Positions 1 through 64,000 of a stretch of DNA of 64,000 bases are shown here, piece after piece. The notes beneath the pieces are model-generated. The model had not been told where the DNA came from. It did not search any database and was given only the letters and a program-made list of their open reading frames with translations. Position 1 is the stretch's first letter. Each line of letters starts with the position of its first letter. Made by a program: the position numbers and the translations under genes. Source of the DNA: Lichina pygmaea (Eukaryota; Ascomycota; Lichinomycetes; Lichinales; Lichinaceae); assembly GCA_963422465.1 (NCBI GenBank), contig OY730171.1, forward strand, positions 5,042,202 through 5,106,201, read 5' to 3'.

Positions 1-81
1 TCGTTTATCCTTGGCCGCCGGCGTCCTCGCCGGGTTCGAGTCGGACCCGGGCGCGGGAGCCGACTCGGGCGAGTTGGCCAT
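1..81 (-). CDS. N-terminal 27 codons of a gene running off the left edge
   Basis: Read on the minus strand, an ATG at 81-79 opens 27 codons without a stop to the window edge. The start context is AAAATGGCC, a strong fungal start context with A at -3. The peptide begins MANSPESAPAPGSDSN and ends in a Lys/Asp/Arg-rich stretch (AAKDKR), so it is a Pro/Ala/Ser-rich, probably disordered N-terminus. Codons favour C and G at third positions, as in the other host genes here. I recall fungal proteins with this kind of head followed by a zinc-finger-like segment, but nothing of that segment lies in the window, so no function is assigned. The upstream region would be 82 onward. Confidence 0.5.
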   Translation of the reverse strand, partial: MANSPESAPAPGSDSNPARTPAAKDKR

Positions 82-648
82 TTTCGCCTGCGGTCTAGCA
101 GACCGTTCGAGACGCGAGAGGCCCTTCTCCTTAGCGTCGCGTCGGGCCCCCTCGACAAAGTCGTTCGATCGAGCGCCGTTCGAACCTTGGCAGGCTAAAG
201 GCTCAGGACGACTCGCCGGGAGGCTTTCGAGCGAACGACACTGGACAGGACGGCAGGACGGCGGAGGAAACAGAGGGCAGCGAGCAGGGTGCCCAACCGT
301 TCATGAAGCAATACCCATGTACGTCTTTCGGCTCCGCACAGCTAGGATGATGAGATCAAGCTGTAATATGCAGTGGCCTTGGTCGACGCCGGCGTATCTG
401 ATCCGTCATGTAATACTTCCGGCTTCGTATATCCGAGTCAACGAGGAGGGTGTCAGAGCATGTGGCAGCGGTAATATACTCGTGGTGGTGCGACAAATGG
501 ATGAAATGTTAGATGGCGGTACGTGTGCGTTGGCTCGATGGATTCGAAGTATGTTGGGCTAGAGCGCGACAGTGACAAGATGAGACACGATGCGATGCGC
601 GTCTTCCGCTGTCAGCACACCCACACACGCACACACGGACACGCGCGC

Positions 649-688
<40 letters not shown>

Positions 689-3608
689 CCTTTACACTAT
701 TGTGGTATTCCAACATGCGCCAACACAAGCTTCGTATGAACATCCGTACTTGTCTTGCCTGATCACCTTTGGCTCATACAGTATCCGTATCCACGTACGA
801 GTCACGCCCGACTGGAGATGTCGTTCCTTCCTCGAAGGTGTCCACCGGTCATCATCTACCCAGGAGGCGTCACGAGCGATCGTAGGGAGACGTCCTGGTC
901 CTGTGGCCATCATGTTCGTCGTCCCTACTCTTGAGGCTGGAGTCCGGTGGTGTAGGCACGTACGTCGGTCGTCAAAGTGCCTGCTCTGCCATCGCCCTGC
1001 ATATGCAACTTCGGAGTCACAACCCCTAGATCCGGATTGAACTGGCGTTTCTTTTTATAACCAGGCGAAACCGCAACCTGGCCCGTCCTTTTGAGATTTC
1101 CCCTTGTCCTCCTGCATTCGGGCCCCCACCAATGACAGGCACCAATCGGGAATTATCGAACCGGAGGGATTTGGGGGCCCAGCCTTGCGGCCCCCTTCCC
1201 TTGCCGTGTCATAAAATCGGTACCGTCTGCGACGACGCTGCGATGCAACATTCGCTGTTAGCGCCCGAATTAGACCTCATCAAAGCCCCTGTGGGATACA
1301 GTTGCTACCGACACACTCGGCTTTCACTCGCACACCGGCAGTGAAGGAGATATGCATCGTCGTAATGCGTACTTCCGTACTCCGTACTTCTGTACGTACG
1401 TACGTGATGGTGGTTTCGGCGAGGCGGATGAGTAAGACAGTGTGAGCGAGACTGGCTCTCCTGCTAGCTGAGCGACGGGGAGAAGACGGCGCAGCTGTCG
1501 CGGTGGTACGTTACGTACGGAGTACAAGCCTTGTCGGAAATTGACCGTCAGGATCTGTGTTCGCTGGAGGAGAGTCAAAGTCCGGTACGTATCAGTTGGG
1601 GTTAGCGTTGGCCGTGTGTGAACCGCAAGGAGCTTGGACGGCGCCACAAAAGCGCCGCAAGGGGAGCACAACCTCGCAGATCTGGCTAATCAGCTCCAGC
1701 CGTCCTGCTGCTTTCTGCCTCTTAATGATCGACGATGCGTCAGTACCTCGCCGTGGCGTTCGATGCTCATCTCATCTCATCTCATCTCAGCCGGCTTCGT
1801 TCTAGCTCAGGATCTGTACGTACGGTATGTACGGAAGTACATACGGACGTACGTCGCACGTAGCTGATCTCTTGTCCTGTTCGACGTCACAAGTCGTGGC
1901 GTGCACAAGCGTACTCAATGCCCGGCTTGGGTTGCAGCAGGTGGCCACGGCGGGGCCAACGACCTCAGCCCAGATTCAGCCCATGTTTCAAAGAGGCCCA
2001 AAGGATCAAGACAGGTTGGTCCGGAACGGACGGAACGGAGAGCAACGTAACAAGAAGCTGAGCAGTTCAGGCCCGGCAGTTGGATTTTCCAGCATGATGC
2101 TGATGTCGTCCGTACTGCGTACGAACTATGGAAGTACGTTACGTACTTCCGTACATACGCACAGAACTGACGATTCATGAAGTTGCTTGTTTCGTACGTA
2201 CCATACGTACTATGCTGCTGAATGGAATCTCAGAGGCGCGCGTGCTTCTTGCTCGAGTAGCTGACCGAGACATTTGCTACGAGATCAGCAAGATAAGAAA
2301 CGACGCGTATGTGGGATACCGTCAAGGGCTAGAGGACAGGGCGTTGCGCCGGTGCGAGAAGTGCTCACCATGTCCTTTCCTCACGAGGTCGTAGCTCTGT
2401 CCTGTCCATCGTCGACCGAGACTGAAATTCCCGAATAGCGTTAAGGTTGTGAGATCGAATTGATACGCGAGCGAGACAGAGAGAGACGGAGGCGGAGAGG
2501 CCTTTTGCTCTGCATGCTGTTCAACAGGGGAATCGGGTTGGCACCGGCGCCAACGCCAGGTGCTTTTGTCAAGGATGGTGAGACAGAAAGAAAGTACTCT
2601 CCGTACGTACGTATTTTATCCCCAGAGCTCGAAACCAGTGCTGGAAGCTGTTACGGTAACGTATGTACATGCGCACTGGAGAGCCGTCCCCGTAAGGCGT
2701 ATGGCTGTGGCGGTTTCGTATTCGGATCGATGGTTCGACATCATATCTCTCGTCCACGGTTCTCCGACACGATGCGGCTGGAATTTCGTGCTTTCGTGGC
2801 CCGCTGAACGAAGCGTACAATTGCCGTCGAGTCGTTGTCGTCCACACCGTCCGGATGTGCTCTTGTTCCAAACGAAACATCGTGAACCTATACGAGCCCG
2901 GATCAACGCCGGAAGGCGGATGTGATTCGACGCCGCAAATTCGCTACGCTCGACCGTCGAGAAGGCTTCCCCGTCGTTCATGAACGTCGCCTCGACCGCT
3001 CGGAAACGTCTTCGTGGGCCGCTTGAGATAATGACTATTCCCGCAGGATGGGACCCGTGTTCTCGTCTAGAATGGGCCACGGTCTTGCTTTCCGGGCTTG
3101 TGGGCTGCGCAGCACAAGAACCCGTCCCCCGTGCTGTCGCCGTATCCTCAGCTCGGAGAGTTTGTGACCGTCGACGACTTGCTTGATCTGGCTCGGCCAT
3201 TACGCGCATCGATACGCTACAAAGCCGTTCCGACGCTGCTGGAAAAGGCGCGTCGTGGCGCTTGCTCCGCCGATTGGAACCTGCGTGCTGTTGTCGGGCT
3301 GAGGCGCTTCCGTGACAGTTTAGCCTCTGCGACGTGGACTGATCTTCCCTGACCGTGGTCACTGCCGTACGCCCAACCCAACTTCAACCGGCTCGTACCT
3401 GCGACGGCCGTGGTCGACGAGTTACGCTTCGACTACCGGGATGGTTCAAGATCCAGAGCCTCCCACTCCGAACAAGGCTGAACAGCCCATCCGGTCTCCC
3501 CCACCGATCCTTTCCCCCGTCGAGTCGCAGCCGAACGGTCTCCGAACAAATCGCGCAGTAGGTAATGTGGATGTGGCTGCGGGTCGGATTCACCCATTCG
3601 AACTCGAG
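82..3608. other. Gene-poor intergenic stretch with microsatellite and GTAC-rich patches
   Basis: I see no convincing gene here. Several open frames exist (for example 11-562 plus and 2616-3362 minus), but they lack recognisable motifs and contain GTAC-patch sequence. A plus frame at 3098-3352 (motif VTVDDLLDLARPLRASIRYK) has protein-like composition and could be a relic exon; it has no identifiable family. Patches dense in GTAC/ACGT occur near 1372-1407, 1505-1530, 1812-1862, 2106-2165, 2190-2215 and 2598-2616. The stretch just above 82 should hold the promoter of the left-edge gene, and the part just below 3609 the 3' UTR of the dioxygenase gene. Confidence 0.5.
615..686. repeat. (CA)n microsatellite
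   Basis: About 70 bases of imperfect then perfect CA dinucleotide repeat. It begins with CACACGCACACACGG-like interruptions and ends in a pure run just before ATATAT. It is a simple sequence repeat in non-coding DNA. Confidence 0.95.
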
Positions 3609-4826
3609 TCAGTCGAACATCTGACGAACGTTGAGGTTGATCCGCTTGGTGGCCATCCACCCTCTCCAAGCTTCGAATCTCTGACTGGGCCCAGCTGGCC
3701 AATCTCTCATCCACTGTGGGCAAGTCCCTGCGACTATCTTGGGGACACCGTGCCACACATAACGTGATTCGCCGGCCATGCACAGAGCATCTCCAGAGCG
3801 CAATCGGATGACGATGCATCTGTCCGCGCCCCGACTCGCCCCTACCGGCAGGGTGTTGACATTGTCGCAGTCCACGTCATTTGCTCCAGCAACGAAGATG
3901 GAATCGCATCCGAGACTGAGGCTGATGAGATCGTTGCCGCTTTGCTCGCTGACATCGCGATGCAGACTCAAAGTGTCTCCGGGGGAATAGATATTCACGA
4001 TGGCCGCCTCGGCTTTCATCTTGGGAAACAGCCTCGCGAGAAGCGTACCAGTATCCGTCGGAAACGCCGGCGACGCCCCGCCTGGGTATGCCTTGCTGCT
4101 CCAGTCGTACTGGCCGCCAATGGTCATCCACCGTAGCTTCCTGTTAATCAGCCTTGAGGCAGTGATCGCGCGGTGTATCGTCGGGTCCCTTGGTAAGAAT
4201 GTTTTGGAAGAGGGCCCGTAGCTGAAGAATGAGTTCTCAGCGGTACTGTTTCCAGGGAGCATGTTCGTACTCTGATGGTCGTCGTGACAAGTTTTAGGAG
4301 GTGATATTTGATAATGTAAATGAGCATTTGTTGTGTGATGTGGATGTGATAGATCCCGGTGCAGGAGCTTTGAGAGCAGCTGGAGCTGTGTGCTTCTGGG
4401 AATCAACGATGGCAATATACGTAGTCCTACATACGTAGATAGCGGTTATATCGCTGCCATTCGACGATAGAGCCTGGACCACATGAGATCAAAGACACAG
4501 CCGAACACACCTGGTAGTCCTGTTGATTCGTAGGCGACTTGTGACGCCTGAATAGGCTCATGCTCTTCGTTGGCGACAGCAAAAGAGTCGTCCGAGTGAT
4601 TGAACTCGTAGAAGACGCTCTTCAGATGCTCTGACGACATGCTCGCCACTTGCTGCCAGCCCTTGAGGGAAGAAGCCGCTGAAATCACATGGAAGTCGGT
4701 CAATCTGCCATCAAGCCTCAACGTGTCATCATCGATGGTTTGATACACCTTGTAGATCTGCTTGAGATATCGTGGTGGGGTCGCGTGGGGATCGAGGCCA
4801 TCGTTGACAGCCGATCCTGATTCCAT
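3609..4826 (-). CDS. AlkB-like 2-oxoglutarate/Fe(II) dioxygenase (ALKBH1 type), one intron
   Basis: Two exons, 4826-4511 and 4426-3609, are joined over an 84-nt intron (4510-4427; CAG|GTGTGT donor, TATGTAG acceptor). They give 377 residues. The join makes PGLRILPSLIPRSTQ, which fits the usual ALKBH1-family sequence. The N-terminal exon carries the fungal ALKBH1 head (DPHATPPRYLKQIYKVYQ, about 12-29). The C-terminal half is the double-stranded beta-helix. The iron ligands appear as LHRDVSE (His261, Asp263) and WHGVP (His331). The 2-oxoglutarate-binding arginine is in RINLNVRQM (Arg367, Arg373), close to the C-terminus. Family members oxidatively demethylate nucleic acids (DNA or tRNA); the substrate here is unknown. 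All catalytic residues are present, so it is probably functional. It is divergent from cdc2, with 476 bp between the two start codons. Confidence 0.88.
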
Positions 4827-5302
4827 ACTTACGTACGTTACCGTGGTTACGTACGTAACGTACTGTACGTACGTAAGGAATTATTCTAGTGTTCCTTGTC
4901 GAGGAAGTCGGCCGCTACCATCCTCTGTCAATCACATGCAAGCCACGTGATCCGCAACGTCTTGGAATTATGTCAGCAAGGCAGCCGTTTGTTGACGGGC
5001 GGAGAGAGACGCGAAATTCAATTTCCACCGTTCGAGAGCAAGATGACTTAGGAATACATCTCAACAAGCGTTGAGCCCGGGCAAGTAGAAGTATATAGCT
5101 CCAAAATCTACTTCTCCGCCGCGGAAATCAAGAGACATGCAATTAAGGGTCCACGTTCACTGGCACCCGAAGCCAAGGATGCAAACACGATGAGCGTCAT
5201 GGTCAATCAACCCTCGCCCGCTCGACGAGACCATCGACCCGATCCTCGACTAACAGCAGCGTCCACTAAAGTCGCATAGCCGACTTGTCAAACATCCTCA
5301 CC
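4827..5302. promoter_or_regulatory. Divergent promoter region of the AlkB-like gene and cdc2
   Basis: This 476-bp space separates two start codons facing away from each other, so it should hold both promoters. Directly upstream of the dioxygenase ATG, 4828-4880 is a dense array of TACGTA/GTAC words (for example TTACGTACGTAACGTAC). A CT/AC-rich stretch precedes the cdc2 ATG, which sits in the good context CACCATGG. No clear TATA box is assigned. Confidence 0.6.
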
Positions 5303-6578
5303 ATGGAGAATTACCAGAAGATCGAGAAGATTGGCGAAGGTTGGACATCCATCTCTCGAGTCTCGGCCGTCGGCTACGCGAGGGGACTCGTGCTGACCGT
5401 GGACAGGGACGTACGGGGTCGTGTACAAAGCGCGTGACCTGACACACCCAAGTCGCATCGTCGCGCTGAAGAAGATCCGGCTGGAGGCCGAGGACGAAGG
5501 CGTGCCGAGCACGGCGATCCGGGAAATCTCGCTGCTCAAGGAGATGAACGACCCGAACATCGTGCGGCTGCTGAACATCGTACACGCCGACGGCCACAAG
5601 CTGTACCTGGTCTTCGAGTTTCTGGATCTCGACCTGAAGAAGTACATGGAGGCTCTCCCCGTGAGCGAAGGCGGCCGGGGTAAGGCGCTGCCCGATGGCT
5701 CCGGGCACGAACTCGGCCGGCTCGGTCTCGGCCGCGCCATGGTCAAGAAGTTCATGGCCCAGCTCGTCGAGGGCATCCGATACTGCCACAGCCACCGGGT
5801 GCTGCACCGCGACCTGAAACCGCAGAACCTTTTGATTGACAGAGACGGGAATCTCAAGCTGGCCGACTTTGGGTTGGCACGCGCCTTTGGCGTTCCGTTG
5901 AGGACATATACCCACGAGGTGGCTTCCCCTAGTCCTCCCCGAGTCCTGACTCGAGTCATGAGACGCCTCGGTCACGACCGGGACTGAACGTGGGCGTCGC
6001 AACAGGTCGTCACTCTCTGGTACCGCGCCCCGGAGATCCTTCTGGGCGGTCGTCAGTACTCGACCGGCGTCGACATGTGGTCGATAGGCTGCATCTTCGC
6101 GGAGATGTGCACGAAGAAGCCGCAGTTCCCAGGCGATTCCGAGATTGATGAGATCTTCAAGATCTTCAAGTACGTAGCATCTGCCCCATGTTCTCGCCAG
6201 CGTCTGCAGAGCCACATGCCCGGTCCCCGAACGCCGTTCGACCCTCTTACCCTTTCCTCACCGCTTTCCCGGCTGACGAAATCCGTCTCCGCCCGTCCCT
6301 CCTCCTGCAGACTCCTCGGCACTCCCGACGAACAGACGTGGCCCGGCGTCACGTCCTTTCCGGACTTCAAGCCGTCCTTCCCCAAGTGGGATCGCGACGA
6401 GAGGAGGCCGCTGGTGGCGGGCATGGACGACGACAGCCTGGACCTGCTCGACGCCCTGCTCATTTACGACCCGGCCGGGCGCATCTCGGCCAAGGCCGCG
6501 TGCGATCATCCTTACTTTGAGCTGGGCAGCTCGTCGTGGTCTGGCCGTGGCGTCGTGACGACGAATGGCTATCGTTGA
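5303..6578 (+). CDS. cdc2: Cyclin-dependent kinase Cdk1 (Cdc2/Cdc28/NimX)
   Basis: Four exons (5303-5339, 5407-5918, 6006-6169, 6311-6578) encode 326 residues. Introns of 67, 87 and 141 nt have GT-AG ends, with CTGAC or CTGAAC branch-like sites. The product is the Ser/Thr kinase that drives G2/M entry when bound to cyclin B. Visible elements: the glycine loop GEGTYG with inhibitory sites Thr14 and Tyr15; catalytic Lys34 in VALKKIRL; the PSTAIRE cyclin-binding helix at 46-52; HRDLKPQN with Asp148; DFG at 166-168; and the activating Thr181 in [23 protein letters not shown] and [12 protein letters not shown] fit Cdk1 better than Pho85. A Gly-rich insert at about 98-123 is usual in filamentous ascomycetes. 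The third intron is a multiple of three with no stop, so its retention would insert 47 residues after IFK. Confidence 0.95.
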
Positions 6579-7580
6579 GTCGTTGGATTGACTGATGGAT
6601 TGACTGATTGACCGAAATCGACGGACTTACCTCTGACCGTAACGCCGGGAACCTATCGCCCTTCTCTCTGCCCTCATACCCTTTCCTCCACCATCCGCCT
6701 GCTCTCTACTCTGTACACTACTCAGACCATGGCCGTTTTCCGTATCGAACATTCAGACAAGGAGTTCCGTTTACCCAAGCACCTCTCTCTCCAGCCTTCC
6801 ATTCTTCTTCTTCTTCTTCTCTCCCTTGTCTTTCTTGTAATATCACCGCATATCGTACAGTCGGCATGTATGTACGAGTGCGTCTTTTTTCTTTTTGTGG
6901 GGGGTGGTGCTGAAAGGTCTTGGCTTTGGTAAAGCTCTTCTTAAGATATGGAAGAACATATGAGGTGTCACTGTGGGAACAACATTGAACAGGAATAGCA
7001 GAGCTTTATGGGAGTGTGTGCGGGAGTGGGAATGGGGGGGGGGGGGGGGTGTGAACGTGAACATGAACCATATGTGTGGCTGTGATGGATGCGACTGCGA
7101 CTGCGCCTATGTATGTAGATGTATACATCAGGTGTCCACCGTGTAATTGATTTTCGTGCCTGTTCCCGGTGCTACACAGTAACTTCTGTACAAGTACTTC
7201 CGTACGGTACTCTGTACATCCAATACGTACCGGTACTCTGAATCGTGAGTCCACGCAAAAGTTCCAGCCAAGTTCTTCAAAGCAGCAAACCAAGCAACAG
7301 ACCAACTCCCCAACCTGTAAAGCACCGCAGAACCACAAGTGGTTAGTGATAGCAGGGTCTAGGCCACTTTCTAGGCGCGGCTACGCGGAACTTGATCTAA
7401 CATCATGGCCGAGAAGAGTAGAGGAGTTGCTTGTGTCGAGCTGTGAGTGAGAGATGATGCTCGCTATGTGCTCGAGTTCTTCCGTGGCTTGGAGTCTTCT
7501 GCTCTGGTAGCACGCTTCTGTTCCTTGTTCGGGCGGTCTTCGGGTGTTTCTTCGCTGCTACAGCAGCCAGACACACCCAA
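6579..7580. other. cdc2 3' flank and intergenic DNA with poly-G and GTAC patch
   Basis: No gene is seen. Pyrimidine-rich sequence follows the cdc2 stop, including a TTCTTC run near 6803-6822. A run of 16 G lies at 7034-7049. A GTAC-rich patch (GTACTTCCGTACGGTAC) lies around 7186-7236. The cdc2 polyadenylation site is presumably in the first few hundred bases, but I could not place it. Confidence 0.5.
7034..7049. repeat. Poly-G run
   Basis: Sixteen consecutive G on the plus strand, in non-coding DNA between cdc2 and the decayed retroelement. Its length may be uncertain because of sequencing error in homopolymers. Confidence 0.9.
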
Positions 7581-9996
7581 CTAGTACGCGCTTGAAAGAT
7601 TGAGCTGGTGTATGGCTGTCCAGCGCGTGGGACTCCCCCGGGTCAAATCCAGTCGACGGGCATCTCGTGATAGTGTACCGGTAGGTGGTAGAGGGTGGTG
7701 ACTCGTCTCACTGTTTCGCTGACTTCCCAAGCATATTGTGCCTATGTTGGGCCATCGCGGACTCTTGCCACTGCCTGAGCACCTCCTCGACCAGACTTGT
7801 GGCTTGTACGCCAGGCAGACTTCTTGTAACTGTTGTGCTTCGTGAAGCCATAGTGAGGATTGGGTTGGCGGGGGTGTATCAGTTGACAGTGGTGCCTCGG
7901 TCCCTCCTAGGACATGCCTATTTATGCTATTGATTGGGGTTTCGGATTTCGTAGGCATGGTCGACAAGGGCCTGTAGTTGTGCTTCCGTCCATCAATGGT
8001 TGTAGTGCTTCTCGGGAATGGCGGAGGCGTATCTGTCAGCGTTGGGCTCTTGCTTCCTCCTAGGACATGCCTCGCTATGCCATCAATAAATGTTGTAGAC
8101 TCCATGGGCATGACCGATAATGATCTGTAGTTGTCCTTGGCTTGTTGTATGGCATCTGCAGGCATAGGCAGTGATGCCTTGTCACATCGGTAGGAATCAG
8201 GTTGGTATTCTTGGTATTCAGGCAGCCATCAGGAGAGATACCGTCCGGTGTTGCCAGGGGTGTATCAGTCAGCCTCGGTGGCCAGGCATTGTGTAGGATT
8301 ACCGGGGGTATTTCCATCGGTATAAGTGCCAGGTAGCTGTGTAGGACCATCGCTGGCATGTCGGTTGGGGGTGTAGACTCCGCGGCTACGGCTGATGAGA
8401 GTTTGTCGTACGTATCAGCGAATCAGAAGAGTGCCCAGCTGATATGCTTCGCACCAATTCTGTTGATCTGCCCACTATTGCCCAAGACTGTGGTGTTGCC
8501 CAGAGCCAGTGGAGATGTGCCCATAGGCACCAGTGCCCTGGTCTCTCCTAGGAAATGCCTTGCCATGTCATCGGTTGGAATCGGGGGTGGGCTGCCGCAG
8601 CCTGGGAGATGGCGATGGAGCTTGTTGTTTGATGGGAAGCTCATTGTGCATCTCCTGCAGACTTGAATGATCAGTGGAGGTATCTCTGCCTTGTCAGTAA
8701 CGGCATGTTTGGCATAGCCATTGTCTTGGTGTTCGTCCACCTCACCCTTGATGTTACTGTGATGTCGCCTTTCAGGGCAGCTGTGGCTCTCCTGTCCCGA
8801 ATTCTGAGAGTTCCTGCACCAGGAGTCGTTGTCGGTTCGTCCTTGGTGCGATCATAGCCTGAAATCAATATTGGCCCAGCTGACTCACTTCCGGCAGTGA
8901 CCATCGGTGTCTTCAGTATGGGCTTGACTCGAGTATCCCCCGAAGATTGTCAGGGCTGGGTCAACAATGGCGGAACCCGTTGGATTTCAGCCGACAATAA
9001 CGTGGGTAGGACCGGGGGTGCTCCAGACGCTGATTGGGCTGGTGGATCTAACGGCCTCAAGGCTTGTGACATTTCGGACGATGACGCCTTCGGAGACTGC
9101 GATGCTCGCGGTGTTTCTGTTGATGACGGCAGTGCCTGCGCTAGCATGCTGGGTGATGGCTGGGCCCACAGTGTCTTCGATGATTGCGACGCCCGGGGCG
9201 TTTCCGACAATGACAACGTATATCGCTTCTCGGTCAATGGCAGGGCCAGCAATGCTCCGGACAACTCTGAAGTATGTGGTGTTTCTGACAAATTCGATGC
9301 CCGCGGCATTCTCGACGGTGGCGTAGACAGAGCTTGCAGCATTTCCGATGATGGTGATATCGTCTGTGGTAAGCCGCTGGATGATGGCTGGGCCCATGTC
9401 CTCTTCGATGATTGCAATGCCTATGGCATTTCTAACAACTCCGGAGGTGGAGATAGTGGCACTCCCGACAATGATGTGGGTAAGACTTGGTGTGCTCGCA
9501 GCACTTCTGACGATGCTTTCGACTCTGATTCAATGAGCCACTGTTCCTGCAGAAGTCCAAGTTGACCACAGACCCTTTTGAAATGTTATTCCAAGGCTTC
9601 ACACCGACGCCTGGTGCCCTCTGGATCAACTCACAAGAGAGTGTGCTCCAGATCACTGAGTGCAGTGTACCGTTTGCTGGCCATGCTGAGGAGAAATCTG
9701 TCAACAGGGCTGCTGGGTGCTCCAGCCTCCCTCGTGATTCCCAAGGCCAGGAGATGATAGGTGAAGCCGGCAACATGGTGGTACACAGTTGGACCACCCT
9801 CGATAGTCCTGTTGCTGGTGTGCCCTGGATCAGGGTCAAAGAAACTGATGTCCCTTATACAGAGTGGACCTTTGGCATCATCCCGAGCATCGTCAGAAGA
9901 CATCTTTCTGGCTAAAGTCATGGCTTGAATTATGATCCTTGTGCAGTCGTCATCTGTCCAATTGGCCATGGTCCTAGCCGCACCGGTATTGGCCAT
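7581..9996 (-). mobile_element. Decayed gag-like retroelement region (probable Gypsy fossil)
   Basis: On the minus strand, 9996-9631 has a Gag-like start: MANTGAARTMANWTDDD, then IRDISFFDPDPGH and VYHHVAGFTYHLLAL. This recalls the head of gag proteins of fungal LTR elements. Further along, 8659-8597 encodes a zinc-finger motif with spacing C-x2-C-x3-F-x5-L-x2-H-x3-C (CRRCTMSFPSNNKLHRHL). Between and after these are Ser/Thr/Pro-rich repeats (SETPRASQSSK-like; DTPPP with ARHVLGG). No reverse transcriptase or integrase is visible. It is treated as an old, broken element with several breaks; the family assignment rests on memory of similar sequences. Confidence 0.45.
8950..9565. repeat. Degenerate tandem repeat inside the gag-like fossil
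   Basis: Words such as GATGGCTGGGCCCA (near 9154 and 9384) and TTCGATGATTGC recur. Smaller ~33-bp units correspond on the minus strand to ETPRASQSSK-type peptides. Because stop codons are rare in the repeated unit, long frames stay open on both strands. This explains a 222-codon plus frame here that has no protein family. Confidence 0.6.
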
Positions 9997-10317
9997 CCTG
10001 CGGTTGATAGTTCTGGTGGCGTGCTCAACTCAGAAGCTCACTATATACTCAAAAAGCTTACTGAGCTCCTGCCCAACTAGGCACCTGGCTTGGGCTAGCC
10101 CTAGCTCAGCTGAACAATGAGCTGGCCAGGCCGACTATATCCCAGCACCCGGGTCCTCTGGCTGTTGCCGTGACATTAGTTGTAGATAAGACTGTTTGAA
10201 AAGGATGTTTGAACTTAATACTGCTAGATGTAACTACTGTCAACAGTAAGATAAAACTTTGTTGATGATGTTGTAGCTGGATAAGGGAAGGAGACGTAGA
10301 AAGAAAGTGTGGGTGGA
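9997..10317. other. Flank of the gag-like fossil
   Basis: No gene is seen. The sequence contains AGCT-rich words (CTAGCTCAGCTGAACAATGAGCTGG) and is probably leader or LTR-derived DNA of the neighbouring fossil, but no clear terminal repeat could be set. Confidence 0.35.
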
Positions 10318-10490
10318 TGTTGTGGCCGCAGGGCCAAGGCTGAGCCTGGCTTAGTCAGTACCGTACCGTAGTGTTAGTCAGCTACTCCGTAGATAGGGGG
10401 GCCATATAGCCCTCGCGTCTGAGAGGGCTTCAATCGACAAGCTTCTTCTCTTCTCTCAGAGCAGGCCATTGCCTTGTAGCTCCAGCAACC
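10318..10490 (+). repeat. LTR-like repeat (solo LTR candidate)
   Basis: Starts TGTTGTGGCCGCAGGGCC and contains CTTAGTCAG and GGGCCATATAGCCCT. It ends near CTCCAGCAACC. The first ~115 bases match 14416-14530 (TGTTGCGGCC, AGCTTAGTCAG, GGGCCATATAGC, TGAGA). It is an LTR-like fossil without an adjacent internal part that I can recognise. The ends are approximate and no clear target duplication was found. Confidence 0.5.
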
Positions 10491-12965
10491 ACGTACCTGC
10501 CGTACACTCCCACCCCCACTCCCCCTGCTGATCGACTGATCGTACCTAAGTACATGAGAGACTGCTATGTTGTTGATCAGCACAACATCGCAAAGGGATT
10601 CTTTTCCAGCAGCTCACAGTCTTTGAACAGAGTTTCTGCACAACTCCTGCTTCATCTTTCTCCCCCCCTCCCTCTCCCTCTCTTCTTCCTCCCGCAACAG
10701 CTCCACCAGCTCGGCCGCAAGCAGTTCCAGTCGCCGAGAAACAGTCGGTCGACAGGCGTCACAGCGGAAAAGCTCATTTCCAGGTAGTATGCCAAGCGGG
10801 TATCTTCCCTTGGTGCTGTTGCCCTTGGCGCTGTTGTAGTCGTCTGTGCCCGATGCTGGCCCGACTCTGGGTACTTTTCTGATCGGTCGAGACGCCGGCG
10901 CTGGCCGAGTGGGGGGGGGTGGGGGGGTGGTTGGACAAATCCAGATCCGAAAGATCTCGAGGCCCGGAGGAATGGAGCGCCAACCCTGTCCCAAATCTCG
11001 GCGAGCTAGAGAGAGAAAAATGAGAGACGGAAGGGAGAGACGAGGCTAGTTGGTGGTGGTGGTGGTGGTGGTGGTAGTGGTGGTGGTGGCCAGTCCCAGC
11101 GAATTGGAGCTCGAAACGCAAGATCGACACCCTTTTTGAAGCAGAATACGATGTAGGATACATGGGAAAGTTATAGCATTCCGGTGACCCAAAAGTGGGC
11201 TATTGTACGGACGTATGCACGTATCGTAGCACAGCGGATTGGACTGGGATAAGTCGACCACTTGCAGCAGGTCGCTTGCTGATCATAAGTGTCAGAAACG
11301 CGCTGGAGCTCTCTCCCTGCCAACCTCTCCTCTGCTCTTCTCCATACGCGTTCTCGCGCAAGAAACAACCGGAACGGAGCTCGAGAGCTTTTCCAAGAAC
11401 GTCTGCCTAGTAGAGCATTCTTGGTGGTCGCGCAGATTTCCCTACGGTAGCAAGTATTGTAGGTCCATCCCTCGCTTGGTTCGGTACACAGGTTCATGGT
11501 CGACTCCAGTCGCACAGAGATGCGCGTCTCGACGTCAACAGGATGTTCCTGTCAGGAGCCAAGAAACGCTCTCGAAGGCGCTCTCGCAGATTCGTTGAGC
11601 TTCGTCCAAGACGTTGAATTCTTGGATTTGCATCGCTTCGTCTCCCTGTCTCCGCTGCATGAAAGAGCCGCAACAGGGAGTATCGCTGGGTGGTAAACAC
11701 AGGATGCGCCACGAGCGGCCACCGATGGCAACCGCCCGGAGATAAATTTCCGCGAGGCTGCGGTGTAACGCTTCTAGCGGCCGATCGTTTCTTGCGCGAA
11801 ACGGCCCTAACGGTCAAGCCGAGAGCTGGCTGCGCCGCAGCCGCAGATGGCCAGGGATGAACGGTCCAAAGCCCACGATCGCCGTCAATCGAGACTCCCC
11901 GGGGTGGCCCGGTGGGCTGAATCCTGATCGTCCGGCTTGAGAAAAGGACGGCGGCACACGACGCCAAGGCGACGGGGCATCCATCGCTTTCCAGGTCAGA
12001 TCAGAGTGCGTACGCGAGTGCTCACGACCTCAACGGGTCCTCTCACGTTCGGCCGTGACGATCAGATGACAGCCGTTGGCCGGTACAAATGTGGGGTGCA
12101 TGGTGGCTTTTCCCTTCCGCGCTCGGGTTGTACACTCGTGCAACAGCAACAAGTGCTGCAGGTCACGAAGAAAATTCGGCCTATGCAGATTCCAGCGGCT
12201 GATCGACCGCATTGCGCCGGCATCCTTGTTGACGCGGCTAGCGCGGTGGGGGTCACCCATCTCCAAACAGACCCGCTGGTCGCGTACCGGCCGCATCGCA
12301 TTTCTCAGGCCAGCGGCGGGTAGATGGTCCTCATTGCGCGATTGGACTCAAGACAGCCATATCCCCTGTCATTACGCGGAGCCGCAGAGGTATCGAATCT
12401 CCAGACGAGCGCCGTAGAGAAGAGAGAAATAGAGAGCCAGAGAGAGCCAGAGAAAGAGAGACATGCTGTGAAAGGTCCGCTGCGAGAAGCGCCCGATGCT
12501 ACAGGGCTTCCTCGTTGTCTTCCAGACGTCTTCCTTGCAGGTGTCACTTGACCGGCGCGGACGGCGGGTCTCAGATTCCCGAGGCGTCGATCGAGTCCAA
12601 GGGTGCAGCTTCGCCATAATCTCGGCCCTCGATTGACCAAAACCTGGGGTCCAAGCGCTGGCTCTGGTCCTAGCCGACGGCCTTTCACATTCCGATGCTG
12701 GCCTTCTTGGCCGTCTCTTTTCCCGGCTTGAGCCCTCTGGGGCCCGTTGCCCGACAAAGAAAAGGGTGGATCCGTCGGCCCCATATGATTGATGCTCGTG
12801 GCCCCGTCCGACGGCCGTGGGTATATCTACCCCAGCTTCAAGCTCCTGTCGCGGTTCCATATCAGCTAGACTTGAACACTCCGACATCTGCGCATCTTCC
12901 ATCCCCCATCCCTGACACGCCGTCTTCGTCGGTTACTCCCCTCCGACGATCCTCTACTCACTGTG
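10491..12965. other. Long gene-free leader/promoter region of the BrlA-like gene
   Basis: About 2.5 kb without a convincing gene. It holds G-rich tracts (10911-10931), a (TGG)n run (11049-11091), GA-rich purine tracts (12410-12465) and GTAC words near 10492-10555. A TATA-like GTATATCTAC lies at 12821-12830, about 140 bases before the regulator start. An upstream ATG at 12695 opens a frame of 108 codons that overlaps the start of the regulator in another frame. Confidence 0.5.
11049..11091. repeat. (TGG)n microsatellite
   Basis: Fourteen or so TGG triplets with one TAG interruption, in the region upstream of the BrlA-like gene. Confidence 0.9.
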
Positions 12966-13985
12966 ATGGAACCATCGACAAACCTGCAGATGGACTATTT
13001 CGACCCAGCCTTCGACGGTAACGACGGCTTCTTTCTTAACATCTCAGGGGGCACGATGCCTTGCGACACGACGAACCGGGTCTTTAGCATCGATGGTCGG
13101 CCGTACCACGGCCAACTGTACGGGTGCATGCAGCCAGACATGGCGGCGTACGAAGAGGAGCCGTTGACTCCAACGGTGTCGGCTTCCTCGGACCGCATCT
13201 CGGACGAGGTAAACCTCCTCAGCGTCGAGAACCCGGCGTTCCAGCCGCTGGTCCTCGCCAAAGGCTCTCATCAGTGGCACGCGGTCGTCGGTGACCCACA
13301 AGGAGCGAGGCCGGCGACGCCACGGTCTGCCGCAAGACGCGCGCTATCGATCAGTCGTCGATCTGGAAACACACTCGACGGCTCTCGGGTCGTTATCGAG
13401 AAGGACGAAATTGAGCATTCACCGACGTCCGAGGTGACGCAATCGCCTTTTGACGTTGGCATGAACCAGCTCTGGATCCCAGACGCGCCCGGCCCTGCGC
13501 GGGCTGCGAGGTTCGCCATGTCCATGACGCCGGGCAGCGCCAGCAGCGCCGGCGCACCAGACGACTCGTCGAACTTTGTCGACGACGATATCGAAGTTCT
13601 TTCTCCAGCGACCAGGACCCCGTCGCTCTCTCCTCCGGGGACCGCGTCTCTCCCCAGGTTCAGGGAAATCGGGTCGTCCAGGATGGTGACGGAGCGAAGG
13701 GCTCGACCGCGGCAGCAGCATCGCGCGCGCGGCGTACGCGTCGCCACCCGGACCAGCTCGATGCAATTAGGAACGATCAGAAGCTACAAACACGCATGCC
13801 AGGTCGTAGGCTGCCACATGAAGTTCGGTCGGCCCGAGCATCGTCAGCGCCATCAGCGAACGCACCTGTCGATGGAGCAGAAGAAGGCCTTTCACTGCAA
13901 TTGGCCCGGGTGTAGGACGATCTGCACGAGGTCAGACAACCTGCGCGCGCACGTCAAAAGAGTTCACGCGAAGTGCACGGCATAG
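12966..13985 (+). CDS. BrlA-like C2H2 zinc-finger transcription factor
   Basis: An intronless frame of 339 codons starting at ATG 12966 (MEPSTNLQMDYFDPAF). Two C2H2 fingers lie at the extreme C-terminus. Finger 1 is C-x4-C-x12-H-x3-H (Cys278, Cys283, His296, His300; FGRPEHRQRHQRTH). Finger 2 is C-x4-C-x12-H-x4-H (Cys311, Cys316, His329, His334; RSDNLRAHVKRVH). This C-terminal pair, with its x4 spacing and the R(P/Q)EH and RSDNL helices, resembles BrlA of Aspergillus, the regulator that starts conidiophore development. An LWIP motif at about 169 echoes FWIP in BrlA. The rest is Ser/Pro/Thr-rich and likely disordered. The linker between fingers (SMEQKKAF) is longer than in classic tandem fingers. 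It could instead be another two-finger fungal regulator; the orthology is inference. Confidence 0.75.
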   Translation: MEPSTNLQMDYFDPAFDGNDGFFLNISGGTMPCDTTNRVFSIDGRPYHGQLYGCMQPDMAAYEEEPLTPTVSASSDRISDEVNLLSVENPAFQPLVLAKGSHQWHAVVGDPQGARPATPRSAARRALSISRRSGNTLDGSRVVIEKDEIEHSPTSEVTQSPFDVGMNQLWIPDAPGPARAARFAMSMTPGSASSAGAPDDSSNFVDDDIEVLSPATRTPSLSPPGTASLPRFREIGSSRMVTERRARPRQQHRARGVRVATRTSSMQLGTIRSYKHACQVVGCHMKFGRPEHRQRHQRTHLSMEQKKAFHCNWPGCRTICTRSDNLRAHVKRVHAKCTA

Positions 13986-14415
13986 AGCTCTACGGGCCAT
14001 GCGACTAAATCGTCGACGGCGTTGGCTTGGTTTCGTCGTGCCTATCATGCGTGTCCTGGTTACCGGCGTAGGGTGGAGGGACCGGCTTTCCTAGATGTTG
14101 TTTGTTTCTTGTTTCTCTCTTCTTGGTGGCCAGATTGCTCTTGAGTGTCGAGCGGGGCATCTTGATGCTTCGGGGCGGTAGCTTGTTTTGATAGACTAGA
14201 AATCAAAAGTCTGATTACCAGAGACGTACGGAACGTACCTTCGTACTCCGTACTGTACGTACTGTACGGAAGCTCGCGACAGAAGTATTCGCAATCATTT
14301 GTATGGGGATAACAAAGGTCATGAGATTATCCCACATTTCTCCTCCCAATCTGTCAAGGGGTAGATGTCCATGACAATCAATTAATTCCTATCGTACAAG
14401 AAGGTAAAACTTACA
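13986..14415. other. 3' flank of the BrlA-like gene with a GTAC patch
   Basis: No gene is seen. A dense GTAC/ACGT patch lies at 14223-14272 (ACGTACGGAACGTACC and TACTGTACGTACTGTACGG). The sequence then turns AT-rich and passes into repeats at about 14.4 kb. Confidence 0.55.
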
Positions 14416-14807
14416 TGTTGCGGCCATATGCCCGCAGGCTAGCTAGCTTAGTCAGTCGATATAGTAGCTTAGTCAGACAGGGCCATATAGCTCTGAGCCC
14501 CTGAGACTCTTAATAAGACTGTCAGGAGCTAGTTGCCTGACTGGGCACTTAGTCAGTTAGATCCTGACTAGGCAGGTGGGTGCAGCTGCAGTTATCTATC
14601 ACTAGTACAGAGATGTCAGGCACTAAGCCCAGACATAGTAGTCTTCTGGCTCAGTTCTGCTCTAGTCTACTCTATACAGCTGTGTGTGACAGTATGTCTG
14701 GACTTAGTTGGTACCTGTCAGCCGGAGGAGTGAGAAGACCAGTCCTCACTCACTGCTAGAGCCAAGTTCACATGAGAGAAGAGAATTCTCACTGTATATT
14801 GGTGTCA
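14416..14807 (+). repeat. LTR-like repeat related to 10318-10490
   Basis: Begins TGTTGCGGCCATATGCCCGC and carries AGCTAGCTTAGTCAG, GGGCCATATAGC and an AATAAGAC word. The match with the copy at 10318 covers roughly the first 115 bases. The right end merges into the chimeric LINE and is approximate. It is a fossil with no recognisable internal region beside it. Confidence 0.45.
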
Positions 14808-15902
14808 ACCAGGGACTCAACAGGGAGTTGATAGCCTGAGGATTTGCAGGGGTTCAGAGATCAGCCTCCCCCTGAGTGACAGCTAAATTGTTTGTCTAGT
14901 CACCAGTTGAGCTGCTGGTGTTGCAGAGCAACATGCCACCAGAGGTGTCACGCAGGCACTCTGGACACCCCTGTGAAACAGCTACAGCAGAACAGAGGAC
15001 TGTGACCAAGCTTGGGAGATGAAAACCACCTGACAGACAACTACTGTGTACACTAGTCTGAAGCCAGCCCCACAGCTGGTGGATGTGAAGTCTAGGCATC
15101 TGATAGGGCACCTCTGGAGTAGTTGAGAGGAGTTCTCATCATGTCACTCTCCTAGCAGAGTCTCCAGCTAACATGTGAGGATCTGCTAGGAGGGGAGTGG
15201 TCTTGGCACCACAGTGTTATTAATCAAACAGACCACCTGTTAAAGAAGAAGAGTGGTTGTATGAGGAGACATCACCACTCCAGTGCCTAAGGGCTGTGTG
15301 ATAGCCAAAGTGCTGGCTTGATGGTTTTGCCTAAGGCCTTGCCACAAAGTCTCTTTGTATGATCCACAATCTGGGGCCAGGAGACTGGGTTATCCAGTGG
15401 GCCAACAGGTGTAACCAGAGCTCCACAGGTGACAGTGGACCAAGGAGAACTTCTCCCTACTTGGTTAGTGGGCTGGAAAGGTGGCTCTGCAGGTGCTGGC
15501 ACAGCCTGCAGAGTCTGTAATGTCTGTGAAGCATAGTCAGCCTTTGTACAAGAGATCTGCAAAGGTAACATGAAACAGTTAACAACTGCAAGGTGTGGCA
15601 TATAATAGCAGTGACAGAGGTAGGGCCTGAGCCTACTACAAGACTGTCTATATAGTCTGAGAGGACAGATGCACATGCTGGTTTGTACAGAGTGCAGGCT
15701 TAGACTGCAAACAACAAGCTCAGAGAGCAAACTACAGTTGGAGTGTGGGCTCTGGGCTGGTGACCCAGCACTCTGAGGCAGGATCCCAGAGGTGAGCACA
15801 TACAGCAGAGTGCAAGAGACCTCAGGACTGTGGGAAAGTGTGGTAGAGACCCTGTGGGGAGGTGCCAACTCTACACTATGTTCTGGCATAGTATGACTGT
15901 GG
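14808..15902 (+). repeat. Non-LINE segment at the 5' end of LINE A (WEIRD-like position)
   Basis: It matches the reverse complement of 35327-36448 along most of its length. Compare CTCTGTACAGA-type words, the TATATAG with GACAGTCTTGTAGTAGGC, and the shared end near CATAG...ACTGTGG. Relative to the LINE, both copies have the same orientation, but the LINE joins at different points. This copy is richer in T and A than the other (GCGGGGAAGCGTGG there is GTGGGAAAGTGTGG here). A 200-codon frame is open on the opposite strand (15889-15287). It has no known family. Confidence 0.7.
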
Positions 15903-18900
15903 TCTTTTCCCAGCCACTACCAGAAGGGAAAAGACACAAAACAGCTGAGCCAACCAGAAGCTCAGAGAGAATCAGGGGAAACTGTCCAGAAGTTCAAATT
16001 CTTGCTGCAAGATCAACAAACAATAAGGAAAAAGTACCAGCCAACTTTTTCAAGATCTTTGAAGATAAGATGTCTACATGAAGGACTCTAAGCTTACTCT
16101 TCTCCAGTACAATGTGCAAAAAAGCCAATCAGTCCAAGAGCTACTTCTAGCAACCTCAGCTCTTCAAGAGGTGGACATTATTACACTTCAAGAACTCTGG
16201 AAAAACCCCCAACCTAGAAACAAGCACCTCTACTATTTTTTCTTCCTTTCTTTTTTTTACTTTTCAGAGATTGGCAGAACACTTTTTCTAACCAACAAGA
16301 ACCTGAAACTTTCTTCTCTTCACTCTACTTTCTGGAGTAAAGATTTTATTTCTCTTGAAATCCACTTGGAGAACTCCACCACCTCTCTTTGAGTACATAA
16401 TCTTTACTTCACTCTATCAAGCTAAGAAAATTACACAGAAGCATCAGAAGCTCTTCTCTGCTTGCTCCAAAATACTCTACAAGAGCAAGGACAACATATT
16501 CTTCTAACAGATTTAAACCTCCATTATCCAGACTAGTCAAAGAAAAGAAGACTATACTCTGAGACTGTAAACAAGTTCTAAAGTCTAATGAAAGATTCAA
16601 ATCTGGATTTAGCTATTGCACTTTTTACTCCTACCAGAGCAAGATCTTTTTCTGAAAAACCAAGTTCTGCTATTGATCTGTTTTTTATTTCTTCTTCTTT
16701 TTCTAACTCTCTGATTTTCTCTAAAGTGGCTCTCCAGTTCTTTCATAGGTCTGACCATAGACCTGTACTAACTAGCCTAGACCTGGATCCTCCAAGGAAA
16801 TTCTGGAAGCTAGAAAGAAACTGGACAACACTGGACTCAAACCTTGTAAGAGCAGAGTGTGAGAAGCTACAGCTACCTTTCCACTTTCAAGATAAAGATA
16901 AATTGGATAAGTACTTGGAGTATCTGGACAACTTTCTTTAAGGAGTAGTAAGCAAATACACACAGCTCCAGAAGCAATCTGGCCACTCAGTTCTCTGGTG
17001 GAACTAAGAGATCCAGAACAAGGTTAGAGAGGAAAGAAGAGTAAGAAAACAAGTTCTCAGAGGACAGGCATCCTAAGAAGATCTAGAGTAAGCAACTAAG
17101 AGAAAGAAAAAAGCAGTCAGAGAGGGAAAGCAGAACACTTTCAGGTAACAAGTCTATGAGCTAGCCAGTTCTTCAAAATTCTGGAAGCTTGCAAAGTGGG
17201 GAAAGACAAAAGCTAACAGGACTTCTGATCTTCCTCTGGTCCCAGACTTGGAAACTCAAGAAAGACTAGCTAAAATCTTTGAGGAGAAGACAAAAACATT
17301 CTCAGTCTAGTTCTTTCCCAAAGCACTCACTCCAGAACCAAGTACAGAGAGATCCCAGAGCACTCCAGAGATCCAGCTCTTCCAGGAGGTTACTGCTGAA
17401 GAAGTGGAGCAAATCCTGAACAAGAAGAAATCTTTTACAGCAGAGAGAAAAGATAAACTGCCAAATAGATTTCTGAAAGCTCTGGGTCTCAAGTTCTGCC
17501 AAGCTATACCTATTCTCACATCAACATACTGGAGACTGGAATACTTTCCTGAGAGGTTTAAGAATGCAAAGATAGTCTGTCTAAGAAAACCTGGCAAAGA
17601 AAGCTATAACCAAGCTAAAGTCTGGCACTCTATAGCTTTACTCAACACAACTGGCAAGCTGATAGAAGCTATTACAGCAGCCAGGCTAAGCAAGGTAGTA
17701 GAAAAAGCTAGACTTTTGCCAGAACTCCAGATAGACTTCAGAAAAAAAAGATCAACTGAATCAGCACTTTTCCTACTGACCTCCCAAGTGGAAAAAGTCT
17801 GGAAGAAAGGCATAGTTGTATCTCTATTCTCTCTGGATATCTCAGAAGTCTATGATAGAGTTCTACCTAAGGTTCTCCAACAAATCCTAGAGAGAAAAGG
17901 AATTCCTCTCTGACTATCTTCCTGGATTTTCTCTTTCTGCACCAGTCACTCTACCACTCTTATGTTTGATGACTCTGAGTCTTCCTCTATTCCTATTCAC
18001 TGTGGAGTTCCCCAAGATTCCCTTTTATCTTCTATTCTTTTTCTATTTTATATTTCTGAACTACATGAAACTGTACATTCTTCTTCCACTGGTGTTTCTG
18101 CTCTGGGATTGGCAGATGATACAAATCTGCTTGTATTTGGACGCTCTCTAAAAAGCAACCTTCTGAAGTTGAAGAACACACACCTCAAATATCTATCATA
18201 GGCTGCACATGAAGTGAACCAAACTTTTCCCAGTACCACTATATTCAAGAACCTCTGACTGGCTTGTTACCTGGATTTTTTCTTTCACCACACTGCACAC
18301 AACTTCTCTTGTTTTTGATGACTCAGAGTCTTCACAATTCTCTATCCACTGTGGAGTCCCCCAAGATTCACCTCTCTCTTCTATTTTTTTTTTATATTTC
18401 AGACTTTCACTATATTGTTTATACTCCAGAGAAAGATGTATCAGCTCTGGGCTTTGCAGTGATACAAACCTTCTGGCATTCTCCTCTTCTCTTAAAAGCA
18501 ATCTTCTGAAACTAAAGTCTACTCACTCCAAGTGTTTAGACTGGGCAAGAAAACATAGTATGAAGTTTGCACCTGAAAAGTATGAACTTCTCTATTTTTC
18601 TAGAAGAAGAACAGACAATCTTCAGCTCAGTCTAAGACTTGGAGAAGTGGTACTACAGCCTAAGGAAGAAGTGTGTATTCTGGGACTATACTATGATTCC
18701 AAGCCTCTCTGGAGAAAACACCAGAAAATCATGTTACAGAAAGCTTCCAAGTTTTTCTCAGCACTTTCCAGAACCACTTTTTCCACATGGGGGCTACCTG
18801 TTCTTTCTGCCAGACTTATCTACACTACAATACTGAGATCACTTCTCAGCTATGTGGTAGGAGTCTGGTTCAACCTTTACAAGAAACTCTCTAATATTTC

Positions 18901-19858
18901 TTCTCTAAGTCTTTTCCAGACCAAGTGCCTCAAGACTATAGGGGGTGTCTTCAAAGCTACTCCTACATTTCTTATTGAAGGAGAACTATTCTTGCCACCT
19001 CTTGATCTCTATTTCAAATACAGAATAGCAACTTTTCTACAATCTTTCTATTATTTGAATACTTCTTCTTATTCTGCCTCTTCACTTCTTCTCAAGCTTT
19101 TCTCCCAGATTACTTGCTTTGTCTTCTCTCTAAGAATCCCCCCAAAGTCTCTGTCTACTGTCATACCTAACTGGAAAGTAAGGTGGCTAGAACAACTAAC
19201 AGCTAACCAAGACTACTCTAAGAAACAACTTCAAGAAGTGTTCCAGAAAGAGTGGGAAGCTAGATGGCAGGTGAACAGACAGAAGTGTTCTACAGTCTGG
19301 GAGCTTTTTTGCAGACCTCTCTACAAAGAAAACCTCAAAGTCTTTAAAGACTTGAGAAAAGCTGAGACTAGTCTCTACTTGCAGATTCTATCAGCAAGAG
19401 TAGGACTAGCCAGCTTTCTTTTCAGAGTAAATGTTCTAGACTTTTAATTCTCTCTATACTCTTGTGGTTTTGGAGAAGAGACTGCACAATATATTACTTT
19501 CTTTTGTAATAAGTTTCTTGAGCAAAGACAGCAAACCACCTTTCTTTTCTATAATTTCTCTACTTTCTCTACTCTTCTCCAAGAACCTAAAGTTCTCAAA
19601 CAATTCCTTCTCTGGTTTATGTTTTTGAAAAAACTAGACCAGTTCAACTTAGCACACCAACTCTTGTCAGCAACTACAAGATCTCTCTGATTCTTATTTT
19701 TCTCTAGACACTACATATTTCTTATGATATTCCCCTAGTCTTACCCAAGTCTCAGTTTTTATTCCTTCAAAGGTTTTCTGAGAAAACAAGTATGTATCCA
19801 GAAGTTCTGCATAGCTCACTATCCAAATCAGAGTAAGAATAAAATAAAATAAAATCCA
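14808..19858 (+). mobile_element. Chimeric LINE A: 1.1-kb segment + type I LINE + type II LINE 3' part
   Basis: Three joined parts lie in one orientation. Part 1 (about 14808-15902) is the non-LINE segment also present at 35327-36448. Part 2 (about 15903-18210) is a type I Tad-like LINE. It covers the end of ORF1, then ORF2 from about 16078 with the endonuclease start LLQYNVQKSQSVQELL, and reverse transcriptase as far as ALGLADDTNLL (near 18110). Part 3 (about 18225-19858) is a type II LINE that restarts inside the reverse transcriptase, so CGVPQ and the D-T-N-L region occur twice. It runs to the type II tail (TTCTGCATAGCTCAC) and AATAAAATAAAAT. ORF2 is broken by several stops and frame changes. 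The 295-codon frame at 18560-19447 is the longest intact piece. The 5' limit is approximate. Confidence 0.7.
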
Positions 19859-22800
19859 AGGACCATCACTTCTGATAATCACCGCACTTTGTCAGAAGTC
19901 CTGGAAACCAAGCAAGTATCTGTCTGCAACCACCAAAACCTTAAGGTGAAACCCATCACTTTGGGTAACCCAGCCTGTTTGTCAAAAGTTGTGATCTCTG
20001 AATCTTCAATCTTTAACTTCAACAACTAACAGACTACTTACAACAAGAGAGAGAGTGGCCAGGGGTATTCTGAAAGACTGGGGACAGACCCCAATTACCT
20101 AGGAACACTCAGTCTTGGGGTGTGGTCCCAGGATTGAGCAAGTACTTCTAGTCTGACAGAGATAACAGCTTGAATCTCTCTCAAGAGAAACATCTAGCAC
20201 CAAGGAGATCAGGACTCCCAGAATAAGAGGAATAGTTTAGAGCTTACCTCTAGTACTGGTAGAGTTGAAAAACTCTAGGAAAGCTCAGGCAGAGGGTGTG
20301 GTCTCCAGCTTGAGTCAATACAGCCAGATTTCCCTAGAGTCTAGTTGGAAAAGACTGCCCAGGAAAGTACAGTCTTGGGGAGTGGTCTCAGGATTGTGCA
20401 ACTACTGCTAGAAACCAGGTGACCTTTTGTGAATAACCAGCTGTGCAGGTCACATACTCTATACCTTCCAAAAAAAAGAAACCAGATTCCTCCCAGAACT
20501 TCACCAGAACAGCAACACTTTCTTCAACAATGCCAGCTCCCAGTTCTGCTAGCACTCAGCCTAGTGCTTCTACTCCCTAACCAGCTCTCCAGCATAACTA
20601 CAATCTACTGGACTTATAGCTCAAGACTCAAGCTACCCCAGAACCTATACTGAAAAGCTGGGAGAATATTAAGAAAAACTCTTCTACTACTGAAGCCCAG
20701 TCTACCAAAACCCAGTCTCTCTCCACTGGTCTGACCAACAAGATTTTCCAGAAGCTGGAGAATATTAACAAGTGGCTAGACAAGCAAGAATCTAAGCCAT
20801 CATATGCCCAGGCAGTCTAAAAACATATTCCAGCTTAAATCCCTCTAGCTTCAAGGATTCTGAAGGAAGTTCTTGTTCACCCTGGTAACCAGACATCTGA
20901 CATAGCTAACAGAACTCACATCCAGTTATTCCAAGCTCTTCAAGACAGACTCCCCAGCCTCTACAACAAGCAAGTCAGAGCAGTAAGAAAGCTCCCCTCA
21001 GAGAACATTCTTATTAACACTGAAACTCAAGAAACCAAGACTTTCCTGGAGAAAGACTCTGCCTGGATATCAGCTATCTTCACTAAGAAAGCAACTATCC
21101 AACCCAAGAGATTTCCAGTGTTGATTCATGGAGTCAGAACTACAGACATCTAACTAGAAAACCTGGAAAAAACCTGCCAGACTATCTAGAACAGCAATCC
21201 ATCTCTGAGCAAGCAAATCACTATTCTGAGTCTACTGGTTAAAGAAGGCTATAGCTCAAAAGAAACCAGTTACCTCACTTCACCTAGATCTGGCCACCCC
21301 TGAACAGGCCAATCTTCTAATTAAGAGTGGAGTAGTGCTGGACTACAGATTGCATAAGGCAGAGTCTTTTCTGGCTAACACAGTGGTGGCACAATACTTC
21401 AAGTACTTTGGGTATAGACACCAAGCCTGCCTGTGCAGAAATCAAGCTGTTTGTGGGGTCTGTGAAGACTAGTATAAAAGAAGAACCTGCCAAATCTCTG
21501 AGCAGCTGCTAAAGCTAAAATACAGTAACTGCAAAGAAGCTCACCCAGTCTGGGCTAGTATATGCCCAGTACACCAAGAGGCAGTCAAGAAGGCAAGAGA
21601 GATATGGATCTCCCACCCAGGGAAGTATAAGATCCCCACTGCTACCTCTGTCCCAGTCACACAGTCTCCAGTTATTACCTTCCCTTTCACACAGACTCTT
21701 CCAGGGTGGAAAAGACAGAAAACCACAGAGCCAACCAGAAGCTCAGAGAGACTCAGAGAAGAGTCTCCAGAAGTGTAAATTCTGTCTACAAGATCAACAA
21801 ACACAGGGGGAAAGCAGTCAGCCAACCTTTTCAAGATCTTTGAAGATGAAATATCTACATGAAGACTACAAAGTTTACATTTCTGCAATATAATGTGCAA
21901 AAAAGCCAATCAGTTCAAGAGCTACTTCTAGCAACACCAACCCTCCAAGAAGTAGATATTATTGTACTTTAAGAACTCTGGAAGAATTCTTATCTTCAAA
22001 CTAGCACTTCAACTGTTTTTTCTTTTTTTCTTTTTTTATATTCCCCAGAGATTGGTAGAACTTGTTTTCTTATCAACAAAACTCTGAAACTATTATCTCT
22101 TCACCCTACTTTCTGGAGTAAAGACTTAATTTCTCTTGAAATTCATCTGGAAAACACCTCTACTTCTCTGTGAGTGTATAATCTATACTTCACTCCCTCA
22201 AGTCAAGAGAACTACTTAGAAGCATCAGAAGCTTTTCTCTATCTACTCCAAAATACTTTACAAGCAAAAGGGTAGTATATTCTTCTCACAGACTTAAATC
22301 TTCACCACTCTGACTAGTCAAAGAAAAGAAGACTATTCTGACACTGCACACAAGTTCTAAACTCTGATGAAAAACTCAAATCTGGAGTTAGCTATTACAC
22401 TCTTTACACCCACAAAAGCTAGATCTCTTTCCCACAAACTCTGTTTATCTATTGATCTCTTCTTTATATCTTCTTCTTTTTCTAACTTTTTTATCTTTTC
22501 TAAAATTGCTTTGCAGTTCTTTCATGAGTCTGACCACAGACCTGTGCTAACTAGCCTGGACCTGGACTTACCAAGAAAAACCTAGAAGCCAGAAAGAAAC
22601 TGGAAAACACTAGACACTAACCTGGCAAAACAAGACTGTAATAATTTACAGCTGCTCTTCCACTTTCAAGATAAATATAAAGTGGATAAGTACTTGGAAT
22701 ATCTTAACCACTTTCTCCAAGGAATAGTAGACAGATGTACAGAACTCCAGAAGCAATCTAGCCACTCAGTTCTCTGGTGGAACCAAGAGATCCAAACCAA

Positions 22801-24975
22801 AGTTAAGCAGGAAAGAAAAATAAGAAGACAAGTGCTCAGAGAACAGGTAAGTCAAGAAGAGCTAGAGCAAGCAACCAAGCTCAAGAAGAAAGCAGTCAGA
22901 GAAGGCAAACAGAACACCTTCAGAAAACAAGTTCATGAGCTAGCTAGTTCCTCAAAATTCTGGAAGCTTGCAAAGTGGGGAAAATCAAAAGCTAACAAGA
23001 CCTCTGATCTTTCTCTGGTCCCAGATCTGGAAACTCAAGAAAGACTAGCCAAAAGCTTTAAGAAGAAGACAAAGACTTTCTCAGCTTAATTCTTTCCAAA
23101 AGCACTTGTTCCAGAACCAGGTACAGAAAGCCACCAGAATACCCCAGAGATCCAGCTCTCCCAGGAGGTTACCACTGAAGAAGTGGAGTAAATTCTGAAC
23201 AAGAAGAAATCTTTTACAGCGGAAGGAAAAAACAAGCTGCCAAATAGATTTCTGAAAGCTCTAAGTTCCAACTTCTGCCAAGCTATAGCTGTTCTCACAT
23301 CAACATGCTGGAGACTGGAATACTTTCCAGAGAGGTTGAAGAATGTGAAAACAGTCTGTCTAAGAAAACCTGGCAAAGGAATCTACAACCAAGCTAAAGT
23401 CTGGTACTCTATAGCTCTGCTAAACACAACTGGCAAGCTGATAGAAGCTATTACAACAGCCAGACTAAGCAAGGTAGTAGAAGAAGCTAAACTCTTGCCA
23501 GAAATCCAGATAGAGTTCAGAAAAGGCAGATCAACTGAATCAGCATTTTTTCTTCTAACTTCCCAAGTGGAAAAGTCTGGAAAGAAGGTATAGTTGTATC
23601 TCTACTTTCTCTGGATATCTCAGGAGTATATAATAGAGTTCTTCCAGAGATTCTTCCAAAGATTGTGGAGAGAAAAGAAATTCCTCTCTGGCTAACTTCT
23701 TAGATCTTCTCTTTCTGTACCAGATGTACTACCAGTCTAGTTTTTCATGACTCTGAGTCCTTTTCTATTTCTATTCACTGTGGAGTCTCCCAAGATTTCT
23801 TTTTGTCTTCTATTCTTTTTCTATTCTATATTTCTGAACTTCATGAGACTGTACATTCTTCTACTACTGGTGTTTCTGCTCTGGGATTTGCAGATAATAC
23901 AAATCTGCTTGTATTTGGACACTCTTTTAAAAGCAATCTTCTGAAGTTGAAGAATACATATCTTAAATGCCTATCTTGGGCTGCAAGACATGGAATAGTC
24001 TTCTCTTCTGAGAAATATAAAATTCTTTATTTTTCCAGAAGAAGATCAGACAATCTACAGCTTAAGCTTAGACTTGGGAATGTGATTCTAAAACCAAAAG
24101 AAGAAGTGTGAGTATTGGGAGTATACCTGGATACCAAACTCCACTGGCACAAACACCAGAGAATTATTCTTCAAAAAGTACAAAAAGCACTATCTTTTTT
24201 TTCTAGAATCTCTTACTCCACCTGGAGTTTTCCAGTTCTCACAGTATGTCTTGTGTATACTGCAATACTCAGATCTGTACTGAGCTATACAGTGGGGATT
24301 TGGTTCAACCTACTCAGAAAATCCTCTAATATTTCCTTTTTTACTATATTCCAAAAGAAATGTCTGAGACTTATTGGGAGTGCTTTCAAAGCCACTTCTT
24401 CTTTTCTATTAGAGAGTAAGCTTTTCCTTTTACCTCTAGATCTCTATTTTAAATTTTGCAGTCTGTTTTCTTTTTTCTATCCAAACCTCCTCTCTGAAAA
24501 ACTTTCTTGACAGTACTTTTTCCACTATTTCTTTCTATACTTCTTCACTGAGAAAATCTTTAAAGAAATTCTCAACTATCTCTCCTAATTGGAAGTTCAC
24601 TTGGTTAAGTCAAATAACTACTAACCAGGCTAGTTCAAAAAAAGAACTACAAATACTCTTTACTAAAGAGTGGGAAAATTAATAGAAGAAGAAGAAAAGA
24701 AGAAGCTATGCTGGATGGCAGGTGTTTTGCCAAAAACCTCACTACAACAATCTGAAGTTCTACAAAAAGCTACAGAAAGCTGAGGTAAGTCTACTACTGC
24801 AAACCAGAACTGGGAGAATTAGTCTAGTAAGTTTTCTTTTCAGAGCTGAAGTCTCTGACTTTCCTACCCTCTTATGCATGTGTAGTCAAGCAGAAAAGAC
24901 AGTAAAACATATTACCTTTTCATACTCTCTCTACTCAAGTCAAAGACAACATGTTCTCTTCAACCCTCAAGATTT
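19857..24975 (+). mobile_element. LINE B (type I Tad-like), 5' and main part
   Basis: A near full-length LINE starting at AAGGACCATCAC, the same 5' end as LINE F. The 5' UTR runs to about 20.5 kb. A badly broken ORF1 follows at about 20.6-21.8 kb (near 21.4 kb a zinc-knuckle-like region is seen). ORF2 begins near 21840 (TFLQYNVQKSQSVQELL). ORF2 shows the endonuclease motif SDHRPV (near 22530), the WWNQEI linker, reverse transcriptase with RSTESAFFLLTSQVEK, and LGFADNTNLL in place of FADD. Its C-terminal part is interrupted by many stops and frameshifts. At 24971-24975 (GATTT) it was split by Copia C2; it resumes at 40252, and after Gypsy G2 at 46850. Confidence 0.8.
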
Positions 24976-26009
24976 TGTTTGACTGTGAACACTACAGTAA
25001 GCAGTGGGAAGAAGAAGATAAGTGTCATGACTGATTGATTGATTAGGGAGAACTAGCTAATCATCTATATGTAGACACAAAGCTGATGTTTGCTTTAGAG
25101 TGACAGAAGGCTCTAGAAGGCATAAGGCAGATCCATGCAGGATCAACAGGAAACAATGTTGACAGAAGACAGCAGAGACACCACTGGGCAGCTCCATGCC
25201 AGATCAGCTGCACTATGCGGCAGTGCTATGCAGCAGCAGCAGGATCAACATCAAACACTCCCACTTGATCTGCTGCAACATCATGCAAGATCACTCTTGA
25301 CCTGCCTCAACACCATCAAGCTCTAGTTGTTGAATCAATCTTCTGAACTTGATCAGCCCTAATAGCTTTGCCAGTCTGTCTGCCACTGTGTTGTATGTTA
25401 GTAGGACTTTATTATCCCCAGCTTTCTTATCAGAGATCCTATTGCTGATTGATGCAGCTTGGCCAGTTGATCAGGTAGTCCTGGCTCAGGGGGTGGTTGT
25501 TGCAAGTCTTCTTTTTTTGGAGTTGCAACAGGCTTGCTGTTCTCTATGTGACAGTTCTCTAGCATCTTGTGAAGGTACTTCTTGCACAGTCTTAGATCTC
25601 TCTTGGCTTCCTGGTACATCCTAGACTCTGTCTTCATTTCAGAGACAGCAACTAATTCTCTGGCAGTTGGTTGGCCTTTGTTGAGACAGTTAGATCAGTG
25701 AAAAACTGGAACAGCAACTACTGCAGAAGTTGATCAGTTGGAACATCGACTTGATCATCTCCCACATGTGTTTAGCAGAGACACACTAGTGTGTGTGATC
25801 CAGGAGAAAGTCTTCAACACACATCTTGATGTTTCTGGTTTTTCAATCTTTGCAGGTAAAGCCTGGACTTTTTGATTCCTCATCAGTAGGATTGACACAC
25901 TGCCAAAAGTCTAACTGATCTAGAACATTCTCTGCCTTCCAGGCCCAATAACAGTAGTTCTCCATCCTCTTCAGCTTGGGCACTGTGGTGATGTATACCT
26001 TCTTGTCTG

Positions 26010-26443
26010 GGGCAGCATGGTGTAGCGGGAAGCTGGTGAGAGTTTCCCACTACGTGGCACCCATGACCCGGAACTAGTGGTGTCAGGCCTGGAGAACCTG
26101 ACTAAACTAGTCGTCAGTTTGAATCTGACCCACCCCACATTCTGCCACAAAAACCCCCGAGATTCATAGAACTTGTCTAAGATGTACTCCTCGCAAGATG
26201 TATGAAAACCCCCAAGAAATAGCTCACCCAATATCTGTCAAGATCCACAAAACCCTCATTACTGTGGTTTTCCTATTTCCTCTACGGGGTTTGGGGTTTT
26301 CCCACAGTACGTACACTACAAACCACAGGGTGTATAGTAAATGTGTGAGGTCTCCGAGTCAAGTCTACCAGAGACAAAAATCCTTCAAGAAGTTCTGCAT
26401 AGCTTAACAGCCAAATCAGTGTAAGAATCAAATCAAAATCAAA
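26010..26443 (+). mobile_element. tRNA-derived SINE, copy 1
   Basis: A 434-bp insertion flanked by a perfect 15-bp duplication ATACCTTCTTGTCTG (25995-26009 and 26444-26458). The head, about 127 nt, has an A-box-like TGGTGTAGCGGG and a B-box-like GTTTGAATC, expected for RNA polymerase III. Its 3' part forms a tRNA-like T arm and ends in CCACCCC. The tail (GAAGTTCTGCATAGCT...CAGCCAAATCAGTGTAAGAATC) matches the type II LINE 3' end and finishes in AATCAAA repeats. It is inserted in Copia C2. Confidence 0.88.
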
Positions 26444-26499
26444 ATACCTTCTTGTCTGATATTGTGGAGGTAGACTGCCATGGTGGCTGGCCTAATTGT

Positions 26500-26850
26500 T
26501 GTTGAGGATTGTGGGCAACTCTTCCTGAGCTCCCACTAGCAAAAGTGTCTTGGTGATAGCTGGGCAGCTTCTCAGAGCTCCCACTAACTGAAGATGTCTT
26601 GGTGACAGCTGGGTGGCTTCTCAGAGCTCCTAATTGACTGAAGATGTCTTGGTGACAGCTGGGCAGCTTCTCAGAGCTCCCACTGTCTGAAGGTGTCTTG
26701 GTGACATCTGGGCAGCTTCTCTCAGAGCTCCCACTTGACTGATTGTCTTCTTGGTGACAGCTGGGTAGCTTCTCAGAGCTCCCACTGTCCAGTTGTCTTG
26801 GTGATAGCTGGGCTGGGCTGCTTCTCAGAGCTTCTGGCACAAGCAACTTG
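26500..26850. repeat. ~60-bp minisatellite in Copia C2
   Basis: Six or so imperfect units of the form TGTCTTGGTGACAGCTGGG followed by CAGCTTCTCAGAGCTCCCACT. On the minus strand they read as GSSEKLPSCHQ-type peptides. The repeat sits on the gag side of the Copia fossil. Confidence 0.8.
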
Positions 26851-26993
26851 GGTGGCTAACTCAGAGCTCCCAATCACCAGTGATATTGACAGCTGCCAGG
26901 TAGTCTCTTGAGCTTCCTGGCCTGGCTTTCTCTCTTCTTTGTTGGTGACTGAGCTGAGCTTATAACCTGTTTGACTGTGAAAACTACAGTGAG

Positions 26994-29950
26994 TTTTTTT
27001 ATTTTATTTTATTCTTACTCTGATTTGGCTGGTGAGCTATGCAGAACTTCTAGATACATACTTTTTTTTCCCAGAAAACTAATGAAGGAATAAAAACTAA
27101 GACTTGGCTAAGACTAGGGAGTTATCTGGGAGAATATACAGTGTCTGGAGAAAATAAAATCACAGAGATGATAGGTTTTCTGGTAAGAGTTGGTGTGCTA
27201 AGTTAAACTGGTCTAGTCTTTTCAAAGACATAAACCAGAGAAGAAATTCTTTAAGCACTTTAGGCTTTTGAAGTAAAGTAGAGAAATTGTAGGAAAGAAA
27301 AGTGGCTTGCTGTCTTTAAGTAAGAAACTTGTTACAAGAGAAAGTGATATATTAAGCAGTCTCTTCTCCAAAACCACAGAAACAGAGGGGATTGGAAGTC
27401 TGGAATATTTGCTCTGAAAAGAAAGCTAGCTAATCCTATCCTTGCTGATAGAATCTGCAAGTAAAGACTAGCTTCAGCTTTTCTCAAGTCTTTGAAAACT
27501 TTGAGATTTTTCCTTTGGGGTAGTCTGCAAAATAGCTCCCAGACTGGAGAACACTTCTGTCTGTTTGCCTGCCATCTGGCTTCCCACTCTTTCTGAAACA
27601 CTTCTTGAAATTGCTTCTTAGAGTAATCTTGGTTAGTGGTTAGTTCTTCTAGCCATCTTGCTTTCCAGTTAGGTGTGACAGTAGACAGAGACTTTGGAGG
27701 TGTTCTCAGAGTAGAAACAAAAACAGTGATCTGGGAAAAGAGCTTATAGAGAAGTGAGGAGAGAGAATTAGAAGAAGTATTAGAAAAATAGAAAGATTGT
27801 AGGAAAGTTGCTGTTCTGAATTTGAACCAAAGATCAAGAGATGGTAGGAATAGTTCTCCTTCAATAAGAAATGTAGGAGTAGCTTTGAAGACACCTGCTA
27901 TAGTTTTTAGATATTTAGTCTGGAAAAGATTTAGAGAAGAAATATTAGAAGATTTTTTGTGGGGATTGAACCAGACTCCTACTGCATAGCTGAGAAGTGA
28001 TCTCAGTATTGCAGTGTAGACAAGTCCAGCAGAGAGAACAAGTAGACTCCATGTAGAAAAAGTAGTTCTGGAAAGTGCTGAGAAAAACTTGGAAGCTTTC
28101 TGTAACATGATTTTCTGGTGTTTTTTCCAGAGAAGCTTGGAATTATAGTGTAGTCCCAGAATACACACTTCTTGCTTAGGCTGTAGTACCACTTCTCCAA
28201 GTCTTAGACTAAGCTGAAGATTATCTGTTCTTCTTCTAGAAAAATAGAGAAGTTCATACTTTTCAGGTGCAAACTTCATTCCATGTTTTCTTGCCCAGTC
28301 TAAACACTTGGAGTGAGTAGACTTTAGCTTCAGGAGATTGCTTTTAAGAGAAGGGGAAAATGCCAGAAGGTTTGTATCATCTGCAAAGCCCAGAGCTGAT
28401 ACACCTTTCTCTGGTGTATGAACAATATTATGAAGATCTGAAATATAGAAAAGAAATAAAATAGGAGAGAGAGGTGAACCTTGAGAGACTCCACAGTATA
28501 CTGGAAACAAAGAAGACTCTGAATCATCAAAAACAAGAGAGGTTTTTCTTTGGGTAGTGAAAGAAAAGATCCAGTTAACAAACCAGCTGGGGATTCTTTT
28601 TCTCTCCAGGATTTTCTTGAGAATTTCTGGCAGAACTCTATCATAAGCTTCTGCATTATCCAGAGAAAGAAGACTGGCTACCATTCCTTCCTTCCAGACT
28701 TTTTCAACTTGGGAAGTGAGTAGAAATAGTGCAGACTCAGTTGATCTTCCTTTTCTAAAGTCCATCTGGATTTCTGGTAGCAGGTTTTCTTTCTCAGCTA
28801 GTTCACTTAGCTTTGTGGCTGCCAGAGCTTCCATCAGCTTCCCAATTGTGTTGAGAAGTGCTATTGGCCTCCAAGCTTTGGCATAGCAATAGGATCCTTT
28901 GCTAGACTTTCTTAAGTATATTGTTCTGGCTGCTTTGTATCTGTCAGGGAAATATTCTAGCTTCCAGCAGGCTTCCAGAACTTTGGCTATCTTTTCATTG
29001 AAAGAGTCTTCTAATACTTTTAGAAATCCATTAGGTAGAGTGTCTTTCCCAGGAGCTGTAAAAGGTTTTTTCTTTTTCAGAATATTGTGAATATCTTCTT
29101 TGGAGATTTCCTGAGATAGCTGGTGTTGTTGGTGGTTGGCTGGCTGGTCCTGAGATTCTGGTACTGGCTGGAGAGGTAGAGGGAAGAACTGGGTTTTGAA
29201 TACTTCTACTTTTTCTGTGAAAGTTCTGGCAGTTTCTCCATCTTGCTTTGTGAGCTCTGGAACAATTGGAAGTTCTGGTAGTTTGCCAGCTTTTTCTTTA
29301 CCCCACTTGGCTATTTTCCAGTGCTTTTGTGTTTCAGCCAGGTTCTGGAGTTGTTCTCTGAATATCTTTCTTTTAGTATTCTTGATCAGGTGTTTTTTTT
29401 TCTTTATTACCTTTTCAAGTTTGTAGACTGGTTCTTGGTTTTGGAAGACTTTTCTTCTTAGTTTTCTTTTCTCTTTAATTTTCTCTTTAATCTCTTGGTT
29501 CCACCAGGGAACAGTGTACTTTGAGTCTCTCAGAGGTCTTGTTGTCTTGTCAGCCAGTTCTTGAAGAGCTTTGTCCAGGTTCTCCAGATAGTTGTCCACT
29601 TCCTCTCTGTTAAGTAGTGGTGGAATAGAGGGAAGATTCTTAGCTTCTTTCTTGACTTGGTCCAGATCTAGTGTTCTCCAGTTTCTTTGGTGGGTTCTGG
29701 CTTTCTTTGGTGTTTCCAGACTTAGGATTGTCTGAACTGGTCTGTGGTCTGAACCTGTGTGGAAGTCTAGGTTAATCTGGGAAGAAATAAAGAAATTAAG
29801 AAGTGATATAGAAATAAAAAATAAGTCAATAGCAGAGAAGGGAGGCTCTGCCAGTGTTCTTGCTCTTGTTAGTGTGAAAGTTGCTATTGCCAGCTCTAGT
29901 CCTTGATCATCTGTGAGTTCTTTGAACTTAGTAGCTAGTTCAGAGTAGAG
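26994..29950 (-). mobile_element. LINE C (type II Tad-like), 5' truncated
   Basis: Inserted into the right LTR of Copia C2 with an 11-bp duplication ACTACAGTGAG (26983-26993 and 39980-39990). The last five 5' bases (39975-39979) lie beyond Gypsy G1. The 3' tail is at 26994-27060 (AATAAAATAAAAT and TTCTGCATAGCTCACCAGCC on the minus strand). From 29950 to 27332 one long frame is open. It covers the end of the endonuclease (SAIDLFFIS, GSDHRPV), the WWNQEI linker, reverse transcriptase (RKGRSTESALFLLTSQVEK, CGVSQGSPLSPILFLFYIS, ALGFADDTNLLAF) and the thumb/C-terminal region. Near 27390 the frame shifts, so the final C-x-C-x8-H-x4-C knuckle seen in LINE F is lost in this frame. It is the best-preserved reverse transcriptase in the window. 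Confidence 0.88.
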
Positions 29951-30583
29951 TGTTGCAGTCTGTACCATACTGTCCTATCCGAGTATAGGATTAGGGTGAG
30001 AGGTGGAAGGTGGGTTGGTTCTCGCAGGAGAGGAGTGTCAAGGAGTGTGAAGAAGTTTGGTGGAACGTGGTGGTGATGACACCTGATCAGTGGCTTCGTA
30101 CAAGATTGTATTGAAGTAGATCTAGTTGTCTGGATTACAACATGAGTTGAAGACAATCATTCCATAAGGGAACTATCACCAGACTATATAGTGCTCAGTC
30201 CGCGAGCTCAGTGAGCTCTGCTCACTTTGCTCACTTGTTCATGCATGCTGCAGTGAGCTGGGTGAGCTCTGCTCACTTTGCTCACTGTTCATGCACACTG
30301 CGGCAAGCTGGGCAAGCTCTGCTCACTCTGCTCACTTGTCCATGCATGCTGCAGTGAGCTGGGTGAGCTCTGCTCACTTTGCTCACTGTTCATGCACGCT
30401 GCGGCAAGCTGGGTGAGCTCTGCTCACTCTGCTCACGCATATGCATGCTGTGGCAAGCACCCCCTGGTCAGTCTCACCGGTCACGTGACTGTTTCCCATG
30501 TTATACTGCCTGGTACTTCTGTCCAGTATCCTGTCTGCTGCTTTCTGTGAGTATAAAGACTGTGTCCCTCCTGGGTTGTAACA
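29951..30583 (-). repeat. Left (3') LTR of Gypsy G1
   Basis: 633 bp, TGTTGCAGTC...GGTTGTAACA. It contains a minisatellite of about 54 bp (AGCTGGGTGAGCTCTGCTCAC units, about 30200-30450), with one unit more than the right LTR. It matches 39387-39969 and the first ~270 bases of the G3 LTRs. Confidence 0.9.
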
Positions 30584-30698
30584 CTATCCTCCTCTCCATC
30601 TTTCATCATCCTGATGAAATCCAGTCATACCTCCAAGGTCACGTGCAACTGTTAGCTGAACTCAGCTTACTGCTCAAATCCGCGATCAGAGTTTTGTT

Positions 30699-30941
30699 TT
30701 GTGTACACTCTGCGACTTTTGTGTTCTCTGTAGTTGTCTGTGCTTCCAGATGCCGGGAGAAGACGATAAGTTAAAATGTGCTGTGTGCACTCAGCGCAGG
30801 AGGTCTTGTGTCTCTGTGTCCTGGGAATCTTTGAACATGTCCCGGGACAACCTCTGTGAGTATGTGGCCACTGACAAGGCAACACACAACACACTTTTCA
30901 AACAACTTGCCATAGTGCAGGCTTGTCTGTCTCAGAAGTGA
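30699..30941 (+). CDS. Opposite-strand Zn2Cys6-like/coiled-coil reading frame of G1
   Basis: Open plus-strand frame tail-to-tail with the minus-strand pol of G1. Cysteines at 30711, 30720, 30741, 30777, 30786 and 30807 have the spacing C-x2-C-x6-C-x11-C-x2-C-x6-C, the fungal Zn(II)2Cys6 pattern. A helical, Leu-rich stretch follows (SWESLNMSRDNL). An ATG lies at 30750 within the cluster; the true start is not clear. It is a part of a fossil element, and no function is known. The same arrangement occurs in G2 and G3. Confidence 0.55.
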   Translation: MCTLCDFCVLCSCLCFQMPGEDDKLKCAVCTQRRRSCVSVSWESLNMSRDNLCEYVATDKATHNTLFKQLAIVQACLSQK

Positions 30942-31617
30942 AAGGTATTGGAGGGTGCCGAGGTCTGTGCAAGGCAGAAGCTTCAGTGCCTGGTGAAAGA
31001 GATGGAGTTGGATGGCGAGGATTTGACTTGATCAGTTATTGACACATCCCTCCTGCAGGCTGAGCTGTTCAGTCCTGCTCCTGCTGAAACTGTCGCAGAA
31101 GAAGCTGGCAGTTCACAAGATTCTTGAGTGGTTCCCAGGTATTTTCCAAGTCTGGGTATTCTTTCCACTTGACAAGGTAATGCTGACTTTTCCTAGCCAG
31201 GATCTGTTCAACTTCAAACTCTTGTTCCTCTTCAGGTTGATAATGAAATGTTTCCTGCAAGGGTGTGCTCTGGTCAGCTGGTTCAATCATCAGTATGTGA
31301 AAGTTTGGATGGACTCTGGCATCTCTTGGTAGTTGTATCTTGATGTTGACTGGTCCTGTTTTCTTTTTGACTGAAAATAGTCCGACCTTGATGTTGTTAA
31401 GTTTCTTTGTCTTTGGCTTTTTTGTTTTCCAATTTCTTGTGAGAAGGTAGACTTTATCCCCCTTCTTTAGCTGAGGTGCTATTTTTGTTTTCTTGTCCAT
31501 TTGACGTTGCATTTTTTTGAGGTCTCTTGAAGATAGTGCTTTATTATTGTGTGTGTTTGTCATAGGAGCTTGTCATGTTGGAGTGCTTTCTCTGTGTTTG
31601 GTGAAGCTCTGCTTGGT

Positions 31618-32058
31618 TTTTGATTTTGATTATATTTGATTCTTACACTGATTCGGCTGTTAAGCCATGCAGAACTTCTTGAAGGATTTTTGTCTCTGGT
31701 AGACTTGACTTGGGGACCTCACGCATTTACTGTATACCCTGTGGTTTGTAGTGTACATACTGTGGGAAAACCCCAAACCCTGTAGGGAAATAGGAAAACC
31801 ACAGTAATGAGGGTTTTGTGGATCTTGACAGATATTGGGTGAGCTATTTCTTGAGGGTTTTCATACATCTTGCGAGGAGTACATCTTAGACAAGTTCTAT
31901 GAATCTCGGGGGTTTTTGTGGCAGAATGTGGGGTGGGTCAGATTTGAACTGACGACTAGTTTAGTCAGGTTCTCCAGGCCTGACACCACTAGTTCCGGGT
32001 CATAGGTGCCACGTAGTGGGAAACTCTCACCAGCTTCCCGCTACACCATGCCACCCCT
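31618..32058 (-). mobile_element. tRNA-derived SINE, copy 2
   Basis: A 441-bp insertion in Gypsy G1 flanked by GCTCTGCTTGGT (31606-31617 and 32059-32070). The related element G3 has the uninterrupted site at about 59192-59204, an empty-site control. On the minus strand the head starts GGGGTGGCATGGTGTAGCGG. GGGGTGG can pair with CCACCCC, and GTCAG-TTCAAAT-CTGAC makes a perfect T arm. The tail ends in the type II LINE 3' sequence and AATCAAA-like repeats. Confidence 0.9.
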
Positions 32059-33450
32059 GCTCTGCTTGGTATTCCGATGTTCACATGTTGTCCAAAATTG
32101 GCAAAGAATAGTGATTTCTTTGTTGAGTCTGATCTGTGCTGGTTGATTGCCAGCTGTGCCACTGGTAATAACTGTACCTAATTGCTGTGGGTCTGGTTGA
32201 TGTAATGCTGTAAGTAAGTCTCCAGGACTTGGTTTGCTTGCTCTGTCTGGCTGTCAGTTCATGGGTGATAGGCTGTAGACATTTTGGGTTTTATTCCCAT
32301 GGCTGCACTGATTGTCTTCCAGTAGTTGGACATGAAGAGTTTGTCTCTGTCTATAATAATCATGATTGGAACTCTGTGGTCTCTGACCAATCTGTCCAGT
32401 AAGAGGTGTCCCAACTGTTCTACTGTATAGGTCTCCTTGAATAGTACCACTATTAGATATTTTGTGAATCTGTCCACTATCACCATAATCAAGTTGTAGG
32501 TGATTCCTGTGACTGGGTTTTTGGACTTGGGTAATTTTGTGATGAAGTCTATTGACACGTCTTCCCACAGGCCTCTTGGTATTGTGTTCGGGTGTCCTTC
32601 TCCATATGGCTTATATCTTCCGTGTTTGTTTTTCTAGCACAGTAGACATTTGCTGATGTAGCTTGTGACATGTTGTCAGAGGTTGATGATATTGTTCCCT
32701 GCCTGTTGGATAAGATCTGTGGTCTTGGTGATTCCTGGGTGACTATGTGCTGGGTTGTCGTGGTAGTTCCTTATTAATTCTTCAGTGTCTTTTGCTGGGA
32801 GCTTGTTGATCTGTGGTCAAGGCACCAGGTTCTCTTACTGGTCCTGCTGTAAGATTGTTCCTTGGTGTTCATCATCTTCCATGTGGTCTTTTTGTCAGCT
32901 TAGTGTGTCTGCTCTCCTGTTGTCTTGTCTGGGGGTGTACAAGATCTTGAACTTGTGTTACCCTAGGAGTTCAGCCTATCTGACTTGCTGTCTGTTCAGC
33001 TTCTTGGTTGTTGTGAATGTTGTCAGATTCTTGTGGTCTGTGAGAACAGTGAGTTCAGAACTACTTTCCACGTACACTCTCCAGTGTTTGAGTGTGTTGA
33101 CGACTACCAGTAGCTCTTTGTTGTGGATATCATAGTTTCACTCCACTTGTGTTATTTTTCGTGAGTAGTAGGCAACTGGGTGCCACTTGCTGTCTGCCTG
33201 TTGGTATAGACATGCTCCTACTGCCTGATCTGAAGTGTCTGTCTTGATTCATGTCAGTTGGCCTGTCTTGAAGTTGAGGAGAACTGGTTTCTTGGTGCAA
33301 GTGTCCTTGAGCTGCTGGAATACTTTTTGTTGTCTCTCCATCCACCAGTACTCCATATCCTTTTTTGTGAGTTCTGTCCGTGGTGTTACCATCTGTGAGT
33401 AGTTCTTGATGAACTGTCAGTTGAAGTTGGCAAATCCTAGGAAAGCTTGT

Positions 33451-36448
33451 TTTTTATTTTTATTTTTTTTATTTCATTCTTACACTGGTAGTAGCTTTAC
33501 AGCCATGCAGATCTTCTAGCTAATAGTGAACTCCTTCAGAAAACCTTTGAAGGGATAAAAACTGAAGGCAGGGTGTGACTAGGGAATGTAACAAAAGGAA
33601 TCTTGAAGTTTCTGGTAAGAGAAGAGAATCTAGGTATTGGATTGGGAATAGTGGAGTTTGAAAGCTAGATTAAACTGGTTTAGTCTTTTCAAAGACATAA
33701 ACCAGTACAAGAACTTCTGTAGTAGCTCTGGGTTTGAAATAATAGTGGTGAAGTCTTGGGGATTAAAAGAGACTTGTTGTCTTTGTCTTGAATAAAGAGA
33801 GCATGAAGAGGTGATATGTTTTGCAGTTTCTTCTGCTTGGCCACACACACATAGTGGGGTAGGGAAGTCAGGAACTCCAGCTCTGAAAAGAAAACTTGCA
33901 AGACCAATTCTTCCAGTCCTGATTTGCAGTAGCAGACTTGCCTCAGCTTTCTGTAACTCTTTGTAGAGCTTCAGATTGTTTTTGTGTGGCTTTTGACAGA
34001 AAGTCTGCCAGCCTGGATAGCTTCTTCTTTTCTTCTCTTCCCATTGGTCTTCCCACTCTTTAGTAAAGAGCTTTTGTAGTTCTTTCTTTGAACTAGCCTG
34101 GTTAGTAGTTATTTGACTTAACCAAGTGAATTTCCACTTAGGAGAGATAGTTGGGGATTCCTTTAAAGGTTTCTTCAAGAGAGAGGCATAGCTGGAAATA
34201 GTGGAAAAGATACTGTCAAGAAAGTATTTGAGAGGGGAGTTTTGAATAGAAGAAAGAAAACAGGCAGTGTGAAATTTAAAGTAGAGGTCTAGAGGTAGAA
34301 GAAAAAGCTCATTCTCTAATAGAAAAGAAGGAGTGGCTTTGAAGGCACCCCCAATAAGTCTTAGGCATCTGTTTTGAAATGAAACAAGAGAAGAGATATT
34401 GGAGGATTTTCTTAGAGGGTTAAACCAGATCCCCACTGCATAGCTCAGTAGAGATCTCAGTATAGCAGTGTACACCAGACATGATGTGTGAACTGGAAAG
34501 CCCCAAGTAGAATAGGAAGTTCTAGAAAGAGAAGAGAGTGCTTTCTGTGCTTTTTGAAGAATAATCCTCTCGTGTTTATGCCAGTGGAGCTTTGCATCTA
34601 GGTACACTCCAAGTACTCACACTTCTTCTTTTGGTTTGAGAATCACATTCCCCAGTCTGAGCTTAAGCTGAAGATTGTCTGATCTTCTGGAAAAATGAAG
34701 TATTTCATATTTCTCAGGTGAGAAGACTATTCCATGTCTTGCAGCTGAGGATAGACATTTGTGGTGTGTGTTCTTTAACTTCAGAAGGCTACTTTTCAAG
34801 GAGTGACCAAAAGCAAGCAGATTTGTATCATCTGCAAACCCCAGAGCAGATACACCAGAAGAGGGAGTATGCACAGTCTCATGCAATTCAGAAATGTAGA
34901 ATAGAAAAAGAATAGGGGATAATGGAGAATCTTGAGGAACTCCACAATGAATAGGAATAGAATAAGACTCAGAATCATCAAAGACAAGAGTGGTAGAGCG
35001 CTTATCACAGAAGGAGTAGATCCAGGAAGCTAGCCAGGCAGGTATTCCTTTTCTTTTCAGAATTTGCTGTAGTATCTTGGGGAGAACTCTGTCATAGGCT
35101 CCTGAGATATCCAGTGAGAGTAGGGATGCAACCATGCCTTCCTTCCAGACTTTTTCCACTTGGGAGGTTAGAAGGAAAAGTGCTGCTTCTGTGGATCTTC
35201 CTTTCCTAAAGCCTATCTGGATATCTGGCAATAGTCCAGCTTCTTCTGCTATCTTGCTTAGTCTGGCTGCAGCAATAGCTTCTATCAGCTTGCCTGTTGT
35301 GTTTAGCAGAGCTATAGGGCGCCAGGCCACAGTTGAGCTATGCCGAGGTATAGCGCAGAGTCGACATCTCGTGCAGGGTCTCTGCCACGCTTCCCCGCAG
35401 TCCTGAGGTCTTTTGCGCTCCGCCATGTACGCTCACCCCTAGGTCCTGCTTCGGAGCACTGGGTTGCCAGCCCGGAGCCCACGCTCCAACTGCAGTTTGC
35501 TCCTTGAGCCCATCATTTGCAGCCTGAGCCTGCACTCTGTACAGACCGGCATGCACTTCTGTCCTCTCGGGCTATATAGACAGTCTTGTAGTAGGCCCAG
35601 ACCCTACTGCCGTCACTGCCATTATATTCCACGCCCCGCAGCTCTCGCTGTTTCGTGTTATCTCTGTAGATCTCTTGTACAGAGGCCGACCATGCCTCGC
35701 AGGCTCTACAGACTCTGCAGGCCATGCCAGCACCTGCAGGACCACCTTTCCAGCCCACTAACCAAGTAGGGAGAAGTCTCTGTCTACCCGCTGTTGCCTG
35801 TGGGACTCCGGATGTACATGGTGGCCCACTGGAGAACCTCCAGTGCCCTAGCCCTGGTCTGTAGGTGGCCTGAAGAGAATCCATGGCAAGACCTTAGGCA
35901 AAACCATCAAGCCAGCACTTTGACTATCACACAGCCTTTACGTACTGGAGTGGCGGAAACCCTTCATGCCACCTGCTCACCTTCTTTAAAATGTAGTCCC
36001 TGCTCGATTAACAACACCGCAGTACAGACATTGCTCCCCTCCTAGAACAAGATCCTCGATGCATCAGCTGCTGGAGACTCTGCCAGAAGGGGGGTGTGCA
36101 ATAGGAACTCCTCTCGTCTACTCCAGAGGTGCCCTGTCAGGTGTCTAGACTTCACATCCACCAGTTGCAAGGCTGGCTTCAGACTGTAGCGTACACAGTA
36201 GATATCTGTCAGCTGGTTTTCATAACCAGTTTGGTTGAAGTCCTCTGTTCTGCTGATGTCGCTTCACAGGGGTGTCCAGGGTGCCTGCATGACACCTCCG
36301 GTGGCCTGTCACTCCACGGGCACCAGCAGCTTGACCGGTGACTTAATTAGCTCTCGGTGCAGCGACTACAAGCAGCTTGGGAGACTGCCTGCCATCGCTG
36401 CCCCAAGGTTCCCAGCCTGCACCGCGTGGAGGTTTGAGTCTTCGCAGG
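33451..36448 (-). mobile_element. Chimeric LINE D: 1.1-kb segment + type I LINE 3' half
   Basis: Inserted in G1 with the duplication CCTAGGAAAGCTTGT (33436-33450 and 36449-36463). The 3' tail is at 33451 (AT-rich, then the type I end CTAGAAGATCTGCATGG). The LINE part, 35326 to 33451, starts inside the reverse transcriptase at AWRPIALLNTTGKLIEAI. It continues through RKGRSTEAALFLLTSQVEK and ALGFADDTNLLAFG to a C-terminal knuckle (CVCGQAEETAKHITSSC). Only one stop, TGA at 34619-34617, interrupts this stretch. Upstream of the LINE part, in LINE orientation, is the 1122-bp segment 36448-35327. Both parts are enclosed by one target duplication, so they were inserted together. Confidence 0.88.
35327..36448 (-). 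repeat. 1.1-kb non-LINE segment of chimera D
   Basis: 1122 bp. It is less T/A-rich than its surroundings and ends at CTGTGG, followed directly by LINE reverse-transcriptase sequence. It is homologous to 14808-15902, where it is joined to a different LINE position. It contains a CTATATAG word near 35570. I do not recognise a coding capacity; short frames are open on the strand opposite to the LINE (35464-35769, 35794-36045). By position and size it resembles the WEIRD part of the Magnaporthe MINE element; sequence homology to WEIRD is untested. Confidence 0.75.
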
Positions 36449-39386
36449 CCTAGGAAAGCTTGTACTTCCTTAACTGATGTCAGTGTTGGCTATTGCTGAA
36501 TCACTTTGATTTTCTCAGAGTTGATCTTAATCTCTTTGATTCCTATGATGTATCTGAGGAATTCAACTTCCAGTTTGTTGAACTCACATTTCTTTGGGTT
36601 GAGCTTGAGCCCTGCCTTTTGTAGGTATTGTAGAACATCCTTCACATGTTTGGTATGTTCCTGTTGCGTGTTCGAGTAGACAAGAATGTTGTCCAAGTAG
36701 GCGATAGCTGTTTGGTCCAGGTGTGCTCTGATGACATTGTTGATCAATGCTTGACATGTTGCTGGTGTGTTTGTGAGTCTGAATAGCATAACCAGATACT
36801 TGTAGTGTCTGTATCAGGTTCTGAAGGCTGTTTTCCATTCTTCTTCTTCTTTCATGTGTATCAGGTTGTATGCTTCTTTCAAGTCCAGCTTGGTAAAGAT
36901 TGTGGCTTGGCTGATCCTGTCTCGCAATTTGTTCACATTTGGCAACAGATATCAGTTTTTGATGGTAATGTTGTTGAGTTTCCTGTAATCCACACAAAGT
37001 TGAAGACTTCTGTCTTTCTTTAGTGCAAATAGTATCAGGTATTCTGCTGGTGATTGAGATTCTTGAATGAAACTCTTTTTCAGGTTTTCCTCCAGGTACT
37101 CGCGAAGTACTTGGAGCTCTTTCTCTGATAACTGGTAAATTGGTCTAAATCCTGGCTCTGTCCCTGGTTGTAACTTGATCTCATGATCCCAAGGTTGGTG
37201 CTTAGGCAACGCTGCTGTTGTTGTCTCTTCCTGAAAGAGGTTATCATACCTAGGTCAGTACTCTTCAGGGATCTCCAGAGAGTTAACAACTTCCTCTCTC
37301 TTCATCTCTGACTGTTTGGCCACCTAGTTCTGGGGTATGCCTGTCAAGGCAGACTTCTTCTCTTGAGAGTTGTCCTTTCTGTCAGTGAGGTTCCACTGAC
37401 TCCTTCCCTCATCTGTCCACACCTTCTGCGGCTGGTAACAGGTCTGAGCTGTGTTGTTAGTGCAGTTCCTAAACATGAGTACTCCTGTCCTCCAGTTAAC
37501 AACTGGGTTGTGCTTCTTTAGCCAAGGCATCCCCAAATAGATATCCTGAGTGGCCAACTTGACAATATCAAGGTGGATCCTTTCAGCATAGTGTCCAGTA
37601 ACTATTTCTATTGGCTGTGTCTCATGGCAGACTAGCTCTGTCTGTCCATTTGCTATCATGAGCTGATAGGGCTGTCACTTGCATCTCTTTCCAGTGCTGA
37701 GGGTATTGTAAACTTGTCTTGAAATGTAGTTTCCACTGGCTCCAGAGTCAACAAGTGCGTATGTCCATATCAGCGTGTTGGCGTGTAGTGACACAGGCAA
37801 TCACAGGTGTTTTGTGTTGCTAGGGGTCATGTTGTTGAGCTCCTGATGTCACCCCTTGACAAGGGAGTTCAGTCTTTTCCTGATTGAAGTGTTTTTCCAC
37901 TGACTGGGCAATGGGTTCAGCTATTCCTATCAGTTCTGAGGAATCTGTTCATGAATTTGTCTTGCTGATGCTTGTCACATCAAGGCTTGAGGCAGTACTG
38001 CCAATTGTTGACGTAGCAGTTGTGGTTGTTGCCTTGCTGTGGAAATATGAGGTGTTCGTGCCAATCATGTGTGTGTCTGGGGAATGTGGTGTGTTGGTGT
38101 TTGTCCCAAAGATAGGTCTCACACATATCCTTCTTGCAATTGACCCAATGTTTGTGGCAGGTGGTGTGGTAGGGTGAATATCCTCTGTACCTTTGTAGTT
38201 GTTTATGGTAGGTGTAGTAGTGCTTTGTGCAAAACCTCCACTGTAGTTTGCTATACTGTAGGTTTCATGGGTCCATGCTGTAAGCATAGCTTCCTTGTGG
38301 TATTTCTTCTTTGATAGATGTGGGTTTGTCTTGGTCCCTATCAGAAGTGGTTAAGGGCTCCTATCTCTTGTCCTGACCTGTCTGTTCTGGTAGATCCTTG
38401 CCTCCTGATGTTGCCAGTTGGTGGACTGCTTCCAATATCTGATTGTAGTTGTCCTATTGTTCAAGAGATAGCTAAGTCTCTCCTGGTGGGTCCTCTGGCT
38501 TGATGACATTCCAGTCTCTGTCAAGTGTATTAAGTTGCTGTCAGTGCACCTTGTTCTTTGAACAACAGTCTTTTGCTATGTGGCCTAGCTTGCCACAGGC
38601 ATAGCACTTCAGTGCTTTCCTTTTTGTGTTGTTTCTTCCCTTTGTGAACTTTCCCTTGTGGTGGACTGCATCCAGTTCCATGGGTGCATAGCCATATGGA
38701 TCATGTGGCAGTGCCTTGTTAGGTGGCTTGTAGTGGTTGCTCACATGCCATGTGGGGTGGCTGTATCCTCTGTCACAGTGTTTCTCCATCGCTTGCTTGA
38801 ACAGTTTGTCATCAATGTTGATTGCTTGTGTGATGAGTTTGTCCAGTGTGTCAACCACTCATCTGTCAAAGGTGATTTCATCCTTCATGTTTTCCTTGAG
38901 TCCACGTCAGTACATGACCATCAGGGTGTCATTATCCCAATCAGTCAGTACTGAGTATTGTTTGAACTGTGTGGTGTACTCTACAGCTGAGCATTGTTGT
39001 TTAATGTGCTGGATCATTTGTATAGCCACTTTGTCTTTGTTAGATGGTCCAAGGATTCTCTTGATCTTGTCCTTGAATCATGTCTATTTTGTCATCCATT
39101 CTGTTGTGCTGTTGTGGTCTCTGTTTCCTGAGAGATGTTTGTTGACATAAGACTTGATCCATTGATAAGTATTACCTCTCATGTAAGTGGTTGTGAAGAG
39201 GGGCCACTTCTTTTTAGACAGCTTTGTCTCTGGTTGGAATTGAAAGTAGACTTGGAGTTGCATGAGCCAGTCGTCAACCTTATTTCTTTCACTGTAGAAC
39301 AGGTCTGGCTTGGCGACACTAATCTTTCCATCTGGGAATCTGGGGTTGGTTGCTCCTGAGGTACTTATCCTTGAGGGTCTTCAAAG

Positions 39387-39969
39387 TGTTGCAGTCTGTA
39401 CTGTACTATCCTATCCGAGTATAGGATTAGGGTGAGAGGTGGAAGGCAGGTTGGTTCTCACAGGAGAGGAGTGTCAAGGAGTGTGAAGGGTTTCAGTGGA
39501 ACATAGTGGTGATGACACCTGATCAGTGGCTTTGTACAAGATTGTATTGAAGTAGATCTAGTTGTCTGGATCACAACATGAGTTGAAGATGATTGTTCTA
39601 TAAGGGAACTATCGCCAGACTATATAGTGCTCAGTCTGTGAGCTCAGTGAGCTCTGCTCACTTTGCTCACTTGTTCATGCATACTGCAGCAAGCTGGGTG
39701 AGCTCTGCTCACTTTGCTCACTTGTTCATGCATGCTGCAGCGAGCTGGGTGAGCTCTGCTCACTTTGCTCACTGTTCATGCACACTGTGGTGAGCTGGGC
39801 GAGCTCTGCTCACTCTGCTCACACATATGCATGCTGCGGCAAGCACCCCCTGGTCAGTCTCACCGGTCACATGACTGTTTCCTGTGTTATGCCACCTGGT
39901 ACTTCTGTCCAGTATTCTGTCTGCTGCTTTCTGTGAGTATAAAGACTGTGTCCCTTCTGGGTCGTAACA
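39387..39969 (-). repeat. Right (5') LTR of Gypsy G1
   Basis: 583 bp, TGTTGCAGTC...GGTCGTAACA. It is followed by the target duplication TAGAG. Differences from the left LTR are mainly transitions plus a changed number of ~54-bp units. The gag start lies only a few tens of bases inside this LTR. Confidence 0.9.
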
Positions 39970-39990
39970 TAGAGTTGGGACTACAGTGAG

Positions 39991-40246
39991 TAGTGGGAAG
40001 AAGAAGATAAGTGTTATGAGTGATTGATTGATTAGAGAGAACTAGCTAATTATCTATATGTAGACGCAAAGCTGATGTTTATCTTAGAGTGACAGAAAGC
40101 TCTAGAAGGCACAAGGTAGATCTATGCAGGATCAACAGAAAACAATATTGACAGGAGACAGCAGAGACAGCACTGGGCAGCTCTATGCCAGATCAGCTGC
40201 ACTATGTGGCAGCACTATGCAGCAGCAGCAGAATCAACATCAAACA
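39991..40246 (-). repeat. Remainder of the right LTR of Copia C2
   Basis: It continues the LTR interrupted at 26993 by LINE C and G1. It matches 24999-25257 and ends in ATCAAACA, followed by the target duplication GATTT. Confidence 0.8.
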
Positions 40247-40390
40247 GATTTCACTACTATTATTTCAAACCCAGAGTTTCTACAGAAGTTTCTGTACTAG
40301 TTCATGTTTTTGAAAAAACTAAACCAATTTAATTTAGCTTTCAAACTTCACTATCCACACCCCAACATCTAGAAGCTTTTTCTACCAGAC
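40247..40390 (+). mobile_element. LINE B, second part
   Basis: A continuation of the ORF2 end and 3' UTR of LINE B (ATTTCAAACCCAGAG, then AAACTAAACCAATTTAATTTAGC). It matches the 3' region of LINE D. It is cut at CAGAC (40386-40390) by Gypsy G2. Confidence 0.8.
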
Positions 40391-40814
40391 TGTTAAAGGC
40401 CAGGCCGGATTCACACAGAAACCAGCGCAGTCTGTTGCTTCGCAGGGCGGATTCTAGACAGGGACTTGGTAGAGGAATAGACAGGTGGGGTAACTCTCCT
40501 GTGCTATTGTCTCAGTACGATGTGTGCATTGGTGTTCAGCCTGGAGAGCTAATCCCTCCGGGCCCTTTGGGGGGTCTTTATACAGATGCCCCAAGGGGGG
40601 GGGTCTCCTCAAGGGGTATCATCCTTTTGTGTGGACAAGCTCCTCCCTTAGCTCCTGCTTGTCCACTGGACAAGCTCCTCGCTTAGCTCCTGCTCGTCCA
40701 CTGGACAAGCTCCTCGCTTAGCTCTTGCTTGTCCACTGGATCAGTCGGATGTTGTTCTGTATGACTAACACTCCTCCCTTGCTTACCTGGGCTGTTCCGG
40801 CCTAGGCCTTAACA
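40391..40814 (-). repeat. Left (3') LTR of Gypsy G2
   Basis: 424 bp with three tandem units of about 35 bp (GGACAAGCTCCTCGCTTAGC...) near 40636-40742. The right LTR has four units, which accounts for its extra 35 bp. Confidence 0.9.
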
Positions 40815-40899
40815 CTATCCCCTCCCTCCAAGGGTTCTGTCCCCAGATCCTTTTTGTTCCTGCTCCTCTTTTGTCATGAACCAAGGCCAGACAACTTGA

Positions 40900-41448
40900 A
40901 CTTGTCGTCGCAGTTTTCTTTCTTGTTGTATTGGCAAAATAGGCAAGGAATCGAAAATCGCATGCGGTGCTTGTCATCATGACCACGCCCAGTGTGTTGT
41001 GAGCTCTGCATCATCTTTTTGTTGTCAGTGTGTTGAGAAGGGTTATCACTGTGACCTTCATCTCTCGGAATCAGAATGGAAGAAGATGGAACTTGAGTGT
41101 GAGCAGCTCAAGGCTCAGCTGCGGGAGACTGATGACCAATTGTCAAAGTTGCTTCCCCGGCAGATCTGCCTCCACTGGCAGCTGGGTTGTCTCTCGCAGA
41201 AGGAGGCTGATGCCATCTGTCGTGAGCTGTCAGCTATCAAGGATCAAGAGTCCCTTGATGCTCAGGAACAGGAGGCTCTCCATGTTATCAGTGAACAGGA
41301 GGCCAGTCGGACTGCTGCTCCACCATCCTTTGAGGACATCTTCTCTTCAGAGACTTTGATTTCTCTCAAGCTGTTGTCCCTGTCAGACCTGGTCGCTGCG
41401 GGTTTGCTTGGTGGTAATCCACCAGCTTCTGGTTCATCACAGGGCTGA
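40900..41448 (+). CDS. Opposite-strand Zn2Cys6/coiled-coil reading frame of G2
   Basis: The plus frame is open from 40900 to 41448, opposite and tail-to-tail to pol. Cysteine codons at 40963, 40972, 40993, 41020, 41029 and 41050 give C-x2-C-x6-C-x8-C-x2-C-x6-C, an exact Zn(II)2Cys6 spacing (CGACHHDHAQC and CCQCVEKGYHC). Next comes a charged, Leu-rich, coiled-coil-like region (SEWKKMELECEQLKAQLRE) and a Ser/Leu-rich tail. No ATG is evident at the start of the open stretch. Binuclear Zn clusters of this kind bind DNA in fungal regulators; whether this one did is unknown. It is part of a fossil element. Confidence 0.6.
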   Translation, partial: TCRRSFLSCCIGKIGKESKIACGACHHDHAQCVVSSASSFCCQCVEKGYHCDLHLSESEWKKMELECEQLKAQLRETDDQLSKLLPRQICLHWQLGCLSQKEADAICRELSAIKDQESLDAQEQEALHVISEQEASRTAAPPSFEDIFSSETLISLKLLSLSDLVAAGLLGGNPPASGSSQG

Positions 41449-44400
41449 AGTTCTTGGTTGGTTCCCACAAATTCTCCTCTTCGTCAAATCCTAACCACTT
41501 CACCAGGTACTCAGTTTTCTGTCTGTTTCTTCAACTATCCAGGATCCTTTCGACATTGTACTCTTCTTCGTCATCCTCAAAGTTCCATTCTGTCTTGATC
41601 TCTGTGTCGCTGGGTGCTGGTTCAAGCAGCAAGACATAGAATACTCAGTGTATCCTTGCTTTTCGTGGTAGTCTCAGTTGATAGTTGACTTTCCTAGTAC
41701 ACTTCTTGATTTCGAATAGTCTGATTTGTACGTGGTCCAGCTTTTTGCTCGGTCACTTTGAGCGCAGGTTTTTTGTCAATAGGTAGACCTTATCCTCCTT
41801 TTCCAGGGTTGGTCTCTTCAACCTTTTGTTGTGTAATTGGTGGGCGGTGGTGTTCTGGGCATGGTCAATTGTTGTTTTCATTATCTCGTGCATAGCAGTG
41901 AGTTTGCTAACATCAACAACATTGCCTCCTGCTGTTGCCTGCCATCAGGGGTTTCTTCCGTAGTTCGCAAAGAACAGTGTTGTCCCTGTCACACTGTGTT
42001 GCTGGTTGTTGTACGCAAACTGGGCTATTGGTAGCAGTTCCACCCAGTTATCCTGCTGGTGGTTGACGTAGTGTTGTAGATACTGCTCTATTGTCTGGTT
42101 TGTCTGCTCAGTTTGTCTGTCAGTTTGCGGGTGGTAGGCTGTTGACATCCTTGTATCAATGCCAAGTTGCCTTGTCCACGTGTTCCAGAATTTGAAGGTG
42201 AAGAGTTTGTCTTGATCTGAGATGATTGTCTTTGGTAGCCCTCAGTGGCTTACCAGCTCTTTGAGTAGGATGCTCACAAGTTTGTTCACAGTTCCTGACT
42301 CTTTCCACAGGACTAGGTGGGTGTATTTGGTGAGCTTGTCAACAACCACCAAAATGCTATCATATACCACCTTTGTTGCTGGGTCTGTTGACTTTGGCAA
42401 CTTGACTACAAAATCTATCATGATAGTTTCCCATAGTGCCTTGGGTAGGTCTATTTGCTGTGCCTGCCCATAGGGCTTATGTCTTGATGGCTTGTTCTTC
42501 GCGCACTGTTCACAGTTGTGGATGAACTCTGTCACCTTGCACTTCATTCTGTTGAAGTGGTAGTTCCTTTGGATTTTCTCCAAGGTTTTATCTCACCCAG
42601 GGTGTCTGTGCAAAGACCTGTCATGGTGCCTCTGGATCACCTTCTTTTGTGCTCTTTCTGGCACAATTTCCTTTTTGTTTGCCACCTTGTGGCCAAGGGT
42701 AAGGAGTGGACTCTTTGTTTCAGTTGTTGCCAGTTGGGGTTGGGCATAGACCAGAGTTTGTCCTTTTATCGCTAGGATTGGGTGTTCCTCTGTTGTTTTC
42801 TCGTCCATCAGGTCTGGTCGCCTGCTGAGTGTGTCTGCTCAAGCATTTTCAGTGCTCTTCCAGTAGAGGATTTGGAAGTTGTATAATGCCAACAACTCTG
42901 TCTATCGAACTTGTTGTCAGTTTAGCTTCTTTGTTGTTGTGAAGTAAGCTAAGTTCTTGTGGTCTGAGTACACGTCTACTGTGTATTTTACCCTCTCCAA
43001 GTAAGGCCTCCATTCTTGGAATGTGTTGACGATTGCTAGCAACTCTTTGTCGTGAACATCGTACCTCAGTTCTGGGCCAGAGAACTTTCTTGATCAGTAC
43101 GTGACAGGGTGTAAGCGGTTGTCGGTGTCTGGTTGACATAAGCAGGATCCCAATGCTTGGTGTGAGGCATCAGTTTCCAGAATGATTCTCTTCTCAGGAT
43201 CAAATAATGCCAAAATAGGTGCAGAGATGAATTTATCCTTCAACTCCTGGAAGGCTGCTTGTTGGCTCTCCCCCCACCTGAAAGATTTGTTCTTTCTGGT
43301 TAACTCTGTCAAGGCTACTGCTGTTCTTGAGTAGTCCTTGATAAATTGTTGGTAGAAGTTTGCAAATCCTTGGAAGGATTGTACTTCTTTGAGGTTTTTG
43401 GGTGTTGGCCAGTCTTGTACTGCTGCCATCTTTGTGTTGTCCATTCGGATTCCTTCTGTTGTCAGGATCAACCCCAAATATTCCACTTCTTTTGTGTGGA
43501 AAACACTTTTATCAAGGTGTAACCTCATGCCTGCTTTCTGGAGCACATGTAGGATTGTTTTGACATACTGTTTATACTCCTCCAAGGTTCCATTGGTGTA
43601 TACCAAGACGTTGTTGATATAAGCAGTGACAAATATGTCCAGGTATTGTCGGAGGACAGTGTTAATAAGTGATTGGAATGTCGCCAGTGCATTTGTAAGG
43701 CTGAATAGCATCACAGTATACTTGTAGTGCCTGTACCTTGTACGAAAGGCTGTCTTCCATTCTTCACTGTCTTTCATCCTAACCAGGTTGAAAGTGCCTC
43801 AAATGTCAAACTTGGTGAACTATTTGGCTTCTTGGATCCAGTCTTGGATTTCCAATATCAATGGCAGTGGGTAGCAGTTTTTCACTGTAATCATGTTTAG
43901 CCACTGATAATCAACACACAGTTGAAGTTTGCTATCTTTCTTTGGCACAAACAATATCAGGTATCCAGCTGGTGATGTTGAAGGTCTTATGAACTCTTTC
44001 GCTAGGTTCTTGTCCAGGTAGTCTCTCAGGGCCTCAAGCTCTTTTGCTGACAGAGTGTAGATAGGGCTGTGTGTGGGTTTTTTTCTGTCTTCCAGCAGAA
44101 TCTTGTAGTCCCACTCCTGATGTTCTGGTAGTGTTGCGATCACTGTTTCTTTGAACATCTTCTGGTATTCTTTATACTCACTTGGCAACTGCGGTGCCTG
44201 AGTCTTGCCCACGGCGTCTTGCGTGGTGCAAAGTTGTTGTGTTTGGGGTTTCATCCAGGCCACACAGGCCTGCCTGTGCTGGTGGTATTTCTTCCAGTGT
44301 GTCAGTGAGATTTCTTTAATCATCACCCCTGGTTCTGACGTGACCAGTGTTCTGTCCAGAAAGACTAGTTGCCTTCTTCTCCAGTCAATCCTTGGGTTTT

Positions 44401-46385
44401 GTTTTTCCAACCACAGAAGTCCCAATATAACTTTGTGTGGTATCTGGACCAAGTTGAATTCCTCTGTTCCGATCATCATGCCATAGACACTCAGTCTCAG
44501 GCTCTTGGTCTCCTTTGTCACTTGTCCCTTGTCTTTGGAGAGTGGTGTTCCATCCACCACTGTCAACTGGTAGAGGTCTCTCTTGCCTTGGACTGGAACC
44601 TTGTTTCTTCTGGCAAAGCTTTCTGACATGAAGTTGCCAGTCACACCAGAGTTGATCATGGCCTTAGCCAACCACCCATTGACTCTGATCTTGATGTGAA
44701 AGTGCGGGCTGCAGGCTGTTGTGTCAAGGCTCAGCTTGACTCCTTCCTCCCGGGGTGTTGTCTTGCCTGCTCTTCCAACCCCGGTTTTGAAGAGCGCTGC
44801 TAGTTTTTTGAGCTGCCTAGACCCTGGGCCTGACGCTCTACCGTGTGTTGTTTGCATCGTGTGGTGAGGCATTGTTCCCACAGATCTTGGTTGCAATTGT
44901 CTTGTTCAGGGTTGACCCTTTGGGTGTGCATATTCCATCACACTTCCACCTTGGACCCTGGGAACCACATCTTCTTTCTCTTCTCTAGAAGGTGTTCCTT
45001 GCAGTGGTCGTCTTCGCACACCTTCCAATAAGGTTGTCTGCAAGCTGCTGTTGTAGCCTGGTGTAGGTCCACTTGTGTGGCAGTGTCTCTGACCTGTGTG
45101 ATGCTGAGGGTATCATCAACCCATCGTGACACTTGCGTCTCCCCTATTTCTGATAGGGTTGTGTCCTGTTGTTGAAGGACAGGTTTGTCGGAGACTGGTG
45201 GTGGCTGGGCTTCCTCGTCGTCAACCTGTTCCTCTATATAGCTGGTTGTGTCAAACTTGGAGATCAGGTCTTCCTCCCAGTGGATTCCATCAATCTTCCT
45301 TTGGACCTTGTTGAGACAATCCAAGGTTTCCTGAAGCATGTTCTTGAGTTTTTCAGCGTGTTGTCAGAGGTTGTCCTCCTCTCTGAGGAGTACTGCCTCA
45401 GGGTGATTGTGGGGCAGTGTGCCTTGGGGGGCTCTCTGGGGCTCCTCTGTCTCCCAGCCTTTCCAGGCACTTGTGGTGTTCAGCTGCTTCCCTTTGCCCT
45501 TCTTGTTCTTCTTCTTGCTTCTGCAGTCCACTGCGAGGTGGCCTACTTTCTGACAGTTGTAACACTTCTGTGTTTCCTTCTTTCGTGGTTCCACCACATT
45601 GATCTCCATGGGTACCAAGCTGTAGTTATCTTTGGTGGGTGTTGGCTTTTTCTTCACCCATGGTTTCATCTGCTTGCCTTACTTCTCAAGCTCTCTCTCA
45701 AACTGTCAGTCATTGATGTGAGCTGCAGTCTTGATCATTTCGTAGAGCTCGGTTGGTCAGTCTCCTCGCGTGATGTCATCCTTGACTTGTTCCTTGAGGT
45801 CTTGGTAGAATAGTGCTGTTAGTGCACTGTCCCCCCACTGGGTTCTTACTGCTAGTTGTTGGAACTTCGCCGTGAATTCCAATGCTGATCCAGTTTGCTG
45901 CAGTGCTTGGAGCTTTCGTTCCGCATCTTTTTTCTTGTCAAGAATCCCAAACATCTTTCTCATGGCTGTCTTAAAGGTTTTCAGACTTCCCATGACCTGT
46001 CAGGTATTGTCTTCTTGCTTCTTGGGGTCTGCCTGATTGTCTAGGTAATCCCTTAAGTAGATGTTGAACCAAGTGAAGGCTGGTCCTTCCAGGTAGGAGG
46101 CTGCAAATAGCACCTTCTCCTGGTCTGTCAGGAACTGGGCTGTGTTGAACCCATAGTAGAGCTCCAGTTGTGAGAAGAACAACTCCAGTCCTCCCCTGGA
46201 TCCATCATACCTTTTCAGAGCACCTACCTTCAAGGGCTTCAGGGGTAGGTTAACAATAGGTGCCGCCTGGACAGCCTGGACCTGAGCCACCTGAGCAGCC
46301 TGGGCTTGGGCTGCCTGAGAAGGGGTAGGGCTTCGTGGATCCACCATCGTATCAAGTCAGTGTCCTATGTGTTAGAGGCTGAAAC

Positions 46386-46844
46386 TGTTAAAGGCTGGGC
46401 TGGGTTCACACAGAAACCAGTGTGGTCTATTGCTTCACAGGGCGGATTCTAGACAGGGACTCAGTAGAGGAATAGACAGGTGGGGTAACTCTCCTGTGCT
46501 ATTGTCTCAGTACGATGTGTGCATTGGTGTTCAGCCTGGAGAGCTAATCCCTCTGGGCCCTTTGGGGGGTCTTTATACAGATGCCCCAAGGGGGGGGGTC
46601 TCCTCGAGGGGTATCATCCTTTTGCGTGGACAAGCTCCTCGCTTAGCTCCTGCTTGTCCACCAGACAAGCTCCTTGCTTAGCTCCTGCTCGTCCACCAGA
46701 CAAGCTCCTTGCTTAGCTCCTGCTCGTCCACCGGACAGGCTCCTCGCTTAGCTCTTGCTCGTCCACCGGATCGGTCGGATGTTGTTCTGTATGACTAACA
46801 CTCCTCCCTCGCTTACCTGGGCTGTTCCGGCCTAGGCCTTAACA
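46386..46844 (-). repeat. Right (5') LTR of Gypsy G2
   Basis: 459 bp, with four ~35-bp units near 46627-46766. Substitutions against the left LTR are mostly transitions, several at CpG (for example TTCGCAG against TTCACAG). Confidence 0.9.
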
Positions 46845-46999
46845 CAGACACTACAAGATTTTCTTTTGCTATACTTTCTGGTCACCCCTATATCTTCAGT
46901 TTTTATTTCTTTAAAGGTTCTCTGAAGAAGTTCACTATTAGCTGGAAGATCTGCATGGCTGTAAAGCTACAATCAGTGTAGGAATCAAATAAAAAAAAA
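46845..46999 (+). mobile_element. LINE B, third part (3' end)
   Basis: The 3' UTR end of the type I LINE (CTGGAAGATCTGCATGGCTG) and the A-rich tail (AATCAAATAAAAAAAAAT). It completes LINE B after Gypsy G2. Confidence 0.8.
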
Positions 47000-47000
47000 T

Positions 47001-47387
47001 CATGGACTGCAAGACATGGAATAGTTTTCTCTTCTAAGAAATATAAAACACTTTATTTTTCCAGAAGAAGATCAGACAATCTTCAGCTGAAGCTCAGACT
47101 GGGGAATGTGATTCTAAGACTAAAAGAAGAAATGTGAGTATTAGGAGTGTACCTGGATGCAAAACTCCACTGGTATAAGCACCAGAGAATTATTCTTCAA
47201 AAAGCTCAGAAAACACTTTCCTTTCTCTCCAAAACTTCTTATTCTACTTGGAGTTTCCCAGTCCTCACATCACATCTTGTGTATACTGCAATACTCAGAT
47301 CCTTACTGAGTTATACAGTACAGATTTGGTTCAATCCTCTAAGAAAATCTTCTAATATTTTCTTTTTTATTATATTCCAGAACAAAT
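47001..47387 (+). mobile_element. LINE H (type I), 5'-truncated fragment
   Basis: It matches LINE B from about 23986 onward (GACTGCAAGACATGGAATAG). It includes the in-frame TGA at 47135-47137, also seen in B and D, then VYLDAKLHW. It is interrupted at 47387 by LINE E, resumes for about a dozen bases at 47756, and stops at LINE F. Confidence 0.75.
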
Positions 47388-47743
47388 TTTTTATTTTTTA
47401 TTTTATTTTTTATTTGATTCTTACACTGGTAGTAGCTTTACAGCCATGCAGATCTTCTAGCTAATAGTGAACTCCTTCAGAAAACCTTTGAAGGGATAAA
47501 AACTGAAGGCAGGGTGTGACTAGGGAATGTAACAAAAGAAATCTTGAAGTTTCTGGTAAGAGAAGAGAATCTAGGTATTGGATTGGGAATAGTGGAGTTT
47601 GAAAGCTAGATTAAACTGGTTTAGTCTTTTCAAAGACATAAGCCAGTGAAAGAACTTCTGTAGTAGCTCTGGGTTTGAAATAATAGTGGTGAAGTCTTGG
47701 GGATTAAAAGAGACTTGTTGTCTTTGTCTTGAATAAAGAGAGC
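47388..47743 (-). mobile_element. LINE E (type I), short 5'-truncated copy
   Basis: A 356-bp 3' end of a type I LINE on the minus strand, flanked by the duplication TCCAGAACAAAT (47376-47387 and 47744-47755). It is nearly identical to the 3' end of LINE D (33451 onward), so the two are close in age. Confidence 0.88.
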
Positions 47744-47965
47744 TCCAGAACAAATATCTGAGACTTATTTTTTTTTATTCTTACACTGATTTAGCTGTAG
47801 AGCCATGCAGAACTTCTAGGTACATGTTTGTTTCTCCAGAAAACCTTTGGAGGAATAAAAACTGGAGCTTGGGAAAGACTAGGGAAAATCTTGTGGAATA
47901 TGCAGTAGCTAAGGAAATTTGTACATGTAGCTATTTGTTAAAACAAACAGTTGACTTGGTAGAGC

Positions 47966-50900
47966 TTAGAAAGAGAGTTGGTGGGCTAGGTTGAACTGGT
48001 CAAGTCTTTTCAAAGACATAAACCAGAAAAGAAGTTTAGGAAGTAGCTTGGAGGAGAATAAGATAGATGGGAAATCTTGTAGAGGGAATTGGACTTGTTG
48101 TCTTTGGTTTGAAAATTTGTTACAGAAAAAAGTGATGTGTTGGGCTGTTTCTTCTCCAAAACCACAGGTGCATAGAGGGGAGTTAAAGTCTGGAACATTT
48201 GCTCTGAAAAGAAAACTGGCCAGTCCTATTCTTGCTGACAGAATTTGAAGAAATAGACTAGACTCAGCTTTTCTCAAATCTTTAAAGATATTGAGGTTTT
48301 TCTTCTGTGGCCTTCTGGTGAACATGTCCCAAATAGCAGAACAATTTCCTCTGCTTACCTGCCATCTGGCTTCCCATTCTTTGTGGAAAACCTCCTGTAG
48401 ACTTTTCTTTGAGAAGTCTTGGTTAGTAGTTAGTTGTTCCAGCCAGACTGTTCTCCAGTTTAGAGAAATAGTTGTCAGAGACTTTGGTGTAGTTCTGAGA
48501 GAAGAAACATAGAGAGAAGTTTGACTGTGTAGTTTGTGGAGAAGTGTAGAAGGAGAGTTGGGTAGTGTGTTTGAATAGAAAGATAAAAGAAAACATGCTG
48601 TTCTCAGCTTGAAGTATAAGTCTAGAGAGGGTAGAAATAGTTCTGATTCAGGTAGGAAAATAGGAGTGGCTTTAAAGACACTTCCTATAGTTCTTAAACA
48701 TTTATTTTGGAAAGTAGATAATGAAATAATATTAGAGAGTTTCTTTTGGGGATTGAACCAGACTCCTACTGCATAACTAAGAAGAGATCTTAGTATAGCA
48801 GTGTAGACATGACATACTGTTAGGACTGGTAGTCCCCAAGTAGAGTAGGTTGTTCTGGATAAAGCTGAGAAATATTTGGAGACTTTCTGTAACATGATTT
48901 TTTGGTATTTTTTCCAGACAAGTTTTGAGTCAAAGTAAAGTCCCAAGATGTGCACTTCTTCTTTTGGTTGAAGTACCACTTCTCCAAGTCTTAGACTGAG
49001 CTGAAGATTGTCTTTTCTTCTTCTAGAAAAATGGAGAAGTTCATACTTTTCAGATGCAAACTTCATACCATGTTTTCTTGCCCAGTCCTGACATTTGGAA
49101 TGTGTAGACTTCAACTTGAGAAGGTTGCTTTTCAAGGAAGAGGAGAATGCAAGAAGATTAGTGTCATCTGCAAAACCAAGTGCTGAAACTTCTTTCTCGG
49201 GGGTGTGTACAGTATTGTGTAGTTCTGAGATATAAAAAAGAAATAGAATAGAAGAGAAAGGTGATCCTTGAGGGACTCCACAGTATATAGGGAACTGGGG
49301 GGATTCTGAGTTATCAAACACCAGAGAGGTAGTACATGAAGTAGTGAAGGAAAAGATCCAGAATACAAACCACTTAGGAATCTTTCTCTTAATCAGGATC
49401 TTTCTGAGAACTTCTGGCAAGACTCTGTCATAGGCTCCAGAGATGTCTAGAGAGAGAAGACTAGCAACCATTCCTTCTTTCCAGATCTTTTCTACCTGGG
49501 AGGTCAGAAGAAAAAGTGCTGATTCTGTTGATCTTCCTTTTCTGAATCCCATCTGGATTTCTGGCAAGAGATTTCCTTTCTCAGCTAGTTCACTTAGTCT
49601 TGCAGCTGCAATAGCTTCCATTAGCTTCCCAATTGTATTCAGGAGAGCTATAGGGCACCATGCTTTTGCTTGACAGTAGGATCCCTTGCCAGGTTTCCTT
49701 AGGCAGATTGTCTTGGCTGACTTGTACCTGTCTGGAAAGTATTCCAGTCTCCAGCAAGTCTCCAAAACCTTAGCAATTCTTTTGTTGAAAGAGTCTCCCA
49801 GTGCTCTTAGAAATCCATTTGGTAGAGTATCTTGGCCTGGTGCTGAGAGAGGTTTTTTCTTCTTTAGAACCTCCTGTACTTCTTCCTTGGAGACTTCTTG
49901 AGATAGTTGCTATTCCTGGGTTTCTTCTGGCAGGTCCTGTTCCTCTGGCTCTGGCTGTAGGGGAAGAGGGAAGAATTAAGTCCTGAAAGCTTCTGTTTTC
50001 TCTTCAAAAGACTTTGCCAGCTGTCCTTGTTGTCCTATAAGTTCTGGGACTATTGGTAGGTCAGGAACTTTGCCGGCTTTTTCTTTTCCCTATTTGGCAA
50101 TTCTCCAGTAGTCCTGGGTTTCTGCTAGCTGGTGGAGATGTGTTCTGAATGTCTTTCTTTTGGCTTGTCTGATCAGACTCTTTTTCTTTTTAGTTATCTC
50201 CTCTAGTCTGGTGGTTTCCTCTTGGCCTTGGAGTACTTTTCTTCTTACTTTTCTTTCCTCCTGGATTATTTCTTTGATTTCCTGGTTCCACCATGGTACT
50301 GTATACCTGGACTCTTTGCAAGGTTGGGTTGTCTTGTTTGCAATTTCTTGGAGAGTTTTGTCCAGTCTTTCCAGGTAATCATCCACTTCTTTCTTGCTAG
50401 TAAGAGATGGAATAGGTGGTAGGTTATCAGCTTCTTGTCTTGCTTGACTAGCATCCAGAGTTCTCCAGTTCTTTTTGTCTGTTCTGGTTTTTCTTGGAGT
50501 CTCCAGACTGAGAATTGTGTACACTGGTCTGTGGTCTGACCCTGTGTGGAATCTCATGTTAATTTGTGAGTAAATAAGAGAATTAAGTAAAGAACTTGAA
50601 ATAAAAGAAAGATCAATTGCTGATGAAGGTGGTTCTAGAAGAGTTCTTGCTCTTGTTGGTGTGTAGGGAGCTATTGCCAGCTCTAGTCCCTATTTGTCTG
50701 TTAGGTTCTTGAAGGATAAGGCCAGTTCTGAGTATAGCTGGCTTGACTTTGACCAACTTGGGTGGTGGAGATTTGAGTCTGTCAGGAGAATATGTTCACC
50801 CTCTTTTTGGATAGCTTGTTCCAGTAGGTCTAGAAGAGTCTGAGCTGACTCTCTATAGTTCCTTTGGCTTGTGGGTGTGAAATAGAGGTTGTGGATCCAG

Positions 50901-51205
50901 AATGACTTTGTTTGAACTCTTATCCCCAAGGAGACTAGATCTTTACTCCAGAAAATTAGACTTATAGATGACCGCAAAATTCTTCTGTTAACAAGAACAA
51001 GTGTTCTCCCTAGCTTCTGGCTTTGTAAAGGGTAGAAGGCTGAGAATGTTGTAGAGATGCTTGATTCTTGGTGGGGGTTTTTCCAGAGTTCTTGCAGAGT
51101 GATGATGTCCACTTCCTGTAGTCTAGAGTTTGCCAGTAGAAGTTCTTGGCATGTCTGGCTTTTCTGGACATTGTACTGGAGAAGGTTAAGTGTGGAGTAA
51201 CTCAT
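47966..51205 (-). pseudogene. ORF2 of LINE F (endonuclease and reverse transcriptase)
   Basis: One frame of 1,079 codons from ATG 51205 to 47966, with four in-frame stops (50692-50690, 50092-50090, 49978-49976, 49912-49910). Domains in order: AP-like endonuclease (LLQYNVQKSQTCQELLLA; SDHRPV near 50535), the WWNQEI linker, reverse transcriptase (RKGRSTESALFLLTSQVEK; CGVPQGSPFSSILFLFYIS; ALGFADDTNLLAF), and a C-terminal region with the knuckle C-x-C-x8-H-x4-C (CTCGFGEETAQHITFFC). Each stop differs by one C-to-T or G-to-A step from a Gln or Trp codon used in relatives (for example KWGKEKAG in LINE C), consistent with repeat-directed mutation. The last 599 codons (49765-47966) are uninterrupted. 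Confidence 0.82.
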
Positions 51206-52608
51206 TAATCTTCTTGGCTAGAGTCTTCCAAGATCTCAGTAGCTTTTTTTCTGGGTATGTTGATTTGGAACTCTGAGTTCTGTGCAAGTGGGAAAGTGGG
51301 GAGCTGAGTGTTCAGTCTTGAGCTTGAGTATGCTCTTAGTACTTCCCCTTGTTTTCTTTTCTTAGCTTCTTGTCTGTCTTGTAGACTTGGCTCTTTTTCT
51401 TGTGTTGAGGGAGTCTGAGGTAGAGCTAGTCTGGGAGCTGTTGTGTACCTCCCTGGTCTTGCTAGCCATACCTCTCTTGCTTTCTGGATTGCTTCCTGTT
51501 TTTTCTGGCAGGACTTTGACCAGGCTGGGTGGTTTCCCTTGCAGTTTGCACATTTTGGTGTTAGAGTTTCTGGAGAAGTCTGGCAGTCTCTTCTGGCATG
51601 CTTTCCTCCACAGGCTGTGCACTGGGCTTGGGCTTGGCAAGTGCATGCTTGGTGTCCAAACCTAGCACATTTGTAGCACTGGGTGACTGATGTTGCTAGC
51701 AGAGCTGGTTCTACTTCATGTAGAGTGTATCCTAGAACTACTCCTTTCTCAATTAGGAGGTTTGCTTGCTCTGGGGTGGCTAGATCCAGATGTAGAGATG
51801 TGACTGGCTTCTGGAGGAGTTTGGCTTTTCTGGACCAGTAGGTTCTTAGGATGTTGACCTTACTTTCCATCCCAGAGTTTTGGGAGAAGATTGTCTTTTT
51901 TGTTTCCTCCAGGTTTTCTGGCTTGAAGTCTTTTGTCTGCACCCCATGGACTAGCACTGGAAAGATTCTGGGTGATATCTTGGCCTCTGCTGTAAAGACA
52001 GCTGGGATCCAGTCCTTGTTTTCCTCTAGCTGAGTCTTGGCTTGAGGAGTTTCCAGAGAGATTATAATATCTCCTGAGGGTAGTTTTCTGGCTGTTCTTA
52101 TTTCTTTTTGGCAGGAGAGTGGTGTTTTCTTCTTGAGAGCTTCCATGAGCTGGGCTGGTGTTCTGTTTGCTAACTGGCCAGTCTGAGTTCCAGGTCTGAT
52201 AGTGATTTCACTGTGGATTCTGGTTGGAACAGGAATTTCCTGTCCTACTGTTTTCTGGGCTGCCTGGGCATATGTTGGCTTGGTGTTTTGTTTTTGGACT
52301 TGTTTCTCAATACTGTCCAGTCTCTCAAGTATCTTCTGGAGACTCTGGGAGTTAGGTGAGTGAGTAGAGACATCTTTGTCCAGAGCTTCTGCCACTTTGG
52401 ACAGAATACTATCCCATGCTTTTTTGATGTGTTGGGGAGCTTTTGTGTGGATAAGCTATTCTTCCACTAGCTGGGGAGGTGTCAGCCCCTTCTCTTCTTC
52501 TTTTTCTTGAGTCTGGGATTGGTCTGTCAGGGAGTTAGCCACTGGGGGTTGCTGGGAGCTTGGAGAAGGCTGGTTTTCTTTCTCTTTCTCTGGTTTTTTC
52601 TTTGACAT
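51205..52608 (-). pseudogene. ORF1 of LINE F (Gag-like, three zinc knuckles)
   Basis: From ATG 52608 (MSKKKPEKEKENQPSP) to TAA at 51207-51205 is 468 codons in one frame, with one in-frame TAG at codon 51 (52458-52456). The N-terminus is Lys/Glu/Gln-rich. A coiled-coil-like segment follows (SLQKILERLDSIEKQVQKQ). Three CCHC knuckles lie near the C-terminal third: CYKCARFGHQACTC, CTACGGKHARRDC and CANCKGNHPAWSKSC. Such ORF1 proteins bind LINE RNA. The stop codon TAA overlaps the ORF2 ATG by one base (TAATG). Confidence 0.8.
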
Positions 52609-53266
52609 TATGTGATTTTGGGTGTCTTCCAGCAGTTCTTTTTGGCTGGGATTGGTGAGGCTCTTTTGGAGGCTTCTTCCAGTTGTTCGCAAAGGGTCAC
52701 CTGGTTCCTAGCAGTAGTTGCACAATCCTGGGACCACTCCCCAAGACTGTACTTTCCTGGGCAGTCTTTTCCAACTAGACTCTAGGGAAATCTGGTTGTA
52801 TTAACTCAAGCTAGGGACCACACCCCCTGCCTGAGCTTTCCTAGAGTTTTTCAACTCTACCAGCACTAGAGGCAAGCTCTAAACTATTCCTCTTATCCTG
52901 GGAGCCCTGATCTCCTTGTTGGTGGGTGTTTCTCACTTTTAGGAGAGGTTTCGTGTTTTATCTCTGATAGACTGGGAGTGCTGGCTCAATCCTGAGTTTT
53001 AGTCTCAGGGCTGATTGTTCCAAGGTAGGTAGGGCTTTGCCCAGTTCTTCAGAATACCTCTGGTCCCTCTCACTCTTGTTGTGGCTGGGTGGTTGGTAGT
53101 TGAAGCAAGAAGACGTGAGTTCTGGGATCACAACTTTTGACCAATAGGCCTGATTCAGAAAAGTGATGGGTTTTCACTCTTGGGAAGTGGGTGGTTTCAG
53201 CAAGCTTCACGACTGGTTTCCAGGACTTATGACCAAATTCGCTGATTGTCAAAAGTGATGGTCCTT

Positions 53267-53977
53267 TGATGATGTGGTACTGGGAAGAGTTTTTACTTGT
53301 GGTCTGAATACCATACAAAGTTATATTGGGACTTCTGTGGTTGGAAAAACAAAACCCAAGGATTGACTGGAAAAGAAGGTAACTAGTCTTTCCAGATAAG
53401 ACACTGGTCAAGTCAGAACCAGGAGTGACAATCAAAGAAATCTCACTGACACAGTGGAAGAAACACCACCAGTGTGGGGAGGTCTGTGTGGCCTGGATGA
53501 AACCCTGAACACAACAACTTTGCACTATGCAAGACACTGTGGGCAAGACTCAGGCACCGCAGTTGCCAAGTGAGTATAAAGAATACCAGGAGATGTTTGA
53601 AGAAACAGTGATCATGATGCTACCAGAACATCAAGAGTGGGACTACAAGATTCTGCTGGAAGACAGAAAAAAACCCACACACAGCCCTATCTACGCTCTG
53701 TCAGCGAAAAAGCTTGAGGCCCTGAGAGACTACCTGGACAAGAACCTAGCGAAAGAGTTCATACAACCTTCAATATCACTGGCTGGATACCTGATATTGT
53801 TTGTGCCAAAGAAAGATAGCAAACTTCAACTGTGTGTTGATTATCAGCGGCTAAATACAATCACAGTGAAAAACTGTCACCCACTGCTAGTGATATCAGA
53901 AATCCAAGACTGGATCCAAGGAGCCAAATAGTTTACCAAGTTTGATATTCAAGGTGCTTTCAACCTGGTTAGGATGA
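53267..53977 (+). mobile_element. Gypsy G4, fragment of a G2-like element
   Basis: A plus-strand stretch matching the protease to reverse-transcriptase part of G2 (about 43.8-44.5 kb). It includes PSEYKEYQEMFEETV and LCVDYQRLNTITVKN. It starts abruptly at the 5' end of LINE F and is cut at 53977 by Gypsy G3. It is a broken fossil; the remainder may lie beyond the window. Confidence 0.8.
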
Positions 53978-54611
53978 TGTTGCGGTCTGTACCGTACTGT
54001 CCTATCCGAGTATAGGATTAGGGCGAGAGGTGGAAGGCGGGTTGGTTCTCGCAGGAGAGGAGTGTCAAGGAGTGTGAAGGGATTTGGTGGAACGTGGTGG
54101 TGGTGACACCTGATCAATGGCTTCGTACAAAAGGATTGTATTGAAGTAGATCTAGTTGTCTGGATCACAACATAAGTTGAAGATGATTGTTCCATAAGGG
54201 AACTATCGCCGGACTATATAGTGCTGGCCCATCAAGACAATCAAGATTGTCTTGACAGTCTCGATGTCAAGACAGGTGAGATTGTCTCAACAGTCCCACC
54301 ATGTTATGCACCCTGCGTCAAGATGGGTGAGATTGTCTCAACAGTCCCACCATGTTATGCACCCTGTGTCGAGACAGGTGAGATTGTCTCGACAGTCCCA
54401 CCATGTTATGCACCCTGCGTCGAGACTGGTGAGATTGTCTTGATGCTTCATGCATCCTGTGTCAAGACTGGTGAGATTGTCTTGATGCTTCATGCATCCT
54501 GCGTCAAGACTGGTGAGATTGTCTTGATGCTTCATGCATCCTGCGTCAAGACTCCTGTGTGTGTCTTGACAGTCATGTGACCCCTTGTTGGTTGGTCACT
54601 TGACTTCCATG
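53978..54611 (-). repeat. Left (3') LTR of G3, first part, with minisatellite
   Basis: The first ~270 bases match the G1 LTRs. The rest is a different minisatellite, with 51-bp units (GGTGAGATTGTCTC...CATGTTATGCACCC) starting at 54275, 54326, 54377 and 54428, followed by ~42-bp units. It is interrupted by Copia C1 at CCATG; the last part is 58101-58169. Confidence 0.85.
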
Positions 54612-54806
54612 TGTTGAAGTTGGGCGATCTGCAACGTCATACCACGTGACTTACAGAAGGGCGCTAACCCTAGATTGGGAGGAAGGAAGGTTTTCTCATT
54701 TTTCATTGTAGACGAATGTCTTAGTACATCCTATTGAATACAAGATCCTATTGTCTTCTAAGTGCCTTGTCATTCTGAAGTGTCACCGACACCGATTATC
54801 CCAACA
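54612..54806 (+). repeat. Left LTR of Copia C1
   Basis: 195 bp, TGTTGAAGTTGGGCGATC...ATTATCCCAACA. It differs from the right LTR at one position (CCTTGTC against CCTCGTC). Confidence 0.95.
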
Positions 54807-57800
54807 GGTTATGAGCCCGGGAATCCCGCTGACAAGGTTGAATCAACTGTGAAGAAGTCGAAGAAGAAGAGGAGAAGAAGAGCCTAGAGGAAAAGGCTGC
54901 AAAGAAGGGCCTAGAGGAAAAGGCCGTAAGGAAGGGCTAGCCACGACGTTAGCAGAAGGCAAGCCAATAGGATGGAAGACAAGAAGGAACGGGGCAGGAA
55001 GGTCCTGCTCCGGGGCCCAGAGAACTATGAAGACTGGGCACAAGTTATCAGGATGCGGCTATTGGCCGCAAGAGTCTGGCACACCGTCCTTGTAGAGCCA
55101 GAAGAGTCAGAGATGAAGCCTGCCCAAACATCAGCAGCAACAGGATCCAAAGTTCAACGGATTGAGGCCACAAAGGAGTGGCAGGATAGCAAGGCAGAAG
55201 AAGGAAAGGCAGCAGACATCATACTGTCGTCAATTAGTGAAGAGCAGCAAAAGCACGTCCGACGGATCGAGCACCCCTACCACATCTGGAAGACCCTGAA
55301 AGGGATCCACGAACGGCCGAACAACGAGAAGCTGCACAACGCGATGGTACAGCTGTTTTCGAAGGATCTCGGCCGAACGATCGAAGAGAGAGGGTCGAGG
55401 ATCTGTGTGCTCAATGCCGAAATAGAGAGCTACGACTCGACGCTGAAACTGCCGGAAAAGACATTAGTGATCCTGCTCCTAGAGTCGTTGACGCCAGAGT
55501 ACGATACCATGAAGAAGATCCTCATAACGACAGATCAGATCAACGAACTGGACAAGGTCCTGCAGAAGTTAGCAGGAGAAGAGGCACGGATCATCAAGGG
55601 AGAAGTGGAGCAGGCACTGGCTGTCTGTAAAGAGGGCAAAGGACGGAGCAAGGGCCGACGAGACGGAAAGGACATGAAGTGCTTCCGGTGTGACCGGACA
55701 GGGCACAGGAAGTCTGAATGTTTCGCGACACGGTCAGCAGACAGAACCCCATTGGAGGACGAACCCCCGGTGAAACCCAGGAAGAGAGGGGAGAAGGCAA
55801 GAGCGGCAACGTACCGGGAGGATGAGGAAGGAGAGAAGACCTACCTCACTTGCCTTGTACCAGATCTGGCGATCGGGGAACCGCGGACGAGCGATTGGAT
55901 CATTGACAGCGGTGCGACCCGACACATGAGCTGGGACCTCGGACTATTTGTTGAGTTGAAACCCATGGGAGGCCACCTGTCAGTAGCCAACGGAGACAGG
56001 CTTGCGATCAAAGGTGTAGGAACTGTACGGACCCGGTTCAACCAGCAGAGCGGTGTTGCGACAGTCACAGGAGTGCTGTACGTACCTGGATTGACTGCCA
56101 ACTTGATGTCAGTTTCAGATCTGGACAAGAAGGGGTTCGAGACAACAACAAAGAATGGGGAGATGGCCATAATAAAGAATGGCAGAAGAAGGGTAACGGC
56201 CAGAAGAGAAAAGGGCACGTACCACTTGAAGGCAAATGGCGAGGTGGTCCTCACGACGGGACAGGAGAGCCCGACTGGCGGGGCAGGACAGGAGAGTCCT
56301 GCAGACACGAAGAAGAAGACCTGGCACCGGAGGCTAGGGCATGCAAGCAAGGCTGTCATGAAGAGGGCAGCACTCACCGGCAAACTCGAAGGGTTCGAGT
56401 ACGATGAGGAGGAAGTCGAGAACTGTGAGGACTGCATATTAGCCAAAATGCAGAAGACTCTCCGGAAGAAGGCTGAAGCAACAACGACAAGAAAGCTCGA
56501 ACTGGTGCACACCGATGTGTGCGGACCTCTGCAAGATGAAGGGTACGACGGATCACGGTACCTGCTGACGATGATTGATGACTGGACCCGGATGACGTGG
56601 GTGTATCCCATGAAGCTCAGGAGTGAGCTACCCGTCGCTTTTGGCAGCTGGAAAGCCATGGTGGAACAGGAATCCGGCGAGAAGCTGTGCAGGATACAGT
56701 GTGACAACGCCAAAGAATACATCAGTCAGTACTTGAAGTGTCTGAAGCCAGAGGGAGTAAGAGAAGAACCCACCGTGCCGTACAACCCACAGCAAAACAG
56801 GGTTGCCGAGCGGTATAACCGAACGATTATCAGTCGGGTGAAAGTGATGTTGGCGGACGCGGAGCTGCCGATGCAGCTGTGGCCTGTAGCAGCCCAGACG
56901 TCAGCGTACCTGGACAACAAGCTGCCACACGGGGATAGGAAGGACTTGCTGGAAGGAGAATGGACGGGACAGACCGTCAACGCAGGCCATCTGAGAGCCT
57001 TTGGGTGTGTCGCATACGTGCATATACTGAAGGAGAAGAGGAAGAAGTTAGATCAACTGGCCTGGAAAGGAGTAATGGTGGGGTACCGGGGTAATCACAT
57101 TTACCTGGTATGGAACCCGGAGACGAAGAAGATTGCGGCTGCAGCGTCCGTACGATTCATGGAAGAGATCGTGGGACAACGAGCGCAGGTGCAACCTAAG
57201 GAGAAGGTCAGCATTGAGGGGGGGTGGCCACGGGTCACCTCAGGGCCCGAGCACAGCATTGAGGGGGGGTGGCCACAGGTCACCTCAGTGCCCGAGCAAA
57301 GGAGAGAGAGACAGGTGCAAGGCGTACCTGATCGGTCGGACGAACCGGACGAAGAAGACAGTGACGAAGAGTCAGTAAGATACGACGCGGAAGGGACGGA
57401 AGACTCACCTTGGCAGCCCCGACAAGGAGTGGCTGAAGAAACAGTGGAAGCACCTGAGGAAGGAGCTCAGGAGTCGAACGAGTCAGAAGGAAGAGGTCGT
57501 GTGGAACCTGAAAGAAGTCCACAAGAGAACAGGGCCACAGGCAAGGCCACGAAGGAAGGGTCCGAAAGGGCACAGGAAACAGAGCCAGTGAGGCGGAGTA
57601 CGCGGATCCGCAAGGCAACAGGGAAGGCAAAGGAAGGTGCCTTCGCAACAGAGGAGCGAGGTGCTGTGGCGCCCGTACCGACGATTCCGAGGTCGGATAC
57701 GTGCCTTCTGCGGAAATGCTCGCGGACGAGCTCACGAAGCCACTCAGCATTCAGGCACGGAAGGAGAAGCTGCAGAGGCTCGGTCTGACACAGTAGACAA

Positions 57801-57900
57801 GATGTCAGCTAATGGAAGCAGCAGCGGACGAGGACGGTGGGCCCACATACTCACCTTGGGGAAGCTAAATTGCAAAGTGGAGGTGCAGCTCAAGGGGGGG

Positions 57901-58095
57901 TGTTGAAGTTGGGCGATCTGCAACGTCATACCACGTGACTTACAGAAGGGCGCTAACCCTAGATTGGGAGGAAGGAAGGTTTTCTCATTTTTCATTGTAG
58001 ACGAATGTCTTAGTACATCCTATTGAATACAAGATCCTATTGTCTTCTAAGTGCCTCGTCATTCTGAAGTGTCACCGACACCGATTATCCCAACA
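57901..58095 (+). repeat. Right LTR of Copia C1
   Basis: 195 bp, preceded by a polypurine tract and followed by the target duplication CCATG. Confidence 0.95.
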
Positions 58096-58213
58096 CCATG
58101 GTGTCCTCTTGCCTGGCCCGTGACCTGATTGCCTATAAATGAGTGGCTCCCATCCTCTGGGTTGTAACACTACTCTCCTCTCCTTCATTCATCGTCCTGA
58201 TGAATTCTTGAGT

Positions 58214-58522
58214 ATGTCTGCAAAATCATGTGCCTCTGCTTACCGAAACCAACTGGCAGCCCAGATCTGTGATCATAACTTTGTGTCGCTTGCTCTGTGT
58301 GACTTCTGTGTTTTGAACCACAAGCTCTGCTTCTGAATGTCTGACGACAACGATAAATTGAAGTGCGCTGAATGCACTCATCATGGGAAGTCCTGTGTGT
58401 CACTTTCTTGGGAGTCGCTGAACATGACTCAGGATAACTTTCGCGAGGATTTGGCTATTGATGAGGCCAAGCGGGATGCTCTTGTTGAGCAGCTTGCCGA
58501 GCTGCAGGCTTGTGTGTCCTGA
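58214..58522 (+). CDS. Opposite-strand Zn2Cys6-like region of G3
   Basis: This plus-strand stretch opposite pol shows two C-x2-C-x6-C half-clusters close together (CDFCVLNHKLC at 58298-58330 and CAECTHHGKSC at 58364-58396). A helical Leu/Glu/Ala-rich segment follows (DEAKRDALVEQLAELQAC). It corresponds in position and sequence to 30699-30941 in G1. It is a fossil part, listed for comparison only; I make no statement on a working product. Confidence 0.5.
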
Positions 58523-61500
58523 AAGCGAAAGGTTCTTGAAGGTGCTGAAGGCTGAGCAAAGAAGAAGCTCCAGTGCCTTGTTGCTGAAATGGAGGTGGAT
58601 AGTGAAGACTTGTCAGCAACGGTTATTGACATGTCCGCGCTGCAGGCTGAGCTGTTCAGTCCTGCCTCTGCTGGAACTGCTGCAGGAGGAGCTGGCAGTT
58701 TGCGAGGTTCCTGAGTGGTTCCCAGGTATTTTCCGAGTCTGGGTAGTTTTTCCACTTGACAAGGTATCACTGACCTTTTCTCTTCAGGATCTGTTCAGCC
58801 TTGAATTCCTGTTCTTCCTCTGGTTGGTAATGAAATGTTTCCTGCAAGGGTGTGCTCTGGTCAGCTAATTCGATCATTGAGATGTGAAAGTTTGGGTGTA
58901 CCCGAGTGTCTCTCGGTAGTCGCAGTCTGACGTTGACTGGTCCAGTTTTTTCTTCGACTGAAAATAGTCCGACCTTGACATGGTCCAGTTTTTTTGTTCT
59001 TGGTTTCTTTGTTTTCCAATTTCTTGTGAGAAGGTAGACTTTATCCCCCTTCTTTAGCTGAGGTGCCATTTTAGATTTCTTGTCCATTTGATGTTGTATT
59101 CTTTCTGAGGTTTCTTGAAGGTAGTGCCTCATCATCGTGTGCGTTTGTCGTAGGAGCTTGTCATGTTGGAGTGCTTTCTCCGCGTTTGGTGAAGCTCTGC
59201 TTGGTATCCCGATGTTCGCATGTTGTCCAAAATTGGCAAAAAATGGCGATTCCTTTGTTGAGTCTGATCTGTGCTGGTTGATTGCCAGCTGTGCCACCGG
59301 TAATAACTGTACCCAATTGCTGTGGGTCTGGTTGATGTAATGCTGTAAGTAAGTCTCTAGGACTTGGTTTGCTTGCTCTGTCTGGCCGTCAGTTCATGGG
59401 TGATAGGCCGTAGACATTTTGGGTTTTGTTCCCATGGCTGCACTGATTGTCTTCCAGTAGTTGGATGTGAAGAGTTTGTCTCTGTCTGTAATGATCATGA
59501 TCAGAACTCCGTGGTCTCTGACCAATCTGTCCAGTAAAAGGTGTCCCAACTGTTCTGCTGTGTGGGTCTCCTTGAATAGTACTGCTATTAGATATTTTGT
59601 GAATCTGTCCACTATCACCATAATCAAGTCGTAGGTGATTCCTGTGACTGGGTCTTTGGACTTGGGTAGCTTTGTGATGAAGTCTATTGACATGTCTTCC
59701 CACAGGCCTCTCGGTATCATGTTCGGGTGTCCTTCTCCGTATAGCTTGTGTCTTCCATGTTTGTTTTTCTGGCATAGTAGACACTTGCTGATGTAGTTTG
59801 TGACATGTTGTCAGAGGTTAATGACATTGTTCCCTGCCTGTTGGATAAGGTCTGTGGTCTTGGAGATTCCTGGGTGACTATGTGCTGGATTGTCGTGGTA
59901 GTTCCTTATTAGTTCTTCAGTGTCTTCTGCTGTGAGCTTGTTGATCTGTGGCTGAGGCACCAGGTTTCCTTGCTGGTCCTGCTGTAAGATTGTTCCTTGG
60001 TGTTCATCATCTTCCATGTGGTCTTTTTGTTGGCTTAGTGTGTCTGCTCTCCTGTTGTCTTGTCCAGGGGTGTACAAGATCTTGAACTTGTGTTGCCCTA
60101 GGAGTTCAGCCCATCTGACTTGCCGTCTGTTCAGCTTCTTGGTTGTCGTGAATGTTGTCAGATTCTTGTGGTCTGTGAGAACAGTGAGTTCAGAACTGCT
60201 TTCCGCGTACACTCTCCAGTGTTTGAGTGCGTTGACGACTGCCAATAGCTCTTTGTTGTGGATATCATAGTTTTGTTCTGCTTGTGTCATTTTTCGTGAG
60301 TAGTAGGCAACTGGGTGCCACTTGCCATCTGCCTGTTGGCATAGACATGCTCCTACTGCCTGATCTGAAGCGTCCGTCTTGATTCGTGTTGGTTGGCCTG
60401 TCTTGAAGTTGAGGAGAACTGGTTCCTTGGCGCAAGTGTCCTTGAGCTGTTGGAATGCTTTTTGTTGTCTCTCCATCCACCAGTACTCCACGTTCTTCTT
60501 CGTGAGTTCTGTCAGTGGTGTTGCCATCTGTGAGTAGTTCTTTATGAACTGTCAGTTGAAGTTGGCAAATCCTAGGAAGGCTTGTACTTTCTTAACTGAC
60601 ATCGGTGTTGGCTATTGCTGAATCACTTTGATCTTCTCAGAGTCAATCTTGATCCCTTTGATCTCTATGATGTATCTGAGGAATTCAACTTCCAGTTTGT
60701 TGAACTCACATTTCTTTGGGTTGAGCTTGAGCCCTGCCTGTTGTAGGCATCGTAGAACATCCTTCACATGTTTGGTATGTTCCTGTTGCGTGTTCGAGTA
60801 GACAAGAATGTTGTCCAGGTAGGCAATAGCTGTTTGGTCCAGGTGTGCTCTGATGATGTTGTTGATCAATGCTTGACATGTTGCTGGTGCGTTCGTGAGT
60901 CTGAATAGCATAACCAGATACTCGTAGTGTCTGTATCAGGTTCTGAAGGCTGTCTTCCATTCTTCTCCTTCTTTCATGTGTATCAGGTTGTATGCTTCTT
61001 TCAAGTCCAGCTTGGTAAAGATTGTAGCTTGGCTGATCCTGTCTCGCAATTTGTTCACATTTGGCAACAGATATCAGTTCTTGATGGTAATGTTGTTGAG
61101 TTTCCTGTAATCCACACAAAGTTGAAGACTTCTGTCTTTCTTTGGTGCAAATAGTATCAGGTATCCTGCTGGCGATTGAGATTCTTGAATGAAACTCTTT
61201 TTCAGGTTTTCCTCCAGGTACTTGCGAAGTACTTGGAGCTCTTTCTCTGATAACTGGTAAATTGGTCCAAATCCTGGCTCCATTCCTGGTTGCAACTTGA
61301 TCTCATGATCCCAAGGTTGGTGCTTAGGCAACGCTGCTGTTGTTGTCTCTTCCTGAAAGAGGTTATCATACCCAGGTCAGTACTCTTCAGGGATCTCCAG
61401 AGAGTTAACAACTTCCTCTCTCTTCATCTCTGACTGTTTGGCCACCTGGTTCCGGGGTGTGCCTGTCAAGGTGGACCTCTTCTCTTGAGAGTTGTCCTTT

Positions 61501-63511
61501 CTGTCAGTGAGGTTCCACTAAGGACTTCTTCCCTCATCTGTCCACACCTTCTGCGGCTGGTAACAGGTCCAAGCTGTGTTGTTAGTGCAGTTCCTAAATG
61601 TGAGTACTCCTGTCTTCCAGTTAACAACTGGGTTGTGCTTCTTTAGCCAAGGTATCCCCAAATAGATATCCTGAGTGGCCAACTCGACAATATCAAGGTG
61701 GATCCTTTCAGCATGGTGTCTGGTAACTATTTCCATTGGCTGCGTCTCATGGCAGACTAGCTCTGTCTGTCCATTTGCCATCGTGAGCTGATAGGGTTGC
61801 TGCTTGTGTCTCCTTCCAGTGCTGAGGGTATCATAAAGTTGTCTTGAGATGTAGTTTCCACTGGCTCCAGAGTCCACAAGTGTGTATGTCTGTACTGGCG
61901 TGTTGGCGTGTAGTGACACAGGCAATCGCAGATGCTTTGCGTTGCTAGGGGTCATGTTGTTAAGCTCCCAATGTCACCCCTTGACAAGAGAGTTCAGTCT
62001 TTTCCTGATCGAAGTGTCTTACCACTGACTGGGCAATGGGTCCAGCCATTCCCATCAGTTCTGAGGAATCTGTTCATGAATTTGTCTTGCTGATGCTTGT
62101 CACATCCAGGCTTGAGGCAGTACTGCCAATTGTTGATGTAGCAGTTGTAGTTGTTGCCTTGCTGTAGGAACATGAGGTGTTTGTGCCAATCATGTGTGTG
62201 CCCAGGGAATGCGGTGTGTTGGTGTTTGTCCCAAAGATGGATCTCACACACATCCTTCTCGCAATTGACCCAATGCTTGTGGCAGGTGGCGTGGTAGGGT
62301 GAATGTCCTCCGTACCTTCGTAGTTGTTCGTGGTGGGTGCAGTAGTGCTTTGTGCAAAACCTCCACTGTAGTTCGCTGTGCCGTAGATTTCGTGGGTCCA
62401 TGCTGTAAGTATAGCTTCCTTGTGGTATTTCTTCTTTGATAGACGTGGGTTTGTCTCAGTCCCTATCAGAGGTGGTTAAGAGCTCCTGTCCCTTGTCCTG
62501 ACCTGTCTGTTCTGGTAGGTCCTTGCCTCCTGATGTTGCCAGTTGGTGGGCTGCTTCCAATGTCTGATTGTAGTTGTCCTATTGTTTGAGGGATAGCTGA
62601 GCCTCTCCTGGTGGGTCCTCTGGCTTGATGACATTCCAGTCTCTGTCAAGCGTATTAAGTTGCTGTCAGTGCACCTTGTTCTTTGAATGACAGTCTTTCG
62701 CCATGTGGCCTAGCTTGCCACAGGTATAGCACTTCAGTGCTTTCCTCTTTTTGTTGTTCCTTCCCTTCGTGAACCTTCCCTTGTGGTGGACTGCATCCAG
62801 TTCCATGGATGCATAGCCATATGGGTCATGTGGTGGTGCCTTGTTAGACAGCTTGTAGTGGTTGCTCACATGCCATGCAGGGTGGCTGTATCCTCTGTTG
62901 TGGTGTTTCTCCATCACTCACTCAAATAGTTTGTTGTTGATGTTGATTGCTTGTGCGATGAGTTTGTCCAGTGTGTCAACTGCTCATCTGTTGAAGGTGA
63001 TTTCATCCTTCATGTTTTCCTTGAGTCCACGTTGGTACATGACCATCAGGGTGTTGTTGTCCCAGTCAGTCAGTACTGAGTATTGTTTGAACTGCGTGGT
63101 GTACTCTACAGCTGAGCGTTGTTGTTTGATGTGCTGGATTATTTGTATAGCCACTTTGTCTTTGTTAGATGGTCCAAGGATCCTTTTGATCTTGTCCTTG
63201 AATCATGTCCATTTTGTCATCCATTCTGTTGTGCTGTTGTGGTCTCTGTTTCCTGAGAGATGTTTGTTGACGTAGGGCTTGATCCATCAATAAGTATTAC
63301 CTCTCATGTAAGTGGTTGCGAAGAGGGGCCACTTCTCCTTAGGCAGCTTTGTCTCTGGTTGGAATTGAAAGTAGACTTGGAGTTGCATGAGCCAGTCGTC
63401 AACCTTGTTTCTTTTGCCGTAGAACAGGTCTGGCTTGGTGATGCTAATCTTTCCATCTGGGAAGTTGGGGTTGGTTGCTCCTGAGGTACTCATCCTTGAG
63501 GGTCTTCAAAG

Positions 63512-64000
63512 TGTTGCGGTCTGTACCGTACTGTCCTATCCAAGTATAGGATTAGGGTGAGAGGTGGAAGGCAGGTTGGTTCTCACAGGAGAGGAGTGTC
63601 AAGGAGCGTGAAGGGATTTAGTGGAATGTGGTGGTGGTGACACCTGATCAATGGCTTCGTACAAAAGGATTGTATTGAAGTAGATCTAGTTGTCTGGATC
63701 ACAACATGAGTTGAAGACGATCATTCCATAAGGGAACTATCACTGGACTATATAGTGCTGGCCCGTCAAGACAATCAAGATTGTCTTGACAGTCTTGACG
63801 TCAAGACAGGTGAGATTGTCTTGACAGTCCCACCATGTTATGCACCCTGCGTCAAGATGGGTGAGATTGTCTCGACAGTCCCACCATGTTATGCACCCTG
63901 TGTTGAGACAGGTGAGATTGTCTCAACAGTCCCACCATGTTATACACCCTGCGTCAAGACTGGTGAGATTGTCTTGATGCTTCATGCATCCTGCGTCAAG
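63512..64000 (-). repeat. Right (5') LTR of G3, partial
   Basis: Starts TGTTGCGGTCTGTACC and runs to the window edge inside the 51/42-bp minisatellite. It matches 53978 onward, with mostly CpG transitions (for example GAACGTGG on the left, GAATGTGG here). Confidence 0.9.

Follow-up and report, generated by a model that had tools for sequence, protein, structure and literature searches.

Genes that run antisense to gag-pol, in the interval between pol and the 3' LTR, have been described in LTR retrotransposons of fungi and of plants. In Botrytis cinerea, the brtn gene of Boty-like (BcGypsy1) elements is described as lying in this interval and in this orientation (PMC7264820, PMC8365987); it was published in 2011 by Zhao et al. 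and is also reported from Sclerotinia sclerotiorum (PMC7264820, PMC8365987, PMC4227169, PMC5987419), and a Monilinia transcript is said to resemble truncated Pol and BRTN (PMC5987419). In plants, the aORF-3R genes of Retand (whose product has a TRP28 domain), Grande (gene23) and RIRE2 are likewise antisense and situated between pol and the 3' LTR, a nuclear or DNA-binding role has been proposed for their products, and tandem repeats are found near by in about half of young Retand elements (PMC7264820, PMC11963269); the function of such ORFs is called unknown in one of these accounts (PMC7264820). Both plant papers also draw a parallel with HTLV, where the antisense promoter lies in the 3' LTR (PMC7264820) and the gene is named HBZ (PMC11963269). 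In addition, the subfamilies of crapaud in Podospora anserina are described as set apart chiefly by U3 as far as the TATA box, with template switching proposed as the cause (PMC10787394), and for some Gypsy elements of fungi a figure legend mentions an 'additional ORF of unknown function' (PMC2864245).

The stretch of DNA analysed here, which we call the window, is 64,000 nt long and carries on its minus strand three Gypsy elements, G1, G2 and G3, each with an antisense (plus-strand) ORF between pol and the 3' LTR (Table 1). The preliminary description of this DNA knew of no formal account of such an arrangement; this cannot stand, since brtn of the Botrytis Boty elements (2011) and the antisense ORFs of plants are found at the same position. 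As far as the published descriptions go, our elements share with the brtn system what looks like a filamentous fungal host, a chromodomain Gypsy element (as in Boty; judged by eye only for G2) and one extra gene antisense to gag-pol in the pol/3' LTR interval, a likeness of position and orientation taken from those descriptions. With the plant aORF-3R elements, as reported, they share the antisense ORF in this interval and tandem repeats near by, but they differ from Retand in that the antisense proteins have no Pfam match to the TRP28 domain (PF04195), in that the repeats lie in U3 and not, as described for Retand, between pol and the 3' LTR, and in the length of the region from pol to the 3' LTR, which is about 0.5 kb in the elements of the window against 2.9-6.6 kb reported for Retand (PMC11963269). 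Crapaud is similar in being a fungal chromodomain LTR element with U3-differing subtypes; its figure legend names two ORFs and the word 'antisense' is absent from the text of the paper (PMC10787394), whereas the divergence in our elements continues through the antisense gene. The likeness to the additional ORF of PMC2864245 is that of an extra ORF named in a figure legend. Among the matches listed in a literature search, as represented by titles and the beginnings of abstracts, none was recognised that describes a zinc cluster for a Gypsy gene of antisense orientation. The arrangement itself is already known, and what is new is the possible link of the gene to U3.

Elements, antisense frames and control regions

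G1 and G3 belong to one family (93% identity in the compared parts of gag-pol) and G2 to another. Pfam detected Chromo and SH3_Tf2-1 in G1 and SH3_Tf2-1 in the scanned piece of G3. The 3' LTR of G3 is divided by a Copia-like insertion (54611-58095, plus strand) that lies outside the antisense-gene system.

Table 1. Positions of the Gypsy elements, their antisense genes and their LTR control features in the window
Feature	Position	Strand	Remark
G1 element	3' LTR 29951-30583 to 5' LTR end 39969	-	target duplication TAGAG
G1 3' LTR	29951..30583	-	TG...CA ends
G1 sense TATA-like box	30184..30191	-	CTATATAG, palindromic
G1 U3 tandem array	30211..30436		~50-bp unit x4.5, inverted repeats
G1 antisense-direction TATA box	30552..30557	+	31 bp inside LTR edge
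G1 antisense gene, decayed	30627..31127	+	start set by G3 alignment, ATA here
G1 open stretch	30660..30938	+	encloses cluster; TGA is the next codon
G1 six-cysteine cluster	30711..30809	+	C-x2-C-x6-C-x11-C-x2-C-x6-C
G1 pol end, SH3_Tf2-1 and chromodomain (Pfam)	31069..31572	-	stop codon 31069-31071
G2 element	3' LTR 40391-40814 to 46844	-	target duplication CAGAC
G2 3' LTR	40391..40814	-	
G2 sense TATA box	40577..40582	-	
G2 U3 tandem array	40632..40740		35-bp unit x3.1, inverted repeats GGACAAGC / GCTTGTCC
G2 antisense gene	40876..41448	+	ATG 40876; TGA 40897; then open 40900-41445 (182 codons)
G2 six-cysteine cluster	40963..41052	+	C-x2-C-x6-C-x8-C-x2-C-x6-C; within the open stretch
G2 pol stop codon	41366..41368	-	after chromodomain-like end, judged by eye
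G3 element	53978 to window end	-	5' LTR cut by window end
G3 3' LTR, first piece	53978..54610	-	
G3 sense TATA-like box	54214	-	
G3 U3 tandem arrays	54266-54440 (51 bp), 54408-54553 (42 bp)		inverted repeats
G3 3' LTR, second piece	58096..58169	-	
G3 antisense-direction TATA	58134	+	35 bp inside LTR edge, second LTR piece
G3 antisense gene, decayed	58214..58714	+	ATG 58214; three in-frame TGA
G3 half-clusters	58298-58330 and 58364-58396	+	same frame, one TGA in between
G3 pol stop codon	58656..58658	-	

The six-cysteine spacings that the preliminary description had read in G1 and G2 are both present where it placed them, as are both half-clusters of G3, which lie in one frame with a single TGA between them. 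The frame had also been described as lying opposite pol; it comes, however, after the pol stop, and it shares with the pol tail no more than its own last part (59 nt in G1, 59 nt in G3 and 83 nt in G2, stop codons included), because the antisense frames end at 31127, 58714 and 41448, past the pol stops. The in-frame stops before the terminal stop are all TGA, and number three in G1, of which one precedes the part compared below, three in G3 and one in G2, and the ATG start of G3 is ATA at the matching position of G1. The six-cysteine pattern is rarer in resampled sequence: it occurs three times in the window, against a mean of 0.025 per window in 200 order-2 resamplings, with one of the three matches (39655-39738) falling in an LTR tandem repeat and set aside as support. 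Resampling of the interval from the pol stop to the LTR produced it once in 3000 trials for G1 and likewise once in 3000 for G2; the G3 interval has zero matches because of the TGA between its half-clusters. The open stretch of G2 is, on its own, moderately unusual, its length being reached in 50 of 2000 resamplings. The charged Leu/Glu/Lys-rich stretch noted after the cluster is indeed there, but the coiled coil proposed for it finds no support in the 3.5-residue (heptad) periodicity, which is within that of shuffled sequences in all three proteins (observed value reached by 785 of 1000 shuffles for G1, 245 for G3 and 127 for G2).

Read in the sense direction, the U3 array directly precedes the sense TATA-like box in all three elements. 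In G1 and G3 the arrays are flanked by the sense TATA on one side and by an antisense-direction TATA on the other; no antisense-direction TATA is present at the edge of the G2 3' LTR. The repeat units are similar in length, and the arms of the inverted repeats read GTGAGC / GCTCAC in G1 and TCAAGAC / GTCTTGA in G3. When consensus units were tested, only the inverted repeats of G2 stood above shuffled sequence (score reached by 0 of 1000 shuffles, compared with 93 for the 42-bp unit of G3, 749 for its 51-bp unit, and 609 and 391 for G1). A later test on the real arrays, which used the real copies and a milder mismatch penalty, gave a stronger result for the G1 3' array, G2 and G3: the shuffles reaching the observed score, out of 300, numbered 6 for G1 3', 43 for G1 5', 0 for G2 3', 21 for G2 5', 0 for G3 3' and 0 for the window-cut G3 5', against 210, 212 and 81 for the R/U5 controls.

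The window also holds other mobile elements and a host gene. The Copia-like element within the G3 LTR is young (196-bp LTRs 99.5% identical; target duplication CCATG), and the one long ORF in it (54930-57785) matches gag, integrase and SH3, shows a sub-threshold zinc knuckle and gives no reverse transcriptase (RT) match, with about 0.1 kb left before the LTR; in its other frames RT was looked for by three RT motif strings only. From this content, the element may be RT-less and mobilised in trans. LINE-like copies, whose longer matches are about 66-86% identical, are located at 26997-29968, 47765-51217, 15911-19854, 21692-24975 and 33459-36448, the last of these interrupting G1 (at about 33459-36448); RVT_1 was found in 27335-29974, and the remaining copies were recognised by similarity. 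A CDK1-like host gene with two open stretches (5397-6575, plus strand) resembles the CDKs of filamentous ascomycetes, and from this likeness the host may be one of them.

Purifying selection on the G1/G3 antisense frame

Selection was tested on one pair within one family, G1 against G3; G2 is a single copy. The codon comparison covers G1 30660-31124 and G3 58247-58711, 465 nt each, which align ungapped from end to end at 68.6% identity with 52 transversions in 465 nt. A gapped nucleotide alignment of the same stretch has 16 gap columns, 70.2% identity and 48 transversions in 457 nt, and tblastn aligns the two antisense proteins without gaps (61% over 154). Substitutions number 39, 31 and 76 at the three codon positions, and pN/pS is 0.30 (150 codons, after dropping five stop-containing codon pairs). 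The two proteins have 94 of 155 residues identical, compared with 69.3 +/- 4.1 expected under random placement (reached in none of 5000 placements, maximum 84). When the pol overlap is excluded, there are 53 residue changes against 78.3 +/- 3.9 expected (0 of 2000 placements), and transversions alone, which deamination decay does not make, give 29 against 39.7 +/- 2.7 (0 of 2000). Furthermore, the cysteines common to G1 and G3 are six of six within the cluster versus two of eight at other positions (Fisher p 0.009).

For transversions, none of the other five frames stands out: the observed value is equalled or undercut by 171 to 1988 of the 2000 placements. The pol end, read in its own frame, carries the same kind of signal as the antisense gene (26 residue changes against 44.8 +/- 3.4; 0 of 2000). 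One minus frame, which has its third positions in common with the antisense frame, also falls below chance when all substitutions are counted (61 changes against 76.8 +/- 4.0; 0 of 2000) but is not below chance for transversions only (171 of 2000), and we take this signal to be a shadow, because it is the second positions of the antisense frame that change least.

In the G1/G3 family the antisense frame is thus what remains of a protein gene, now decayed, on which purifying selection has acted; conservation of its coding sequence between copies is seen in the comparison of G1 against G3 only. The codon-level check suggested in the preliminary description was passed for this one pair, and the accessory gene that it had supposed, running in the reverse direction near the 3' LTR, is supported. 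What this adds to the described systems is an antisense frame in another fungal-type element that is under protein-level selection and in which the cysteine cluster is kept (G1/G3).

The encoded protein and its possible role

Zn(II)2Cys6 clusters have the spacing C-x2-C-x6-C-x5..12-C-x2-C-x6..8-C, and basic residues and a proline are usual in the family. The frames of G1 and G2 have this spacing, and that of G3 has it broken by one stop. The antisense proteins resemble PF00172 regulators in the six-cysteine spacing and in the charged stretch that follows it, but they give no profile match, and the basic residues and proline are not clearly present. Pfam reported no match to Zn_clus (PF00172) at E up to 10, bearing in mind that HMMER filters may hide very weak matches and drop most above E ~0.1; neither other DNA-binding families nor bZIP families are among the Pfam matches of the antisense proteins. 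A PDB search with the G1 and G2 proteins recovered no zinc-cluster or DNA-binding relative: G1 had no relative, and G2 had one weak match, to B-cell receptor-associated protein 29 (E 0.45). The two AlphaFold models are both poor (pLDDT 46). Given the missing Pfam zinc-cluster match, the missing PDB relatives and the poor models, we do not class the protein as a Gal4-type regulator; of the Gal4-type membership proposed earlier, the cysteine spacing holds, and the Pfam match and PDB relatives (G1, G2) do not bear it out. The protein may nonetheless work like such a regulator. HBZ is a bZIP protein. The antisense gene is like HBZ, as that gene is described, in its place at the 3' end and in a promoter within the 3' LTR (a candidate promoter here), and unlike it in having a cysteine cluster and no bZIP match.

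The G2 protein is related to the G1/G3 protein distantly at best. The scores of the comparisons are weak, being reached by 27 and 44 of 2000 shuffles, so the two are not clearly related and no homology is claimed. Relatives were also sought elsewhere. In viral contigs, the G2 antisense protein gave 35 pattern matches, none confirmed, the G3 integrase gave one, unconfirmed, and the integrase-motif pattern gave none. In genome contigs, none of 53 pattern matches to the RT/RNase H alignment was confirmed, and the integrase-motif pattern led to 10 contigs, which we judge to be eukaryotic contamination. An antisense frame with one half-cluster lies downstream of the integrase motif in two of these ten (L001 and L010) and one with two half-clusters in none, L002, L006, L007 and L008 having less than 0.9 kb there, too little for such a frame to be likely to show; no outside relative of the antisense gene was found among the viral and genome contigs searched. 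On L010 (1-3720), which is labelled as a Thermoplasmata archaeon, there is a Gypsy integrase of eukaryote type, probably contamination, that ends in a chromodomain-like part; the single C-x2-C-x6-C half of this contig lies in an antisense frame about 1.5 kb downstream.

Around the observed protein gene of G1 and G3, with its selection, its kept cysteines and its overlap with the pol tail, we infer a regulatory mechanism. The explanation that we favour overall, tentatively and with the balance close to even, is an antisense accessory gene whose product regulates its own LTR as a zinc-bound dimer. Each element would carry an accessory protein gene of the brtn/aORF-3R kind, opposite to gag-pol and between pol and the 3' LTR, whose promoter would lie at the inner edge of that LTR. 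Its product would bind zinc through the two C-x2-C-x6-C halves and dimerise through the putatively helical stretch after the cluster, and the binding sites of the dimer would be the inverted repeats within the tandem arrays of U3. Since the arrays lie between opposed TATA boxes in G1 and G3, the bound protein would, in this proposal, tune (most likely repress) the sense transcription of its own element. The codon test, the six of six cysteines, the antisense TATA of G1 and G3, the U3 inverted repeats and the joint divergence of U3 and the antisense gene discussed below speak for this explanation. Against it stand the absence of any match to a zinc-cluster or DNA-binding family and of a PDB relative of this kind for G1 or G2, the poor models, the lack of a heptad excess, the lack of an antisense TATA in G2, a G2 protein not clearly related to that of G1/G3, the consensus-unit inverted repeats that rise above shuffles in G2 alone, the minus frame that is also below chance on all substitutions, the template switch that could by itself account for the joint divergence, and the size of the comparison, one pair of copies. 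Because the proposal offers a concrete target in the inverted-repeat U3 arrays, a function in self-control is directly testable.

Codon-level selection would fit a protein of any function, and it is quite possible that the antisense gene encodes a real accessory protein with another job, zinc-binding or structural, that acts on RNA, in nuclear transport or in the particle. The unmatched zinc-cluster profile leaves the DNA-binding step open to such a reading, and the first half of the G1 cluster is without a basic residue between its second and third cysteine; on the other hand, a DNA-binding dimer fits the neighbouring U3 arrays, which contain inverted repeats and, in G1 and G3, stand between TATA boxes of opposite direction. 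A functional antisense transcript, forming double-stranded RNA that damps the element, has been raised for plant elements in the account of PMC7264820, and G1 and G3 have a candidate antisense promoter from which it could arise. It is nevertheless improbable that RNA and not protein is the functional product: the third-position excess and the kept residues favour a protein frame and are not predicted by RNA alone, and the codon-level result already speaks against antisense RNA as the sole function.

The agreement of the cysteine spacing with Zn(II)2Cys6 could also reflect a host Gal4-type regulator captured by gene transduction, but no PF00172 match was reported and the proteins of the two families are not clearly related, so that a single recent capture is not visible, and we give this origin little credence. 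Finally, the in-frame stops in three of three copies, together with the only moderately unusual length of the G2 open stretch (50 of 2000 resamplings), would suit a chance open frame in which both the cysteine pattern and the open stretch are accidents of composition. Such a frame is very improbable, already disfavoured as it is by the selection on the frame and by a pattern far commoner than in resampled sequence.

Joint divergence of U3, antisense gene and pol end

Between G1 and G3, R/U5 has no transversions over 245 columns. Per site, the antisense gene has 0.105 transversions and the pol end 0.028, and the stretches from integrase to RT and from RT to gag have 0.0043 and 0.0024. Synonymous differences show the same order: pS is highest for the antisense gene (0.735), lower for the pol end (0.427) and lowest for the two stretches further in (0.133 and 0.085), each stretch being read in minus frame 0, the frame with the lowest pN/pS. 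The last transversion in the pol end is at 31488, and the U3 regions are unlike, with a 50-bp array in G1 and 51- and 42-bp arrays in G3. By these figures, G1 and G3 are nearly alike outside a single stretch, which begins near the sense TATA box of U3 and reaches into the final part of pol, and this divergent stretch of U3, antisense gene and pol end suggests, at the level of sequence, that it behaved as if one cassette had been exchanged. As the two elements differ mainly in U3, the antisense gene and the pol end, the supposed regulator and its supposed sites would have changed together. A template switch in reverse transcription explains the divergence simply, because the 3' end of the RNA supplies U3 to both LTRs, and frequent template-switch recombination in reverse transcription is described for an Arabidopsis Copia family (PMC5668417). 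However, one such switch would change U3 together with the antisense gene even without any regulation.

It is a rather unlikely extension of the favoured explanation that U3 makes up, with the antisense gene, a single control cassette that can be exchanged, consisting of an element-encoded dimeric repressor or activator together with its own operator array. If true, the cassette would extend from the sense TATA box to the pol end, and one template switch would carry the antisense gene and the operator together. Related elements with a common gag-pol differ in the cassette, so each subtype would control its own copies only, in a manner that may be likened to lambdoid phages differing in their immunity region. 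Such a cassette might also account for the variability of U3 in elements such as crapaud; what is new beside subfamilies limited to U3 is that the antisense gene travels with U3. The prediction for elements with U3-differing LTR subtypes, crapaud among them, is that any antisense frame should differ in step.

The remainder of the G1/G3 pair diverges in another manner. In gag-pol (G1 36449-39384 against G3 60571-63511) transitions prevail by 199 to 7, a strong bias, and about one third of the CpG and one tenth of the CpA sites are changed. Judged from the sites affected, these differences are CpG-type decay with a weaker RIP-like component, and their being mostly transitions, at CpG and CpA, makes decay after insertion likely.
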